The notes under the pieces: model-generated | Told to the model about the DNA's origin: nothing | The model's database searches: none | Seen by the model: the letters and a program-made list of their open reading frames with translations, nothing else | Shown: in pieces, positions 1 to 39,683 of the stretch | Layout: each line of letters opens with the position of its first letter | Position numbering within the stretch: position 1 is the first letter of the stretch | Made by a program: the position numbers and the translations under genes | From: a virus | Virus record (IMG/VR): IMGVR_UViG_3300012964_000024 | Location: 1-39,683 of that record | DNA length: 39,683 bases | Reading direction: 5' to 3' (one strand)

Positions 1-420
1 GGCATTAAATAAGCCCTCTTCATCCTCTTCCAAACTGACGGTTTGTAGTTGTTCAATAAGTTTATTCGTGGTCTCATCGTCTTTATTGTTTAAACTCTGA
101 ATCAATTCCAGTCTCAGAGTATCCTTATATAAGTCTTCATACAACTTTACTACATTCTCTACAGATACGTTATTAGGAAGTCCTGCAAAATATTCTTCTA
201 TGATAAAATCTTTCTTAGGATTCTCAGCTATAAGTCTCTGTTTGATGATATCCACATCTGCATACTGCACAGTTGGATCGGTCTCATAAAACTTCGTAAT
301 TTCTTGTAATACTTTACTACCAAAGACTGTAAATGTCTTAATCTTATCAAAGAAGGGAACTAGTTTATCATATGCTTCCCGAGCGTGGAGGAGGCATGCT
401 ATTACTTTATTCTCTTGCAT
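1..420 (-). CDS. Probable replicative helicase, N-terminal part (cut by window edge)
   Basis: An open frame starts at an ATG at 420 and runs off the window edge, so only the first 140 residues are seen. The helical sequence with VIACLLHAREAYDKL near the N-terminus, then ITKFYETDP and VDIIKQRL, resembles the N-terminal domain of DnaB-family helicases. The Walker motifs, if present, would lie outside the window. The start overlaps the upstream gene by 14 bases, which suggests translational coupling. The primase at 3287-4102 is transcribed in the same direction, which fits a replication role. The helicase assignment rests on fold-level resemblance and context only. Confidence 0.5.
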   Translation of the reverse strand, partial: MQENKVIACLLHAREAYDKLVPFFDKIKTFTVFGSKVLQEITKFYETDPTVQYADVDIIKQRLIAENPKKDFIIEEYFAGLPNNVSVENVVKLYEDLYKDTLRLELIQSLNNKDDETTNKLIEQLQTVSLEEDEEGLFNA

Positions 421-892
421 TCCGAGCCTTCTTTAATTTTTCTAATAGAGGCTTGTCATTTTCATCTAGGTACGGAGTAAGATCAAGATCAGGAGGAGGA
501 TTCTTTACATGCTTTACATCCGCCTTAATGAACTTCTCCAGAAACTTCTCGTATTCATTATAATTAAGACCACTGACTTCTACCGCCTCTATCTCCGCAA
601 GAGTAGCAATGTGATGTGCATGTTGATAAGTAAGACCTAACTCATCTATTAAACTCTTCTCTACTAACTCATGTACTAACAAGAATCCGGTAATATCTAC
701 TTTCAATTTTCCTTTTACAAAATACTTAGGTAACTCATAATCAAAATATACTGTTTTACCGTCCTTGGAATAGCCTGCAACGTAAGGTACATCATATTCC
801 CTATTAATCTTTACTTTAGATGCTAGGTCAGATATATCTGCTTGCACTACATCTGCATCGGGATGATCGTCGTATGTATTATTCTTATGCAT
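407..892 (-). CDS. Zincin-like conserved phage protein (HELVE...H...HH)
   Basis: This 161-residue protein has VHELVEKSLIDE at about residues 72-83, then YQHAHHIATLAEIEAVE. The pattern HExxE followed by a downstream HxHH-x3-A-x2-E is reminiscent of a small metalloprotease-like helix pair. I recall similar phage proteins annotated only as hypothetical. The N-terminal half has GYSKDGKTVYFDYELPKYF, likely a beta hairpin. Its start overlaps the stop of the metallophosphoesterase-like gene by 8 bases, and its end overlaps the helicase start by 14, so it sits in a coupled replication-side operon. No signal peptide is visible. Protease activity is a guess from the His/Glu pattern. Confidence 0.6.
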   Translation of the reverse strand: MHKNNTYDDHPDADVVQADISDLASKVKINREYDVPYVAGYSKDGKTVYFDYELPKYFVKGKLKVDITGFLLVHELVEKSLIDELGLTYQHAHHIATLAEIEAVEVSGLNYNEYEKFLEKFIKADVKHVKNPPPDLDLTPYLDENDKPLLEKLKKARNARE

Positions 893-1421
893 GAGAGTGA
901 AACTTCAGTTCAAGAATCTGGTCTTCATTCAATAACTTCTGTCCTGCCTCTGGCCGATAACTCACATCAAATGTCTTATGATTCTCATTGCCTTGACCTC
1001 TGGTGTGGCCATGAATGTTCAACACACAACTATTAAGATCAAAGATACGGGATAGTTTACGGGACAATCCTCCATACTTCCCTCCATTAGTCACAGACTC
1101 AAACGCAGGTAAATGAGATACTAGTAATGGGCCATAAGAACATAAAAGAATCTTGGACTCATTGAAGGGAACTACGCCTTGAAATCCAAACTTATGATAC
1201 CATTTAATCCGATTAGTTTCCATATCTCCACAAAATAAAACTTTATCTCCGGGCAAACTCTGAATCTGATTAAACCAAAATGCCTTATGCTCTGAGGCAA
1301 CATTTCCTAAAATGACTACTCCATCCTTCGATGCAACTACATCATTCCATTCCTTGAAGAGTTCTTTCGGATCATTCTTGTCCAGAACCATGTCACTGAT
1401 AAACCAGATACGAGTAGTCAT
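885..1421 (-). CDS. Metallophosphoesterase-like protein with degenerate metal sites
   Basis: The protein has 178 residues from an ATG at 1421; a TTG further upstream is less likely because a 28-codon frame ends immediately before this ATG. The overall order matches phage calcineurin-like phosphoesterases: RIWFISD (4-10), DGVVILGN (33-40), LFCGDMETN (62-70), LVSHLP (100-105) and NIHGHTRG (135-142). Several expected metal ligands are replaced. The first motif reads D-M-V instead of D-x-H, the second GN instead of GD, and the third GDME instead of GNHD. His103, His137 and His139 remain. It may be a pseudoenzyme or a binding protein. It is translationally packed with its neighbours. Confidence 0.72.
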   Translation of the reverse strand: MTTRIWFISDMVLDKNDPKELFKEWNDVVASKDGVVILGNVASEHKAFWFNQIQSLPGDKVLFCGDMETNRIKWYHKFGFQGVVPFNESKILLCSYGPLLVSHLPAFESVTNGGKYGGLSRKLSRIFDLNSCVLNIHGHTRGQGNENHKTFDVSYRPEAGQKLLNEDQILELKFHSHA

Positions 1422-1425
1422 ATTA

Positions 1426-1512
1426 TTATTTACCTGCCTTGTAATGTTTATTAATTTCTTTCTCAAGGGTCTTGAGTTCCGCCAGATCGGCGGGGGTGAG
1501 TTTGTGGGTCAT
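1426..1512 (-). CDS. 28-residue truncated Ea22-like N-terminus
   Basis: This is an open frame of 28 codons beginning MTHKLTPADLAELK. It nearly copies the N-terminus of the neighbouring Ea22-like protein (MTSKLTPADLAELK) and then diverges to EKEINKHYKAGK and stops. Its ATG overlaps the TGA of the Ea22-like gene (ATGA), and its stop lies one base short of the phosphoesterase ATG, so it can be translated and could couple the two. It lies in the left copy of a direct repeat. It is either the scar of a duplication or recombination event, or a small peptide kept for coupling. Confidence 0.55.
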   Translation of the reverse strand: MTHKLTPADLAELKTLEKEINKHYKAGK

Positions 1513-1517
1513 GGCTT
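1470..1517. repeat. Direct repeat, left copy
   Basis: This 48-base direct repeat matches 2093-2140. The first 35 bases are identical, two bases differ, and the last 11 are identical. The copies bracket most of the Ea22-like gene, each covering an Ea22-type start region. Confidence 0.9.
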
Positions 1518-2135
1518 CTCCTTCAATGCGCGGATTCTAACTGCTAACCAAGCCGCAGCATCTTGATATGACTTGCGCGGACTCATTGATTTCATCGCGT
1601 CGCACACCTGCGCCGCCCGCTCGTAAGCCTCGTCCCGCTCGCGCCGGGCCTGTTCGAGTTCGGCATTTAGCTTGTCTATCTCGTTTGTCAATTCGATAAC
1701 GGCGCTTGCTGAGTAACCATACCCTGCATCGCAGAAGCCTTTCTCAAGGCGGCGCACGAGATTAGCCGGACCATAGCCATCCATATCACAATGCGCGTCC
1801 CAGTGTTCCTGAATCTCCACTGCGGCGGCCATCATTGTAGCCAATGCGCCATCGAGTTCGGCTCGCATCCTCTCCGAATCTTCGGCGGCGGCGATGAGGG
1901 CGGGGGCAACATTACGCAATGTTTCGATTAACTCCGCGTTAGCTTCGCCAACTTTATTCTCATCAGTGCCATCATGTGACATAAAGCAAACGGTTTTATC
2001 ACCGGGAGCAACAATATGATTATTCCATCGCATTCCAGGCCTGTAATCTGGATCAACAGACCACGGCCCCGGAGTCGCCTCCGCCAACAGCCTCTTGAGT
2101 TCCGCCAGATCGGCGGGGGTGAGTTTGGAGGTCAT
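1509..2135 (-). CDS. Ea22-like (Ead/Ea22) phage protein
   Basis: The protein has 208 residues. I chose the ATG at 2135, preceded by a GGAG-type ribosome site, over a GTG at 2153. The N-terminal segment with LAELKRLLAEATPGPW, then NAELIETLRNVAPALIAAAE, is characteristic of Ead/Ea22-like accessory proteins of lambdoid and other phages. A long charged helix follows (KLNAELEQARRERDEAYERA), then a short C-terminal segment. The function of this family is unknown; the genes usually sit in early accessory regions. The coding sequence is visibly GC-rich against AT-rich neighbours, which indicates recent transfer. It overlaps the gene before and the gene after by ATGA junctions. Confidence 0.8.
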   Translation of the reverse strand: MTSKLTPADLAELKRLLAEATPGPWSVDPDYRPGMRWNNHIVAPGDKTVCFMSHDGTDENKVGEANAELIETLRNVAPALIAAAEDSERMRAELDGALATMMAAAVEIQEHWDAHCDMDGYGPANLVRRLEKGFCDAGYGYSASAVIELTNEIDKLNAELEQARRERDEAYERAAQVCDAMKSMSPRKSYQDAAAWLAVRIRALKEKP

Positions 2136-2140
2136 GGCTT
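2093..2140. repeat. Direct repeat, right copy
   Basis: This is the partner of 1470-1517. It contains the start codon and first 14 codons of the Ea22-like gene. Recombination between the two copies would delete the gene cleanly. Confidence 0.9.
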
Positions 2141-2305
2141 GTCTCCGTTCCACTCAATGACCGCAGTTCCGACCATCGCGAATATAACTGACACGAGACT
2201 AATGGCGGCGAACGCAGCCCCACCATCGGTGAGGAAATGCCCGAGCGTGCCGCTGGTGAATCCAAGTCCGAATGTTACGAGACCCCATCTATATGCGTTG
2301 TTCAT
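2132..2305 (-). CDS. Small membrane protein, 57 residues
   Basis: The ATG at 2305 follows a GGAG ribosome site. The product begins MNNAYRWGLVTFGLGFTSG and has two hydrophobic stretches (about residues 8-20 and 31-50) separated by a short loop, so it is probably a two-pass inner-membrane protein. The stop overlaps the Ea22-like ATG (ATGA). GC-rich codon use matches the imported cassette and not the phage backbone. No family recognised. Confidence 0.65.
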   Translation of the reverse strand: MNNAYRWGLVTFGLGFTSGTLGHFLTDGGAAFAAISLVSVIFAMVGTAVIEWNGDKP

Positions 2306-2349
2306 TTCGACTCCTTGTGGTTTTCATGTCGAATCCTTTTGTAAAGGGT

Positions 2350-2371
2350 GCCCGGGGTTTTCACCCCGGGC
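2350..2371 (-). other. Strong GC hairpin with GAAA loop
   Basis: A perfect 9-bp inverted repeat (GCCCGGGGT/ACCCCGGGC) has a 4-base loop that reads GAAA, a GNRA tetraloop, on the minus strand. It lies between two cassette genes. The sequence after it is not a clean T-run, so it is more likely an RNA-stability or attenuation hairpin than a full terminator. Confidence 0.6.
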
Positions 2372-2381
2372 AGTTGATGGG

Positions 2382-2507
2382 CTACCTGGCGTGTCCGAAG
2401 TACACGATAAGCAGGATGATCACGATACTGAGAATGGCAGGCGAAGCGATGAGCAGGGCGATTTTGGTGTCTTCGACCAGCTTGCGACGGCGCAAGTGCT
2501 TGTTCAT
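2382..2507 (-). CDS. Small single-pass membrane protein, 41 residues
   Basis: This gene is absent from simple long-ORF calls. The product begins MNKHLRRRKLVEDTK and continues into one strongly hydrophobic helix of about 20 residues ending VYFGHAR. The very basic N-terminus suggests N-in topology. The ATG at 2507 lies 14 bases after the stop of the previous cassette gene. GC-rich cassette composition. No family recognised. Confidence 0.55.
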   Translation of the reverse strand: MNKHLRRRKLVEDTKIALLIASPAILSIVIILLIVYFGHAR

Positions 2508-2521
2508 GGTTGTCTCTCTGG

Positions 2522-2623
2522 CTAGGTAAGTGGGCTGTTTTTCCTGGCACGCATCGCCATCATGTGGCGCATGAAATACGGCTCCAGATCATGTGGGCTG
2601 CGATCTTTGTTGTATTCGCTCAT
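2522..2623 (-). CDS. Small hypothetical protein, 33 residues
   Basis: The ATG at 2623 follows an AGGAG ribosome site that overlaps the end of the transglycosylase gene. The product begins MSEYNKDRSPHDLEPYF and is Met- and Arg-rich in its second half. It is soluble-looking and GC-rich, and is the first gene of the imported cassette in the leftward direction. No function recognised. Confidence 0.5.
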   Translation of the reverse strand: MSEYNKDRSPHDLEPYFMRHMMAMRARKNSPLT

Positions 2624-2624
2624 T

Positions 2625-3308
2625 TCACTCTCCTGTAGAAATCACAGATGATGATAAAGTATTTTGGATATTAATCATGTATCTAACTATAGGATTAGCT
2701 GGACCTCCATTATATGCTGCTGCAAGAATCATAGGATCATTTGTATTAAGCACTTTAGACAACCACTGTAAATACTTTGCAGCATATTCAATATTAGTTT
2801 TAGGATTCCATAACTGCTCTTCAATAGACGGATGCTGTAACAATGATCCCCATGTCTGAGGACCAACAACTCCATCAATACGTAAATGGTGTGATGCTTG
2901 ATATCCTTTAATCACTAACATCAATGACACGTCAAATACACTAGATGGTCCTTCTGCATAGATGTAGCCTTTTTGAACCAGCATCTTCCGTATAGTTTCT
3001 ACAAGCGGTCCTTTTGAACCAAGCGCAACATACTGGAGTCTAGGAGACACATATGAGGTATCTCCAAAAGCATGCCTAATGGTGTCCGGCTTGATCTGGC
3101 ATACTCCAATCTCTCCATGCGCTCCCTTTACATTCTGTCCATGACTCTCATAAGTACAAATTGTAGCCAGAAGCCCTACAGGAAGTTTATACTGTTGTTC
3201 CAACATAGGAGCAAGGGATAAATAATCAGAAACATCTGATGCCATTGTAGGAAGGCACAGGCCCATTAATAGCAATAGCACCACACTTACTTGTTTGAAT
3301 AAATGCAC
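2625..3308 (-). CDS. Secreted lytic transglycosylase with inserted peptidoglycan-binding domain
   Basis: The protein has 227 residues from a GTG at 3308, chosen because GGAG lies 8-9 bases upstream. A signal peptide (residues 1-24, cleavage likely after TMA) implies Sec export. The goose-lysozyme/SLT-type catalytic region has YESHGQN with probable catalytic Glu54, then GEIGVCQIKP (65-74), and resumes at NPKTNIEYAAKYL and AAYNGG (198-203). Between these, residues about 97-158 form a PG_binding_1-like module (GPLVETIRKMLVQKGYI...IDGVVGPQTWGSLLQ). It should cleave murein glycan strands from the periplasm. The gene lies among replication genes, away from the holins, so it may be an exported endolysin or act in another stage. 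The start overlaps the primase end. Confidence 0.85.
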   Translation of the reverse strand: MHLFKQVSVVLLLLMGLCLPTMASDVSDYLSLAPMLEQQYKLPVGLLATICTYESHGQNVKGAHGEIGVCQIKPDTIRHAFGDTSYVSPRLQYVALGSKGPLVETIRKMLVQKGYIYAEGPSSVFDVSLMLVIKGYQASHHLRIDGVVGPQTWGSLLQHPSIEEQLWNPKTNIEYAAKYLQWLSKVLNTNDPMILAAAYNGGPANPIVRYMINIQNTLSSSVISTGE

Positions 3309-4102
3309 TGGTATATCTCCTCTTTGGACAAGTCTTTTGGATCTTTTAAATTTTCTATGAAGACTACTTTGACACGGAAAAATGGAGAAAGTTTCCTATG
3401 TAATTTAATAGTTGCCTCTCTTCCTGGAGTATCACCATCTAGCATAAGAACTATGCTAGTTAATCCCATCCTTGCTAATTGACTTAGACCATCATCTGAC
3501 AAATTAGTTCCCATTAGTGCCGCACAATACGCAACACCCGCCACTTTAATTGCAGATGTCTGGTCCTCCACCAGCACCAATTCCTCTGTAAATTTCTGAC
3601 CCAGAGGAAAATGAAGAACAGGGACGTTATTAAATTTTCTAAGAAGAACCTTAGGCTTTTCTGAATGAACTGCTTTAAAGTTTTCACCTATTAAATATCC
3701 TCTATAATCGAAGACTGGAAACTTAATCCGATTAATGTCTAGTGCATACACTATGCCCTGTTCTTCTAATTCCTGTTCTGATATATCGTACTTCCTAAAC
3801 TTATCTTCCCATAGGTCCTGTGGAATCTTTGTGATAACTCCAGAATATGCCTTGTCTTTAGGAGATAATGCTTTGGAAGATTTACCAACCACTGAAACAT
3901 TAGTTAGGCAATTGCCTGCTACTCCACACGATGCCCTATGGCAATTGAATTTTATCTCTCCTGTATTAAATAAAGAGATAACCATGCTCTGCTCATTACT
4001 TGTTCCTCCATTACATGCTGGACAGACAGCTCGCATACTAGTCTCTACTTGGAGGTCTTGCGATAGTTCCTGTATCTTTTGTATCAAAGACCCATTTTGC
4101 AT
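3287..4102 (-). CDS. DNA primase (zinc-finger + TOPRIM)
   Basis: The protein has 271 residues from the ATG at 4102 (GGAG 9 bases upstream), chosen over a GTG at 4117. The N-terminal zinc-binding motif has Cys27, Cys30, Cys54 and Cys59 (CPAC...CHRASC). The TOPRIM fold carries LVLVED with Glu179 and the metal-binding DGD at 222-224. This layout is that of T7-type primases without a fused helicase, so it should lay RNA primers on single-stranded phage DNA together with the helicase encoded further left. It overlaps the zinc-ribbon gene upstream by 65 bases and the transglycosylase downstream by 22. Confidence 0.88.
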   Translation of the reverse strand: MQNGSLIQKIQELSQDLQVETSMRAVCPACNGGTSNEQSMVISLFNTGEIKFNCHRASCGVAGNCLTNVSVVGKSSKALSPKDKAYSGVITKIPQDLWEDKFRKYDISEQELEEQGIVYALDINRIKFPVFDYRGYLIGENFKAVHSEKPKVLLRKFNNVPVLHFPLGQKFTEELVLVEDQTSAIKVAGVAYCAALMGTNLSDDGLSQLARMGLTSIVLMLDGDTPGREATIKLHRKLSPFFRVKVVFIENLKDPKDLSKEEIYQCIYSNK

Positions 4103-4226
4103 GACTATATACTCCACAAGATTTGCATATAATTACTTTAGCAGTAGAAGGGATAAGTAAAAAACTTCCACAGGAGCATTGCAATGTGTATCGTCTATCT
4201 AAACGATTGTATCTGAGTAAATACAT
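4038..4226 (-). CDS. Small zinc-ribbon protein, 62 residues
   Basis: The protein begins MYLLRYNRLDRRY and carries a CSC...CKSC zinc ribbon at about residues 17-37. Its ATG overlaps the stop of the upstream gene (TAATG), so it should be translationally coupled. Its last 65 bases overlap the primase start in another frame. It may be a split-off nucleic-acid-binding module helping the primase; that is inference from proximity. Function otherwise unknown. Confidence 0.6.
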   Translation of the reverse strand: MYLLRYNRLDRRYTLQCSCGSFLLIPSTAKVIICKSCGVYSHAKWVFDTKDTGTIARPPSRD

Positions 4227-4453
4227 TACTCAATCTCTGCTTCTGGATCATCATCAATAAGTCCAGAAGTATCATTCCATACACACTCTTCACAGGAATC
4301 TTCATACTCTTCCCATTCAACCCTAGTCATGCGTGCTCCACAATGAGCACAGTACATGGTAGATAAATTATCTACAGGTTCAGGATAGTCCTGTTCAGGA
4401 AGCTCCGCTTCCAAGTTTGCATATTCTTCTTCTAAGTCAAGTTTCTTTTTCAT
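4226..4453 (-). CDS. Acidic zinc-ribbon protein, 75 residues
   Basis: I chose the ATG at 4453 (MKKKLDLEEEYANLE); the upstream extension is AT-rich leader with low-complexity Ile/Tyr codons. It has a CAHC...CEEC zinc ribbon in the middle and a very acidic C-terminus (DDDPEAEIE). It is the first gene downstream of the bipartite promoter-like element at 4548-4574. It precedes the second zinc-ribbon protein and the primase, so it is probably a replication or transcription accessory. No family named. Confidence 0.65.
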   Translation of the reverse strand: MKKKLDLEEEYANLEAELPEQDYPEPVDNLSTMYCAHCGARMTRVEWEEYEDSCEECVWNDTSGLIDDDPEAEIE

Positions 4454-4547
4454 AGTTATATATTTCTTTATTGTTATATATAATACTATATATTTATAAT
4501 ATATTATATAATTAATATATATTATATACAATATAGATTAAAATACA
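4454..4547 (-). other. AT-only leader between promoter-like element and first gene
   Basis: About 90 bases consist almost entirely of A and T (repeated TATATAAT-like runs), between the bipartite element and the ATG at 4453. It could be an untranslated leader with easy DNA melting. I see no gene. The leaders after the two rightward copies of the element are also extremely AT-rich. Confidence 0.5.
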
Positions 4548-4574
4548 TTAGACAATAGGTTATGTAAAAAGTTC
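4548..4574 (-). promoter_or_regulatory. Phage-specific promoter candidate, copy 3 (leftward)
   Basis: On the minus strand it reads GAACTTTTTA, 9 bases, TTGTCTAA, then TGTATTTT. The two blocks and the 9-base gap match the rightward copies at 16885-16911 and 16966-16992 exactly. It lies just after the stop of the 4577-4969 gene and ahead of the zinc-ribbon/primase genes. Confidence 0.65.
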
Positions 4575-4576
4575 AA

Positions 4577-4969
4577 TTAGTACCCTTCAATAGCGTCTGC
4601 AACTGATGCGTCCTTTCTGTATAATGACCATAAACCTACTTTATTTAAAGTCTTTGCATTTCTAAATACTTTTTCTTCCGTCCATTTCATTGACTTACAA
4701 AAGTCTGCCATGTCTCCATCTTGTGTATCAGCCATTAGCAGCACAGACCTACGCATGTTATATGGTCCTTTAATACTAATAATATATTTTTGAAATTCTT
4801 CATAAAGCTTTAATTTTTTACGTCTGTATTGCTTTTCTGTCAAATCAGAATTTAGTTCGTATAGATAGAAACTACAGGCAGAAATAATTCCTATTCCACA
4901 ACAATGTGGGTACAAACTTGCCGCCCCTGTTACCCATCCAGCTTTTCCCGTAAATGTAAAATTAGTCAT
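4577..4969 (-). CDS. Hypothetical protein, 130 residues
   Basis: It starts at an ATG at 4969 with a clear AGGAG ribosome site 6 bases upstream. The N-terminal part reads MTNFTFTGKAGWVTGAASLYPHCCG, a Gly/Cys-rich segment resembling a short beta region. The rest is helical and charged (EKQYRRKKLKLYEEFQKYI) and ends with SLYRKDASVADAIEGY. It follows the class II amidotransferase in the leftward cluster, separated by a TTAATC palindrome. A role with the amide-ligase cluster is possible but not shown. No family recognised. Confidence 0.65.
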   Translation of the reverse strand: MTNFTFTGKAGWVTGAASLYPHCCGIGIISACSFYLYELNSDLTEKQYRRKKLKLYEEFQKYIISIKGPYNMRRSVLLMADTQDGDMADFCKSMKWTEEKVFRNAKTLNKVGLWSLYRKDASVADAIEGY

Positions 4970-4982
4970 CTTATCTCCTATA

Positions 4983-4998
4983 GTTAATCTAGATTAAC
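4983..4998. promoter_or_regulatory. TTAATC palindrome, site 1
   Basis: This is a perfect 16-bp palindrome, GTTAATCTAGATTAAC. It overlaps the stop of the class II amidotransferase gene and lies 14 bases upstream of the ATG at 4969. It is identical to the site at 13040-13055. Confidence 0.7.
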
Positions 4999-6475
4999 TT
5001 GTTAAAGAATTACCATACTTACCTTTAAATCCTGTTTCGTAGTGACCATAACACGTATCACATAACGATCCACTATTAGTCACTTCTGGAGCAGTATTAT
5101 TTATTACTTCTCTTGCTGTTAATTCTTCATCGCACCATCCACATCTAGTCTCAGTAGTTTTATCATTTACAAGTAAAATAGTTGTAGGATCAACTAGTAT
5201 GTATGATCCTTTCCCTGTATAAGATGCTATAACTGTATTAACCGTACCTCTATATAAATCCTCCGTAGATAGTGATAATTCTTTCGGTAGATTAAATGAT
5301 CGTACTTCAATCATACTTTCATCATCTGTAATACCTGTCAATGATGTTGGCGCTCCCTCTGTTCCTCTACGGAATATTTGAAGGATTCTAAATTTGATAG
5401 TATCTCCTGTATGATAATAGTCAATTGCATTAGATTCTGGTCTATCGTCGGTAGCTAGTGCGTATGAGACCAGTGATGTAAGTTCTGCATCTTTATCTGC
5501 TGAATCAGACTCAGTAAATCTACTTTGTTGTGCTTTTAATTTATAGATATTCCCACCAACTAATTTTTGTTTAAGCTCTTCTGTGACAGGAACTACCCAG
5601 CAGTATAAATTATCCTTAACATGTCGAAATTTAGCACAAGGCATTTGCCTACTAGCGAACTGTGCAACTCCTACAAATTCTGCAAAAAACTCCTCGTCTT
5701 TGTCTACTTTGATGTATCTACTAGTGTACGAATTTCCTCCTATCACTGGATTGTTTGGGGGAACATGTGTGGGAGTAGTGAAGATGGTAAATGGCTTAAT
5801 TCGTTGTTTTTCTTTGCTATCCAGAGGAAACTTTAAATGAAATCCTGGTTTAACCATATTGATTTCTTTTAAGTCAATGTTATTTCGTTCAGCTAACCAT
5901 AATAACATACCATCTTCAGAGGCAAAGAATAAATTCTTAGACTTCTTTGTAGTTGCAATGTATAGAGGGCGTGAATCATTTCTAGCAGCATTTAAAGTTT
6001 GGTCATTAGCGTTATACCATAATAGTGCATATGATCCAGACAATAACTCTAGTGTTTCTTTCTCCCCTTTGGTTGCCATACATATAGCAATAGCAGTAGA
6101 ATCATGTGTATTGTAAGGAACTCCAAGAGAGTGAATTTGATTAATAACTCCATTGTGTGCAAGTGTAATATGTTCATGCACTACAGGATGTGATGTTTCA
6201 ATACTATTACCTCCATTGGTAGAAGCTCTATTATGAATGATTCCAAACACTGATTTATCATTTGCTCCAAGCATTGATTTAGTAGGAATTAACTGTGCTA
6301 AGTCCCATCCCGGTAATGGACGTTTATAAATAGATGTTTCTCCTTTCTCTCCAACTAAAAATAATCCAGACCCATCTGTTCCTCGTAGAGAATTTGCAAC
6401 AAGACTATTTCCAACAAAATTATTAATGTTAAGTTTGATAATATCTCGATTAATAAATCCTACAAGTCCACACAT
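4994..6475 (-). CDS. Class II glutamine amidotransferase with C-terminal zinc ribbon
   Basis: The protein has 493 residues. The N-terminal Ntn-type glutaminase domain has Cys2 as nucleophile (MCGLVGF) and LRGTDGSG at about 31-38. It also has HNRASTNG and LAHNGVINQ, which supplies the oxyanion-hole Asn-Gly, as in the GlmS/PurF glutaminase family. It should release ammonia from glutamine. The sugar-isomerase or PRTase half is absent. Instead, about 260 unrecognised residues follow, ending in a CGWC...CDTC zinc ribbon. It is the last gene of the amide-ligase cluster, with a TAATG overlap to the amidoligase upstream. The ammonia acceptor is unknown; a nucleotide or peptide carboxylate is plausible. 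Confidence 0.85.
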   Translation of the reverse strand: MCGLVGFINRDIIKLNINNFVGNSLVANSLRGTDGSGLFLVGEKGETSIYKRPLPGWDLAQLIPTKSMLGANDKSVFGIIHNRASTNGGNSIETSHPVVHEHITLAHNGVINQIHSLGVPYNTHDSTAIAICMATKGEKETLELLSGSYALLWYNANDQTLNAARNDSRPLYIATTKKSKNLFFASEDGMLLWLAERNNIDLKEINMVKPGFHLKFPLDSKEKQRIKPFTIFTTPTHVPPNNPVIGGNSYTSRYIKVDKDEEFFAEFVGVAQFASRQMPCAKFRHVKDNLYCWVVPVTEELKQKLVGGNIYKLKAQQSRFTESDSADKDAELTSLVSYALATDDRPESNAIDYYHTGDTIKFRILQIFRRGTEGAPTSLTGITDDESMIEVRSFNLPKELSLSTEDLYRGTVNTVIASYTGKGSYILVDPTTILLVNDKTTETRCGWCDEELTAREVINNTAPEVTNSGSLCDTCYGHYETGFKGKYGNSLTS

Positions 6476-7401
6476 TAGAATTCTCCACTGGTTGTTGAGA
6501 TACCTGCTTTAGGCAAATGTTTATTAATCGTAGTTAATATATCTTGCTCGCTACTTGAATTAATAAGTAATTTTGAAATTGAGTTTCGAGCAATCTGTTC
6601 ACATAATGTTAAATCAATGTCGGAATGTGTTAACGGAAAATAGGGCAAAATCTCAGACAAGATAACTGTATAAGGGCGAGTAAAAAAGAATTTATAAAAA
6701 TCAGCCTCAGAGTATTGTTTAACTGTTCTGAATAATGCTAAAACTACTTTTATCCATGAGTATAGAGTTTCAACATCATTAGTTCCATAATGATGCCTAA
6801 ATTCAATGCTTCCCTTTTCTCTTATACTTCGTACATTCATTGCCTCATACTTAGCACCACTACTAATTGAATTAATCACATCAGCTTCATTTATATTTTG
6901 CATAAAAAGGGAAGATAATCGCTTTATACCTGAGTTATTTTTATAATAAGGAATACAATAACTATTATTCTCTCTTCCATGACCAATGTAATTAAAGATA
7001 TATGGCTCTAAAGCCAAATAATACAGGATTAATGTACGCAATTGCAATAAATTTAAAAACCTAGTGTCACAATGAATATGTACTGACGTTCTTTCAGAAT
7101 AATCTGGATTAATATTATTATTTACAAAGACATTATTAAGTTCCTCTAATGCCGCTCTAATGTCTCCTCCTCGTAACATCACTGATACGAATTCAGTGCC
7201 ATAGTTTCTTAAACTTCCATCTGTGGTTACGTCCCAGTAGTTAAGTAAAATATTTAAATCCTCGTTAACTATCTGAATATTCTCAGCCTCGATTTCAATT
7301 CCCACGTATTTATCAGACATAGGAAGAGAATGATCTACCTGAAACTGTCTCGCATCTGGCCTGCGATTAAACAAATTACCTAACGGTTTATCTAATTTCA
7401 T
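6475..7401 (-). CDS. Amidoligase (Amidoligase_2 family)
   Basis: The protein has 308 residues with the family's glutamine-synthetase-fold signature: YVGIEIEAE (32-40), TTDGSLR (59-65), TEFVS (69-73), SVHIHCD (106-112), NNSYCIPYY (145-153) and GSIEFRHHYG (197-206). These enzymes are predicted to form amide bonds between a carboxylate and an amine using ATP. Its start overlaps the 435-residue gene by 14 bases and its stop overlaps the class II amidotransferase ATG, so all three are probably co-translated. The substrate is unknown. Family assignment is from motif recognition. Confidence 0.85.
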   Translation of the reverse strand: MKLDKPLGNLFNRRPDARQFQVDHSLPMSDKYVGIEIEAENIQIVNEDLNILLNYWDVTTDGSLRNYGTEFVSVMLRGGDIRAALEELNNVFVNNNINPDYSERTSVHIHCDTRFLNLLQLRTLILYYLALEPYIFNYIGHGRENNSYCIPYYKNNSGIKRLSSLFMQNINEADVINSISSGAKYEAMNVRSIREKGSIEFRHHYGTNDVETLYSWIKVVLALFRTVKQYSEADFYKFFFTRPYTVILSEILPYFPLTHSDIDLTLCEQIARNSISKLLINSSSEQDILTTINKHLPKAGISTTSGEF

Positions 7402-8695
7402 ACGGCACCATCTGAGACAACATATGTTTATGTGGACTAAAGGGTTGATAAACTTTTAAATATGATTCTGATTTATGTAATTCTCCTATACATTTGTCCA
7501 TGTATAATAGAAAATATTTATGAGTTTGTTTATGATTTCTTTTAACTAGGACAATCTCTGGAGTTAAAATGATAAATGAATCTTTATCCCCTAAACCTTG
7601 TTCTATAGTTTTATATTGACGTGTTAAGTAGTCTCGAACAATGTCCTGTGTAAACATTGATCGTGATAAATATTGCCCTTCAGTAGTTGAAAAGTCCAAC
7701 ATCATTCGGACATTATTCGGAGAGAGCGCTCGCAAATACGTACCTGGAACATACTCTGCATAAACAAGCCTGGCAGCAGTGCTAGTTATAACCCATCCTA
7801 ATGGAGAATTAAAAAATACATGCTTTTCTTCAGAATAGGGCTCTGTTATTGTTTTAGCAGATTTTCCCGGAATATATAACTCATACTGAATATGTACTCC
7901 ATTTATATCATTAATAAATCCTGTAACATAAAATATATGAGTATTTTTTATAACTCCATAACAGGAACGATATCTGATAGAAAGATTGTGTGCTACATCG
8001 TTCGCTGCGTGGGAACTAGGTCGTCTACGAAGATTATCAGTCTCTACAGAAAATGAATTAGTATTAGTTTCCTCATTTCTATTCAATCGAACCCTATATT
8101 GTGAACTAGGTACTACCTGAGAAGCTAACTCAATAGGTTCTGTGGAAATATACGTGCTGAAGTACTCGTTCACCAATCGGGCCATGATGGCCGCTAGAGC
8201 TTCTACTCTTATTCCAATAAGTGTATTACTTCCTCCATTATCTCTACTATAAACATTTGTATAATTAGAGATTACCCTATGTAATAAATATTTTTCTCCG
8301 TCTGCCAATAAGGGTGCTGTTAAAATTGAGATACTTATTTCATATTGATTTGATGCTGGAATATTTTGTTCTGATGTCAAACTATTATACATAGATAAGT
8401 ATTCCATGTATCCTGTTACTCCGATTACATCACCTAATGCCGCTCCACTAATCTGGATATTACACTCTATCATACATTGACGTATAGTACTATTTCTATC
8501 CCAATGAGCAAACTGGGACGGACTGGCATCTAGATAAGACCTACGTAATACCCAATATAAACAATCGAAGGGAATTGACTCGACGCCGCCCTCGACAGAT
8601 ATTTCTATAAGACGATTTCTGACATTAGGATCAGTAAATACATATTCCCATAAACGATTTGCTACTACAGTTTCATCAGGAGTAATAGGACGCAT
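7388..8695 (-). CDS. Unrecognised 435-residue protein of the amide-ligase cluster
   Basis: It starts at an ATG at 8695, two bases after the COOH-NH2 ligase stop, and overlaps the amidoligase by 14 bases, so it is embedded in the cluster. The N-terminal half is helical; the C-terminal half looks rich in beta strands (YGVIKNTHIFYVTGFIND, ILTPEIVLVKRNHKQTHKYF). No signal peptide or membrane segment is visible. I do not recognise a family. Its fixed position between two ligases suggests it is a scaffold, an acceptor substrate or a further enzyme of the pathway; this is inference from context only. Confidence 0.75.
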   Translation of the reverse strand: MRPITPDETVVANRLWEYVFTDPNVRNRLIEISVEGGVESIPFDCLYWVLRRSYLDASPSQFAHWDRNSTIRQCMIECNIQISGAALGDVIGVTGYMEYLSMYNSLTSEQNIPASNQYEISISILTAPLLADGEKYLLHRVISNYTNVYSRDNGGSNTLIGIRVEALAAIMARLVNEYFSTYISTEPIELASQVVPSSQYRVRLNRNEETNTNSFSVETDNLRRRPSSHAANDVAHNLSIRYRSCYGVIKNTHIFYVTGFINDINGVHIQYELYIPGKSAKTITEPYSEEKHVFFNSPLGWVITSTAARLVYAEYVPGTYLRALSPNNVRMMLDFSTTEGQYLSRSMFTQDIVRDYLTRQYKTIEQGLGDKDSFIILTPEIVLVKRNHKQTHKYFLLYMDKCIGELHKSESYLKVYQPFSPHKHMLSQMVPYEIR

Positions 8696-8697
8696 TT

Positions 8698-9492
8698 TTA
8701 ATACTCCAAAGCAGGATGTAGAGGAAATTCTAAACTCTTACGTAAAGTTTTTAAAAACTTAGATGCTTGGGATTTATTATTGCTATTTATAAGAGTAACA
8801 ATATCTTCTGTTATATAATATTTGTGCAAGTCTTTATAGTTAAGTGCAACAAACATGGCTGAATCAAACATCCATTTTCGTCCAGCAGCAGTGTGCGCCC
8901 AAAAGTTTGAAGGAGTACGCCATTCTACTCCATATGGTTTAAATCGCATTGCGCCTGCTTTACCGTATAAAATCTTTCTTCGGATATCCTTATCGACTAA
9001 GACAGATTGCGTTCCGATAAATGCATCCATACAACGAATTAACTCAAAGCCATCTTTAACCGATAGCTTTGGAATACCTACATGAACATGGCCTCCAGCC
9101 GATCTAAGTCGGGCCAGATTGCCCGTAGGCTTTGTAAATTTATTAACCATGTGTGTCCAAGCATTATAGTCTGGATCACATCCAAATTCTTTAGCTAACG
9201 GATGCCGCAATTCTTTTTCAGAAAACAACATAGATGCAGCAGTAGAAAGAGATAGAAAAGGAGGCAATCTATTTTTTAATTCTTGTACAACAGTTTGAAT
9301 ATTAGTTTCCCAGGCACTAGAATCTTGTGCTGGATAAATATTAATTTCTGCTAACACATTATCTTCCTGTAGTGCTCCTAGATGGCACGGACTGGGACTA
9401 GTCTTGCTCCCTCCTACAAAACCAATTGCAGATACAGGAACCTTGCCTTTAACTAAAATAAATTCAACATCATTACCGATTGTAATATGCAT
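8698..9492 (-). CDS. phiEco32-type COOH-NH2 ligase
   Basis: The protein has 264 residues with motifs of the phage COOH.NH2 ligase type 2 family: TIGNDVEFIL (4-13), EDNVLAEINIYPA (43-55), GCDPDYNAW, LRSAGGHVHVGI (129-140) and AMRFKPYGVEWRTPS (181-195). The Glu and His residues in these motifs match the metal/ATP site of the glutamine-synthetase-like fold. It should couple a carboxyl to an amino group with ATP hydrolysis. It is separated by only two bases from each neighbouring gene in the cluster. The substrate is unknown. Confidence 0.88.
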   Translation of the reverse strand: MHITIGNDVEFILVKGKVPVSAIGFVGGSKTSPSPCHLGALQEDNVLAEINIYPAQDSSAWETNIQTVVQELKNRLPPFLSLSTAASMLFSEKELRHPLAKEFGCDPDYNAWTHMVNKFTKPTGNLARLRSAGGHVHVGIPKLSVKDGFELIRCMDAFIGTQSVLVDKDIRRKILYGKAGAMRFKPYGVEWRTPSNFWAHTAAGRKWMFDSAMFVALNYKDLHKYYITEDIVTLINSNNKSQASKFLKTLRKSLEFPLHPALEY

Positions 9493-9494
9493 GA

Positions 9495-10421
9495 TTATTT
9501 CTCCAGTTTATAAATATGATTTACTACTTGTTGCAATTTATTATATATTTCATAAGATTTTTCTAGTTTTCTAAAAAGACGCTCTCCTTCTATATATATC
9601 GTCTTATATGGATATAGACTATATAGACCATCCAATACATTTTTGTAAGATTCTAAAGGCCGGAGTATGCCTGCCCTCTCTGCTGGTCGTGTGAGATTAT
9701 TGGGAAAATTCAGTACTACAGAGGCTACCTGATCATTGAGCCTTTTTACAGTGGTTATTAATCCCATTGGACTATGTATACCCAAAAAATAAGTATGCAG
9801 ATTACTAATGTCTGGAGTATACTTTATTCCCTTTGTATCGCTGGATAATCGTCCTGTTACATGGTCTTGGTAAAGAGTAAATTTACTTGAAGGATCAGTT
9901 ACATAACCGCTCTGTAAGCTAGCAGTTAATGACACATATTCTGGAGATGTTCTAACTGGATCATTTTCATCTATTTTTGAATATCCAGTAAATGTTTTTC
10001 TCATATCTTGTGTAAAGAGCCAAAATAAGGCAGGAACTTTATAATCATTCTTAGTAATCTTAAAAATCATTGTACTAATTGGACGAGAATCAAAGTCATC
10101 ATAATCTTTCACATCAGATTCATATTTTAATTCTTCATTTTCTATATGAAAAACATCAAACATCCAGTTCCATTTCTTTTTAAATGTATTAAAAACTACT
10201 TGAGTAATAGGTGAGGGCATTACTAAAGCGCATGTGATATAAGGTACATTTTCTGAAAATAAGTAATCATGTGCCTTAGTGAGAAAGTAGTCTCGACACG
10301 TGCCATAAAAAAAGTCAGTTTGAGTATATCCCAATTTATCCTCATTAACTATCATAAAATTATTTACGATATTCTCTTGATATACACCTCTTCCTTCAGA
10401 ACGTATCAATAGCCTTTTCAT
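9495..10421 (-). CDS. Unrecognised 308-residue protein of the amide-ligase cluster
   Basis: The ATG at 10421 has its AGGA ribosome site inside a TTAATC palindrome (10424-10439). The sequence includes NVPYITCALVMPSPITQVVF, aromatic-rich stretches (WNWMFDVFHI, ALFWLFTQDM) and NFPNNLTRPAERAGILRPLESY. The C-terminus is a coiled helix (RLFRKLEKSYEIYNKLQQVV). No known catalytic motif, signal peptide or membrane helix is evident. It lies between the ATP-grasp ligase and the COOH-NH2 ligase with 2-3 base spacers, so it probably works in the same pathway. Confidence 0.75.
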   Translation of the reverse strand: MKRLLIRSEGRGVYQENIVNNFMIVNEDKLGYTQTDFFYGTCRDYFLTKAHDYLFSENVPYITCALVMPSPITQVVFNTFKKKWNWMFDVFHIENEELKYESDVKDYDDFDSRPISTMIFKITKNDYKVPALFWLFTQDMRKTFTGYSKIDENDPVRTSPEYVSLTASLQSGYVTDPSSKFTLYQDHVTGRLSSDTKGIKYTPDISNLHTYFLGIHSPMGLITTVKRLNDQVASVVLNFPNNLTRPAERAGILRPLESYKNVLDGLYSLYPYKTIYIEGERLFRKLEKSYEIYNKLQQVVNHIYKLEK

Positions 10422-10423
10422 TA

Positions 10424-10439
10424 GTTAATCCTGATTAAG
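10424..10439. promoter_or_regulatory. TTAATC palindrome, site 2
   Basis: It reads GTTAATCCTGATTAAG, core TTAATC-CT-GATTAA. It covers the stop of the ATP-grasp gene and the Shine-Dalgarno AGGA of the gene starting at 10421, so a bound protein or an RNA hairpin here could affect translation as well as transcription. Confidence 0.55.
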
Positions 10440-11222
10440 TAAATTGATAATGGCGTTTGCATAGCTATTTATTGTTTGCCCTTCAAGCCCAGGAGCAGTA
10501 TTAATTTCAAGTGCGTAAGCTTTATTCCTCTTATCAACAATAATATCCACAGCCCCAAAATCAAGGCCCAAAACAGAGACAGCAGACATAGCAAGAGACA
10601 ATATAGTATTGTCAGGCGAACAGTTCTCGCGGGCAAAGATCCATCCATTATTATGGCTTCTAATCCGTTTATTAATTGTTTTCGACTGCATTGCTTCCCT
10701 ACTCTTTCTTTTGCGTTGTGCATCTATCACCTTCCCACGAAATACATGAATACGATACTCTACTATCTTTGGAATGTATTGTACATATAGTTTGATAGGA
10801 TCATCCGCCCATTCCATATTTTCAATATCAAATAAGTCTTGAAAATAATAACATCCTTCGCCACTATGTCCCTTTAATTTTGTCCGTGCCATTACCGGAA
10901 CATTCCAAGATTTTGCGGTTTCTATATCAGTGGTCCATTTTGGAATGTCCCTAAATCTTGCGTGATTAAATTTTCTGAAAGTTTCTAGTTTATCTACCGC
11001 TGTTTTCACAGAAGTTGGAAGATTAACACAATTAGTAAAGTCCCACTCTGGAAGATTACTGTTACCCCAATTGATGATTAAATCAGACCATCGAGGTTTA
11101 TAATTTCCGTCGGGATAAACACGCAAAACTTTTCCTTCAAATTGTTTCTGTATTTCTTTTTGTAAAAGAGTCACAGAGGCAGAAGCAATATTGTAAGGAT
11201 AAAAAATAATTCTTTTATACAT
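10425..11222 (-). CDS. ATP-grasp ligase, RimK-like
   Basis: The protein has 265 residues. The C-terminal two thirds match ATP-grasp enzymes: VMARTKLKGHSGEG (110-123, nucleotide-binding loop), KLYVQYIPKIVEYRIHVFRG (144-163), NNGWIF, and the metal-binding VDIIVDKRNKAYALEINTAPGL (225-246). RimK-type enzymes join amino acids to carboxyl groups through an acylphosphate. The N-terminal segment (FYPYNIASAS...LIINWGN) resembles the pre-ATP-grasp domain. The start overlaps the class I amidotransferase by 8 bases. With the two COOH-NH2 ligases it gives this phage three peptide/amide-bond-forming enzymes. Confidence 0.87.
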   Translation of the reverse strand: MYKRIIFYPYNIASASVTLLQKEIQKQFEGKVLRVYPDGNYKPRWSDLIINWGNSNLPEWDFTNCVNLPTSVKTAVDKLETFRKFNHARFRDIPKWTTDIETAKSWNVPVMARTKLKGHSGEGCYYFQDLFDIENMEWADDPIKLYVQYIPKIVEYRIHVFRGKVIDAQRKRKSREAMQSKTINKRIRSHNNGWIFARENCSPDNTILSLAMSAVSVLGLDFGAVDIIVDKRNKAYALEINTAPGLEGQTINSYANAIINLLNQD

Positions 11223-11862
11223 GAATATACTCCTTTATAGCGTAATCAACAAAATCTAACGCTAAACGAAATCTCTTTTCACTAAAATTCATCATCTCTG
11301 GATGCCACTGAACTCCCAAACTATTGATTTTAGGAAAAAAAATAGCCTCTGGTTCTATGACAGTATTTGTTTGCTTAAAAGCAATATTTTCTGCGTATGC
11401 TAGAACTTTTTGTTCTTTTGTAGGAATACACATTTGATGGTGCAGACTATTTACCGGGAAAACAGTATATTTCCATGTGTCGTTAGCAACGACTTTGACT
11501 AGATGGCCGCCTACATGATTATTGACATGGGGAATAAGTGTACCACCAGTGAGTGCAGTAAGAAGCTGCATACCTCTGCAAATACCAAACATGGGAACTT
11601 TATGTTCTACAGCCCATAAAAACCATGATTTTTCCCATTCATCTCGTAGAGAACTACACTGTATGTATGAATAAGTTTCCCCATACATAGAGGGACATAA
11701 GTCCTGTCCTCCAGTAAACAACAAAAGACCAGGAACGGGATAAGTAGAGTTTGGTAAGTCATTAATTCCCAAACCAACTACTCGCTGAAAATTCTTTCCA
11801 AAAGTGCGGTGGAGAAGAAAATTAGCAGTGTGTTTATTTCCTAGAACGTACACCGTCTTCAT
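11215..11862 (-). CDS. Class I glutamine amidotransferase / C26-type hydrolase
   Basis: The protein has 215 residues. It shows the class I glutaminase triad: Cys95 in FGICRGMQLL, and His187 with Glu189 in LGVQWHPEM. FTGGQDLCPSMYGE (49-62) and NSLHHQ are typical of the gamma-glutamyl-GABA hydrolase (PuuD-like) branch. It may hydrolyse gamma-glutamyl amides or supply ammonia from glutamine to the linked ligases. It is the first gene of the compact amide-ligase cluster, with an ATG at 11862 and its stop overlapping the ATP-grasp gene. Confidence 0.87.
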   Translation of the reverse strand: MKTVYVLGNKHTANFLLHRTFGKNFQRVVGLGINDLPNSTYPVPGLLLFTGGQDLCPSMYGETYSYIQCSSLRDEWEKSWFLWAVEHKVPMFGICRGMQLLTALTGGTLIPHVNNHVGGHLVKVVANDTWKYTVFPVNSLHHQMCIPTKEQKVLAYAENIAFKQTNTVIEPEAIFFPKINSLGVQWHPEMMNFSEKRFRLALDFVDYAIKEYIHV

Positions 11863-11925
11863 TTTGCTACCTATTAAATGAAATCATTAAAGGCATTGTG
11901 TATAAATCAATTGAAGCCAGACATA

Positions 11926-12010
11926 TGGTGCTCAAGGTCGGACTCGAACCGACACGCTAAAAAGCAACAGATTTTAAGTCTGTCATGTCTACCAATTCCA
12001 TCACAAGAGC
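11926..12010 (-). tRNA. tRNA-Leu(UAA)
   Basis: An 85-nt class II tRNA with encoded CCA. The minus strand starts GCTCTTGTGATGG. The anticodon stem ACAGA/TCTGT encloses the loop CTTAAAA, giving anticodon UAA. There is a 13-nt long variable arm, and the T arm is GTCGG-TTCGAGT-CCGAC. It aligns along its length with E. coli tRNA-Leu(UAA). Two U-U mismatches occur in the acceptor stem (positions 5-68 and 6-67). It would read UUA, a codon favoured by AT-rich phage genes. It lies within the leftward transcription unit between the amide-ligase cluster and small genes. Confidence 0.93.
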
Positions 12011-12016
12011 AAAAAT

Positions 12017-12301
12017 TTAACGAGCTTTATGTTGCTTAAAAGGCTTGTTCTTTTTTCCATTACATACATGATAAGGAAAATTATTTAAAGAACGACCTTT
12101 TCCCTCATGTTGCCAATCTGCACGAAGTTGTTGATTCTGTACTCGCCTCGCCCACGCTCCTGACTCTTTATCCCGCCGAGTTTTACCGGGACGTGCAATA
12201 AATCCCTCTACATGATGCTTGTGCCTTACCGGCACAAAAAGACGCACGCTGGAATGCAGTTTACCAGTTTCTTTACGAACATCTTCCACGTAATGTTTCA
12301 T
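12017..12301 (-). CDS. Basic hypothetical protein, 94 residues
   Basis: It starts at an ATG at 12301 with AAGGA about 8 bases upstream. The product is strongly basic and His-rich (VRHKHHVEGFIARPGKTRRDKE...GKKNKPFKQHKAR), consistent with nucleic-acid binding. It has no recognised domain. It ends 6 bases before the mature tRNA sequence in the direction of transcription, so the mRNA and tRNA are probably processed from one transcript. Confidence 0.62.
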   Translation of the reverse strand: MKHYVEDVRKETGKLHSSVRLFVPVRHKHHVEGFIARPGKTRRDKESGAWARRVQNQQLRADWQHEGKGRSLNNFPYHVCNGKKNKPFKQHKAR

Positions 12302-12313
12302 TGGATTATCCTT

Positions 12314-12508
12314 CTATGCAGGAAGTTTAACTAACCATTCAGAATGAATAGCTCCGAGAATAACAACATTTGGCTCATCAATCAAACGTACTGATATGAT
12401 AGACATACTGCCGCCCTCGTAATTATCTTTTCTTCGTACCTTAACTGTGCCTCGTTTCTGGAAATTGATAAATTGAGCCGGACTGAACATAGAATCAGCA
12501 TGAGGCAT
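12314..12508 (-). CDS. Hypothetical protein, 64 residues
   Basis: The ATG at 12508 has an AGGAGG ribosome site 5 bases upstream. The product begins MPHADSMFSPAQFINFQKRG and is followed by a predicted small beta domain (TVKVRRKDNYEGGSMSIISVRLID, PNVVILGAIHSEWLVKLPA). No signal peptide. Unknown function; probably a small early protein. Confidence 0.62.
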   Translation of the reverse strand: MPHADSMFSPAQFINFQKRGTVKVRRKDNYEGGSMSIISVRLIDEPNVVILGAIHSEWLVKLPA

Positions 12509-12598
12509 AAATCCTCCTAAAGATATACTAGCCTATAATAAAAGTTTTTGTATGATAATTTCCTGTTCCAAAACAAAAATTTATATTCTTCAGTAATT

Positions 12599-12748
12599 TC
12601 AGGACATTCCATACATTCTCATGTCTGAATGCCGGCTTCTTGACATATTTAAAACTGAACCACAATCGGGACAAATACCATTCTGTATACAAAAATCTCT
12701 TTTTTTACTTTGTTTGTGGACTTTTAGTGCTTTTTCGTATGCATTCAT
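12599..12748 (-). CDS. Small zinc-ribbon-like protein, 49 residues (possibly frameshifted)
   Basis: The ATG at 12748 is preceded by GGAG with an 8-base spacer. The product has CIQNGICPDCGSVL, half of a zinc ribbon, and stops after RMYGMS. In the next frame, reading continues M-E-C-P-E-I-T-E-E-Y for about 30 more codons. That would add a further Cys and a typical acidic tail. The gene may therefore be frameshifted, slippery or mis-sequenced. Confidence 0.5.
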   Translation of the reverse strand: MNAYEKALKVHKQSKKRDFCIQNGICPDCGSVLNMSRSRHSDMRMYGMS

Positions 12749-12759
12749 TATTTAATCTC

Positions 12760-13017
12760 CTATTTAACTCTGTGCCATATTCCCCGAACTTTTACGAAGT
12801 GTGCAGGGCGTTTACCTAAAGTCTTTCCATATTGTTTTCCATCTTTCAGGTATCCTTTCAAATCCAAAAGCTTTACATCTCCGGTCCACATCAAACAGGT
12901 CTGATTATGGAAAGTAATCCGATTAGAATTTGAAAAAATACCGAATCCTGCATCATGCTTTGGAAAGCGACTTTTCAGTGATGCTGCTGGACTTGGAGGA
13001 CGTAAAGTAGGATGCAT
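12760..13017 (-). CDS. Hypothetical basic protein, 85 residues
   Basis: I chose the ATG at 13017, preceded by AAAGGT at 6 bases, over a TTG at 13032. The product begins MHPTLRPPSPAASLKSRFP and has NRITFHNQTCLMWTGDVKLLDLKGYL and a basic end, KVRGIWHRVK. The alternation of hydrophobic and charged residues suggests a small beta fold. A TTAATC palindrome and a TATAAC -10-like hexamer lie just upstream, so it is probably the first gene of a regulated unit. No family recognised. Confidence 0.6.
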   Translation of the reverse strand: MHPTLRPPSPAASLKSRFPKHDAGFGIFSNSNRITFHNQTCLMWTGDVKLLDLKGYLKDGKQYGKTLGKRPAHFVKVRGIWHRVK

Positions 13018-13039
13018 ATATTTACCTTTCAATAAAATA

Positions 13040-13055
13040 GTTAATCTAGATTAAC
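13040..13055. promoter_or_regulatory. TTAATC palindrome, site 3
   Basis: Perfect 16-bp GTTAATCTAGATTAAC, identical to site 1. On the minus strand it lies 13 bases downstream of a TATAAC hexamer (13069-13074) and 22 bases upstream of the ATG at 13017. That is where a repressor would block early elongation. Confidence 0.7.
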
Positions 13056-13095
13056 AAAAGATAGTGATGTTATACTCTGAAGCATGCTACTGCGA

Positions 13096-13722
13096 TTAGA
13101 ATGATACCTTAGTTTCAAACACATAAGCATCACTAGAAACAAATGGCAATCCGTCTTTATGGGAATCAATTTTAAAATAGCTTATTCCAAAGTCCAAATT
13201 GCCCACTCTATACCCAAGACCCAACATAGGTCTAACCTCAAGCTGAGTAGAATGTGTTTCTGTTCCTAGATAATTTCCGTCTATATCGGAAAATTCCACT
13301 TTCCACATTTGTTTATATACAAACAGTCCTACTTTTCCGTAAAGACTGCCAATAGGCAAGTAAGACTCTTTAGAAACAGAAAACAATCCTCCTGTAATAT
13401 TTCCATTTCCAATCAGTCTGTACAGATGCGATCCGTTGTGAGGATACCCATTATAGGTCGCATCAGCCTCAGCTACGCAAATTGTGTGTGCTTGTCCCAA
13501 AGAAACAAATTCTGCTTCATATCTTAGGTCATGCCTTTTAAAACTTACTCCCACACTAAGTGTACTAGCTTGTAAATCAAGAGAATAGGGGTATCCTTTT
13601 TGATAGTATATCCCATTTTGTGGCTTGGAGTAGTTTGTAATGCCTGTACCTATATCAAAATCAAGGGCTAGAGCATTATAACTGCAAAACAACAAGAAAA
13701 CTGCAAGCATTAGATTACGCAT
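13096..13722 (-). CDS. Phage-encoded outer-membrane beta-barrel protein
   Basis: The protein has 208 residues from an ATG at 13722 (GAGGAGG upstream). A signal peptide, MRNLMLAVFLLFCSYNALA, is followed by amphipathic strands alternating with short turns (FDIGTGITNY, LSVGVSFKRHDLRYEAEF, YGKVGLFVYKQMWKVEF, RPMLGLGYRVGNLDFGISYF). The last strand ends VFETKVSF. A C-terminal Phe with alternating hydrophobics is the signal recognised by the BAM machinery. It should fold into the host outer membrane as a barrel of about 8 strands, as Lom-type or OmpW-like proteins do. Possible roles are superinfection exclusion or surface remodelling; those are inferences. Confidence 0.78.
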   Translation of the reverse strand: MRNLMLAVFLLFCSYNALALDFDIGTGITNYSKPQNGIYYQKGYPYSLDLQASTLSVGVSFKRHDLRYEAEFVSLGQAHTICVAEADATYNGYPHNGSHLYRLIGNGNITGGLFSVSKESYLPIGSLYGKVGLFVYKQMWKVEFSDIDGNYLGTETHSTQLEVRPMLGLGYRVGNLDFGISYFKIDSHKDGLPFVSSDAYVFETKVSF

Positions 13723-13740
13723 AATTCCTCCTCAGCTTGC

Positions 13741-14106
13741 AATAGCACACATTCAGAGTATAACTCACTAGCTTCTGCTAGTTTGCCGGTATCGTCTAGG
13801 CATTTAAGACCCAGCCCAATACATTAAATGTGGCTGTCACTCCCCGGCGCGGCCTTAGCATCCCCTCGCTACTGTGCTACTGCACAAGATTCAGAAGCCA
13901 TTTTATCTAGCTTCCTTAATTACCTGTTTTAACAGGGTTCGGGGTTCCAGTCACTTTTTCAAGCTCTGGTTAGATATGTAGCAGGTCTAAGATAACTATC
14001 GAAACATTATCTATAACTTTTTCGGAACATTGCGTCCTAGCCGCTATATCTTTTTGCGTATGCCGTGGTTATTTCGTAAATACTCGGTATTTTGTCCCTG
14101 CAAAAA
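13741..14106 (-). ncRNA. Structured non-coding block with hairpin array
   Basis: About 370 bases lack a credible gene. They contain five consecutive perfect hairpins: CTAGC/GCTAG (13768-13781), CAGCC/GGCTG with nested ACAT/ATGT (13812-13836), TGTGC/GCACA (13873-13886), GAAGC/GCTTC (13894-13914) and CCTGTT/AACAGG (13923-13936). A GCAGG/CCTGC pair closes 13981-14101. The block is visibly less AT-rich than nearby genes. A TTGACT-N17-TATAGT promoter upstream would transcribe it leftward, as a separate RNA or as the leader of the outer-membrane protein gene. No known RNA family recognised. Confidence 0.45.
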
Positions 14107-14122
14107 CTTAATCTAGATTAAC
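14107..14122. promoter_or_regulatory. TTAATC palindrome, site 4
   Basis: It reads CTTAATCTAGATTAAC; the 14-bp core is identical to sites 1 and 3. On the minus strand it is followed by GTTTTT, so in RNA it could also act as a weak hairpin-plus-U-run terminator. Confidence 0.65.
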
Positions 14123-14191
14123 TAAATTAAATCTTTGGACAGACTGCGCCCCGCGACCGCTCACCACAACCGGAGTCCGGCGCATATAAAT

Positions 14192-14220
14192 ACTATAACA
14201 TATATATCCCCTGAAGTCAA
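14192..14220 (-). promoter_or_regulatory. Sigma70-type promoter
   Basis: On the minus strand: TTGACT, 17-base spacer, TATAGT. It is placed directly after the stop of the 35-residue gene. Transcription would start near 14185, run through a GCGCC/GGCGC stem (14146-14183) and palindrome 4, then into the structured block and the outer-membrane protein gene. Confidence 0.7.
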
Positions 14221-14232
14221 GGGACATAGATT

Positions 14233-14340
14233 TTATAGTGATCTATTAGTAATAGCTTTTACAATCCACACCGTGCCCACTAAAACAAATGCTAGCCATG
14301 TTGCAAAATCTATACATAAGTTTATCGTATGTTGATCCAT
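14233..14340 (-). CDS. Tiny membrane protein, 35 residues
   Basis: The product is MDQHTINLCIDFATWLAFVL followed by VGTVWIVKAITNRSL, one hydrophobic helix of about 20 residues. The ATG at 14340 lies inside the 3' end of the preceding gene, a 19-base overlap, so translation is probably coupled; its own ribosome site is weak. No family recognised. Confidence 0.48.
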   Translation of the reverse strand: MDQHTINLCIDFATWLAFVLVGTVWIVKAITNRSL

Positions 14341-14432
14341 TCGGTTACCCAATCAATAATTTTGCCAATAAGAAAAATACCCCCACAAATTACAAATGTG
14401 TAGGCTAAATTCAAAAAATCATTATGTGACAT
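14322..14432 (-). CDS. Tiny membrane protein, 36 residues
   Basis: The ATG at 14432 follows a strong GAGGAGG ribosome site. The product begins MSHNDFLNLAYTFVICGGIF and ends KIIDWVTEWINIR: one transmembrane helix and an amphipathic tail. It is the middle member of a run of small leftward genes. Function unknown. Confidence 0.6.
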   Translation of the reverse strand: MSHNDFLNLAYTFVICGGIFLIGKIIDWVTEWINIR

Positions 14433-14441
14433 ATTTCCTCC

Positions 14442-14633
14442 TCATAGATTATATAGTGTGGTCATCTTAACGTTTCCACAGTCCATCAAATGCTCATTAT
14501 TCCACTCAACAGCCATGACCCATTCTAGAAAACATGGAGATACAATTGCGTCATTTCCTTTGGAATCTTTACCAAAGACAATGTAAAAAATTGGTGCTTT
14601 CTCATCATCATAGAACGGCACTTTGATTCCCAT
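14442..14633 (-). CDS. Hypothetical protein, 63 residues
   Basis: The ATG at 14633 follows AGGAG with an 8-base spacer. The product begins MGIKVPFYDDEKAPIFYIVF and continues GKDSKGNDAIVSPCFLEWVM. It is soluble-looking and probably a small mixed alpha/beta fold. It sits 9 bases ahead of the next tiny gene in the same unit. No family recognised. Confidence 0.6.
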   Translation of the reverse strand: MGIKVPFYDDEKAPIFYIVFGKDSKGNDAIVSPCFLEWVMAVEWNNEHLMDCGNVKMTTLYNL

Positions 14634-14792
14634 AAAATTCTCCTGTTAAGGCGATTCGGGACTGGCTGGCCGGATAGCTAATCCGTTTAACCCATTACTT
14701 TGCCCAAGTAACGTATTTGCAGGCACCACGAGCCAGTCCTTCCTCGACAAGCCAGTTTTAGGAACGGAGCCGAAACCCTTGCTTGCGAGACT
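14634..14792 (-). ncRNA. Structured leader with two alternative pairings
   Basis: This gene-free block has ACTGGCT (14661-14667), which can pair with either of two AGCCAGT copies (14731-14737 within a 9-bp match, and 14750-14756). An internal hairpin TTACTT/AAGTAA lies at 14695-14711. It precedes the ribosome site of the 63-residue gene. The mutually exclusive pairings resemble an attenuator or riboswitch expression platform, but no known family is recognised. A weak TTAATC-like site lies at 14678-14690. Confidence 0.35.
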
Positions 14793-14972
14793 TTAATGCT
14801 TTGTATCAGTGATCGTTAGAGCTTCGATCAATTCCACTTTGATCCCCTGATTTCTCCAGTACAGAATCTCAGTTTCTACCTGAGTCCTGTCCGAATCATC
14901 ATAGTACACCATAGTCGGCTTAGGCATTGATGGCCCAGCATACACTTTAAGGACGAATACAGGCATAAGCAT
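14793..14972 (-). CDS. Hypothetical protein, 59 residues
   Basis: The ATG at 14972 follows an AGGAGG ribosome site 4 bases upstream. The product has MLMPVFVLKVYAGPSMPKPT, then YYDDSDRTQVETEILYWRNQ and GIKVELIEAL. It looks like a small soluble alpha/beta protein. It is the first gene downstream of the hammerhead ribozyme, so its mRNA would be cut 5' of it, about 200 bases upstream of the start codon. No family recognised. Confidence 0.62.
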   Translation of the reverse strand: MLMPVFVLKVYAGPSMPKPTMVYYDDSDRTQVETEILYWRNQGIKVELIEALTITDTKH

Positions 14973-14991
14973 ATATCCTCCTGATGATACA

Positions 14992-15006
14992 TTAAACTAC
15001 GTTTAA
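14992..15006. promoter_or_regulatory. Second palindrome type TTAAAC-TAC-GTTTAA
   Basis: A perfect dyad with 6-base arms around 3 bases, 20 bases upstream of the ATG at 14972, next to a degenerate TTAATC-type site at 15012-15025. Possible operator or RNA hairpin. Confidence 0.35.
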
Positions 15007-15055
15007 CACATCTAATCTAAATTAAGTGTCGGTTACGCACTTCCGACGAGCTTTA

Positions 15056-15082
15056 TTTATAGCCTCTCGACCAAGCTATAAA
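15056..15082 (-). other. 8-bp stem-loop in the ribozyme downstream fragment
   Basis: Inverted repeat TTTATAGC/GCTATAAA with an 11-base loop. A second stem GTCGG/CCGAC lies just downstream on the minus strand. Together they make the stretch between the hammerhead and the next gene highly structured. Confidence 0.45.
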
Positions 15083-15168
15083 ATCGTGGGCATACACCTA
15101 TCGGGTCGCCGCTCGCTAAGTGTCTCCATGTGCCGTGTCGAGTGCTAGCACAAGTTAATGCCCTGCTC

Positions 15169-15227
15169 CGCGTTTACGCCAGGAATATTCCCCTAGCGTT
15201 TCGGCCCTATGGCCTCATCAGAACGCG
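15169..15227 (-). ncRNA. Type I hammerhead self-cleaving ribozyme
   Basis: Minus-strand RNA in order: stem I CGCGUU; invariant CUGAUGA (15215-15221); stem II GGCC-AUAG-GGCC; invariant GAAA (15199-15202); stem III CGCUAGG with loop GGAAUAUU and CCUGGCG (one U-G pair); then U-A and stem I AACGCG. The A of GAAA pairs with the U before the cleavage base, as required. Predicted cleavage follows the A complementary to 15175. All invariant core bases are present. The open stem is stem I, making it type I. It starts 6 bases after the stop of the 58-residue gene and would split the leftward transcript between two small genes. Confidence 0.93.
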
Positions 15228-15232
15228 ACTTC

Positions 15233-15409
15233 TTAAGGAATTACTATCACCGCATACAGAAAGGCAATAATAACCCCGATAGCGATTGTTGATCCTACTG
15301 TGACAATCGCAATGTCAAGAAAGATTTCAAACAATGATTGGTCCGGCGTAGTATCCGCCACAGTCTGCCTCGCGGCCTCTACAGTCTTGTGTAGCTGTTT
15401 GATTCTCAT
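15233..15409 (-). CDS. Small membrane protein, 58 residues
   Basis: The ATG at 15409 follows a GGAGG ribosome site. The product starts MRIKQLHKTVEAARQTVADT (soluble helix) and continues with a long hydrophobic helix (IAIVTVGSTIAIGVIIAFLY), giving an N-in or N-out single-pass protein. A TTAATC palindrome lies 20 bases upstream, and the hammerhead follows the stop. Unknown function; probably an early membrane protein. Confidence 0.62.
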   Translation of the reverse strand: MRIKQLHKTVEAARQTVADTTPDQSLFEIFLDIAIVTVGSTIAIGVIIAFLYAVIVIP

Positions 15410-15428
15410 TTTCCCTCCACAGATAAAA

Positions 15429-15443
15429 GTTAATCGGATTAAC
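15429..15443. promoter_or_regulatory. TTAATC palindrome, site 5
   Basis: GTTAATCGGATTAAC, arms separated by one base. It lies 20 bases upstream of the ATG at 15409. A TTGACA hexamer (15493-15498) and weak -10-like sequences (around 15459-15475) lie further upstream. Confidence 0.65.
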
Positions 15444-15538
15444 TATTTCCTTACTTCTAGTATGACAATAGCTTAACACATAACAATAACTATGTCAAGT
15501 CATGTCTACTTTTAATAACCCTATAATCTAAGGCTCTT

Positions 15539-15565
15539 AAAAGTATCCCCTCTTACGAGGGGATA
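15539..15565 (-). terminator. Rho-independent terminator (leftward)
   Basis: A perfect 9-bp stem, TATCCCCTC/GAGGGGATA, with a 4-base loop (15544-15565), followed on the minus strand by ACTTTTAA. It lies 22 bases after the stop of the 208-residue gene and should end that unit. Confidence 0.75.
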
Positions 15566-15587
15566 AGGGCAGGTAATCTTAGCTAAC

Positions 15588-16214
15588 TTACTGACTTACT
15601 GCACGAATCTGCGCGGCTTCCAGAGCTTCCGCATCGGTCATGCTTTCATTGTCCGACACATCGACTTTCGGCTCATACTTTGAAATGATCTCTTCCTGTA
15701 CTTCGGTAGGAAGCTTCGCAACCCGATCTAGCAGATCATTAAATAATACTTCCGTGACAGACTTGGCGCGCTGTATCTCCACATCAACACCATTCTCCCC
15801 TCCCTCGCCCTGCTCCATTGACTTCTTGGGGCTTTTGCGGGCCTTGACTGCCTGAGTCTTAAGCTCTTTGTACTGACTGTAGGACTCAGAATCATTTGGG
15901 ATAAGCCCAAAATCCTCCCATCCACGCAGAATCACAGATTTAGCATTGCTCCAAGCACCTGGCAAACGAACATAAGCTTGCCGTTCCTTCTTGGCCATGC
16001 CGGCATTCGCTGCCTTTTCCGTAAGGCGGGTCTTGCGAGCACTTTCTGCAGCAGCGCATCCGGACTCAAACTGATCAGCACTTGTGCATCCCTGAGCCAG
16101 AATAAAGAGATGTTGCGCTACTGATTCCTGTTTACCGCTGATTACCTTCTGTGCATTGTCCGCCTCAGCGAGCACGGAGTTAAAGGTAATTTCCTGCTTC
16201 TTTTCCTGTGTCAT
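15588..16214 (-). CDS. Hypothetical early protein, 208 residues
   Basis: It starts at an ATG at 16214. The protein is helical and charged: VLAEADNAQKVISGKQES, AESARKTRLTEKAANAGMAK, KERQAYVRLPGAWSNAKSVI, then a basic linker (KARKSPKKS) and an acidic C-terminus. It is alone between a good sigma70-type promoter (16321-16349) and a terminator, so it is probably expressed early and strongly. A TTAATC site lies in its leader. Less AT-rich than the neighbouring small genes. No domain recognised. Confidence 0.72.
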   Translation of the reverse strand: MTQEKKQEITFNSVLAEADNAQKVISGKQESVAQHLFILAQGCTSADQFESGCAAAESARKTRLTEKAANAGMAKKERQAYVRLPGAWSNAKSVILRGWEDFGLIPNDSESYSQYKELKTQAVKARKSPKKSMEQGEGGENGVDVEIQRAKSVTEVLFNDLLDRVAKLPTEVQEEIISKYEPKVDVSDNESMTDAEALEAAQIRAVSQ

Positions 16215-16240
16215 GGTTAAACCCTCGTAATTGACAGACT

Positions 16241-16267
16241 AGCTCAGTATGAGCTAATCCGATTAAG
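16241..16267. promoter_or_regulatory. TTAATC palindrome, site 6, with adjoining hairpin
   Basis: CTAATCCGATTAAG (16254-16267) adjoins the inverted repeat AGCTCA/TGAGCT (16241-16255). Both lie in the leader between the promoter at 16321-16349 and the ATG at 16214. Confidence 0.55.
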
Positions 16268-16320
16268 TGGATTTAGCCAATCAACCTGCCCAAATTGTAA
16301 AAGAACGTATTACAGGGATT

Positions 16321-16349
16321 ACTATAAACCTAATCTTTATCTGTGTCAA
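16321..16349 (-). promoter_or_regulatory. Consensus sigma70 promoter
   Basis: Minus strand TTGACA, 17-base spacer, TATAGT. It overlaps the last codons of the 31-residue gene. It should drive the 208-residue gene and would be read by host RNA polymerase. Confidence 0.8.
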
Positions 16350-16425
16350 GCATTGATGCAATCACCCTAACAACAATCGCCAAGATGATTACAATCAACA
16401 TCAGAGCACGAAAAAGGTAATTCAT
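16330..16425 (-). CDS. Tiny membrane protein, 31 residues
   Basis: The product is MNYLFRALMLIVIILAIVVR followed by VIASMLDTDKD, almost entirely one transmembrane helix with a short charged tail. The ATG at 16425 follows AAGGTG. A promoter for the next gene is embedded in its 3' end. Function unknown. Confidence 0.58.
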   Translation of the reverse strand: MNYLFRALMLIVIILAIVVRVIASMLDTDKD

Positions 16426-16478
16426 AGTATCACCTTGAGTACATTGTTTCACAGTGTTTGCATTGTGTCACGCGTAAT

Positions 16479-16492
16479 CTAATCCGATTAAG
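16479..16492. promoter_or_regulatory. TTAATC palindrome, site 7
   Basis: CTAATCCGATTAAG, identical to the core of site 6. On the minus strand it lies about 10 bases downstream of an extended -10 (TGG-TATAAA, 16502-16510). Confidence 0.6.
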
Positions 16493-16501
16493 CTAAATGT
16501 T

Positions 16502-16510
16502 TTTATACCA
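16502..16510 (-). promoter_or_regulatory. Extended -10 promoter element
   Basis: Minus strand TGG-TATAAA without a convincing -35. It would transcribe through site 7 toward the 31-residue gene. Confidence 0.4.
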
Positions 16511-16554
16511 GGATTAATAAGATTAATGATATAGTGCTTCTCACGCGCGCGCGT

Positions 16555-16583
16555 ATTATAAGGAATAGCAATTAGTGTGCCAG
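16555..16583 (-). promoter_or_regulatory. Sigma70-like promoter
   Basis: Minus strand CTGGCA, 17-base spacer, perfect TATAAT. It lies upstream of the extended -10 at 16502-16510 and would drive the same leftward unit. Confidence 0.5.
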
Positions 16584-16807
16584 GTAGTGTGATCTGATTA
16601 GACTAATATAGTGTGACCGACTTTAAATCATCCTATCCCACTATAAATAATTCTTATAGAAAATCTTAGCCACCCCCCGAGGGGAAATTTAGGAATGTCA
16701 TATTGATTAGTACCTTACATTCGACGGTTATATAAATTTCTAAGGTCCAAAAAGGGCTAAAATTAGAAAACTCGTGGCAAACTTTACCCAAAACTATTAC
16801 CTAAATA

Positions 16808-16823
16808 CTTAATCTAGATTAAC
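16808..16823. promoter_or_regulatory. TTAATC palindrome, site 8
   Basis: CTTAATCTAGATTAAC, the same 16 bases as site 4. On the minus strand it begins 4 bases downstream of the extended -10 at 16828-16836, so it would cover the transcription start. Confidence 0.68.
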
Positions 16824-16827
16824 TTTT

Positions 16828-16836
16828 ACTATACCA
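16828..16836 (-). promoter_or_regulatory. Extended -10 promoter element
   Basis: Minus strand TGG-TATAGT. No good -35 at the usual distance; a TTGACA occurs only 8 bases upstream. It is the rightmost leftward promoter candidate. Confidence 0.5.
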
Positions 16837-16884
16837 AACCTTGTCAAGCCCCCTAAATGAAATAAATATTTTTACTTTCATAGG

Positions 16885-16911
16885 GAACTTTTTATGATTC
16901 TTGTTGTCTAA
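16885..16911 (+). promoter_or_regulatory. Phage-specific promoter candidate, copy 1 (rightward)
   Basis: GAACTTTTTA, 9 bases, TTGTCTAA, then GTA. It is 81 bases upstream of copy 2, in front of the late operon. Confidence 0.65.
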
Positions 16912-16965
16912 GTACTAGTAAGATTACGATTTACAACATCTCTAAAATATATTTTTTATTTTGCG

Positions 16966-16992
16966 GAACTTTTCCTGTTTTTAGTTGTCTAA
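16966..16992 (+). promoter_or_regulatory. Phage-specific promoter candidate, copy 2 (rightward)
   Basis: GAACTTTTCC, 9 bases, TTGTCTAA, then GTATAT. It is followed by an AT-rich leader of about 125 bases to the protease ATG. Confidence 0.65.
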
Positions 16993-17019
16993 GTATATTT
17001 TAAATATAATTATTACTTA

Positions 17020-17035
17020 GTTTCCTAAAGGAAAC
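17020..17035 (+). other. Leader hairpin GTTTCC-TAAA-GGAAAC
   Basis: A perfect 6-bp stem with a TAAA loop, about 30 bases after copy 2. The 12-base core TTCCTAAAGGAA recurs at 24755-24766 just before a structural gene start, where it contains the ribosome site. Confidence 0.45.
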
Positions 17036-17119
17036 AATATAAATAGATAAATAATAATTATAAATAAAACTATAATATACTTATAAAATCTTTTTTTCTT
17101 CTGAGGTATATTCTTTTTT

Positions 17120-17830
17120 ATGCGAAAGATATTATTCTTGGTTGGTTTACTCGCCCTATTGGGCGGAACTATTCTGTATAAATTAGATTATACCTCTGCT
17201 CCTGTTATGCAGGAGCGTAATCTTATGAGCACTGTATATGTGCTCAATGTAGTCTCTCCGTCTGCACAGGGAGAAATGCAGCCGGTATCTCATGGTTCTG
17301 GAGTTGTTGTGCAACTCCGTAATGGTCACGTCTATCTCGTGACCGCTTATCATGTAGTTGATGATCTTAAGGATCATCCAGAGTATGTACTGCTGATCTC
17401 TCGATCAGCGTTTGAAGTTAAAGGAGATCGTGCAACTATAGTGGTTGTTGATCCTCTGCACGATCTTGCTATTGTTGAAGTCCAATCTTTGCCTGCCGCT
17501 AAGGCGGCGTATATTTGCACATTGACACCAGAGGTCTTTGACCGGGTGGTGGCAATAGGGTCTCCTGGACCCTTGCACGTTTCTCCTGCGGAGGGCATCA
17601 TCTCTGATACTGATGCCCTTTTTCCCACGTTACTGAATAATATGAACTTTCCAATGATTCAGCATACAGCCACTATCAGTGGCGGAGATTCAGGTGGTGG
17701 TCTATTTAAGTATGAAAATGGTGGATGGTGTTTGCAGGGAATCAATACTCAAGCCATTGGGGACCATCCATCTATCAATTTCGCTGTAGGGGTGCAATAT
17801 CTGCTACCCCTGTTACACAGCATCAAGTAA
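17120..17830 (+). CDS. HtrA/trypsin-like serine protease, membrane-anchored
   Basis: The protein has 236 residues. An N-terminal hydrophobic anchor or signal (residues 3-20) is followed by an S1-type fold with the full triad: His78 (VTAYHVVDD), Asp115 (DPLHDLAIVE) and Ser191 (SGGDSGGGLF). The sequence is closest in style to HtrA/DegP proteases without a PDZ domain. It is the first gene of the late operon. The start at 17120 has a distant ribosome site. An internal ATG at 17225 (Met36) has AGGAG at a good distance and would give a soluble form starting right at the protease domain. Possible roles are capsid or scaffold maturation, or cleavage of host envelope proteins. Confidence 0.83.
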   Translation: MRKILFLVGLLALLGGTILYKLDYTSAPVMQERNLMSTVYVLNVVSPSAQGEMQPVSHGSGVVVQLRNGHVYLVTAYHVVDDLKDHPEYVLLISRSAFEVKGDRATIVVVDPLHDLAIVEVQSLPAAKAAYICTLTPEVFDRVVAIGSPGPLHVSPAEGIISDTDALFPTLLNNMNFPMIQHTATISGGDSGGGLFKYENGGWCLQGINTQAIGDHPSINFAVGVQYLLPLLHSIK

Positions 17831-17868
17831 TTAATCTAAACGCCCTGTAGGGCATTGTAGGAGGTTTG

Positions 17869-18168
17869 GTGGCAGGTTTAATGGATATCTTTGGTGGTCC
17901 TTCTACTGCTGATCGTGAAGCAGCTAATAAGAAGGCACAAGCAGACTGGGAAGCTAAACAGGATGCCAAGATCAAGTCTGAGCAGGATTTTATGCATACT
18001 CAGTCTCAAGTACCTGTTCGTGGTACTGAGAAAGGGAAGTATGGAAGCAATGCTGAACATACTCCGGATACTTATAAGTCTACCGATGATACTTCTACGG
18101 AAGTAGGTCGTACTGGTAAAATGTCAGTTCAAATGCGTAAAGCCTTAAAAGATGCTGGAGCACTCTAA
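17869..18168 (+). CDS. Small charged protein with RGTEKGKYG motif
   Basis: About 99 residues; start uncertain between a GTG at 17869 (GGAGG 4 bases upstream) and an ATG at 17881. The N-terminal helix has DREAANKKAQADWEAKQ. It carries VPVRGTEKGKYG, followed by AEHTPDTYKSTDD. The same motif occurs in the next protein. It overlaps the next gene by TAATG. It lies between the protease and the small terminase, a usual place for packaging or small virion proteins. No known family. Confidence 0.65.
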   Translation: MAGLMDIFGGPSTADREAANKKAQADWEAKQDAKIKSEQDFMHTQSQVPVRGTEKGKYGSNAEHTPDTYKSTDDTSTEVGRTGKMSVQMRKALKDAGAL

Positions 18169-18401
18169 TGCCAATTGAATATACCCCTGCTAATATTACT
18201 CCCTCAGTTAATATTCCTGATGCTACAAAGCCACCTAAGAAAGATGATGCTCCGGTTAAAAAGAAACCTACAGGTAAGCCGGGAGAGACAATGCCCGGCC
18301 AATCTGATAAAGCTAATGATCCTATTAGGGGAACAGAGCGAGGCAAATATGGAATGGATGATGTAGAGCATGATGCTAATACTGGAGATATTGAACGATA
18401 A
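18168..18401 (+). CDS. Small Pro/Lys-rich protein with RGTERGKYG motif
   Basis: The protein has 77 residues. The N-terminal part is Pro-rich (IEYTPANITPSVNIPDATKP) and the middle is Lys/Pro-rich (PKKDDAPVKKKPTGKPGE), so it is likely disordered. The C-terminal PIRGTERGKYGMDDVEHDAN repeats the motif of the preceding protein. It is coupled to both neighbours by TAATG overlaps. No family recognised; it could bind a common partner. Confidence 0.65.
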   Translation: MPIEYTPANITPSVNIPDATKPPKKDDAPVKKKPTGKPGETMPGQSDKANDPIRGTERGKYGMDDVEHDANTGDIER

Positions 18402-18874
18402 TGGCTAAAGGTAAGGCTTGGGATATGGATACCCGTATTCAAGCTGCCATTGCTTGGCTTATTACGGGAGATTCAGAAGAGGCTGGAAGGCTTTGTAATA
18501 TTCCTGGACGTACTGTACGTCTATGGATGCAGCAACCTTGGTGGGAAGAAGTTCTTGCTGAAGCTCGTACAATTAAACAAAAGGAGTTAGATGCTTTATG
18601 GACAGGTCTGATTCACAAGTCTACGACAGCCCTGAGGGAACGCTTGGATCAGGGAGACGCGATTCTGAGCAAGACTGGAGAAGTAAGGTACTTGCCAGTA
18701 AAAGCGAAGGATATCGCAATCATAATGAGTATCGCAATCGACAAGCGAGCACTTCTTCGCAACCAGCCAACTTCGCGGGTGGAAAAAATTACGGTAGAGG
18801 AAAAACTGGATCGTATCGGAAACAAATTGGCCGAATTGGATCAGCCAGAGGTCGATGACGAACAGATTCATTAA
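18401..18874 (+). CDS. Terminase small subunit
   Basis: The protein has 157 residues. The N-terminal helix-turn-helix (IQAAIAWLITGDSEEAGRLCNIPGRTVRLW, about residues 13-42) should bind the packaging site. Helical oligomerisation segments (KQKELDALWTGLIHKSTTAL, KDIAIIMSIAIDKRALL) and an acidic tail follow. The layout and the position two genes before the large terminase support the call. Its TAA overlaps the ATG of a tiny membrane protein. Confidence 0.82.
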   Translation: MAKGKAWDMDTRIQAAIAWLITGDSEEAGRLCNIPGRTVRLWMQQPWWEEVLAEARTIKQKELDALWTGLIHKSTTALRERLDQGDAILSKTGEVRYLPVKAKDIAIIMSIAIDKRALLRNQPTSRVEKITVEEKLDRIGNKLAELDQPEVDDEQIH

Positions 18875-18978
18875 TGAACGGGCTTGGTTTGTTTTCAATA
18901 ACTACTTTTGTTTGGCTTGTTTTAAAAGTCTGTTGGTGGACTTATAAATGGGGATTAATTCCTGATGAAGACGAGTAA
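18874..18978 (+). CDS. Tiny membrane protein between the terminase genes, 34 residues
   Basis: The product begins MNGLGLFSITTFVWLVLKVC and ends WGLIPDEDE: one transmembrane helix with a Trp-rich boundary and an acidic tail. The ATG overlaps the small-terminase stop (TAATG), and its end overlaps the large-terminase start by 14 bases, so it fills an otherwise unexplained gap exactly. Function unknown; it may mainly couple translation. Confidence 0.58.
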   Translation: MNGLGLFSITTFVWLVLKVCWWTYKWGLIPDEDE

Positions 18979-20413
18979 GAAGATTGCTTCATTTGTAAAA
19001 CTCTTTCTTCTTCATAGATTTGATTCTCCTGTGGAAACTCCTGCATTTCATAGAGAAATGTGGGAGATTGCTACATCTGGATCACGCCGTATAGCTTTTG
19101 CGGCTCCACGAGCACATGCTAAAAGTACTGCTATTACTTTAGCATTGACTTTATTCTTATTCTTATTTCGTATTCGTAGATATGGATTTATAGTTTCAGA
19201 TACAGAAGCTCAGGCTTCTCAGTTCCTTGGTGACATCAAATCAGAGTTAATTGAGAACCAAGAACTAAAAGAAACCTTTGGCATCAAACGTATTATTAAA
19301 GATGCCATCACAGATATTATTGTGGAGTGTAATGATGGTTATCAGTTTCGCATTCAGGCGCTCGGTGCGGAACAGAAAGTCCGTGGAAGAAAGTGGAAGA
19401 ACTACCGTCCAGATTTTGTGGTTTGCGATGATCTGGAGAATGACGAGATGGTGGAAAGTGAAACTCGTCGTGAGAAGTTTCGTAATTGGTTCTTCAAAGC
19501 ATTAGTTCCAGCCTTATCTAAACATGGGCAGATAGTAGTTGTAGGCACTATTCTTCATATGGATTCAGTATTAATGCGTCTATTAAAGAATAAGACTTGG
19601 ACTACTAAGTTATATAAAGCCCATCACGGGTTTGATGATTTTTCTGATCTTCTTTGGCCTTCTCAGTGGACGGAAGAAGACTTAAAAGAGAAGAGACAAG
19701 AATTTATTGATGATGGATATCCTGAAGGTTATTCTCAGGAATATCTTAATGATCCTTTATCCCATAGTGAGGCTTTCTTTAAGCATGAAGACTTTCTTGC
19801 TATAGAAGATGAAATGTGGGATTTACCTGTAACTAACTATGCTGCGGTTGACTTTGCTATCTCTGATGCAGATAAATCAGCATATACAGTAATAGCAGTA
19901 GGGGGAATGGATTCCTTTGGCAGACTTCAACTTCGCAAGATTGTTCGTATGCGAGGAGACGGTAATGAAATTCTCGATGCAATCTTTGAAGTACAAAAGA
20001 TTTGGAATATCGAGATGTGGAAAATGGAACAAGGACAGATTAAGCAGACTCTTCAAAGTGAAATGTATCTGCGAATGAATAAGACTGGAGTTTTTTTAAA
20101 TATCAGTTCTGGAGTTCCTACTAAAGATAAGCGTTCTCGTGCTAGAGCTATTCAGGCACGCATGAGGGCTGGTGGTGTATACTTTGACAAAGATGCAGAA
20201 TGGTATTCTACTTTTGAAGAAGAAATGCTCCAGTTTCCAAAAGGACAATATAAAGATCAGGTAGATGCTTTTGCATGGCTTGGTATTTGTATAAATGAAT
20301 TACATGAAGGACCAACTCTTGACGATGCAGAAGAGGATGAGTATTGGCAGGAGATGGAGCAGTATAGAAATGAGTCTATGTATATGGACCGTAATAGTGT
20401 AACTGGTTATTAA
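18965..20413 (+). CDS. Terminase large subunit
   Basis: The protein has 482 residues. The ATPase domain has a Walker A variant APRAHAKST (47-55), where the usual Gly residues are Ala, and Walker B FVVCDDLEND (151-160). VVVGTILHMDS (190-201) is in the motif III/C position. The RNase H-like nuclease domain has NYAAVDFAISDADKSAY, with a candidate metal-binding Asp at 296, and DQVDAFAWLGI near the C-terminus. It drives DNA packaging through the portal and cuts the DNA. The start overlaps the tiny membrane gene. Confidence 0.92.
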   Translation: MKTSKKIASFVKLFLLHRFDSPVETPAFHREMWEIATSGSRRIAFAAPRAHAKSTAITLALTLFLFLFRIRRYGFIVSDTEAQASQFLGDIKSELIENQELKETFGIKRIIKDAITDIIVECNDGYQFRIQALGAEQKVRGRKWKNYRPDFVVCDDLENDEMVESETRREKFRNWFFKALVPALSKHGQIVVVGTILHMDSVLMRLLKNKTWTTKLYKAHHGFDDFSDLLWPSQWTEEDLKEKRQEFIDDGYPEGYSQEYLNDPLSHSEAFFKHEDFLAIEDEMWDLPVTNYAAVDFAISDADKSAYTVIAVGGMDSFGRLQLRKIVRMRGDGNEILDAIFEVQKIWNIEMWKMEQGQIKQTLQSEMYLRMNKTGVFLNISSGVPTKDKRSRARAIQARMRAGGVYFDKDAEWYSTFEEEMLQFPKGQYKDQVDAFAWLGICINELHEGPTLDDAEEDEYWQEMEQYRNESMYMDRNSVTGY

Positions 20414-20425
20414 TAGGAGATGTAA

Positions 20426-20713
20426 ATGATTAGTGCAATGCTTACCCAGATTGATCCGGTAGCAGTTGGTAGTGGAGTTGTTGCCTTTGTGGTAGGCTAT
20501 TTTACTAAGAAAGTTATGCCTGCTGTTGTTGCACGTGTTAAGTCAGCTGTATCTGTGACCAAGGCAGAACTTGCTACGGACATAGCTATGATGAAGAAAG
20601 AAGTTGATGCTATTCATAAAAGTCATACTGAACTCAAAGCAAAGGTGAATGCTGCCATTACTGATATTGATCCAAAGAAGGACGGGGCTCCCAAGACCGA
20701 TGGCAAAGCCTAA
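20426..20713 (+). CDS. Membrane-anchored coiled-coil protein, 95 residues
   Basis: The ATG at 20426 follows AGGAG. It has one N-terminal hydrophobic segment (VAVGSGVVAFVVGYF) and then a basic and coiled-coil region (KAELATDIAMMKKEVDAIHK). It looks like a small inner-membrane protein with a cytoplasmic or periplasmic helix. It could be a holin-like or spanin-like element, but its place between terminase and portal gives no clear role. Overlaps the next gene by 14 bases. Confidence 0.6.
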   Translation: MISAMLTQIDPVAVGSGVVAFVVGYFTKKVMPAVVARVKSAVSVTKAELATDIAMMKKEVDAIHKSHTELKAKVNAAITDIDPKKDGAPKTDGKA

Positions 20714-20864
20714 ACTTGGTTCTGGTGGAAGATTCAAAGCACTAAAATCTAAACTTGCCAAAAAGGGAGCGAAAAGTCCTGGAGGTCTTGCAGCTTATAT
20801 TGGTCGCAAGAAATATGGCAAAAAGAAAATGGCATCTATGGCAGCTAAAGGCCGAAAAAAATAA
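20700..20864 (+). CDS. Very basic 54-residue protein
   Basis: The start is MAKPKLGSGGRFKALKSKLA at 20700; an upstream frame extension is not needed. Roughly a third of its residues are Lys or Arg, with GLAAYIGRKKYGKKKMA in the middle. Such short basic proteins occur beside portal genes in many phages and probably bind DNA or are packaged in the capsid. It ends directly at the portal ATG. Confidence 0.65.
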   Translation: MAKPKLGSGGRFKALKSKLAKKGAKSPGGLAAYIGRKKYGKKKMASMAAKGRKK

Positions 20865-22877
20865 ATGGCTTACAATAACGAAGATATGGATGAAGGCTAT
20901 GATGAGATGGAGGAAGAGGAATCAACTCTTCCTCCTCTTGAGGAGTTAGTCGCTCATCCTAATATTGCTCAACTGCTTGATGACGAAGACCTGCAAGAGA
21001 TAGGCAAGAAGGTCGTGGATGGCTATAATGACGATGAAATGAGTCGTCAGCAATGGCTTATCAAGTATAAAGAAGGAATGGAGATTGCTCTTCAGGTTCC
21101 TAAAGATCGTACTTGGCCATGGCCTAAGGCATCCAATGTCAAATTTCCTTTAATGACTATTGCCTGTCTTCAGTTTCATGCTCGCGCATATCCTTCTCTT
21201 ATTCCTACTGACGGCGTAGTTTCAGTAAAGACTGTAGGTAAAGACCCTTCAGGCATAAAAGCACAGATGGCGGATCGTGTGCAAACGCATATGAATTATC
21301 AGGTCATGGAGCAAATGGAAGACTGGGATGAGGAAATGGACCGCCTTCTCATTACTCTTCCTATTACTGGCACTGAGTTTAAAAAGACATACTACGACTC
21401 TGAGTTAAAGCGCAATGTGTCTGAGCATGTATTTGCAAAAGACCTAGTGATTAATTATTATGCGAAAGATTTAGAGTCTGCTGTTCGTAAAACTCATATA
21501 CTTGAGATGGATCATAACCTTCTTGAAGAGAAAGAAAGAGCTGGATTATTCCTTGAGTGTGATTATCTAGGTACTGCTGTTGCTCGTGATGATGAGACTA
21601 CTAGACTAATCAAGGATAGTAAAGGTCTTCAAGAACCCAAAGATGATGAAGATACTCCTAGAACCATTCTTGAGTGTCATTGTTTTTATGATTTGGATTG
21701 TGATGGTTATGAAGAGCCGTATATTATTACTGTAGATAAAGAGACTCAACAGGTTCTTCGTATTGTTGCACGTTTTACTAAAGAGAGTATTCATAAAAAT
21801 GGAGATGAAATCGTCAAGATCACGCCAGATGAGTACTTCACTAGGTATCTCTTTATACCTAGTCCTGATGGCGGGTTTTATGGTTTGGGGTTTATACATA
21901 TCGTTGGCTCATTAAATAAAGCTGTCGATACGATTATCAACCAGTTAATTGATGCAGGCACTCTTTCCAATCTTCAATCCGGCTTTCTGTCTCGCTCGTT
22001 TAGGCAACGTAGTGGTAACATGCAGTTTCAACCGGGTGAATGGAAAGTAGTTAATGCTACTGGACAAGACTTAGGACAGGGGATATATCCTTTGCCTGTC
22101 CGCGAACCATCTGCGGTCTTGTTCAGTTTACTCGGAATGCTTATTGAAGTAGGCCAGCGAGTAACTAATACTACTGATATGATGGTAGGAGAAAATCCCG
22201 GACAAAACCAGAAGGCTACTACTACTCAGGCAGTAATGGAATCCGGGATGAAAGTCTTTACTGCTGTTTATAAACGAGTTCGTAGGGCATTAAGTAAAGA
22301 ATTTCTAAAACTTTACAAGTTAAATGGGCGATTCTTTGATAAAAAAGAATATGCTGATCTGCTTGGAATTCCTGATACTGCACCTACAGCAGAACAAGAT
22401 TATGATAATGACTACAAGGTGGGTAATCTTATTCGGATAATGCCATCAGCCGACCCTAATGCATCAACTTCTGTACAAAAGATGCAGAAGGCCCAAATGC
22501 TTCTCCAGTTAATTCCTTTAGGATTAGATAAGACAGTGGTCTTGAAACGTATTCTACAGGCTGCTGAGATTGATAATATTGATGAATTTAAGTTAGATCA
22601 GCAGCAACAGCAGGCTGGTCCTCCTCCTGATCCTAAGATTATGCTGGAAGCACAGAAACTTCAATTGGATGCTCAAAAACAGCAACATGATATAGGCATT
22701 GAAGATCGTGAACAGCTTCGTAAAGAAACTGAAACTGATCTCAAGGCTAGAAAGATTGGAGTTGATGCCCATGTTCGTATGACTGACTCAGCTAATCGTA
22801 CTGCTGCCTCAGTAGTAGCAACAGCCAATAAGACGCAGCAAGCTGCGGCTGGAGGCCCGAGTGGCTCTACCAAGTAA
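20865..22877 (+). CDS. Portal protein, P22-type
   Basis: The protein has 670 residues, slightly shorter than P22 gp1. The acidic N-terminus is followed by a typical portal core: YKEGMEIALQVPKDRTWPWP, PLMTIACLQFHARAYPSLIP, then NQLIDAGTLSNLQSGFLSRS and NTTDMMVGENPGQNQKATTT (wing/crown region). A helical Gln-rich C-terminus (QQQQQAGPPPDPKIMLEAQK) should form the barrel. It forms the dodecameric DNA channel at one capsid vertex. The next gene begins inside its last codons. Confidence 0.9.
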   Translation: MAYNNEDMDEGYDEMEEEESTLPPLEELVAHPNIAQLLDDEDLQEIGKKVVDGYNDDEMSRQQWLIKYKEGMEIALQVPKDRTWPWPKASNVKFPLMTIACLQFHARAYPSLIPTDGVVSVKTVGKDPSGIKAQMADRVQTHMNYQVMEQMEDWDEEMDRLLITLPITGTEFKKTYYDSELKRNVSEHVFAKDLVINYYAKDLESAVRKTHILEMDHNLLEEKERAGLFLECDYLGTAVARDDETTRLIKDSKGLQEPKDDEDTPRTILECHCFYDLDCDGYEEPYIITVDKETQQVLRIVARFTKESIHKNGDEIVKITPDEYFTRYLFIPSPDGGFYGLGFIHIVGSLNKAVDTIINQLIDAGTLSNLQSGFLSRSFRQRSGNMQFQPGEWKVVNATGQDLGQGIYPLPVREPSAVLFSLLGMLIEVGQRVTNTTDMMVGENPGQNQKATTTQAVMESGMKVFTAVYKRVRRALSKEFLKLYKLNGRFFDKKEYADLLGIPDTAPTAEQDYDNDYKVGNLIRIMPSADPNASTSVQKMQKAQMLLQLIPLGLDKTVVLKRILQAAEIDNIDEFKLDQQQQQAGPPPDPKIMLEAQKLQLDAQKQQHDIGIEDREQLRKETETDLKARKIGVDAHVRMTDSANRTAASVVATANKTQQAAAGGPSGSTK

Positions 22878-23103
22878 AGAAGAATTTGAAGAATGGAAAA
22901 ATCATTTTTATACTAAACAGTTTTTTAAGTTTTTAATCAGAGAAGCAAAAGCACATAGAGAGTTAGCCGGAAATGCCGGCTGTTTAAAAGACTCCTTTAT
23001 TAATTCGGGAGAAGAGTATGTAAAGATGATGCATAGAGCTATGATATACGAATTGATTCCAGATGTGGAATATGAAGATGTGTTTCCAGAAGAGGATAAA
23101 TAA
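22861..23103 (+). CDS. Hypothetical protein, 80 residues
   Basis: It starts at a GTG at 22861, supported by GGAGG 5 bases upstream inside the portal gene. The product begins ALPSKEEFEEWKNHFYTKQF after the initiator and is helical and acidic, ending EYEDVFPEEDK. Its stop overlaps the GroES-like start. Short helical proteins at this position are common in podoviruses; function unknown. Confidence 0.65.
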   Translation: MALPSKEEFEEWKNHFYTKQFFKFLIREAKAHRELAGNAGCLKDSFINSGEEYVKMMHRAMIYELIPDVEYEDVFPEEDK

Positions 23104-23432
23104 TGAAAGTTCAACCAGCGGGATACCGTGTATTGGTTAAACCAGATGCAGTTGAAGAGAAGAGTAAGGGCGGAATTATTATTGCAGATGCTAATACTAA
23201 GCGTAAAGAGCAGTCTGCACAGGTAATAGGAACGGTCCTTGCTATTGGAGCCGATTGTTGGGATAAGTTCTCATCGGCATGGGCAAAGGTAGGAGATAGA
23301 GTTCTATATCAACGATACTCTGGTATGTATATTCCGGACGGGAATGGTGGGTTTCGTACTGATATGCTCTTGTTGCAGGACTTAGATATCACAGCAGTAG
23401 TGACTGAGGAAGATAACAATGCCAGTAATTAA
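23103..23432 (+). CDS. GroES-like co-chaperonin
   Basis: The protein has 109 residues. It starts VQPAGYRVLVKPDAVEEKSK, has GGIIIADANTKRKEQSAQVI at the mobile-loop position, then GTVLAIGADCWD and AKVGDRVLYQRYSG, all standard Cpn10 landmarks. It probably replaces host GroES on GroEL to fold the capsid protein, as T4 gp31 does. Its place between portal and scaffold/capsid genes supports that. It is about 10 residues longer than bacterial GroES, with an acidic tail. Confidence 0.9.
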   Translation: MKVQPAGYRVLVKPDAVEEKSKGGIIIADANTKRKEQSAQVIGTVLAIGADCWDKFSSAWAKVGDRVLYQRYSGMYIPDGNGGFRTDMLLLQDLDITAVVTEEDNNASN

Positions 23433-24288
23433 ACTTACTGAAGAGCCTGAAACTAAGGCTACTGAAGTAGAGGAAAAAGAAAATAATGAAGATTCCCAAA
23501 GCGAAACACATGATGAAAGCTTTGAAGAAACAGAGGAGTCTGTCGCTAGATCGAAGGGCTGGGTTCCCAAGGAAGAATACAAAGGCAACAAGGAAGAGTG
23601 GATTGATGCGAAGGAATTTGTCGCACGAGGTCCGCTCTATGATGCCATCCACCAAGCCAACCGTAAAATCAAGAAGCTCACTGAGACCGTGGAATCCTTT
23701 AAAGAACACTATTCCAAAGTAGAGAATACTGCTAAGCAGAAAGCTATTGAACAGCTTCGTGCAGAACTAAAAGCAGCTTCGGAAGATCGTGATATTGAAC
23801 GTGCTTTGGAAGTAAAGGATAAGATTACTGAATTAACACAAGAAGTAAAAACAGAAGCAAAAGAATCTGACAATGTTGTAGCTCCTGAATTTGAAACTTG
23901 GGTAGAAAAAAATCAGTGGTATGAAACTGATAAAGTTCTTAGACATGCTGCTAATGGTATTGGCTTTGAACTTCAAAAAGAACATCCTGATTGGTCTCCT
24001 AAGAAAATTTATACAGAAGTTGAGAGTCAGATAAAAGAAGCTTTTCCTCAGAAGTTTAATCAGGAACCAGAACGAAAAATGACTACCTCAGTTACTACTA
24101 GTACTAAGCGTACTACTCCTACTAAGAAAGGCAGTAAGACTCCTTCTGCTAAACAGTTACCAGATGATGCTAAAGTAAATTATCGTCGTCTTGTTAAATC
24201 AGATCGTAACCCTAGCGGGCTTTTAACCCATGAGCAGTTTATGAAAGACTATCTTGCCACAGGTGGCACCTTAATCGAGGAAGAATAA
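23419..24288 (+). CDS. Probable scaffolding protein
   Basis: The protein has 289 residues. It has a very acidic, probably disordered N-terminus (EEPETKATEVEEKENNEDSQ). SKGWVPKEEYKGNKEEWIDA and a coiled-coil centre follow (KIKKLTETVESFKEHYSKVE, RAELKAASEDRDIERALEVK). The C-terminus is basic with a Thr/Lys-rich linker (TTSTKRTTPTKKGSKTPSAK). Position just before the capsid genes, the coiled coil and the basic tail fit a prohead scaffold. The upstream serine protease could degrade it; that is speculative. Confidence 0.75.
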   Translation: MPVIKLTEEPETKATEVEEKENNEDSQSETHDESFEETEESVARSKGWVPKEEYKGNKEEWIDAKEFVARGPLYDAIHQANRKIKKLTETVESFKEHYSKVENTAKQKAIEQLRAELKAASEDRDIERALEVKDKITELTQEVKTEAKESDNVVAPEFETWVEKNQWYETDKVLRHAANGIGFELQKEHPDWSPKKIYTEVESQIKEAFPQKFNQEPERKMTTSVTTSTKRTTPTKKGSKTPSAKQLPDDAKVNYRRLVKSDRNPSGLLTHEQFMKDYLATGGTLIEEE

Positions 24289-24735
24289 ATGTCTAACGAT
24301 AGAGTTCGAGAATCACGAGATCAGCAGCTTGCTGCTACACACCCACAGAGGGTTCCATTGCGCGATCAGATGCGAAACAAACTCACGGTTCCTAATCGTG
24401 ATCCTAACTATGAGTACTATATTGCCAATGATGATGGCGATAATATTGCTCGCCTAAAGAGGGCTGGGTGGGAGATTGCACCTGAAACGATTGGCTTTGG
24501 TGATACTAATGAAAATACTTCACTTGGTTCTGGTTCGAGAGTCTCCGTGGGTGGAGGCGTGACCGGTGTCCTGCTTAGGATTCGTAAGGAATTTTATCAG
24601 GAAGATCGGGCGGCAGAAGAAGCCGAACGGGTTCGTCTTGAACGAACTATGTTAAGTAATAAAAACAGGAATGATGGACTTGAAGGAGAAATTGAAGTTG
24701 AAGTCAGACGTGGGCGTAAGCCTCGTACTGGTTAA
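24289..24735 (+). CDS. Hypothetical head-region protein, 148 residues
   Basis: It starts one base after the scaffold stop. RVPLRDQMRNKLTVPNRDPN is followed by YYIANDDGDNIARLKRAGWE, then a Gly-rich segment (GDTNENTSLGSGSRVSVGGG) and a charged helical C-terminus (EEAERVRLERTMLSNKNRND). The segment NRDPNYEYYIAN...RAGWE recurs in many phage proteins next to capsid genes. Function unknown; possibly capsid-associated. Confidence 0.65.
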   Translation: MSNDRVRESRDQQLAATHPQRVPLRDQMRNKLTVPNRDPNYEYYIANDDGDNIARLKRAGWEIAPETIGFGDTNENTSLGSGSRVSVGGGVTGVLLRIRKEFYQEDRAAEEAERVRLERTMLSNKNRNDGLEGEIEVEVRRGRKPRTG

Positions 24736-24773
24736 GAGCACTTCAGTCTCAGAGTTCCTAAAGGAAATTTGTA

Positions 24774-25364
24774 ATGGCTAATACGAGTCGTATTCGTGGT
24801 CTTGTCCCGGTAGGGACTCTGAGCGGATCGCCTTGGGCCAGTCATGTGCGTATGTACGCTGTGGCTGCTGCCAATCCTACTGCGATTTTTCGTGGTGATG
24901 CAGTTAAGTTAGTTCCCTCTGATACTGCTGGTACTTGGGGTGCAGAGACGATGCCTGCTGTTCGGGCTGCCGCTGCTGGTGATGCTCTGTTAGGTGTTTG
25001 CGTTGGTCCGTTAGTTAATCGTGCAATTAGTCAGACGGAAGCCCCGGGATATCTCCCAGCTTCTACTGCTGGTTTCATTTTGGTTGCTATCGGAACTGAT
25101 GTTCTGTATGAAGTCCAAGACGATGCTTCGGCTACTATTGGTACTACCCACTTTGGCAATGTTGGTAATCTTGTTGCTGGTGCTGGTAGTGCTACTACTG
25201 GCGTGTCGGCCTATACTTTGAATGCTACTGATACCAATGCTAATACCAGTGGTCATCAGATGCTCTTAGTAAGTGCTGGTGCGAAGATTGATAATGATCC
25301 TACTGCAGTTTCAGCTAAGTGGATTGTTCGCATCAACAATAGCCAGATCAAGCTTGGTCAGTAA
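24774..25364 (+). CDS. Probable capsid decoration / head protein
   Basis: The protein has 196 residues, begins MANTSRIRGLVPVGTLSGSP and is rich in Ala, Gly, Thr and Val with a beta-strand pattern (PTAIFRGDAVKLVPSD, ALLGVCVGPLVNRAIS). It ends SAKWIVRINNSQIKLGQ. It sits directly before the major capsid gene and has less AT-biased codons, as highly expressed virion genes do here. It follows the TTCCTAAAGGAA hairpin that contains its ribosome site. A decoration role is inferred from position and composition. Confidence 0.7.
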   Translation: MANTSRIRGLVPVGTLSGSPWASHVRMYAVAAANPTAIFRGDAVKLVPSDTAGTWGAETMPAVRAAAAGDALLGVCVGPLVNRAISQTEAPGYLPASTAGFILVAIGTDVLYEVQDDASATIGTTHFGNVGNLVAGAGSATTGVSAYTLNATDTNANTSGHQMLLVSAGAKIDNDPTAVSAKWIVRINNSQIKLGQ

Positions 25365-25380
25365 TAAAGGAGATTAACAA

Positions 25381-26286
25381 ATGATTATTAATCGTGGTGC
25401 ATTTGGTAAGTCTCTCTGGCCCGGCATTAACGCTTGGTATGGTGAGGCTTACGCGGAGTATCCGGAAGAATGGAGTGCCCTCTTTGAACACGATACGTCT
25501 GACAAGGCGTTCGAGGAAGAAGTTGGTTACTCTGGCTTTGGGCTTGCTAGTCAGATTAATGAAGGTGAACCAGTTATTTATGATGATGCTATGCAGGGGT
25601 TTGTTACCCGGTATAACCACATCAAGTATGGTCTTGGCTTCGTTATCACTAGCGAAATGATTGATGATGATCAGTACATGATCGTTGCCAAGAAACGTGC
25701 TAAGGCTCTTGCTTTTAGTATGCGTCAGACCAAGGAAGTGATTGGTGCTAATGTATATAATCGTGCTTTTACCTCTGGCTATAATGGTGGTGATGGTACG
25801 ATCCTCATTAATGCTTCGCATCCTAATGTGGCTGGTGGTACTTGGTCTAATCAGTTGGCTACTGCGTCCGATCTTTCTGAGGCTGCTCTTGAGCAGGCTG
25901 TAATTGATCTGATGCTGTTTACCAATGATCGTGGACTACGTATCTCGGTACATCCTAAGAAACTCGTTATTCCCCCGCAGCTTGTGTTTGAAGCACAGCG
26001 CATCCTTAAGTCTCCGATGCGTACTGCGACGGCGAATAATGATATTAATGCTCTGAAGAGTCAGGGGTATTTTGAAGAGATTGTGGTTAACCATTATCTA
26101 ACTAATGCTACTGCTTGGTTTGTTCAGACGGATGTTCCTGATGGTATGAAGTACTTTGAACGTAAGGCAGATGAGTTTAAGGATGATTCGGACTTTGACT
26201 CTGATAACCTGAAGTATAAAGCTACTGCACGCTATAGCTTTGGTTGGACCGATCCGCGCGGCATTTATGGTTCGGCTGGTGTGTAA
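25381..26286 (+). CDS. Major capsid protein, Mu gpT-like
   Basis: The protein has 301 residues. MIINRGAFGKSLWPGINAWY is followed by EYPEEWSALFEHDTSDKAFE, RYNHIKYGLGFVITSEMIDD and AKKRAKALAFSMRQTKEVIG. The C-terminal part has LTNATAWFVQTDVPDGMKYF and ends FGWTDPRGIYGSAGV. The order matches Mu-type major head subunit proteins with an HK97-like fold. AGGAG precedes the ATG. Two hairpins follow the stop, as expected for a gene that needs high expression. Confidence 0.88.
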   Translation: MIINRGAFGKSLWPGINAWYGEAYAEYPEEWSALFEHDTSDKAFEEEVGYSGFGLASQINEGEPVIYDDAMQGFVTRYNHIKYGLGFVITSEMIDDDQYMIVAKKRAKALAFSMRQTKEVIGANVYNRAFTSGYNGGDGTILINASHPNVAGGTWSNQLATASDLSEAALEQAVIDLMLFTNDRGLRISVHPKKLVIPPQLVFEAQRILKSPMRTATANNDINALKSQGYFEEIVVNHYLTNATAWFVQTDVPDGMKYFERKADEFKDDSDFDSDNLKYKATARYSFGWTDPRGIYGSAGV

Positions 26287-26345
26287 TTAGAAGTTAAAAC
26301 CTTCTAATGTTTTAAACTGGAAGGGGTGGTGTAAAAAGCCACCCC
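26286..26345 (+). terminator. Tandem hairpins after the capsid gene
   Basis: First hairpin: ATTAGAAG/CTTCTAAT (26286-26308), 7-base loop, followed by GTTTT. Second: GGGGTGG/CCACCCC (26323-26345), 9-base loop, no T-run. They probably act as a partial terminator and an RNA-stability hairpin, raising capsid mRNA relative to downstream genes. Confidence 0.6.
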
Positions 26346-26374
26346 AACCTTATCTAAATAATAAGGAATGAACA

Positions 26375-26986
26375 ATGGCAACTTATCCTACTCGTCCGGA
26401 CCTTCTGGTACTTAAGTCTCAGAATCCGACTACTGGCAAGAAATTCAGCCTGATCTTTGATGATCTTGGCTCTCAGATTTTTATTCCCCCGAGTGAGTTT
26501 ATGTATATTGGTGGCACTTGGACTGCCACTCGCGCTGCTCAGGGTGATGTGTATATGGCAAAAACTGCTGCGGCAAATACTACTTATCTGGTCGCATCTC
26601 TGCGTAGTCTTTATAAGACTACTATGCAAAACAATGCAATGTATAATCCTACGCAGGTTGCAGACCGTGGTGCGAAGATTAAGTCCGTAGATATAGTTTA
26701 TAGTATTGGTACTCTAGCCCTTACTTCTCAAGCTGCTACCTTCAATAAAGTAGCATATGCAAATAATGTGGCTAATGCTGTTACAGCCCATGGCGGGTCT
26801 GTGACAGGAACTCTTGCTACGGCAACTCAGGCTAATCCCTATGTCTCTACTCTGACTCTTGGTACTCAGGGATTTGATATGACCTCAGATGCAGATATTC
26901 GTATTGAAATCGCAGTTGTTGCTCAGGCTACTTCAGTCTATAACTTCTATGGAATGTTTGTTAATCTAGATCAGAACAGTCTGTAA
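26375..26986 (+). CDS. Virion structural protein, 203 residues
   Basis: It starts at an ATG at 26375 after the intercistronic hairpins. It begins MATYPTRPDLLVLKSQNPTT and contains YIGGTWTATRAAQGDVYMAK. The remainder is Ala/Thr/Val-rich with a beta pattern and ends FYGMFVNLDQNSL. Its composition resembles the decoration-type protein before the capsid gene. It is probably a second head or neck component; family not named. Confidence 0.62.
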   Translation: MATYPTRPDLLVLKSQNPTTGKKFSLIFDDLGSQIFIPPSEFMYIGGTWTATRAAQGDVYMAKTAAANTTYLVASLRSLYKTTMQNNAMYNPTQVADRGAKIKSVDIVYSIGTLALTSQAATFNKVAYANNVANAVTAHGGSVTGTLATATQANPYVSTLTLGTQGFDMTSDADIRIEIAVVAQATSVYNFYGMFVNLDQNSL

Positions 26987-26996
26987 GGAGTAGTCT

Positions 26997-27392
26997 ATGG
27001 CTAATACTGTAACCGTAACTACAATCCAGAATTCACAAAAGTTTGCTATCTTGCATTTATATATTGCAGGAGATGGTACTGGAGAAGTTACTAACTCTAC
27101 GGTGTATAATTTTTCTACAGATACATATGCTCCTTCGGCAGCTAAGAGTTTATGGATAGAGCAAATCTGGGCTGCTACAGATGCATTTAGTGTAAGTGTG
27201 ATATGGGATGGAGCTACTCCATTTCAGGCATGGGGGCAGGGAAATAACTTTACTACTCATGCCGCCGATTTCTCTAATTTTGGAGGTATTCCAAATAAGG
27301 CAACTACTCCTAATGGTAATCTTACTGTAACCACTACAGGATTGGGTGCTGGTGAACATCTATTTATGATAGTAAAGATTCGTAAGTCATAA
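26997..27392 (+). CDS. Virion-associated protein, 131 residues
   Basis: It begins MANTVTVTTIQNSQKFAILH and has VYNFSTDTYAPSAAKSLWIE and WDGATPFQAWGQGNNF: a small all-beta protein. Similar short beta proteins precede the gp4-like head-completion gene in many podovirus gene clusters. Its stop overlaps the next ATG (TAATG). Probably structural; exact role unknown. Confidence 0.6.
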   Translation: MANTVTVTTIQNSQKFAILHLYIAGDGTGEVTNSTVYNFSTDTYAPSAAKSLWIEQIWAATDAFSVSVIWDGATPFQAWGQGNNFTTHAADFSNFGGIPNKATTPNGNLTVTTTGLGAGEHLFMIVKIRKS

Positions 27393-27883
27393 TGAAAAAA
27401 ACTTTCGCACGACCGTATGATTGGAATGTGATCTGCATGATTTGCAGAGAACGTATCAAGGCATCTGAATCTGTGCGTAGATGGGATGGACTTATTGTAG
27501 GAGCTAATCATGCGGGCTGTTTTGAGTATCGTAGCCCGCTTGATATGCCTGCTCCTCCATTAAGAGACCAACGTCCCTTGCCCTTTACCAGTCCTAGAGC
27601 AGCAGATACGCATACTCTACAAGGATCAAGTTCTACTATTTCAGTAGGAGTATCTCCATTTACATATACTATTGGTAGTTCTCCTGAACAAATAACATTT
27701 ACAGGAACAATTACGCAAATGACAGTTAATGGACAAGTAGTGCCTTCTCCTACTGCTGCCGGTGATGACCAATCAAAAGTGCAATATGCACCAAATACTG
27801 TACTAGTTATAACTTATACCGGAACACTTTCAATGAACACTATAGTAATTACAGGACATAGTAATACTAGTGCGAGTCTATAA
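27392..27883 (+). CDS. Treble-clef-type zinc finger fused to beta domain
   Basis: The protein has 163 residues. The N-terminal part has CMICRERIKASESVRRWDGL followed by HAGCFEYRSP, a C-x2-C plus H-x2-C pattern seen in a common small phage protein next to head-tail genes (usually with RP near the end, here RDQRPLPFTSPR). Residues about 75-163 form an added Thr/Ser-rich beta domain (SVGVSPFTYTIGSSPEQITF). The addition suggests a virion-exposed or decoration function. Inference from composition. Confidence 0.62.
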   Translation: MKKTFARPYDWNVICMICRERIKASESVRRWDGLIVGANHAGCFEYRSPLDMPAPPLRDQRPLPFTSPRAADTHTLQGSSSTISVGVSPFTYTIGSSPEQITFTGTITQMTVNGQVVPSPTAAGDDQSKVQYAPNTVLVITYTGTLSMNTIVITGHSNTSASL

Positions 27884-27885
27884 TA

Positions 27886-28911
27886 ATGGCACTTTCTAAT
27901 ACAGTTATCTTTACTGAAACAAGGGATCAACTTATTACTGATGCCCTACTTGATGTAGGTGCTGTTGGTTTAGGACAAGCTATTGATGCCGATCTTATCA
28001 GTGCTGCTGCACGTAAACTTAATATGATGCTTAAAGCATGGCAAGCTGATGGACTTAATCTTTGGAAAATAAGAGAGACTACATTATTCCTTCAGCGGGC
28101 ACAGAACTATTATCAACTTGGTCCCACAAGTACAGATAACATAACAGTAGATCGTCCTATCTATAAGTCTATAACTACAGCAGCATTAGCAATCAACACT
28201 ACTACTATTCCCGTAGTAACTAATCTAGCTCAGACTAATCCTTCCTTCTCTGCTCTTAAAATAGGGGATAAGGTAGGAATTGAATTATCAGATCATTCAA
28301 TGCAATGGACTACTGTTTCTACACTACCAGATGGAATTAGTTTTACGATTCCTGCTCCAGGATTAACTCAAGCAACTCTTAGTGGAGCAACAGTATATGC
28401 CTACACAAATGGAACTAATCGTCCTCTTGCAGTCTGGGATTTAATGCGTAGAGATAAATCTGATAATGATGTTCCAGTATTACATATATCTCGTAATGAG
28501 ATGTATACTTTTGGTAAAAAGACTACATTAGGCACACCCACAAACTTTTACTTTAATCCTTCAATAGTACAGGGCACTGGAAGTTCAATGGCAGAGCAGG
28601 CTGCTGGTAGTCAGAATGCAGAACTATGGACATATGTCTCTCCCAGTACTGCTACAGATAGATTAGTATTTAACGCCCAGTATCCAGTCATGGACATGAC
28701 TGCTGCTAACATGGACTTTGATTGTCCGCAAGAATGGTTACTAGGAATCCAAACTAATCTTTCTGTTTTATTAGGTCCAGGACAAGCTATTACTATGGAA
28801 CAATTCCAGATACTTAAAGGCATTGCTAAAGAAGAAAAAGATCGTGTAATGTCTTGGGACAGGGAAAATACCTCTATGTTCTTACAACCACAACGCCGGT
28901 TTCCGGGATAA
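27886..28911 (+). CDS. P22 gp4-like head-completion / tail accessory protein
   Basis: The protein has 341 residues. The N-terminal helical region (DQLITDALLDVGAVGLGQAI, RKLNMMLKAWQADGLNLWKI) is the hallmark of gp4-type packaged-DNA stabilisation proteins, which bind below the portal. A long beta-rich insertion follows (about residues 85-260), making it about twice as long as P22 gp4. It ends with a helical segment (MEQFQILKGIAKEEKDRVMS). It should close the portal after packaging. Confidence 0.82.
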   Translation: MALSNTVIFTETRDQLITDALLDVGAVGLGQAIDADLISAAARKLNMMLKAWQADGLNLWKIRETTLFLQRAQNYYQLGPTSTDNITVDRPIYKSITTAALAINTTTIPVVTNLAQTNPSFSALKIGDKVGIELSDHSMQWTTVSTLPDGISFTIPAPGLTQATLSGATVYAYTNGTNRPLAVWDLMRRDKSDNDVPVLHISRNEMYTFGKKTTLGTPTNFYFNPSIVQGTGSSMAEQAAGSQNAELWTYVSPSTATDRLVFNAQYPVMDMTAANMDFDCPQEWLLGIQTNLSVLLGPGQAITMEQFQILKGIAKEEKDRVMSWDRENTSMFLQPQRRFPG

Positions 28912-28914
28912 ATT

Positions 28915-29868
28915 ATGGCAACGATTGCTTTCATTAGCTCACTTGAGCCGGTACTTAAAAATGATGGGACAGTTAATGCATCTGGTACAGTAGAGTTCTA
29001 TGTTGCTGGTACTGCATTTGCTTCTCCTTTAGCAGTATATACGGATTCATCTTTAAGTACTTCAGCCGGATCAATTATTACCTTATCTTCTGCTGGTACT
29101 TTTCAATGTTACGTAGGAAGTAATGCTGATATTAAGATTAAAGATTCTACTGGAAGTTTAGTAAGAAGTGTTTTAAATATTAATCCAGCAACTACTGCAT
29201 CTGCATCAGATGCTAATTTACTTACTAATGGAAGTTTTGAAACTATAGTAGGATCAAACAGTCCTAGTAACTGGACACTTTTTGAATATGTAGTTGGAGC
29301 AAACACGGTAGATACTACTGTAGAAACTCATGGAACTAATTCCATGAAATTTACTTCAACTGGTGCTGGAGGAGGCTCAGTAACATCTACTCTTTTTACA
29401 AGCAATCCTTTAGTCCCATTAATAACTTCTTTTTCTTTAAAAAGTACAATTGCAACAGTTCGTAATATAGTTGTTCTTAATTGGTATGATAAATCTCAAG
29501 CATTGTTATCTACTACAACTCTATATGATGACACTGTTACTAATCCTACTAGTTGGACCATAAAGACGTATGTAACAACTCCTCCTGCTAATGCAGTTTG
29601 GTGCGCTATAAAAGCTACAGGTTGTGATCCCGCATCAGCAATTGCAGGATCAACTTGGTTTGATGATTTTAGAGTCAATGAATTGTCTATTGTAAATGCA
29701 GCAATGACATTTAATAGTACAATTACTTTCGTTACAAGCCCTATTGTACCAACTCTTTCTCCAGGAGATAATACTAATAAAGCAGCATCAACTGCTTTTG
29801 TAACTGCCGTAGCTCCTGCAAGTCTTGCCTCAGCAAGTAAACTATTCAATTATCAAAATTTTAAATAA
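28915..29868 (+). CDS. Tail fibre / adhesin with carbohydrate-binding-like domain
   Basis: The protein has 317 residues. The N-terminal attachment module has PVLKNDGTVNASGTVEFYVA and YTDSSLSTSAGSIITLSSAG, common in phage fibres. LLTNGSFE...NWTLFEY (about residues 100-120) begins a jelly-roll similar to CBM4/9-type sugar-binding domains that runs to DDFRVNEL. The C-terminal SPGDNTNKAASTAFVTAVAP is a typical fibre repeat. It is probably a receptor or capsule-binding fibre of the tail. Confidence 0.8.
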   Translation: MATIAFISSLEPVLKNDGTVNASGTVEFYVAGTAFASPLAVYTDSSLSTSAGSIITLSSAGTFQCYVGSNADIKIKDSTGSLVRSVLNINPATTASASDANLLTNGSFETIVGSNSPSNWTLFEYVVGANTVDTTVETHGTNSMKFTSTGAGGGSVTSTLFTSNPLVPLITSFSLKSTIATVRNIVVLNWYDKSQALLSTTTLYDDTVTNPTSWTIKTYVTTPPANAVWCAIKATGCDPASAIAGSTWFDDFRVNELSIVNAAMTFNSTITFVTSPIVPTLSPGDNTNKAASTAFVTAVAPASLASASKLFNYQNFK

Positions 29869-29876
29869 TTCATCTT

Positions 29877-30512
29877 ATGACTACTAATATTAATACGTCT
29901 CCAGTATTTACAAAGAATGGAATAATTCTTCCTGGTAAAACTATATCTGCTGCTAATACTGCAAAAGACGGAACAGGAACAGTTATAACAATTTTTGATC
30001 CTTCAGTTACGGCTAGTACATTAACTTCCTCTGGAACTACTGCAACATTTATTTCTACTGTTCCACATAATTTTGTTAATGGAGATACTGTACTTATTGT
30101 AGGAGCTTCTACAGCAGGTTATAATGGAATTCAAACTATTACTAGTACAGGAGCATTGTCTTTTACTTATACAGTTGCTTCTGGATTAGCTACTCCAGAT
30201 GCCGGTGCTGCTGTAGCACATCCTATGAATGGTACTAGGATTAGTAAGGTTGTATGGCAACCTATTGGAACTAATGTTGCTAGTGTAGGACGAGTATTTC
30301 TTAATAACGGACAGGCTAATAGTTCTGCTACTAATAATGTATACTTAGCAGATATAACTCTTCCTGTATCAACTCTATCTGAAGTAGCAAGTATGTCTCA
30401 AAGTATCCTTACTCTTGAATTAGTGGTTCCTCCATTTCATAAGTTAAATACTACATTAGGAACTGCTGTCGCCGCAGGGTATGCTGTATATGCTGTAGCT
30501 GGAGCATACTAA
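29877..30512 (+). CDS. Probable fibre / virion protein, 211 residues
   Basis: It starts MTTNINTSPVFTKNGIILPG and contains ATFISTVPHNFVNGDTVLIV and GYNGIQTITSTGALSFTYTV, a short beta module found in many phage fibre proteins. The rest is a Thr/Ala/Val-rich beta protein. It lies between the sugar-binding fibre and another fibre-like protein and overlaps the latter by TAATG. Confidence 0.68.
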   Translation: MTTNINTSPVFTKNGIILPGKTISAANTAKDGTGTVITIFDPSVTASTLTSSGTTATFISTVPHNFVNGDTVLIVGASTAGYNGIQTITSTGALSFTYTVASGLATPDAGAAVAHPMNGTRISKVVWQPIGTNVASVGRVFLNNGQANSSATNNVYLADITLPVSTLSEVASMSQSILTLELVVPPFHKLNTTLGTAVAAGYAVYAVAGAY

Positions 30513-31099
30513 TGATTCCAACTCCTTTTGGATTTTCTTCTACTACATATAATCCAGGAATGGTATTATTATCTACTAAAACAGGAACATCAGCTACTTC
30601 TATAATTTTTGGCGCGTCTGACTTTGATTGGACGGTCTACGATGAGTATGAATTTCATATTCTGAACCTATTTACTTCAGCAAGTGGCAACCTTATTGAC
30701 TGCGTAGTGAGTGAGGATGGGGGAATGACATTTAAAACGGCAGCCAACTACAACTCAGAATACTCAGGCCAGGATATCGGCGGCAATTCTCTTACTGGTA
30801 CTTCTGGCTCCGCGAACTACCTACGACTCTCGTCTGGTGTGGTCGGAGGCAGCCCAGTCAATACTCACCCATATCACTGCACGCTGAGACTGATGGCTCC
30901 TACAGACACGGGGCATCCAAAGCAGTTTCGCTTCGATGCAACTTACGTCAATAACATTGTTTCTCAACTCGGAAGCATTCGTGGCTCTGGCTGGTGGAAC
31001 GGAGACACTAACCCTATTAATGGAATTCGTTTTGAGATTGCGGCAGGAACATTAAATATCACTGCGACTATTCGTGCTTATGGTTATAGTATAAAATAA
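30512..31099 (+). CDS. Fibre-tip-like protein with imported core
   Basis: The protein has 195 residues. The first ~30 residues are phage-like and AT-rich. From about 30,610 to 31,010 the DNA becomes clearly GC-richer with different codon use, then returns to the local style. The core (DFDWTVYDEYEFHILNLFTS, GSIRGSGWWNGDTNPINGIR) matches a jelly-roll type repeatedly found in phage fibre tips. It is probably a receptor-binding domain swapped in from another phage. Confidence 0.68.
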   Translation: MIPTPFGFSSTTYNPGMVLLSTKTGTSATSIIFGASDFDWTVYDEYEFHILNLFTSASGNLIDCVVSEDGGMTFKTAANYNSEYSGQDIGGNSLTGTSGSANYLRLSSGVVGGSPVNTHPYHCTLRLMAPTDTGHPKQFRFDATYVNNIVSQLGSIRGSGWWNGDTNPINGIRFEIAAGTLNITATIRAYGYSIK

Positions 31100-31100
31100 A

Positions 31101-32621
31101 ATGCCAAGAGAAAAAGTAATTCTTCCATTATACTCAGGTGCATATAAGTCTGACTCTCCTTGGTTAAGTAGTTTTGGGTGTCTTAATATGTATCCAGAAC
31201 CAATTAAAGGAGAAGGAGGCTCTTCTTTAGAACTCTTAGGTACAAGAGGATTAGCATTTAATAGTGCTAAGGAAGGACAAACTATGTATGGTTCTTCTGG
31301 AGAATTAGCATTAATTGGAACTCCAGGAACTAAACTAATGTTCTCTGTAGGAAATGGACCACATAGAGGAAGTTTAGTTCATATTGGTAATAACTACATA
31401 GTGTCAGGCAATCAACTTGTACAACTATCTACTACATATCAGCAGACAGTAGTTGGAACTCTAAGTACCTATACGGGAGCAGTATCTATGTCTAGTAATG
31501 GGTCACAGGGAAATCAGTTGACTATTACTGACGGAACTAGCTTATATGTATATAATAGTTCTACCAATATATTTAGTACTATTACTACTAATGTTCTGGC
31601 AAATCCCACACAAACTGTATTCATGGAAGGATATACTATTGTAGTGGCAGCGAATACAAATCAGTGGCAGATTTCTAACTTCTACGATAGTTCGACTTAT
31701 CCTGCACTTATGACTGCTGCGGCTGAGTTTGATCCCGGCAATATAAAGGCAGTAGCAAAGATTAACAGGCAGTTAGTACTTCTCGGGGAGTATGTCACTG
31801 AGATTTGGTATGATAGTGGAAATGACTTTCCTTTCGACCATGTTCCTAATGGACTTATAGAACAAGGAATTCTTGCTCCTTTCTCTGTAGTAAACGTAGG
31901 AGAAAACACTCTTATATGGCTTGCACAAAATAAATTTGGACAAGCGCAAGTAATGTTAATGCAAGGATTTCAAGCAACTAATATTGCTCCAAGAACAATT
32001 ATGTCTTTATGGAGAACATACATTAAGCTCAGTGATGCAATTGCGTTTGTGTATCAAGAACATGGACATACCTTTTATCAATTAACTTTTCCTTCTGCTA
32101 ATAAAACATGGGTATATGATGTGTCAACAGGGATGTGGCATGAACGAGCTTCGTATGATTCTGCTTTAGTTTTAGGTAGGCATCGCGCAAGTACTTACTC
32201 CTTTTTTAATAATCTCCACTTGATAGGGGATTATAATAATGGAAATATGTATCAATTAGATATGGATACATATACAGATAATTCTCAACCTATTTTACGT
32301 ACACTTATTACTTATCATATTACTGATAAACGTGAACAAACTAGACATAATTATTTAGAGTTAGAAGGAGAATCTGGAGTAGGACTACTCACTGGTCAAG
32401 GAAGTGCTCCAGTAATCCAACTTGAAGTCTCAGATGATGGAGGGCACACTTATACTAATGCTCGTTCAGTTGCATATGGAATTCAAGGAGCATACCAACG
32501 AGTAGCAAGATGGCCTTGGTTAGGAAAGACTCGTAATAGAGTATATCGTCTTAGTATGAGCGATCCTATCAAGTGGAGATTAATGCGACTAATCCTTGAT
32601 TACTCTGAGGGATTACATTAA
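31101..32621 (+). CDS. P22 gp10-like packaged DNA stabilisation protein
   Basis: The protein has 506 residues. VILPLYSGAYKSDSPWLSSF followed by NMYPEP near the N-terminus, and the repeated beta-propeller-like segments (IGNNYIVSGNQLVQLSTTYQ, VAKINRQLVLLGEYVTEIWY, FYQLTFPSANKTWVYDVSTG), match gp10-type tail-hub proteins. The C-terminus has RWPWLGKTRNRVYRLSMSDP. It should form the hub under the gp4-like ring and anchor fibres. Length is close to P22 gp10 (472). Confidence 0.87.
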   Translation: MPREKVILPLYSGAYKSDSPWLSSFGCLNMYPEPIKGEGGSSLELLGTRGLAFNSAKEGQTMYGSSGELALIGTPGTKLMFSVGNGPHRGSLVHIGNNYIVSGNQLVQLSTTYQQTVVGTLSTYTGAVSMSSNGSQGNQLTITDGTSLYVYNSSTNIFSTITTNVLANPTQTVFMEGYTIVVAANTNQWQISNFYDSSTYPALMTAAAEFDPGNIKAVAKINRQLVLLGEYVTEIWYDSGNDFPFDHVPNGLIEQGILAPFSVVNVGENTLIWLAQNKFGQAQVMLMQGFQATNIAPRTIMSLWRTYIKLSDAIAFVYQEHGHTFYQLTFPSANKTWVYDVSTGMWHERASYDSALVLGRHRASTYSFFNNLHLIGDYNNGNMYQLDMDTYTDNSQPILRTLITYHITDKREQTRHNYLELEGESGVGLLTGQGSAPVIQLEVSDDGGHTYTNARSVAYGIQGAYQRVARWPWLGKTRNRVYRLSMSDPIKWRLMRLILDYSEGLH

Positions 32622-32995
32622 TGGCCACTCCTACTGGTGGCACCTTTGACATTCAGGCATTGCCTGATCTTCCTCCCGGAAGTAAGTGGGAAGATAACGC
32701 AGTACAGATGTGGGTAAACTTAGTTAATCGTACTGTGCGTAAGATATTTATGGCACATGCTGTAATTACTCCCGCAGCCTTTTCTACACAAACATCAGAC
32801 CAGACTTTTACAGTAAATGGTTTAATTGCCAGTATGCATGTATGGATAACTCCTCCAGACTTAGCAGCAGGAGTGTTTATTGGATACGCAAACTGTCCAG
32901 CAGACAATACTTTAAAGATTCGATTTGTAAATCTGACAGGAGGAGCAGTTACTCCTACATCAGGAACGTATCACACTACGGGCATTGCTCACTAA
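32621..32995 (+). CDS. Structural protein, 124 residues
   Basis: The ATG overlaps the gp10-like stop (TAATG). The product has GTFDIQALPDLPPGSKWEDN and NGLIASMHVWITPPDLAAGV, ending NLTGGAVTPTSGTYHTTGIA. It is a small beta-sandwich-like protein of the type found next to gp10 homologues; possibly a tail accessory or fibre-linking protein. Function not established. Confidence 0.65.
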   Translation: MATPTGGTFDIQALPDLPPGSKWEDNAVQMWVNLVNRTVRKIFMAHAVITPAAFSTQTSDQTFTVNGLIASMHVWITPPDLAAGVFIGYANCPADNTLKIRFVNLTGGAVTPTSGTYHTTGIAH

Positions 32996-33003
32996 GGTAA
33001 TTT

Positions 33004-33747
33004 ATGGGAAATCCTTTTTCTAATTGGGGCGGTGGAGCAAAACAGGGCTTCATTCAAATGGTTGCTGGTCCCGGACTAAGAGCAACTAAACAAGGATACG
33101 GTGCCGGTCTTCAGGCCATTGAGGCTGGATATCCACAAGAACAGCAATACCTATCTGACGCACTTAGTCAGATTCAGAGTACCATGCAGCCTTATACTCA
33201 AATGGGTACCCAGGCTACACAGAATCTTTCAGCACTCGAATCCGATCCTAGCTCAATCACCAAGACTCCTTATTATCAGTTTCAGTCAGGAGAAGGTATG
33301 CGTCTTCTTCAGCAACAGCAAGCTGCTAAGGGTAAATATTTTTCAGGAGAAACTCTTAAAGCTATTGAGCAGTATGGGCAAGGATTAGCCTCTACTTCTT
33401 ATGGACAAGAGTTTGCACGTCAGCAATCACTAGCCCAGATGGGCCAAGGCGCTGCTCAATTTGTTGGTGGAGCACAGGCAGGAATTGGAGAAGCACAGTC
33501 CAAGCTTGCTACTAATCAAGCAGAAGACATTACCTCTCTCTGGGTTAATCGTGGACGTGATCTTACAGCTACTTGGAACTGGGCCGGTCCAACTTCTGTG
33601 CAGATGGGCCAAGGTATTTCTAATATTATGAAACAGTGGATGGGCCCCGGCGGTGGCGGCGGTGGAGGTGGCGGCGGTGGAGGTGGCGGCGGTGGAGGTG
33701 GTATGGGCCCCGGCAGTGTCGGTGGTATGGGAGGAATGGGAGGATAA
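33004..33747 (+). CDS. DNA ejection protein (gp7-like) with polyglycine tail
   Basis: The protein has 247 residues. The helical region includes QQYLSDALSQIQSTMQPYTQ, DPSSITKTPYYQFQSGEGMR and GKYFSGETLKAIEQYGQGLA, characteristic of small ejection proteins of P22-like phages. The C-terminus is an 18-residue glycine run and GMGPGSVGGMGGMGG. It should leave the virion with the DNA and help build the trans-envelope channel. The glycine run is encoded by a perfect tandem repeat (33655-33699) and could vary in length. Confidence 0.78.
   Translation: MGNPFSNWGGGAKQGFIQMVAGPGLRATKQGYGAGLQAIEAGYPQEQQYLSDALSQIQSTMQPYTQMGTQATQNLSALESDPSSITKTPYYQFQSGEGMRLLQQQQAAKGKYFSGETLKAIEQYGQGLASTSYGQEFARQQSLAQMGQGAAQFVGGAQAGIGEAQSKLATNQAEDITSLWVNRGRDLTATWNWAGPTSVQMGQGISNIMKQWMGPGGGGGGGGGGGGGGGGGGMGPGSVGGMGGMGG
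33655..33699 (+). repeat. 15-bp tandem repeat, three copies
   Basis: Three perfect copies of GGCGGCGGTGGAGGT encode Gly5 each. The sequence is very GC-rich inside an AT-rich genome. Flanking ATGGGCCCCGGC occurs on both sides (33640-33651 and 33703-33714), pointing to repeat expansion. Confidence 0.9.
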
Positions 33748-33750
33748 ATA

Positions 33751-34803
33751 ATGCCTATTCAGATTTTTCCACAAATGCAGTTCCCTTCTAATGTATCCTC
33801 TGCTGGATATATGGAACAAGCACATGCTGATATGTTTGAAGCAGAAGCTAATAGGATTCGCCAGCAGACAAGAACAATGCAGCGCATTGATAATGCTGGT
33901 CTACAAGCCACTGCTGATGCTGCTAGACAGGGCAAAGCAAATGATGTAGATGCTATTATGCAGAATGTCATTCCTCGCATTGCAACTATTGATCCAGAAC
34001 GTGCTGCAACAATAGAGAAAGGATACTATGACGCAAAGCAGCATCAAATGGATTATCAAACATCCCAAGTAAATCATCATATGACCAATCAGCTTATGGG
34101 CATGCAATTAATTGATTCTGGAGATGTGCAGAACGGATTGAAAATTCTTAATCAGTTTGCTCCTCCGGGACAAGGGATTAAAGAAATGACTCCCGTAGGT
34201 AATGGAAAGTTTAGAGAAACTATGGAAGATGGCACTAGTCAAATTATAGATTCTAACAAAACTATTACTGCTCTTACAGATGCCAAGACACAGTTTAATG
34301 CAATGCAAGATATGCTTCGTGTAAAGATAAGACTACAGAAAGAGTTTGGCCCACAAGCTGTTGGTGCCGGAGAAGTAGTTGCTCCTGATGGAACTCGTTA
34401 TAAGACTAGTGATCTTCTGCACGCATACTCATTGGCTAACTCTAAAACTCTTGGGCAGATTGCTACTCTTCAAGCTGATCCTACTAAGGCTATGATTATG
34501 AAATCTACACCAGAAGGGAAAGCACAATATGATCAACTTATGCAGGATGCTGCTAATCTTAAAGACCCTGAGAAGTGGGTTAAAGAACATTTTAAGGTAG
34601 ATATCACTGGAGGCGGTGCTTCCAGAACTGTTCCTGGGCCTATTGTTGGTGGAAAGAAAGGCACAGTGGTAGCTAAGACTCCTGAGGAAATCAGACAATC
34701 AGATCAAAAAGAAATGGTAGAAAGCCGTGGGTATACATACAATCCAGATGTAGAATATCGTTTGGATGAGAATGGCAAACTTCAATTCCGTAATAAAGAA
34801 TAA
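33751..34803 (+). CDS. Ejection / internal virion protein, 350 residues
   Basis: It starts three bases after the gp7-like stop. The N-terminal helices (EQAHADMFEAEANRIRQQTR, ADAARQGKANDVDAIMQNVI) suggest a coiled-coil protein. The centre has repeated short helices and the tail is Gly/Lys/Glu-rich and probably flexible. Its place between the small ejection protein and the very large one fits the second member of a three-protein ejection set. Assigned by position and helical character. Confidence 0.7.
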   Translation: MPIQIFPQMQFPSNVSSAGYMEQAHADMFEAEANRIRQQTRTMQRIDNAGLQATADAARQGKANDVDAIMQNVIPRIATIDPERAATIEKGYYDAKQHQMDYQTSQVNHHMTNQLMGMQLIDSGDVQNGLKILNQFAPPGQGIKEMTPVGNGKFRETMEDGTSQIIDSNKTITALTDAKTQFNAMQDMLRVKIRLQKEFGPQAVGAGEVVAPDGTRYKTSDLLHAYSLANSKTLGQIATLQADPTKAMIMKSTPEGKAQYDQLMQDAANLKDPEKWVKEHFKVDITGGGASRTVPGPIVGGKKGTVVAKTPEEIRQSDQKEMVESRGYTYNPDVEYRLDENGKLQFRNKE

Positions 34804-37800
34804 TGGCTACAGCACAAAGTACTACAAAACGTGAATGGCAAGATATGCCTACTCCTACTAAGCAAATTAGAGGAGCAGATGAAGGATGGCAGTATCTTGA
34901 AAACCCACATGCTGCTAGTGAGTATACTCAACCACAACCTCTTCATCCTGATATTCCTAGTGAGCCTAGTGCAAAAGGAGACTTAGGAGAGGCATTTAAA
35001 CAGACTGCTAAAGGAGTTATAGGTGCTGCTGAAGCTACTGCTGGAATGGCTTCTAGTTTCTTTGGTGCACTACCCGCTGCCGCTGCTGGATTATATCAGG
35101 CAATTAAGGATAAGAAAGTAGAATCTTATCCAGAGGCTTTTAAGTTTGTACAACAGTACTATACGTATGAACCTAAATCTGCTGAGGGAAAAGCAATTCA
35201 AGAAGTTGTCGGAAATCTATTTCAAAAGTATTCTAATTTAGTAGAGAAAGGAATTGTTGAGCCTAACATTGAGCATGGTAATGTATTAGCTGCTGCTATT
35301 GGAAAGACTTCTGCGGAAGCACTGCCCTTACTGTTACCTGCTGCAATGGGGGGTAAAGCAATATCCAAGGGTAAAGAGGTTCCGTCTCCTGCTGGGGAAG
35401 TTCCTCCGACTACTGGAGGAATACCTCCAAGTAAGCCTTTAAGTCCGCTGGAAGGGCAACCAATTTCTCAAGATGGAGTATTAATGCCTAGACAGGAACA
35501 GATTCCTGCACAGCAAGGAGCTATTGAAAAAGCCCCAATAGAAGGACAAGTAGTACGTCCTGAACTTCCTCCTCCTACTTCTGCATTGCCAGAAGCACAA
35601 GAAGTTACTCCGGGAAGCTTACCGGCTCCTCCTAAGGATTCTCCTGCACCTACAGTAAATGATACTACTGGGGCAGTAAGTTCTCTAACTCAAGCTAGAG
35701 CAGAAAAGGACGCTGTAGCACACTTCTATAATGATTCAGAAATAGAGCACATTACTCTACAAGGAGGAGTAGAAGAGCAACTAAAGTCTAATACTCAGTT
35801 TGAACAACAGACTAGTGCAAAGATTTTAAACTTTGTTCCTCGCAACCAACAAGGTGCTCTTGATCCTACAATCTTTAAAGATGTGTGGGATAAAACTATG
35901 TCTACTATTGGTAGAGGTATGCAAGCTCTTTCAGAGAGCGGAGTCTCAAGGGGAATTAAGCAAGTAATGAACCCGGTAGAGAACATGCCCCCACTAGTTG
36001 CTGCTGCAATGAAACAGACTGCTAATGAAGGACGTGCTATTGAATATAGTCGTTCTTTCTTCAAGAAAGGAGCAGACCAGTTCTCTAAAGATGCACAAGA
36101 CAAAATGGGATTAGCTAGGGAAAATCCTCAAGTTGCAAACACTCTTAATCCAGAAGAGAAAGCATTTACGGACGCATTCTGGAATTATCATAGTGCTGTG
36201 GCTGATGCTGCGTTTCAGAAAGGAATTATTAAAACAAATGATCTTAACTGGTTTCCTCATCTAGTCAAAGATTATTATGCAAAACGAACTGCCGGTGCTG
36301 GAGGTGGATTTCGTACTACTGTTGGAAGTGCTGTTAGACGTAAATGGACAGGTACTATCGAAGAAGTAGAAGCTAAGTCTGGACTAGAGCGTATTCATAG
36401 TATTCAGGCTGCCATTGATGTTACACATGATCTAGCTCACGCTGTTCGCGGACGCAATATTATTGACTATGTGCGTGATATGGTAAACACTGATGGAGAT
36501 ATGCATGTAGGCTATCCAGGTGAAGATGTTCCTAATGGCGTGCCGCTGACTATTCCGGGAGCTACAGAAAGAACTTTCTTTACAGAACGATCTATTAATT
36601 ATCAGGGACAAAAATATCCTATCAAAAATGGCTATGTAAATATTAATAATGTAGATCATATGGTTGATATGGAATCTGGAAAAGCTTTCATTGATGGAAA
36701 GCAGTATACTGTTCAGTCTCGTAATATGGTTAAGACACAATTCATTAAGGTTCATCCAGAGATTAAAGCAGCTATGGATGTACTTGCTGGTGCAGATAAT
36801 CCTAATGTCTTCTATAAAGGAATGTTAGGATTTAAAGTTCTACAAGTACGATTAAAGATGCTTAATCCTATCTTCCATCATATTACAGTTGCTCCTAAAG
36901 TAATGTTAACTCTTCCTTTTGGAGGATTAAGTCCTAAGGTCTGGTGGCACCCAGAGAATCTATATGGCCCAGAATTATATAACGCTATGTCTACTGGGCA
37001 GCGTGCTGCTCTACATACTCCATTTGGAATGTATGTTGCAGGATCAGTGTTGAGAAATGATCGTGCTACTGTAATGGAAGCTATGAGAGATAATCTTGTA
37101 GTTCCTGGAGAGTACGGACACCATATGGATGTATATGGAGTAGAACGTCCTCCTGAAATAACTAAAACATGGATGCAAAATACTCTAAATAATATGGCCC
37201 CTGCTCTTGAGCTTGGTGATAAAATGCAAGCGCTAAATAGGTTCTGGAGCTATGATGTACTTTGGAAACAAATTGGTAATGCAGGACTTGGAGTATGGAA
37301 AGCTTTAAAGACCTCTAAGACAAAAGAACTTGTAGATAGTTTTGCAAAGAAGAATGGACGCGATCCTACTGCTGAAGAGTATGCAACTCTAAGCGATGCT
37401 GCTGGAAAGTTTGCAGGACATACAGCAACACTAGCTACTAGTATGCTTGGTAGGGAAGATTTTGGAAATGCTTACAGGCGTAACCTAGACACCTTCCTAT
37501 TCTCTCGTCAAAATACTATGTCTAATATTCGCATGCTTAAGATGGGTATGGGTCTAATGCCTAAATTCTTACAAGGACAATTAGCAGGAGTAGCTGAAAG
37601 TTTGGGTAAAGGAACAGCAGTTAAACTAGGAATTGGATTTGCGTCATTAATGATTCTAAAAGATATCTTCTTGACTCAAGGATTAGGCAATATAGTAAAC
37701 TATGCAACCACTGCACACTATAATATTCCTGATAAGAGTGGAAAGTATGGCGGCCATTTTATGAGTGGAAATGATGAAGGAAAAGATGATTATATTTCAT

Positions 37801-38438
37801 TATATACTGACTCACAAGGGGCTGTAGTTTATATGAACTCTCCGTTCCGCTCAGCCAGAGATATCACAAGATTCGTAACTCATCCTATTAAAGAGATTGG
37901 AGATAAACTTAATCCGACTATCTCATGGGGAAGAGGAATGATTACTGGAACAGACTGGACTGGAAAGTCTTTCTTAACTCCAGGAGGAACTCCTGCTCAA
38001 CATATCTTAGACTATCTTGAGTGGTCTGGAAAAGAAATCTCGGGATACGAAAAGTATTATGGAAGTATTTCTCCAGATAAAAATCATTCCTATAGAGTAT
38101 TACAGAACTTTGGATTGCAGCCTAGTCGTGGAACTATTGGTGGTCCTCCTATGAGTTCTCTTATGAAACAAAAAGCAGATCAAACTTCTGAGAAGGAGTA
38201 TTATTTAAATACAGCTAATCAATTGCTGTCACAAGGAAAGCAGGAAGAGGGAGTAAAAGTTTTGATGGATCATAACCTATTCTCTGAACTAACGCCATAT
38301 TTTATTAAAGCTAATAATCCTGCACTTGGAAATCTCATTCATCTGAGACTGGAGACAATGCTTAAGAGTGCTCGCACACCCGAAGAGCGTGAACAGATAA
38401 TGAAAGAAATGAATGCGATACAGTATGGGACTAAGTAA
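34803..38438 (+). CDS. Large internal virion (ejection) protein, 1211 residues
   Basis: The longest gene in the window. The N-terminal hydrophobic helices (IGAAEATAGMASSFFGALPA, AAAIGKTSAEALPLLLPAAM) are followed by a Pro-rich linker (about residues 195-285), then a long helical body with WFPHLVKDYYAKRTAGAGGG and further amphipathic segments (LGKGTAVKLGIGFASLMILK). No catalytic motif is apparent. The size, last position in the ejection block and membrane-active segments suggest the large protein that lines the DNA ejection conduit. The start overlaps the previous stop (TAATG). Confidence 0.75.
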   Translation: MATAQSTTKREWQDMPTPTKQIRGADEGWQYLENPHAASEYTQPQPLHPDIPSEPSAKGDLGEAFKQTAKGVIGAAEATAGMASSFFGALPAAAAGLYQAIKDKKVESYPEAFKFVQQYYTYEPKSAEGKAIQEVVGNLFQKYSNLVEKGIVEPNIEHGNVLAAAIGKTSAEALPLLLPAAMGGKAISKGKEVPSPAGEVPPTTGGIPPSKPLSPLEGQPISQDGVLMPRQEQIPAQQGAIEKAPIEGQVVRPELPPPTSALPEAQEVTPGSLPAPPKDSPAPTVNDTTGAVSSLTQARAEKDAVAHFYNDSEIEHITLQGGVEEQLKSNTQFEQQTSAKILNFVPRNQQGALDPTIFKDVWDKTMSTIGRGMQALSESGVSRGIKQVMNPVENMPPLVAAAMKQTANEGRAIEYSRSFFKKGADQFSKDAQDKMGLARENPQVANTLNPEEKAFTDAFWNYHSAVADAAFQKGIIKTNDLNWFPHLVKDYYAKRTAGAGGGFRTTVGSAVRRKWTGTIEEVEAKSGLERIHSIQAAIDVTHDLAHAVRGRNIIDYVRDMVNTDGDMHVGYPGEDVPNGVPLTIPGATERTFFTERSINYQGQKYPIKNGYVNINNVDHMVDMESGKAFIDGKQYTVQSRNMVKTQFIKVHPEIKAAMDVLAGADNPNVFYKGMLGFKVLQVRLKMLNPIFHHITVAPKVMLTLPFGGLSPKVWWHPENLYGPELYNAMSTGQRAALHTPFGMYVAGSVLRNDRATVMEAMRDNLVVPGEYGHHMDVYGVERPPEITKTWMQNTLNNMAPALELGDKMQALNRFWSYDVLWKQIGNAGLGVWKALKTSKTKELVDSFAKKNGRDPTAEEYATLSDAAGKFAGHTATLATSMLGREDFGNAYRRNLDTFLFSRQNTMSNIRMLKMGMGLMPKFLQGQLAGVAESLGKGTAVKLGIGFASLMILKDIFLTQGLGNIVNYATTAHYNIPDKSGKYGGHFMSGNDEGKDDYISLYTDSQGAVVYMNSPFRSARDITRFVTHPIKEIGDKLNPTISWGRGMITGTDWTGKSFLTPGGTPAQHILDYLEWSGKEISGYEKYYGSISPDKNHSYRVLQNFGLQPSRGTIGGPPMSSLMKQKADQTSEKEYYLNTANQLLSQGKQEEGVKVLMDHNLFSELTPYFIKANNPALGNLIHLRLETMLKSARTPEEREQIMKEMNAIQYGTK

Positions 38439-38439
38439 A

Positions 38440-38670
38440 ATGATAAGCAATATGCCCCAAGGTGTCCGAACAGGAGCGGACGTAGGAGTAGCAGCAACAG
38501 TAATTGTAGGATGGTTAGGAGTACTTCAGCCATGGCTTACTGCTCTTGCTACCATCCTGGCAGCAGTATGGACTGGACTTCAGTTATATGATCGTCATCA
38601 GAGAAATACACATGCAAAGCGGAATACTTCTAAGAGAAAAGGAACTAAATCCAGACGGAACATTCGGTAA
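38440..38670 (+). CDS. Small holin-like membrane protein
   Basis: I chose the ATG at 38440 (MISNMPQGVRTGADVGVAAT), right after the large-protein stop; an upstream in-frame ATG at 38413 lies inside that gene. The hydrophobic hairpin VAATVIVGWLGVLQPWLTAL then ATILAAVWTGLQLY suggests two close transmembrane helices. The C-terminus is extremely basic. This fits class II-type holins. It overlaps the DUF5675 gene by 59 bases. Confidence 0.65.
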   Translation: MISNMPQGVRTGADVGVAATVIVGWLGVLQPWLTALATILAAVWTGLQLYDRHQRNTHAKRNTSKRKGTKSRRNIR

Positions 38671-39025
38671 GTTAGTTATAGGAACATTTACCTGTGCTAC
38701 TGTAGAACGTCCTTGGCTAGATAATCAGAATGATATTTCTTGTATTCCTGAAGGAACTTACTTCTGTAAACTTCTTCCTGCAACAACTAACATAGCCGCA
38801 GGTATGACAGTAGCTTATCAGTTAATGGAAGTTCCAGATCGAACCTTTGTAGAAATGCATGTAGCAAACTTTCCAAAAGATGTTAAAGGATGTATTGGAC
38901 TTGGTAAATATATAGCTGAGGATTCAGATGGAAATAGAATGGTTACGCATTCTATTGATACAGTGAAAGCCTTCTATTCGTACATGCAAGGTCAATCGTT
39001 TACATTAGAAATTAGGAGAGGATAA
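38612..39025 (+). CDS. DUF5675 family protein, lysis-associated
   Basis: The protein has 137 residues from the ATG at 38612 (MQSGILLREKELNPDGTFGK). It shows the family layout: TFGKLVIGTFTCATVERPWL, CIPEGTYFCKLLP, EVPDRTFVEMHVANFPKDVK and GCIGLGK. The His and Cys in MHVANF...GCIGLG are the conserved polar pair (usually HxGN...GC). The family is of unknown function, often encoded next to phage lysis genes. Here it lies between two holin-like genes, so a cell-wall role is likely but unproven. Confidence 0.75.
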   Translation: MQSGILLREKELNPDGTFGKLVIGTFTCATVERPWLDNQNDISCIPEGTYFCKLLPATTNIAAGMTVAYQLMEVPDRTFVEMHVANFPKDVKGCIGLGKYIAEDSDGNRMVTHSIDTVKAFYSYMQGQSFTLEIRRG

Positions 39026-39483
39026 TGAGTTGGGTTAGTGCAGTATGGAGTGGAGTAAAGGTATTGTTTGGAGTTGGTACTGGAACTGACGGAGGTCAAG
39101 GGAAAGATATTGTACAGGAGACTGCTGATATCTATTCTAACTATCATCCTGGAGTTAAGGATGCTCACGACATGGTTGCAGAGGACGCTAAACAATCAGA
39201 ACAGAATGTTAATGATGCTAGAGCTATGCAAGGACCGCAGGGAGGAGTAAGTGCATTTGACGTGTTCGTCAATGGATTGAATCGTCTTCCACGTCCACTA
39301 TTCTCTTTATGGGCATTTGGAACATTAGTAGCGGCTACTTTCGGACTTATATCTTCAACAGGATTTCAGAATCTTGATCCATTCTCACAGAAACTAATTC
39401 TGACTATTGTAGAATTCTTCTTTGGTATCCGTGTTGTAAGTCAGGACGTACCGGCACTTATTAAAACTTTACGGAATAAGTAA
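39025..39483 (+). CDS. 3TM-type phage holin
   Basis: The protein has 152 residues. The soluble N-terminal half has KDIVQETADIYSNYHPGVKD. NRLPRPLFSLWAFGTLVAAT leads into hydrophobic segments (VAATFGLISSTGF, KLILTIVEFFFGIRVVS), the pattern of the Holin_3TMs family with its conserved RP before the first helix. It would form inner-membrane lesions that end the infection. The ATG overlaps the DUF5675 stop (TAATG). Confidence 0.8.
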   Translation: MSWVSAVWSGVKVLFGVGTGTDGGQGKDIVQETADIYSNYHPGVKDAHDMVAEDAKQSEQNVNDARAMQGPQGGVSAFDVFVNGLNRLPRPLFSLWAFGTLVAATFGLISSTGFQNLDPFSQKLILTIVEFFFGIRVVSQDVPALIKTLRNK

Positions 39484-39484
39484 T

Positions 39485-39616
39485 ATGCCAGTAGCAATGG
39501 AAAGGAAACTAAAGGCCCAAGCCCGCAAGAAACATCTTAAAGGAAAGCGAGCAAGGGCCTATGTCTACGGTACTATGCGCAAGACTGGATGGAAACCTTC
39601 TAAGAAGAAGCGTTAA
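39485..39616 (+). CDS. Short basic conserved phage protein, 43 residues
   Basis: The product is MPVAMERKLKAQARKKHLKG followed by KRARAYVYGTMRKTGWKPSK and KKR. This compact Lys/Arg-rich protein with the AYVYGTMRKTGWKPS motif is widespread in tailed phages, of unknown function, and probably DNA-binding or capsid-internal. The ATG is two bases after the holin stop. Confidence 0.75.
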   Translation: MPVAMERKLKAQARKKHLKGKRARAYVYGTMRKTGWKPSKKKR

Positions 39617-39683
39617 GATTCATAAATCCATAAGTACAGAAAATATATCCTAAAGTAGAAAGTCTCCAACCCAGTCTATAATA
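39617..39683. other. Terminal stretch without visible feature
   Basis: 67 AT-rich bases after the last gene. I see no open frame, hairpin or promoter match in it; the window ends here. Confidence 0.5.

Follow-up and report, generated by a model that had tools for sequence, protein, structure and literature searches.

Sigma-E-like promoters ahead of the primase and late operons of a phage lineage suggest a switch run by a host envelope-stress sigma factor

Results and Discussion

The replication and late genes of the virus studied here are probably transcribed with host sigma-E (RpoE) or a close ECF sigma factor, which would act as the middle/late switch. The window, i.e., the whole stretch of DNA that was analysed, is a 39,683-base virus record, and relatives of its terminase were sought in viral contigs. 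A bipartite element lies both at the primase operon and ahead of the late operon of the window, and its architecture, as read from the sequence, is that of an ECF/sigma-E (RpoE) promoter. The computation yielded the motif with its fixed spacer, placement and conservation and its identity with cellular ECF promoters, and it detected no sigma factor encoded by the phages. The actual binding of sigma-E, the early/late timing and the host are what we infer. The following sites were located in the window:

4548-4575, minus strand: sigma-E-like promoter P3, TGAACTT-N15-GTCTAA, facing the zinc-ribbon/primase operon
16884-16911, plus strand: sigma-E-like promoter P1, perfect GGAACTT-N15-GTCTAA, late operon
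16965-16992, plus strand: sigma-E-like promoter P2, perfect GGAACTT-N15-GTCTAA, late operon; the ATG at 17120 lies 128 nt on
3368-3395, minus strand: weaker sigma-E-like site P4, GAAACTT-N15-GTCAAA, within the primase gene, at its 3' end, and upstream of the SLT-endolysin gene
3484-3511, minus strand: possible weak site P5, GGAACTA-N15-GTCTAA, matrix score 14.9, also in the primase gene

These sites lie among the following genes:

2625-3308, minus strand: endolysin with SLT and PG_binding_1 domains
3287-4117, minus strand: DNA primase (PHROG_47, E 7e-26)
4226-4453, minus strand: zinc-ribbon protein, first gene behind P3, with a homologue in the related genome G001
4577-4969, minus strand: 130-aa ORF whose stop lies directly before P3; the G001 homologue is 23% identical
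4994-11862, minus strand: early cluster with class-II glutamine amidotransferase, amidoligase, COOH-NH2 ligase, RimK-like ATP-grasp and C26 GATase
18965-20413, plus strand: terminase large subunit, late operon (PHROG_38, E 2e-80)

The element in the window

On the minus strand, positions 4575..4548 read TGAACTT-N15-GTCTAA. Divided into three parts of nine bases, positions 4574..4548 (in full GAACTTTTTACATAACCTATTGTCTAA) give GAACTTTTT-ACATAACCT-ATTGTCTAA, and the plus-strand copies give GAACTTTTT-ATGATTCTT-GTTGTCTAA at +16885 and GAACTTTTC-CTGTTTTTA-GTTGTCTAA at +16966. The original prediction had described two blocks with a 9-base spacing on the opposite strand, behind a stop codon and ahead of the zinc-ribbon/primase genes, and both the blocks and their placement were confirmed: P3 directly follows the TAA stop of the 130-aa ORF, and 95 nt separate it from the ATG (4453) of the zinc-ribbon ORF. 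The natural blocks are GGAACTT and GTCTAA, 15 nt apart, with a shared core of (G/T)GAACTT-N15-GTCTAA. In the -35 block the AAC core is intact; P1 and P2 are perfect, and P3 keeps GAACTT with the first G replaced by T. The -10 block is GTCTAA in P1 to P3 and GTCAAA in P4, so the C at the melting position is present, and the spacer of all four sites is 15 nt, equal to that of cellular sigma-E promoters.

Searching the window for GGAACTT-N15/16-GTCTAA returned two perfect and two one-mismatch matches, against 0.017 and 0.12 expected from an order-3 Markov model of the window. With a matrix derived from 58 phage sites outside the window, P1, P2 and P3 ranked first to third of about 79,000 positions (scores of 37.7, 36.8, and 25.3; mean -38, sd 10). 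P4, at (-)3395, was fourth with a score of 21.7, well above the remaining positions, and P5 may be a chance match. It is extremely unlikely that the boxes as a whole are a chance resemblance in AT-rich DNA and that the primase genes are reached only by read-through from upstream. The leader behind P3 is indeed extremely AT-rich, early promoters upstream could read through, and a poor sigma-70-like match (-4568, 9/12) overlaps P3; on the other side stand the 0.017-0.12 matches expected per window by chance and the conservation of the place in distant relatives.

Match to cellular sigma-E/ECF promoters

The boxes of sigma-E promoters are GGAACTT(TT) at -35 and GTCAAA or TCTAA at -10 (PMC1804206, PMC8103513, PMC2893595), and the C in the -10 element is required in sigma-E/ECF promoters (PMC8103513). 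Of 30 rpoE loci taken at random from Gammaproteobacteria, 15 had any match upstream of the gene, and in 12 of these the best one had the 15-nt spacer. The E. coli rpoE promoter, GGAACTTTACAAAAACGAGACACTCTAA, corresponds to GGAACTT-N15-CTCTAA, and that of micA, TGAACTCTTTCTTCCCAGGCGAGTCTGA, to TGAACTC-N15-GTCTGA, so the T-for-G start of P3 is also found in a sigma-E promoter of E. coli. The phage element thus shares with the RpoE-dependent promoters of Gammaproteobacteria (rpoE, micA, rybB) the -35 GGAACTT(TT), the -10 GTC(T/A)(A/G)A and the 15-nt spacer, and with micA the TGAACT start (PMC1804206), whereas here it is phage replication and late genes that sit behind the boxes, at a higher copy density. 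The phage sites are both denser and nearer to consensus than the cellular ones: 1-3 perfect copies were present in each of the 10 cellular genomes checked, compared with several near-perfect copies per 40-60 kb in the phages.

The strict 20-base motif had 11 matches in 84,980 bacterial and archaeal genomes. Three MAGs (L093, L094, and L095) carry the exact motif 37-45 nt upstream of a gene for an ECF sigma factor (PF04542 E 1e-16; sigma-70 region 2/4) with a zf-HC2 anti-sigma gene behind it, a placement of the autoregulation type that is known from these MAGs and not from the host of this phage. A second copy follows about 1.1 kb further on, in L094 ahead of a gene for an LTXXQ/CpxP-like envelope protein.

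The boxes could also be two half-sites of a phage activator or repressor with no promoter, as they are bipartite and fixed in spacing, but we consider this very unlikely. They are asymmetric and oriented with the downstream genes, both boxes and the spacer match cellular ECF promoters, and the sequence upstream of the phage sites is A-rich, like UP elements.

Conservation in relatives

Among the relatives found by the terminase are G001 (contig 3300007352_000005, terminase 68%) and the more distant G005 (3300003885_000007, terminase 46%), and their shared proteins are 23-68% identical. A cultured relative is Alcaligenes phage vB_Af_QDWS535 (OK172329.1), an isolated A. faecalis phage whose gene order is that of the window: one strand carries terminase, portal, GroES, and capsid, and the other the replication genes and the amidoligase/ATP-grasp cluster. 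A primase-operon copy and a late-operon copy occur together in the window, G001 and G005. In G001, GGGAACTATTTCC...CAGTCTAAG at (-)45508 lies directly behind the stop of the homologue of the 130-aa gene and ahead of the zinc-ribbon and primase homologues, where the encoded proteins are only 23-44% identical to those of the window. The copies of G005 are TGAACTT-N15-GTCTAA at +10479, about 480 nt ahead of the primase, and one upstream of the terminase. The place of P2 is kept in G001 (+7196, a perfect copy), in G005, and in QDWS535 (+48814, also perfect, ~80 nt before gene 62). This late copy is the single strong copy in the QDWS535 genome, and none was found before its primase. Searches of viral contigs with the primase and with the first late gene returned no relatives.

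Across an alignment of 10 copies, GAACT and GTCTAA are invariant. Copies recur between the amidoligase cluster and the primase, at the primase 3' end, behind polA, and before the late operon; the primase-side copy is present in nine genomes, and the copies inside the primase gene precede its stop by 76-121 nt in G017, G019, G048, and G049, the same place that P4 occupies. The contigs fetched with the motif share the primase of the window (13 of the 16 genomes compared), as well as terminase, DnaB, PolA, exonuclease, and the amidoligase cluster. Because these replication, terminase and amidoligase genes are held in common, the motif is, on gene content, a trait of a phage lineage. It is limited to sub-lineages, since 12 further cultured or named relatives (Zobellviridae and others) had zero copies at up to one mismatch. 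A perfect copy was also observed at 42621 (-) of G001 (L073 2621), immediately ahead of a tRNA-Arg gene; transcription would be expected to start near the tRNA 5' end.

Spacer and placement

In an exact scan of the viral collection, the right spacer accounted for 57 stretches and a spacer longer by one base for 3. Sixteen phage genomes together contain GGAACTT..GTCTAA in 35 perfect copies at spacer 15, as opposed to 0-1 at each of 13 other spacers. Intergenic sequence makes up only 14% of their DNA but holds 25 of the 35, and of 56 copies 50 were directed at the next gene. As selection guarantees one copy in each motif-fetched contig, the informative counts are those of further copies and of copies at other spacers, and they come from IMG/VR contigs that are partial and include some near-duplicates. 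The two copies of G010 were left out as a single coding duplication.

A set independent of the motif was obtained by terminase homology and comprised 83 loci, 53 of them with more than 1.5 kb upstream. A forward copy (up to one mismatch) was found within 5 kb upstream of the terminase in 9 of these 53 and a reverse copy in 2, and within 5 kb downstream of the terminase no locus of the set had a copy on either strand. In the upstream forward DNA the core GAACTT/GTCTAA gave 10 matches at spacer 15 and 0-1 at each other spacer from 10 to 21.

A host or a phage sigma factor

Sigma-70/ECF models detected nothing in the window, and nothing above the cut-off in 8 terminase relatives or 50 motif contigs. 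The left end of the window stops just short of the position where G001 carries dnaB, polA, and exonuclease and is therefore truncated, so that the window alone cannot exclude a sigma gene of its own. The complete QDWS535 genome and 15 other phages gave no match to the ECF model at E<=10, and the same model found the control, the sigma factor of phiEco32, at E 1.9e-6; the region-4 model missed this control and so says little. Nor did we find a regulator-like protein family common to the motif phages, in which the widely shared genes are those for replication, the terminase, and the amidoligase cluster. The original prediction had proposed that one phage-specific factor switches replication and late genes on together. 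Co-activation by one factor is supported because copies stand at both operons in the window, G001, and G005 and a primase-side copy recurs in nine genomes. The phage-specific nature of the factor is not, as the motif is the cellular sigma-E/ECF consensus. Since neither a phage sigma factor nor a shared regulator-like family was detected, the sigma-E of the host itself is probably the simplest reading.

A diverged phage sigma factor or activator of the same specificity could have escaped the HMM search. We consider it rather unlikely that these phages have a gene for a sigma factor (or sigma appropriator) that has diverged strongly but keeps sigma-E-like specificity, a case like phiEco32 but unrecognised. 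ECF-like sigma factors are encoded by phages phiEco32 and 7-11 (PMC4331800, PMC7881722), and sites that are nearer to consensus and denser than the cellular ones would suit a dedicated factor. An early ORF of 159 aa in G001 (L001 6217-6696, minus strand) shows by eye an HTH and a sigma-2-like segment; it found no support as a sigma factor, being a singleton with no Pfam sigma match or HMM support and no relative elsewhere. The same ECF model that recovers the phiEco32 protein finds none in the 16 motif phages, and the lack of a common regulator-like family also argues against a phage factor.

Compared with known systems, the late promoters of phage T4 (TATAAATA, gp55) likewise provide a dedicated sigma specificity for late genes. 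They consist of a single -10-like box read with a phage sigma factor, while the motif described here has two boxes and a fixed spacer. Phages phiEco32 and 7-11 also switch middle and late genes by ECF-type specificity, but they encode their own sigma factor and use a TGATGT-type core (PMC4331800), whereas the phages described here yielded no sigma gene, their motif is that of the cellular sigma-E consensus, and the aligned copies do not share a core TGATGT/TATA motif of the phiEco32 kind. A link between a phage and RpoE was proposed for phage pf16, whose SspB would act on RseA/RpoE; it is a docking model of a host-like SspB, and no sigma-E promoters for phage genes were reported there (PMC5587285). 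Our literature search, limited to open-licence PMC papers and thus weak evidence of absence, found no paper that describes sigma-E promoters in a phage genome.

Proposed switch

We hypothesize that host sigma-70 directs transcription of the leftward early genes, and that RNA polymerase carrying host sigma-E would start at P3 (and P4) for the primase and replication genes and at P1/P2 for the late genes, so that the envelope-stress sigma factor of the host would become the middle/late switch of the phage. Two leftward promoters would fit the early phase, although sigma-70-like matches of this kind are equally frequent in shuffled sequence:

16321-16349, minus strand: sigma-70-like early promoter TTGACA-N17-TATAGT (11/12), consensus match only
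14192-14220, minus strand: sigma-70-like early promoter TTGACT-N17-TATAGT, consensus match only

Promoters of the Bacteroidetes type were set aside in view of the Shine-Dalgarno sites at most genes of the window. The terminase search of genome contigs found no provirus that would fix the host of the window. In the cell, sigma-E is normally held by RseA, and its release is not explained by the use of host sigma-E, which counts against this reading.

A candidate for the release lies in the late operon itself:

17120-17830, plus strand: trypsin-like (HtrA/DegS-type) protease, predicted membrane-anchored (PF13365 E 1.7e-16), first gene behind P1/P2

The best PDB matches of this protein are MucD and DegS (E ~5e-9). 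It aligns to DegS over the region of the H/D/S triad and has a predicted hydrophobic N-terminal helix at residues 2-25; the structure model, made without an alignment, has a mean pLDDT of 36. No PDZ domain was matched in its 236 aa. DegS initiates the release of sigma-E by cutting RseA, and a DegS without PDZ is unregulated. As a DegS-like protease lacking PDZ is the first gene behind P1/P2, a feed-forward loop is suggested by analogy, in which the protease would cleave RseA, free more host sigma-E, and in this way raise expression of the operon to which it belongs, of the primase operon, and of every late gene. We regard this loop as improbable, because none of the other motif phages has a protease of this kind: PF13365 was matched in 3 of 74 phage records, and the two besides the window are relatives that lack the motif nearby, so that co-occurrence of protease and motif, a weak proxy for RseA cleavage, was not seen.

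Phages are known that change from one gene set to the next by their own sigma factors, polymerases, or activators. If host sigma-E is used as proposed, replication and virion genes would be run by the envelope-stress sigma factor of the host, which would be a different phage strategy. Phage development would then be tied to the envelope damage caused by infection, the stress state of the host would set latent period and burst, and sigma-E would be a possible determinant of host range or resistance. Dozens of related viruses with the same putative switch suggest a whole virus group timing its life cycle by a host stress regulator. The proposal can be tested directly, as one phage with the promoter, vB_Af_QDWS535, is in culture together with its host A. 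faecalis, and the fixed motif offers a means to mark such phages in metagenomes.

Other features of the window

The amidoligase/ATP-grasp/amidotransferase cluster, just upstream of the primase-operon promoter, is present in most motif phages, and a role in peptide tagging or in the cell wall is a candidate function. A tRNA-Leu (taa) gene at 11926-12010 (minus strand) lies at the start of this cluster. Between 13723 and 15587, 1.9 kb of the early leftward region hold only very short ORFs, and small genes or RNA elements are possible there. A complete-looking type I hammerhead ribozyme was noticed in the ORF-poor early leader at (-)15229-15170 (GCGUU-CUGAUGA-GGCC/GGCC-GAAA-CGCUAGG/CCUGGCG-UA-AACGC), with Rfam RF00008 at E 0.014, below gathering, and a fold of -23.6 kcal/mol (z -2.9); the Rfam scan of 13700-17200 gave nothing besides this sub-threshold match. 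The palindrome TTAATC-NN-GATTAA occurs at 4984, 10425, 13041, 14108, and 16809, in most cases in a gap between genes of the leftward early region, with looser copies at 1204, 3723, 15012, 15430, 16254, and 16479. The strict form was not found in the examined parts of G001, G005, and QDWS535, and the palindrome is a possible operator of a regulator. A GC-rich island at 1250-2500 (0.48-0.56 versus about 0.38 around) is likely a recent foreign insertion and contains a 51-bp direct repeat (1470-1520 and 2093-2143, 94%). Finally, a gene of the virion region includes a Gly-rich tandem repeat at 33633-33725.

Follow-up and report, generated by a model that had tools for sequence, protein, structure and literature searches.

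A recurrent palindrome in the leftward early arm

The window, i.e. the whole stretch of 39,683 nt that was analysed (60% A+T), carries a recurrent palindrome, TTAATC-N1-2-GATTAA, along its leftward early arm (positions 1-17119), and the first sizeable gene of that arm encodes a protein that we designate family A. The palindromic sites (given without strand), the leftward promoter-like elements and the family A gene are as follows.

1204-1216: palindrome, N1, one mismatch; gene-internal
3723-3735: palindrome, N1, exact; within the primase gene
4984-4997: palindrome, N2, exact; shares bases with the stop codon of 4994-6475; the start of 4577-4969 (minus strand) follows after 14 bp
7099-7112: palindrome, N2, one mismatch; gene-internal
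10425-10438: palindrome, N2, exact; shares bases with the stop codon of 10425-11222; the start of 9495-10421 (minus strand) follows after 3 bp
12914-12926: core TAATC-N-GATTA, two mismatches to the full word; gene-internal
13041-13054: palindrome, N2, exact; 23 bp before the start of 12760-13017 (minus strand)
14108-14121: palindrome, N2, exact; in a long leader, 70 bp past the -10 of a promoter-like site
14678-14690: degenerate copy, two mismatches; before 14442-14633 (minus strand), uncertain
15012-15025: degenerate copy, two mismatches; before 14793-14972 (minus strand), uncertain
15430-15442: palindrome, N1, exact; 20 bp before the start of 15233-15409 (minus strand)
16254-16266: palindrome, N1, one mismatch; 39 bp separate it from the family A gene start, and it is 54 bp past the -10 of the best promoter-like site
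16479-16491: palindrome, N1, one mismatch; ahead of the small ORF 16330-16425 (minus strand)
16514-16526: weaker palindrome, N1, with one inner base mismatched; perhaps a chance match
16809-16822: palindrome, N2, exact; at the leftward arm's head, following a TATAGT by 5 bp
14192-14220, minus strand: promoter-like TTGACT-17-TATAGT (promoter scan)
16321-16349, minus strand: promoter-like TTGACA-17-TATAGT (promoter scan), upstream of the family A gene
16555-16583, minus strand: promoter-like CTGGCA-17-TATAAT (promoter scan)
15588-16214, minus strand: family A protein, 208 amino acids, candidate regulator reading the palindromes, on the basis of its association with them

Counting both spacings, the window has seven exact copies and 13 with at most one mismatch, compared with approximately 0 and 0.5 in shuffled sequence. 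The exact N2 form occurs at five positions (4984, 10425, 13041, 14108 and 16809) and never in 100 dinucleotide-preserving shuffles, and the exact N1 form occurs at two (3723 and 15430). With one mismatch allowed, the N1 and N2 forms number seven and six, against shuffle means of 0.26 and 0.27 respectively (maximum 2), and Markov simulations of order 2 and 3 yielded at most 0.03 copies per spacer. These data clearly show that the excess over shuffled sequence, which a sequence-only reading of this DNA had suggested should be counted, is real. All eight places named in that reading carry the sequence, and its two pairs of identical 16-mers were correct, namely GTTAATCTAGATTAAC starting at 4983 and 13040, and CTTAATCTAGATTAAC starting at 14107 and 16808. 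These 16-mers begin one base ahead of the palindrome core.

All 13 sites with at most one mismatch fall within 1-17119, an arm whose limits we drew from gene order, in agreement with the earlier remark that the rightward operon has no comparable sites. Nine of the 13, and six of the seven exact copies, lie at gene junctions, which make up 15% of the sequence (P=1.4e-5), with junction counts that depend on gene calls made by our own script. The earlier description of the sites as lying in, or at the edge of, intergenic spaces overlooked gene-internal copies at 1204, 1261, 3723 (exact, in the primase gene), 7099 and 12914.

A promoter scan of the window gave no overall excess (50 matches compared with 48.6 in shuffles). 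Three of the four top-scoring matches are leftward (16349-16321, 16583-16555 and 14220-14192), and each of these has a palindrome 54 to 70 bp downstream, with distances counted by hand. Four sites had also been said to lie shortly after -10-like elements, and inspection by eye bears this out for three of them, as TATAGT, TATAAA and TATAAC end 5, 9 and 14 bp before 16809, 16479 and 13041 respectively, whereas no good element was seen ahead of 15430. Most of the sites do not sit on -10 elements; they occupy leaders, or the gap that separates a stop codon from the ribosome-binding site following it, so that a block to elongation is as plausible as a block to initiation.

Private palindromes in related phages

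The word found in the window was present in none of 24 relatives tested, and the conservation upstream of orthologous genes, whose lack the sequence-only reading had named as a refutation, is, taken as sequence, absent. Several relatives instead have a recurrent palindrome of their own at comparable locations. What is conserved is the system, i.e. one private palindrome per phage, on the early arm and at junctions, with a linked early protein family. The proposal that the sites are operators of one regulator of leftward transcription is partly supported and is still the best reading, although sequence conservation is lacking and most sites are not on -10 elements, and the relatives strengthen it beyond what the window alone allowed.

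In the window and in G001, G003, G006 and QDWS535 combined, the early arm, its limits again drawn by us from gene order, holds all 51 sites and the structural arms hold no copies; in G009 the sites extend beyond the early arm. Six phages with six unrelated words show the junction bias (9/13, 4/5, 11/11, 7/7, 7/9 and 11/15), where genes were called by our own script or from ORF lists and no gene finder was used, except for QDWS535 and the Vibrio phages. Across eight records, 39 of 80 sites are within 60 bp before a called start, a fraction that is 0/5 in G001. Vibrio phage 1.139.A has eight and seven exact copies in two spacings, and two sites of the Vibrio phage are upstream of the first gene, one of them preceding a TTGACA-like hexamer. 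Site positions do not track orthologous genes, and the flanks are unrelated, with conservation confined to 11 to 18 bp. A half-site with T at -6 and A at -5 is common to six lineages, giving the frame TA-N4|N4-TA, to which we attach no exact probability because the TA ends were spotted only after the words had been found. The central step is pyrimidine-purine in all 15 sites of QDWS535, a cultured Alcaligenes phage, and this feature, together with the symmetry, suggests a protein dimer on DNA.

Other repeated words were set aside. The word GTTACTAGTAAC of a five-record lineage with short family A proteins was left out of the junction class because it is mostly inside genes, although its copy number is real. 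The recurrent palindromes of G013, G016, G017, G018, G021, G027 and G029 have no junction bias beyond chance, and 16 viral contigs sharing an 18-bp word have one exact copy each in the fetched stretch and so look like chance. Other words in G016, G013 and G021 were at junctions in 5/11 (P=0.029), 4/5 (P=0.0029) and 4/5 (P=0.0083) cases respectively, and the G028 word contains ribosome-binding sites.

The family A protein and its association with the palindromes

The association was assessed in 33 whole or long records, from which L198, L199, L201 and L203 were left out as having been fetched via family A. Family A was present in eight of the ten records with at least four exact palindrome copies and in one of the 23 others (P=2.7e-5), and the top-associated of 93 gene clusters in the same test was a family A cluster, although such tests ignore common descent. 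When 53 further loci, each 8 kb or longer, were added to the 33 records (86 sets, shorter loci and duplicates being dropped), 12 of the 18 sets with family A had at least four exact copies, compared with three of the 68 without it; four of the 18 (L198, L199, L201 and L203) had been fetched because of family A. A Fisher test with lineages collapsed gave 7/8 compared with 3/68, the positives alone being collapsed. With uncurated clusters in the 86 sets, another family was best (9/15 compared with 4/71, P=5.8e-6) and a family A cluster ranked fifth (7/15 compared with 5/71, P=5.9e-4). As the 86 sets include fragments without an early arm, the ranking was restricted to whole or long records, in which that other family drops to P=0.0059.

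Loci reached via the family A protein alone had a strong palindrome in three lineages, i.e. L198 (six exact copies), L199 (eight sites, all at junctions) and the Vibrio phages; in L208, a fourth and weak family A match, no strong palindrome was found. In the window, G001, G006, L199 and 1.139.A the family A gene is preceded by a palindrome at a distance of 12 to 111 bp, and G011 has family A yet only three palindrome copies. Vibrio phage 1.139.A, a cultured phage of Vibrio breoganii filed in Zobellviridae, shares with the window both family A (as NVP1139A_67) and its layout, with family A at the head of the leftward arm and the genes for terminase and head proteins on the rightward one. The junction-class phages G003, G009 and QDWS535 are without family A, so family A cannot be the only reader of the group, and no gene family unique to the junction class was found.

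Pfam and PHROG searches with the window family A protein gave no match, and neither Pfam nor fold comparison of models revealed a recognisable DNA-binding domain in the family. The models contain a short helix, a turn and a longer helix at window residues 75-102, an arrangement without library support. A helix with the pattern P-x-x-W-x-x-x-K-S also belongs to the family. Two family A models gave no Foldseek match in the PDB at E≤0.001, which excludes nothing, and fold matches to EthR, FrmR and others were set aside as weak (Z≤4.8 with the model of the window protein, ≤5.0 with that of L199). In named phages, there was no blastn match to 13000-17200 and no match to family A with the window, L198, G011 and G025 proteins as queries; the window protein was likewise not found in ten related records. 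Peptide patterns built from one protein, a method limited to close relatives, found no relatives of 10425-11222 or of the window family A protein in viral contigs. Two other candidates were rejected: TerS (18401-18874) as regulator, since it stands with terminase in relatives both with and without palindromes, and family B (QDWS535_60, G017 and L107) as a family A homologue, with a hhalign probability below 1%.

Explanations for the palindromes and known systems

Our preferred explanation, to which we give a probability of roughly 0.58, is that the palindromes serve as operators at which a dimeric DNA-binding protein of the phage, most likely family A, regulates early genes. Such a regulator would bind them sequence-specifically on the leftward early arm, and the phages of the group, whose relatives include Vibrio phages filed in Zobellviridae, would each have their own operator word, so that regulator and sites would have diverged together. 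If this regulator is the family A protein, whose gene has an operator directly ahead of it, it probably holds down the production of itself and of other early gene products through blocked initiation or elongation at leaders and junctions. The palindromes, their excess, their bias towards arm and junctions, the private words of relatives and the family A linkage are observed; we infer that the target is DNA and not RNA, that a dimer binds it, which protein regulates, and that the effect is repression and not activation. Tentatively, and with the odds somewhat against us, we extend this to family A as a new class of regulators that bind specific DNA sequences but have no recognised DNA-binding domain, a global early-arm switch in a group of tailed phages that would read a 12-bp palindrome of constant TA ends and fast-changing inner bases, tolerate a second spacing of ±1 base and have diversified into phage-private words. 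Phages of one group would then have non-cross-reacting control circuits.

The same operators might instead be read by some other protein of the phage or by a transcription factor of the host, with family A a co-inherited neighbour. We regard this as unlikely, although it would accommodate both the junction-class phages that are without family A and the absence of a known DNA-binding fold from that family, and hosts, with their factors, may differ from phage to phage. Against it, family A is the best associated of the 93 clusters and the loci fetched through it turned out to have the predicted palindromes, while the same half-site frame across such different words would hardly be expected of host factors. 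An element acting as RNA, i.e. a small hairpin transcribed next to ribosome-binding sites and governing translation or the processing of RNA, is improbable. The nearness of about half the sites in eight records to called starts, often between stop codon and ribosome-binding site, would suit it, as would the foldable words of G003, QDWS535 and G009 (-4.3 to -11.6 kcal/mol), but those of the window (-2.1 to -2.6), G001 (-0.3) and G006 (0.0) hardly fold, mismatches are not compensated, exact copies are also gene-internal, and the two Vibrio sites noted above precede the first gene, one of them ahead of the TTGACA-like hexamer.

That the sites play no part in regulation and are linkers for recombination, or small mobile repeats, placed at gene boundaries is very improbable: they do mark junctions in modular early arms and do not follow orthologous genes, but the conserved segment is so short amid unrelated flanks, the structural arms of five phages are free of copies, and the word varies between lineages while frame and protein persist. 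Chance has in its favour only an A+T-rich word in an A+T-rich window, and is refuted by counts that no shuffle attains and by the Markov simulations.

Earlier reports describe repeated intergenic palindromes in single phage clusters, sometimes with the reader unknown. Here, related phages share one system whose word changes from lineage to lineage, along with a protein family that led to such words in three further lineages. This offers a natural series for the co-evolution of a protein and its sites, a lead into how such phages tune or shut off early genes and, if binding is confirmed, a set of orthogonal regulators. The closest known case is that of the Cluster O mycobacteriophages (Corndog), for which the part of the source used here describes 17-bp palindromes, TGTTCGG-N3-CCGAACA, in 34 copies in five close phages (PMC4351075). 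The window fits this kind (a repeated short palindrome, intergenic, on one arm), although the word itself differs. As described there, these too are short perfect palindromes with a free centre, in tens of copies that are mostly intergenic on the leftward arm and approximately one-third gene-internal, a dimeric regulator is proposed and stable lysogens are not obtained; however, that part of the source gives a single word and names no linked protein family (PMC4351075), whereas the window system has lineage-specific words, two spacings and a linked candidate reader.

The SPBRE of SPbeta is likewise a site (15 bp) that recurs in a single phage, between genes and in promoters, and that proved to be where MrpR, a master repressor encoded by the phage, has its operator; however, SPbeta is temperate and MrpR has a tyrosine-recombinase fold (PMC10516654). 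The two family A models gave no match to such a fold at E≤0.001, and the window showed no lysogeny gene. The SAS/ESAS elements of Cluster K, in the part of the report used, resemble the present sites as gene-start repeats with inverted repeats before some genes and a subcluster-specific consensus, but the ESAS are 17-bp imperfect repeats with a variable spacer beside an asymmetric 13-bp SAS (PMC3203893). The palindromes of the window and its relatives measure 11 to 18 bp. Stoperators of Cluster A are asymmetric and oriented with transcription, whereas the window sites are symmetric. The likeness to them lies in the many sites in short intergenic gaps, which in Cluster A are repressor sites for which a block to elongation has been proposed (in part PMC4351075).

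Palindrome sites of the leftward arm

The window, a 39,683-base virus record, carries terminase, portal, capsid and head-closure genes rightward from 18965, and its leftward genes, which occupy the stretch between 16.2 kb and the left end, include a primase, an amidoligase, a glutamine amidotransferase and many small genes. A minus-strand run of amidoligase, COOH-NH2 ligase, ATP-grasp and glutamine amidotransferase genes (4994–11862) is common to the window and several relatives. Seven exact copies of the palindrome TTAATC-N1-2-GATTAA were found in the window.

Exact palindrome copies in the window (start positions)
4984, 10425, 13041, 14108, 16809: TTAATC-N2-GATTAA
3723, 15430: TTAATC-N1-GATTAA

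The sequence-only reading had listed sites and identical pairs whose coordinates were correct on re-reading the sequence, but it had overlooked five intragenic sites. Its proposed comparison with shuffled sequence, made with dinucleotides preserved, showed an excess: the exact N2 form was absent from the shuffles and, at up to one mismatch, the N1 form occurred seven times against a shuffle mean of 0.26 and the N2 form six times against 0.27. Restriction to the leftward arm also held, for 13 of 13 sites. Conservation of the sequence in relatives, however, failed, the window word being present in 0 of 24 whole records tested.

Private words in related phages

Relatives were collected with the window terminase, which gave ten related loci (39–68% identity), and with a terminase alignment as query, which gave 80 loci; recurrent split palindromes were then sought by a scan without a prior motif.

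Recurrent words in related records
G001: TACTTTAAAGTA
G003: TATACC-N3-GGTATA
G006: TAGTATATACTA
G009: TGTAMAAANTTTKTACA
Alcaligenes phage QDWS535: TCCTAA-YR-TTAGGA

Sites lie at gene junctions far above expectation in the window (9/13 against 15% expected, P 1.4e-5), G001 (4/5), G003 (11/11), G006 (7/7), G009 (7/9) and QDWS535 (11/15), and the same test showed no junction bias in twelve other records with repeated words. All 51 sites of the window, G001, G003, G006 and QDWS535 are outside the structural (rightward) arm (log10 P −15.7, arms filled randomly). G009, with sites scattered genome-wide, is not part of this count. Many sites fall between a stop codon and the following ribosome-binding site, and 39 of 80 sites in eight records precede a called start by no more than 60 bp, against 8–15% of random arm positions; for G001 this number is 0 of 5.

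The window palindromes are of the same kind as the 17-bp palindrome of Corndog, which occurs 34 times, has its intergenic copies chiefly in the leftward region and was described as of unknown function with dimeric regulators suggested (PMC4351075), the SPbeta element SPBRE, the site of the repressor MrpR (PMC10516654), and SAS and ESAS (PMC3203893). New here are the private words, carried by related phages, and the candidate protein linked to them, of which we found no earlier account in the literature searched (at listing level, with few subscription journals).

A candidate reader protein

Among the window's leftward genes, the first of appreciable size is the following, and no family match was found for its product.

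15588–16214, minus strand: gene for a 208-residue protein, the candidate palindrome reader

A profile built from this gene and those of G001, G006 and G011 collects 14 members (family A) that share the stretch P-x-x-W-x-x-x-K-S, with W replaced by F in Vibrio members. Among 33 records, in tests that ignore descent (five of the ten palindrome-positive records are one lineage), the profile matched 8 of 10 records with at least four exact palindrome copies and 1 of 23 without (P 2.7e-5), and a family A cluster ranked best of 93 gene clusters built independently of the family A idea (P 1.9e-4), followed by genes private to a single lineage. When whole records and fragments were pooled and the clusters left uncurated, in a test that likewise ignores descent, a different family came first and family A took fifth place. 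In the family A record G011, TAGTCC-N-GGACTA is present in two exact copies and one with a single mismatch, all inside 1.5 kb around the family A gene, a copy number below the threshold, so that this record was not scored positive.

Two new loci fetched by family A only and not by terminase both carry a strong palindrome that played no part in forming the idea: TAGTCCGGACTA in L198 (six exact copies in 9 kb; junctions 5/6, P 0.015) and TATTCTAGAATA in L199 (eight sites; junctions 8/8, P 1.3e-6). With the L199 protein as query, matches (E 0.003–0.01) were found in phages of Vibrio breoganii classified in Zobellviridae, in which the leftward genes begin with the homologue NVP1139A_67. Phage 1.139.A of this group has eight exact copies of TATACATGTATA (annotated junctions 7/8, P 1.6e-7) and seven of TATACA-N-TGTATA (junctions 4/7, P 0.0012), one of the latter in the structural arm. 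L208, a weak match in a bacterial bin, was missed by the profile and showed no recurrent palindrome. For a separate family, B, no recurrent palindrome was found at loci L194 and L195, and L196 has a GCTGTT-N4 word at four places.

In the 12-bp words of the window (TAATCTAGATTA), G001, G006, L198, L199 and Vibrio, representing six lineages, the half-site starts with T at −6 followed by A at −5 in 6/6 and shows T at −3 in 5/6, while −4 varies freely. Two spacings one base apart occur in the window (TAATC-N1-GATTA, six exact, and TAATC-N2-GATTA) and in the Vibrio phages (12 and 13 bp), and G011 and L198 have common arms at lengths of 13 and 12 respectively. This frame, noticed post hoc, fits a single protein family whose outer contacts would be constant and inner ones variable.

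AlphaFold models of the window and L199 proteins are all-helical (mean pLDDT 70.8 and 69.7). Residues 75–102 of the former, modelled as two helices joined by a turn, the first short and the second longer and carrying the conserved W and KS, could be a helix-turn-helix, although searches with both models gave no PDB match supporting this. In a viral structure library, three phage proteins of no named function match the window model (probability 1.00, E 0.006–0.008).

G009, which lacks a family A gene, has nine sites from 46 to 42864 of a long junction palindrome, at best GAGTGTACAAAATTTGTACACTC, including the terminase–portal junction. In G022, G024, G025, G030 and G031, where family A proteins are short, GTTACTAGTAAC occurs at 12 to 18 sites per genome (up to one mismatch), mostly intragenic and in both arms.

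Possible modes of action and neighbouring RNAs

Are the palindromes read as DNA or RNA? As RNA, the G003, QDWS535 and G009 words can fold, whereas those of the window, G001 and G006 fold weakly or not. Two Vibrio sites are upstream of the first gene, one preceding a TTGACA-like hexamer, and the central step of the QDWS535 sites (25208–48092) is pyrimidine–purine in 15/15 with varying bases (CA, TA, TG, CG). The weak folding, the Vibrio sites and this central step make DNA the likelier target.

For the three best leftward promoter-like matches in the window, a palindrome is 54–70 bp downstream of the −10, although such matches overall are no commoner than in shuffles. Of four sites said to follow −10-like elements closely, three do so, starting 5–14 bp after the hexamer by eye. 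As sites occur both downstream of promoter-like matches and just after −10-like hexamers, occlusion of initiation and a block to elongation are both possible for a palindrome reader, and we would rate repression above activation by inference. A palindrome precedes the family A gene by 12 to 111 bp in the window, G001, G006, L199 (12 bp before an ATG, measured by hand) and 1.139.A, which suggests that family A may limit its own expression. Sites just after a stop codon and before a terminator-like hairpin, judged by eye, occur at G001 6201, QDWS535 46870 and 1.139.A 31611 and 42755, positions compatible with a role in transcription termination.

Structured RNAs were also observed.

Window 13725–14190, minus strand: 466-base leader or non-coding stretch, with palindrome 14108 within
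Window 15167–15230, minus strand: type I hammerhead ribozyme, complete by sequence and fold
L155 (record G021) 9868–9928, minus strand: second type I hammerhead

All 100 shuffles fold less well than the 466-base stretch (z −4.15), for which no Rfam family was found. The window hammerhead, just downstream of gene 15233–15409, has the core CUGAUGA...GAAA, three stems and a predicted cleavage site GUA, and its Rfam match is only a partial type III one (26.3 bits). The L155 hammerhead directly precedes a tRNA gene (9800–9870); by hand, its stem I would use the tRNA 5′ acceptor strand, with predicted cleavage about one base before the tRNA. It resembles theta ribozymes, as described in PMC10879173, in adjoining a tRNA, but differs from them in the tRNA end and the ribozyme class.

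Follow-up and report, generated by a model that had tools for sequence, protein, structure and literature searches.

The window analysed here is an entire viral contig of 39,683 bases, in which terminase, portal and capsid genes run on the plus strand from ~18 kb and a leftward arm lies on the minus strand. A type I hammerhead ribozyme (15169–15227, minus strand), identified by a covariance model match (R1), by its minimum free energy (MFE) fold and by direct reading, occupies a noncoding gap and is codirectional with both flanking open reading frames (ORFs). The preliminary description had placed it just after a stop codon on the transcribed strand between two small phage genes, and this position is borne out: the upstream ORF of 58 aa (15233–15409, minus strand), whose C-terminal half is hydrophobic, ends in a TAA (15235–15233) 5 nt ahead of stem I, with the stop at −14 relative to the catalytic core. 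The UGAUGA of the core lies in frame with this ORF and forms a second stop. On the other side, an ORF of 57 aa (14793–14966, minus strand; 59 aa if the ATG at 14972 is used) lies behind an AGGAGG, and the RNA that carries it would begin after cleavage with a 208-nt leader (14967–15174, minus strand) that is not unusually structured. A structured leader downstream of the ribozyme was not supported by comparison with shuffled sequences, as 14965–15174 folds no better than its shuffles (z −0.77).

Inspection by eye suggests a possible promoter of the 58-aa ORF at 15468–15499 on the minus strand (TTGACA, 17 nt, then TAAGCT, with TG one base before), a candidate absent from the list returned by a consensus promoter scan. 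Further upstream, the hairpin TATCCCCTC-GTAA-GAGGGGATA followed by CTTTTAAG (15540–15576, minus strand) may be the terminator of the preceding 208-aa gene; the interval 15505–15574 around it has a fold z of about −4.6, and a terminator scan did not call the hairpin. No protein relatives were found for the flanking ORFs of 58, 57 and 208 aa (none in phages for the 58-aa and 57-aa products, and none in PHROGs for the 58-aa product), and known RNA families other than the hammerhead gave chance matches only in 13600–17200. The preliminary description had called the flanking genes early, which the leftward arm and the promoter-like sites make plausible.

Other features of the leftward arm can be recorded here. 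Long noncoding stretches lie among its small genes at 13730–14240, 14640–14790 and 14967–15174, and the intervals 14185–14254 and 14080–14149 fold much better than their shuffles, partly owing to palindromes. One palindrome, TTAATCNNGATTAA, is dispersed through the arm in five perfect copies, four of them TTAATCTAGATTAA (4984–4997, 10425–10438, 13041–13054, 14108–14121 and 16809–16822), and sites with at most two mismatches number 14 against 4.6 expected; the copies resemble a series of operators or stoperators. Sites of a related sequence, TTAATCGGATTAG, are found near 14676, 15430, 16252 and 16477. A leftward cluster at 4994–11862 encodes a class II glutamine amidotransferase, an Amidoligase_2, a COOH-NH2 ligase (phiEco32-like), a RimK-like ATP-grasp protein and a Peptidase_C26/GATase, which by these predicted products is a phage peptide-ligase cassette. 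A tRNA-Leu (UAA) gene is located at 11926–12010 on the minus strand, 3 kb from the ribozyme.

Sequence and fold of the ribozyme

Read along the minus strand from 15227 to 15169, the ribozyme RNA is CGCGUU-CUGAUGA-GGCC-AUAG-GGCC-GAA-ACGCUAGG-GGAAUAUU-CCUGGCGU-A, followed beyond the cut by AACGCG. Stem I comprises 6 bp between CGCGUU (15227–15222) and AACGCG (15174–15169), to which an outer U·G pair could be added; stem II comprises the 4 bp of GGCC-AUAG-GGCC and is followed by GAA; and stem III comprises 8 bp between ACGCUAGG and CCUGGCGU, one U·G included, and could be lengthened by two G·U pairs. Both parts of the core consensus, CUGANGA and GAAA, are present on the minus strand as CUGAUGA (15221–15215) and GAAA. 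The cleavage triplet GUA (15177–15175) conforms to the NUH rule, and an A–U pair between the U of GUA and the last A of GAAA closes stem III. From the position of this triplet in the fold, cleavage is predicted after the A of GUA, between 15175 and 15174 on the minus strand, such that the 5′ product would end opposite 15175 and the 3′ product would begin opposite 15174. Direct reading thus returns the helix lengths of 6, 4 and 8 bp, the single U–G wobble, the GUA triplet and the cut position that had been given beforehand. GUA is a minority triplet, found in 14 of the 126 viral type I hammerheads among the matches listed.

The hammerhead is also the MFE fold of the local RNA (−27.5 kcal/mol, z −3.3, equalled by 0 of 200 shuffles), with three helices arranged around the core and stem I open-ended; the MFE and centroid folds both give helices of 7, 4 and 9 bp. 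The pairing probability of stem I is 0.89 locally and 0.44–0.73 in most longer contexts, and falls to 0.04 once 200 nt of flank are added on each side, where a strong competitor fold arises while stems II and III still stand at 0.99. The local value and those for transcripts terminating close to the ribozyme span 0.72–0.89, and these are the values relevant to folding during transcription. The competition for stem I in long contexts is nonetheless a weakness for any functional account. No tertiary contact between loop I and loop II, of the kind associated with fast cleavage, could be assigned by inspection; loop II is AUAG, and neither an internal loop nor an outer helix could be made out in stem I.

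Statistical support and behaviour in Rfam

The window holds one instance of the core pattern CTGATGA-N6-25-CGAAAC, for which 0.01 would be expected, and a loose three-stem search gave 1 match in the window versus 22 in 1000 simulated windows, with the stems of the window copy far longer than that search required. An independent covariance model, built by aligning 56 viral type I hammerheads taken from contigs other than the window, matches exactly 15169–15227 on the minus strand (37.7 bits, E 8.4e-11; next best in the window, 0.6). The sequence, the MFE fold and this match agree with the preliminary description of a complete type I hammerhead with all core bases and three helices. A covariance model search of the whole contig for a second hammerhead gave no other match above chance; 1906–1969 on the minus strand (10.2 bits) and 23432–23469 on the plus strand (9.8 bits) were rejected as further hammerheads on their chance-level scores.

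A covariance model match above threshold, which the preliminary description had set as a check, was not obtained with the Rfam models. RF00008 (Hammerhead_3) matches the core together with stem II at 26.3 bits (E 0.0024 locally), under its gathering score of 48.5, and RF00163 (Hammerhead_1, gathering score 34) gave no match. The same models yielded no hammerhead match above cut-off in nine viral or prophage loci holding ~22 hammerheads, and because they miss these controls as well, the sub-threshold result for the window is uninformative. Rfam cut-offs for hammerheads overlook phage copies, which annotation pipelines will therefore fail to report. A chance resemblance to a hammerhead could be read from the Rfam scores, yet it is extremely improbable given the E-value from the independent model, the intergenic placement near a stop on the coding strand, and the behaviour of the same cut-offs on control phage hammerheads. 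The element is almost certainly a genuine type I hammerhead and would very probably cleave itself under cell-like conditions.

Relatives and distribution

No DNA similarity in phage records was found to the region or to the ribozyme alone, and the exact 24-base sequence of core and stem II had no match in IMG/VR. The best relative, contig L121, shares 68% terminase identity with the window and is syntenic with it; no hammerhead lies at the syntenic place in the piece read. Ten records of terminase relatives, searched whole, gave no covariance model match, and 80 fragments with capsid relatives gave none above chance, many of these pieces stopping short of the corresponding region. Among the relatives checked, the hammerhead is sporadic within the phage group of the window. 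No homologous copy of the hammerhead, in which compensatory changes might be read at this locus, was found.

The L121 contig has features of its own at 4230–5480 and 5370–6740: some 1.2 kb with little coding potential amid its leftward genes, repeated CACTTTCGATTATA motifs, which are promoter-like, and repeated palindromes TACTTTAAAGTA, an operator-like set that differs from that of the window.

Placement relative to stop codons

A pattern scan of IMG/VR covered at least 120 contigs, in which a script found at least 128 type I and at least 50 type III complete hammerheads; the placement comparison as a whole draws on viral loci L001–L120 and L213–L257 and genome loci L258–L279. Up to six hammerheads lie in one piece among the IMG/VR matches listed. 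Just one type I copy is seen in the pieces examined for 51 of 76 viral loci, again among the matches listed, so that several copies per genome, although common, are not required of a phage hammerhead; the contig of the window likewise has only one.

For each distinct copy that had the end of an ORF of at least 70 aa close by, the position of that stop was taken relative to the first core base. In these samples, which are pattern-selected, hold several copies per contig and rely on mechanical ORFs, so that exact percentages are unreliable, a stop falls within −16 to +1 of the core in 67 of 86 type I copies versus 1 of 38 type III copies and 15% of random noncoding points among the matches listed (type I versus type III, Fisher p 2e-16). 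Counted per contig among the matches listed, stop-proximal placement is seen in 41/63 for type I versus 1/33 for type III. The corresponding fractions are 15/28 and 1/5 in a second viral set, and 8/9 and 0/3 in bacterial genome contigs. It is the contrast between type I and type III placement that forms the robust part of these statistics. When ORFs down to 50 aa are admitted, the UGA of the core itself serves as the stop in 20 of 106 type I cases among the matches listed.

The stop at −14 in the window agrees with the type I pattern. Viral type I hammerheads often have a Shine–Dalgarno sequence and start codon within 16–46 nt downstream among the matches listed, and the start codon lies 208 nt downstream in the window versus a median of ~31 nt in other phages among those matches; the site is not the typical tight gene junction. 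The placement rule, with type I on the stop and type III not, was not found stated in the papers searched, and no papers linking hammerhead ribozymes, phage genomes, stop codons and intergenic regions were found in a search that left most subscription journals and bioRxiv outside its reach.

Discussion

As the explanation of the locus as a whole, we consider it probable that a cis-cutting type I hammerhead serves as RNA punctuation after the 58-aa gene. Hammerhead cleavage leaves a 2′,3′-cyclic phosphate and a 5′-OH, from which we infer the chemistry of the ends in the window. The hammerhead would act in cis on the leftward phage transcript, cut it 58 nt past the stop of the 58-aa gene, endow the upstream mRNA with a fixed 3′ end consisting of two stable hairpins and a 2′,3′-cyclic phosphate, and part it from a downstream RNA with a 5′-OH and the 208-nt leader before the 57-aa gene. 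Because the cut of a type I hammerhead is at its 3′ edge, with both hairpins 5′ of it, the body of the ribozyme would remain on the upstream mRNA. The preliminary description had envisaged a 3′ end just past the stop for the upstream mRNA and a defined, structured 5′ end for the downstream one. The upstream 3′ end would lie 58 nt past the stop; the structured 5′ end does not stand, as the hairpins would stay upstream and AACGCG would open the downstream RNA, with a 5′-OH and a leader z of −0.77. Processing of mRNA is a sensible reading of the ribozyme, and cleavage in the cell may in turn affect mRNA stability or stoichiometry. Whether the making of the upstream 3′ end close to the stop is the role itself we regard as an even call.

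The proximity of the stop would also suit a ribozyme gated by translation. With the stop codon directly against stem I, any ribosome that terminates on the 58-aa ORF would cover the 5′ strand of that stem and block its folding; the RNA would be cut only when ribosomes are sparse, and cleavage would therefore report translation. General footprint sizes suggest that a ribosome terminating at −14 from the core would reach about the inner end of stem I. Among the matches listed, phage type I hammerheads either gather at the stop or supply it through the UGA of their core, and type III hammerheads, with a more distant 5′ strand, are not gathered there. Compactness of phage genomes alone could press a ribozyme against a stop, although the type III copies in the same collection are not so placed. 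We find gating of this kind doubtful; if true, it would make 3′-end formation in a small phage mRNA dependent on whether that mRNA is being translated. The broader proposal that phage type I hammerheads, that of the window included, form a functional class set by stop-codon position, with ribosome-gated folding, while type III lies beyond the reach of the ribosome and is ungated, is speculative to the same degree.

The main job might also lie downstream, where cleavage would free the RNA of the 57-aa gene with a 5′-OH that resists 5′-monophosphate-dependent decay, and so raise or time its expression. Here, however, the start is 208 nt away behind a leader that is not unusually structured, and the ribozyme sits tighter to the upstream stop, which makes such a role unlikely even though viral type I hammerheads often have a Shine–Dalgarno sequence and start shortly after them among the matches listed and an ardA gene lies just downstream of published ones (PMC3088659). 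A decayed or neutral hammerhead, sporadically transferred and now without function, would be in keeping with the lack of a hammerhead in terminase relatives, the syntenic L121 among them, with flanking genes that have no relatives and with a ribozyme that has no homolog. We nevertheless deem it distinctly unlikely, given that the core bases and all helices are intact, a state that drift would not preserve for long. Punctuation of the RNA after the 58-aa gene is the reading we prefer.

Hammerheads of phages and of prophage gene junctions have been in print since 2010–2011 (PMC3088659; review PMC6155905), as the preliminary description had stated for some phage and bacterial genomes. Perreault et al. 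2011 reported hammerhead clusters in prophages (PMC3088659), and multi-hammerhead transcripts of phages and prophages cleave in vitro, one set also in E. coli cells (PMC3088659). The 2017 review treats the role of these hammerheads, which flank small, non-conserved ORFs, as an open question (PMC6155905). A single extra copy adds little, but the placement rule makes that question testable by reporter assays or end mapping.

Nearest to the window by letters are the hammerheads of viral contig L004 and Acidovorax contig L265, identical in 23 of the 24 bases of core and stem II. These two differ from it in sharing a conserved RNA of ~155 nt with an outer stem and, in L265, in lying upstream of tRNA genes, and the window has neither. 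In L004 (3739–3762) and L265 (7205–7249) the hammerhead is nested in the outer stem of the ~155-nt RNA, and two tRNA genes follow in L265. In L071, L051, L060, L107 and L017, type I hammerheads also precede phage tRNA genes or arrays by 37–400 nt, with both on one strand. A general link between phage hammerheads and tRNA genes was rejected, as a tRNA follows within 1.5 kb in only 9 of 252, and the tRNA gene of the window is 3 kb off.

In its strand order the window's ribozyme is type I and not type III, which sets it apart from RF00008 (Hammerhead_3). Compared with the published type I hammerheads of phages and prophages (PMC3088659, PMC6155905), it is a single copy rather than part of a cluster, carries GUA in place of GUC, stands 208 nt from the next start and shows no obvious stem I extension or loop–loop contact. 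It shares with them the core, the type I topology and the proposed part in mRNA processing, as well as its setting in a tailed phage genome, amid small genes without known function and on their coding strand, and is a further example of the phage type I hammerheads already known.

Follow-up and report, generated by a model that had tools for sequence, protein, structure and literature searches.

Phages are known to rewire host transcription with sigma factors, anti-sigma factors or polymerases that they encode themselves. In phiEco32 and SU10, middle and late promoters are served by the phage ECF sigma factor gp36, and the phiEco32 motif is tAATGTATAtA (PMC4281155). A transcription protein carried by the particle also has a precedent in phage N4, whose virion RNA polymerase is injected (extract of PMC4496689). 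On the bacterial side, sigma-E promoters of gamma-proteobacteria such as those of micA and rybB have the -35 element GGAACTTTT and the -10 element GTCAAA (extract of PMC1804206), and the RpoE -35 element is given as GGAACTT in extracts of PMC8103513 and PMC12153292.

Here we analyzed a stretch of viral DNA of 39,683 nucleotides (IMG/VR record IMGVR_UViG_3300012964_000024), which as a whole is called the window. A sequence-only reading had singled out two rightward copies of a bipartite motif, GAACTTTT-N2-N9-TTGTCTAA-GTA, 81 bases apart at 16885 and 16966. Both copies were confirmed, 5' of the rightward gene block that starts at 17120, and with the G just before included each is 28 bases of the form GGAACTT-N15-GTCTAA. 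A scan of the whole window found this form without mismatch at just these two places. With at most one mismatch there were four matches, all with a spacer of 15 bases and none at spacers of 12-14 or 16-19:

16884-16911, + strand: predicted late promoter P1, sigma-E class; -35 GGAACTT at 16884-16890, 15-base spacer, -10 GTCTAA at 16906-16911
16965-16992, + strand: predicted late promoter P2, sigma-E class; -35 GGAACTT at 16965-16971, 15-base spacer, -10 GTCTAA at 16987-16992
4548-4575, - strand: third site, TGAACTT-N15-GTCTAA, one mismatch; in the gap upstream of a zinc-ribbon/primase gene group
3484-3511, - strand: fourth site, GGAACTA-N15-GTCTAA, one mismatch; within the primase gene, 176 bases ahead of a transglycosylase gene

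Permuted motifs searched in the window under the same limit of one mismatch gave a mean of 0.077 matches and a maximum of 1 (n = 400). The strict form exceeds chance, and the loose form (at most three mismatches) is chance-like, with 17 matches against 13.4 expected, so that meaning rests in the strict form only.

The conserved blocks GGAACTT(TTT) and GTCTAA are the -35 and -10 elements of sigma-E promoters, a consensus that is gamma-proteobacterial and may not be that of the host. By the sigma-E/ECF02 definition, the -35 element GGAACTT is exact in both copies, and GTCTAA stands at 15 bases in both, where GTCNAA is expected at about 15-16. GTCTAA is a common -10 reading among ECF group 2 promoters, as the T variant of GTC(A/T)AA. 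Compared with the gamma-proteobacterial promoters, those described here are phage-borne, stand ahead of late and replication operons, and match the consensus perfectly. The promoter class is very probably sigma-E (RpoE, ECF group 2) and conserved. Transcription from P1 would be expected to start at about 16918-16920 and that from P2 at about 16999-17001.

The sequence-only reading had instead likened the motif to the element recognized by the phiEco32 sigma factor, in keeping with a phiEco32-like ligase cluster. Ligase genes of that kind are indeed present in the window, and the phiEco32 sigma is likewise of the ECF class and serves late phage genes. The sequence nevertheless contradicts a promoter of that type that depends on a gp36-like sigma of the phage. 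The motif is unlike tAATGTATAtA; within the window TAATGTATA is confined to 25749 and 30335, as many copies as chance would give, and is absent from P1 and P2; and a search for phrog_1740, the phiEco32 sigma family, which did find phiEco32, gave no match in the window (about 39.7 kb, incomplete), six IMG/VR relatives or two named relatives. Unlike phiEco32, which encodes its own sigma, the window and its relatives G001 and QDWS535, introduced below, gave no sigma match. Ligase presence does not track the motif either: as a correlate it seemed perfect in nine genomes and broke down in a larger set, where several relatives have ligases without the site (G021, G022, G028, G029, G031 and G034) and others have sites without ligases by the search used (G013, G014 and G015). 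What stands of the earlier proposal is a bipartite, non-sigma70 promoter pair of an ECF sigma class ahead of the late operon; to the phiEco32-type promoter we assign almost no probability.

A near-identity search of a phage collection gave no match to the window. Relatives were found through its large terminase, and the genes used in the comparison are the following:

18401-18874, + strand: small terminase, first conserved gene of the late operon; an HTH protein conserved in relatives, named from its position and HTH
18965-20413, + strand: large terminase, the query for finding relatives
3287-4117, - strand: DNA primase (phrog_47, 7.3e-26), downstream of the site at 4575

These relatives comprise IMG/VR contigs, the cultured Alcaligenes faecalis phage vB_Af_QDWS535 (QDWS535) and an uncultured phage from Manatee Spring. 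The nearest large terminase is that of G001 (68 percent), which looks complete because one gene spans its two ends; that of QDWS535 stands at about 41 percent. The site (at most one mismatch, spacer 15 or 16) was present in 14 of 39 phage records, namely 12 of 36 records with the window among them, plus C244 and G138; the 39th, a 16.8-kb fragment (G139), has none. Sites stand ahead of the late operon or of replication genes, and the cultured Alcaligenes phage is among the carriers. Sites with a 15-base spacer number 4 in the window, 4 in G001 and 5 in G006, against 0.07-0.09 for permuted motifs. The matches with at most one mismatch in three relatives are:

G001: 7196 (+), 38093 (-), 42621 (-) and 45508 (-)
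G006: 10479 (+), 11261 (+), 14052 (+), 16029 (+) and 45849 (-)
QDWS535: 48814 (+) and 31447 (-, spacer 16)

Each of these three has one sense site upstream of its terminase genes, and in QDWS535 a perfect site lies 45 bases ahead of the small terminase gene. The primase group is preceded by sites in the window, in G001 (45508, -) and in G006 (10479, +). Across the 14 records, 24 of 36 sites fall outside open reading frames of at least 70 aa, though such frames cover 0.86-0.96 of each record. When the late intergenic region at 16215-17119 was compared with its G001 counterpart (6697-7676), the best ungapped pair of 40-mers was the P2 promoter, with 30 of 40 positions identical; the 99.99th percentile of all such pairs is 24. 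Conservation also reaches beyond the search pattern, as the three bases after GGAACTT are T in 15, 13 and 12 of 19 compared sites, and GTCTAA is followed by T or G in 18 of the 19. Mapped on a 38-terminase tree, the site requires eight changes or more and clusters loosely (11 of 500 shuffles were as low), and was therefore gained or lost many times.

A tandem pair would also suit a non-promoter element, for instance one bound by a repressor or a packaging protein, that resembles sigma-E sites. We consider this very improbable, given that the sites are directional, stand ahead of several operons, and have conserved boxes but not a conserved spacer between them. Specifically, 33 of the 36 sites in the 14 records point into a sense gene; the remaining three, counted as misses, face short open reading frames (one in G006, two in G014) that we think are spurious.

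Four records also have sigma-E-type sites close to the 3' end of a long gene on the replication side, which encodes 592-667 aa (the DNA polymerase in G001); the distance from site to following gene is 87-108 bases. These sites are predicted internal promoters:

G001: 38066-38093
G010: 26771-26798
G015: 31989-32016
G018: 23867-23894

A further reading is that P1 and P2 are ordinary sigma70 promoters and the motif a by-product of an AT-rich intergenic region. Weak sigma70-like matches (9 of 12 positions of TTGACA-17-TATAAT) do lie near P1 and P2. Yet the lack of a good sigma70 site noted earlier held up: at a threshold of 11 of 12, no sense site was found in the 3 kb before the large terminase gene (TerL) of the window. 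The sole strong site of the intergenic region points leftward, away from the late operon, and would serve the early genes:

16321-16349, - strand: sigma70-type promoter, TTGACA-17-TATAGT, 11 of 12
15588-16214, - strand: leading gene of the leftward (early) block, running divergently from the late promoters; blastp match (8e-7) to the G006 gene in the corresponding position, and no match to a known family

Leftward sigma70-type sites occupy the same divergent region in QDWS535 (12 of 12), G001 and G006 (10 of 12 each). Among relatives, a late-sense sigma70 site of at least 11 of 12 within 3 kb upstream of TerL was present in 11 of 23 phages lacking the site and in 1 of 13 carrying it (Fisher p 0.025; shuffles 0.7 per group). 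This count omits G138 and G007, under a minimum of 1200 upstream bases, and also G139, which the set of 38 terminases does not include. The single exception among carriers is G001, with a perfect sense sigma70 site near 7059, and this too could be held in favor of sigma70. Still, 12 of 13 carriers lack such a site and the probability of the motif arising by chance is very low, so we judge ordinary sigma70 promoters highly unlikely. A matrix search for a variant motif in the relatives without the site gave nothing convincing.

Which factor would read the sites is a separate question. No sigma-like gene, for which the sequence-only reading had suggested a search, was recognizable in the window. 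Searches with Pfam Sigma70_r4_2 and r2 (PF08281 and PF04542), phrog_1740 and a six-frame RpoE profile gave no match in the window, G001, G006 or QDWS535, and their positive controls (phiEco32 or bacterial) matched. Since no such gene was found in the complete G001 and QDWS535 either, host sigma-E would be the likeliest reader. This is further favored by the host of QDWS535, Alcaligenes, which we take to belong to Burkholderiales, an order in which RpoE was present in all 28 genomes tested.

Host genomes themselves gave few counterparts. The pattern GAACTTN15-16GTCTAA was present in 5 of 100 Burkholderiales genomes, far below the reversed control, and at six places in all, two of them in G095, one of these on a phage contig. 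This suggests that the sigma-E regulon of the host may not rest on the exact consensus, which counts against host RpoE as the reader. Upstream of the 28 host rpoE genes the best match had at least three mismatches in every case, little above controls. In six of the 28 the best match (3-4 mismatches, e.g., TGAACTT-N16-GTCTTT) lay within 160 bases of the rpoE match, with about three expected by position, a weak signal.

We propose that P1 and P2 are tandem sigma-E-class promoters that would drive the late operon, with further copies serving the replication genes. Early genes would start from the leftward sigma70 promoters, and later the host RNA polymerase with host sigma-E would read P1 and P2; the leftward sigma70-type sites at the early genes suggest this order, sigma70 first and a sigma-E-type factor afterwards. 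That P1 and P2 are late promoters read by host sigma-E is our best guess, held with moderate confidence. Observed here are the motif match, more copies than chance would give, conserved sequence and placement in relatives, and the lack of a recognizable sigma gene in the window and two complete relatives; the role of P1 and P2 as transcription starts is predicted from them.

The same promoters could instead be read by an ECF sigma of the phage itself, encoded in an unsequenced part, too diverged for our searches, or carried in the virion. The window is short of perhaps 10 kb of genome, where a sigma gene could hide, and the motif is stricter than the host promoters. Moreover, an RpoE-like domain, embedded in a giant late protein, occurs together with the sites in three phages of a sister branch (G014, C244 and G138). 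The domain was located as follows:

C244, L313, 8299-8895: RpoE-like ECF sigma domain
G014, L225, 12282-12857: RpoE-like ECF sigma domain
G138, L316: RpoE-like ECF sigma domain
G139, L317: RpoE-like ECF sigma domain

C244, a MAG contig, is phage contig JAGWIG010000017, found by its terminase and bearing the same site sequence; its domain matches TIGR02939 (4.2e-29, below the cut-off of the model) inside an open frame of 1954 aa. In G014, G138 and G139 the domain exceeds the Pfam cut-off inside frames of 1371, 1966 and 2205 aa, respectively (PF08281, 8.5e-19 in G014 and 5.1e-16 in G138). Thus 3 of the 59 records examined carry it, C244 being outside the 59. The calls come from the TIGR02939 and PF08281 searches, and in G014 also from an RpoE profile in which some of the underlying reading frames were wrong. 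Over regions 2 and 4, the C244 domain can be aligned with host RpoE at 35-36 percent identity (two host proteins), and it is 26 percent identical to that of G014; a second RpoE profile included the two phage domains, which makes their scores there circular. G014 has seven sites and C244 and G138 one each, and G139 has none despite its domain.

The giant protein is encoded toward the end of the structural gene block, as is the window's 1211-aa protein. It may be part of the virion and injected, and its embedded domain may be a virion-carried sigma factor. The parallel with N4 is partial, as the sister branch has a sigma domain rather than a polymerase and its presence in the particle is deduced. 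Against a phage sigma in the window itself, no sigma domain was found in its giant protein (34803-38438), nor did the rest of the window, the complete G001 or QDWS535 give a sigma match. A phage-borne reader is the main rival, though the less likely one for the window, and host sigma-E is retained as the preferred reader.

Adjoining the late promoter of G001, we also observed a 159-aa protein with an N-terminal HTH that is weakly similar to RpoE (L024, 6217-6696, -). It was rejected as a sigma region 2 candidate: the blastp match is weak (1e-5), no phage relative and no family above cut-off was found, and its low-confidence fold (pLDDT 56) had no structural match.

The first gene behind P1 and P2 bears on the sigma-E pathway:

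17120-17830, + strand: membrane-anchored HtrA/DegS-type serine protease, 236 aa, Pfam Trypsin_2 1.7e-16

The protein has a hydrophobic helix at residues 4-22 followed by a Trypsin_2 domain with the triad H78, D115 and S191, and its best PDB matches are MucD (4.5e-9) and DegS (5.5e-9). With DegS, the site-1 protease of the sigma-E pathway, it shares the N-terminal membrane anchor and the trypsin-like domain with an H-D-S triad. It differs in being phage-encoded, in having GGDSGG around the serine and in lacking a PDZ domain: Pfam gave no PDZ match, and the chain stops at residue 236, past the protease domain, apparently where the PDZ domain of DegS would begin. A single-sequence fold (pLDDT 36) was useless beyond the N-terminal helix. 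According to extracts of the respective papers, the PDZ domain keeps the DegS protease in check (PMC8103513) and a DegS variant without PDZ and with H198P is more active (PMC8508112). By analogy, the phage protease could release host sigma-E, and, placed behind sigma-E promoters, could feed forward. No relatives of the protease were found in viral contigs, and Trypsin_2 occurs in 1 of 34 related records, the window only. The feed-forward idea therefore has no support from conservation and the gene is at most a local addition. A full takeover of envelope stress as a late switch, in which host sigma-E would read the operon, the PDZ-less DegS would cut the anti-sigma factor RseA and so free further sigma-E in a feed-forward loop, and sister phages would carry an RpoE-like sigma in a giant virion protein, perhaps injected along with the DNA, is speculative and in our view improbable.

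Several other features of the window were recorded. An early-strand protein at 13096-13722 (-) carries a signal peptide, shows alternating strands and ends in ...KVSF, and looks like a small outer-membrane barrel, a reading for which databases gave no support; the C-termini of outer-membrane proteins activate DegS. The adjacent 13723-15587, about 1.9 kb, has almost no open reading frame of at least 60 aa and no Rfam match. A GC-rich island at 1501-2500 (0.54-0.55, against about 0.36-0.40 around it) is probably a recent arrival, and its open reading frame at 1509-2153 (-) has no relatives among nine phages compared. The early block also holds a tRNA gene:

11926-12010, - strand: tRNA-Leu (taa)

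In a literature search over titles and the starts of abstracts, we found no paper on a phage using host sigma-E for its own genes, nor one on a sigma domain inside a virion protein. The late genes of these phages seem to be run by a stress-type transcription factor and not the usual one, as judged from their promoters. A test of this pattern is already feasible, since the cultured Alcaligenes phage QDWS535, a relative, has the same promoter. The occurrence of sigma70 promoters in some sister phages and sigma-E promoters in others at the same operon points to promoter-class switching in evolution. If the proposed reading is true, a late programme placed on a host stress sigma would couple the making of virions to damage of the envelope, and rpoE would become a host factor for infection.
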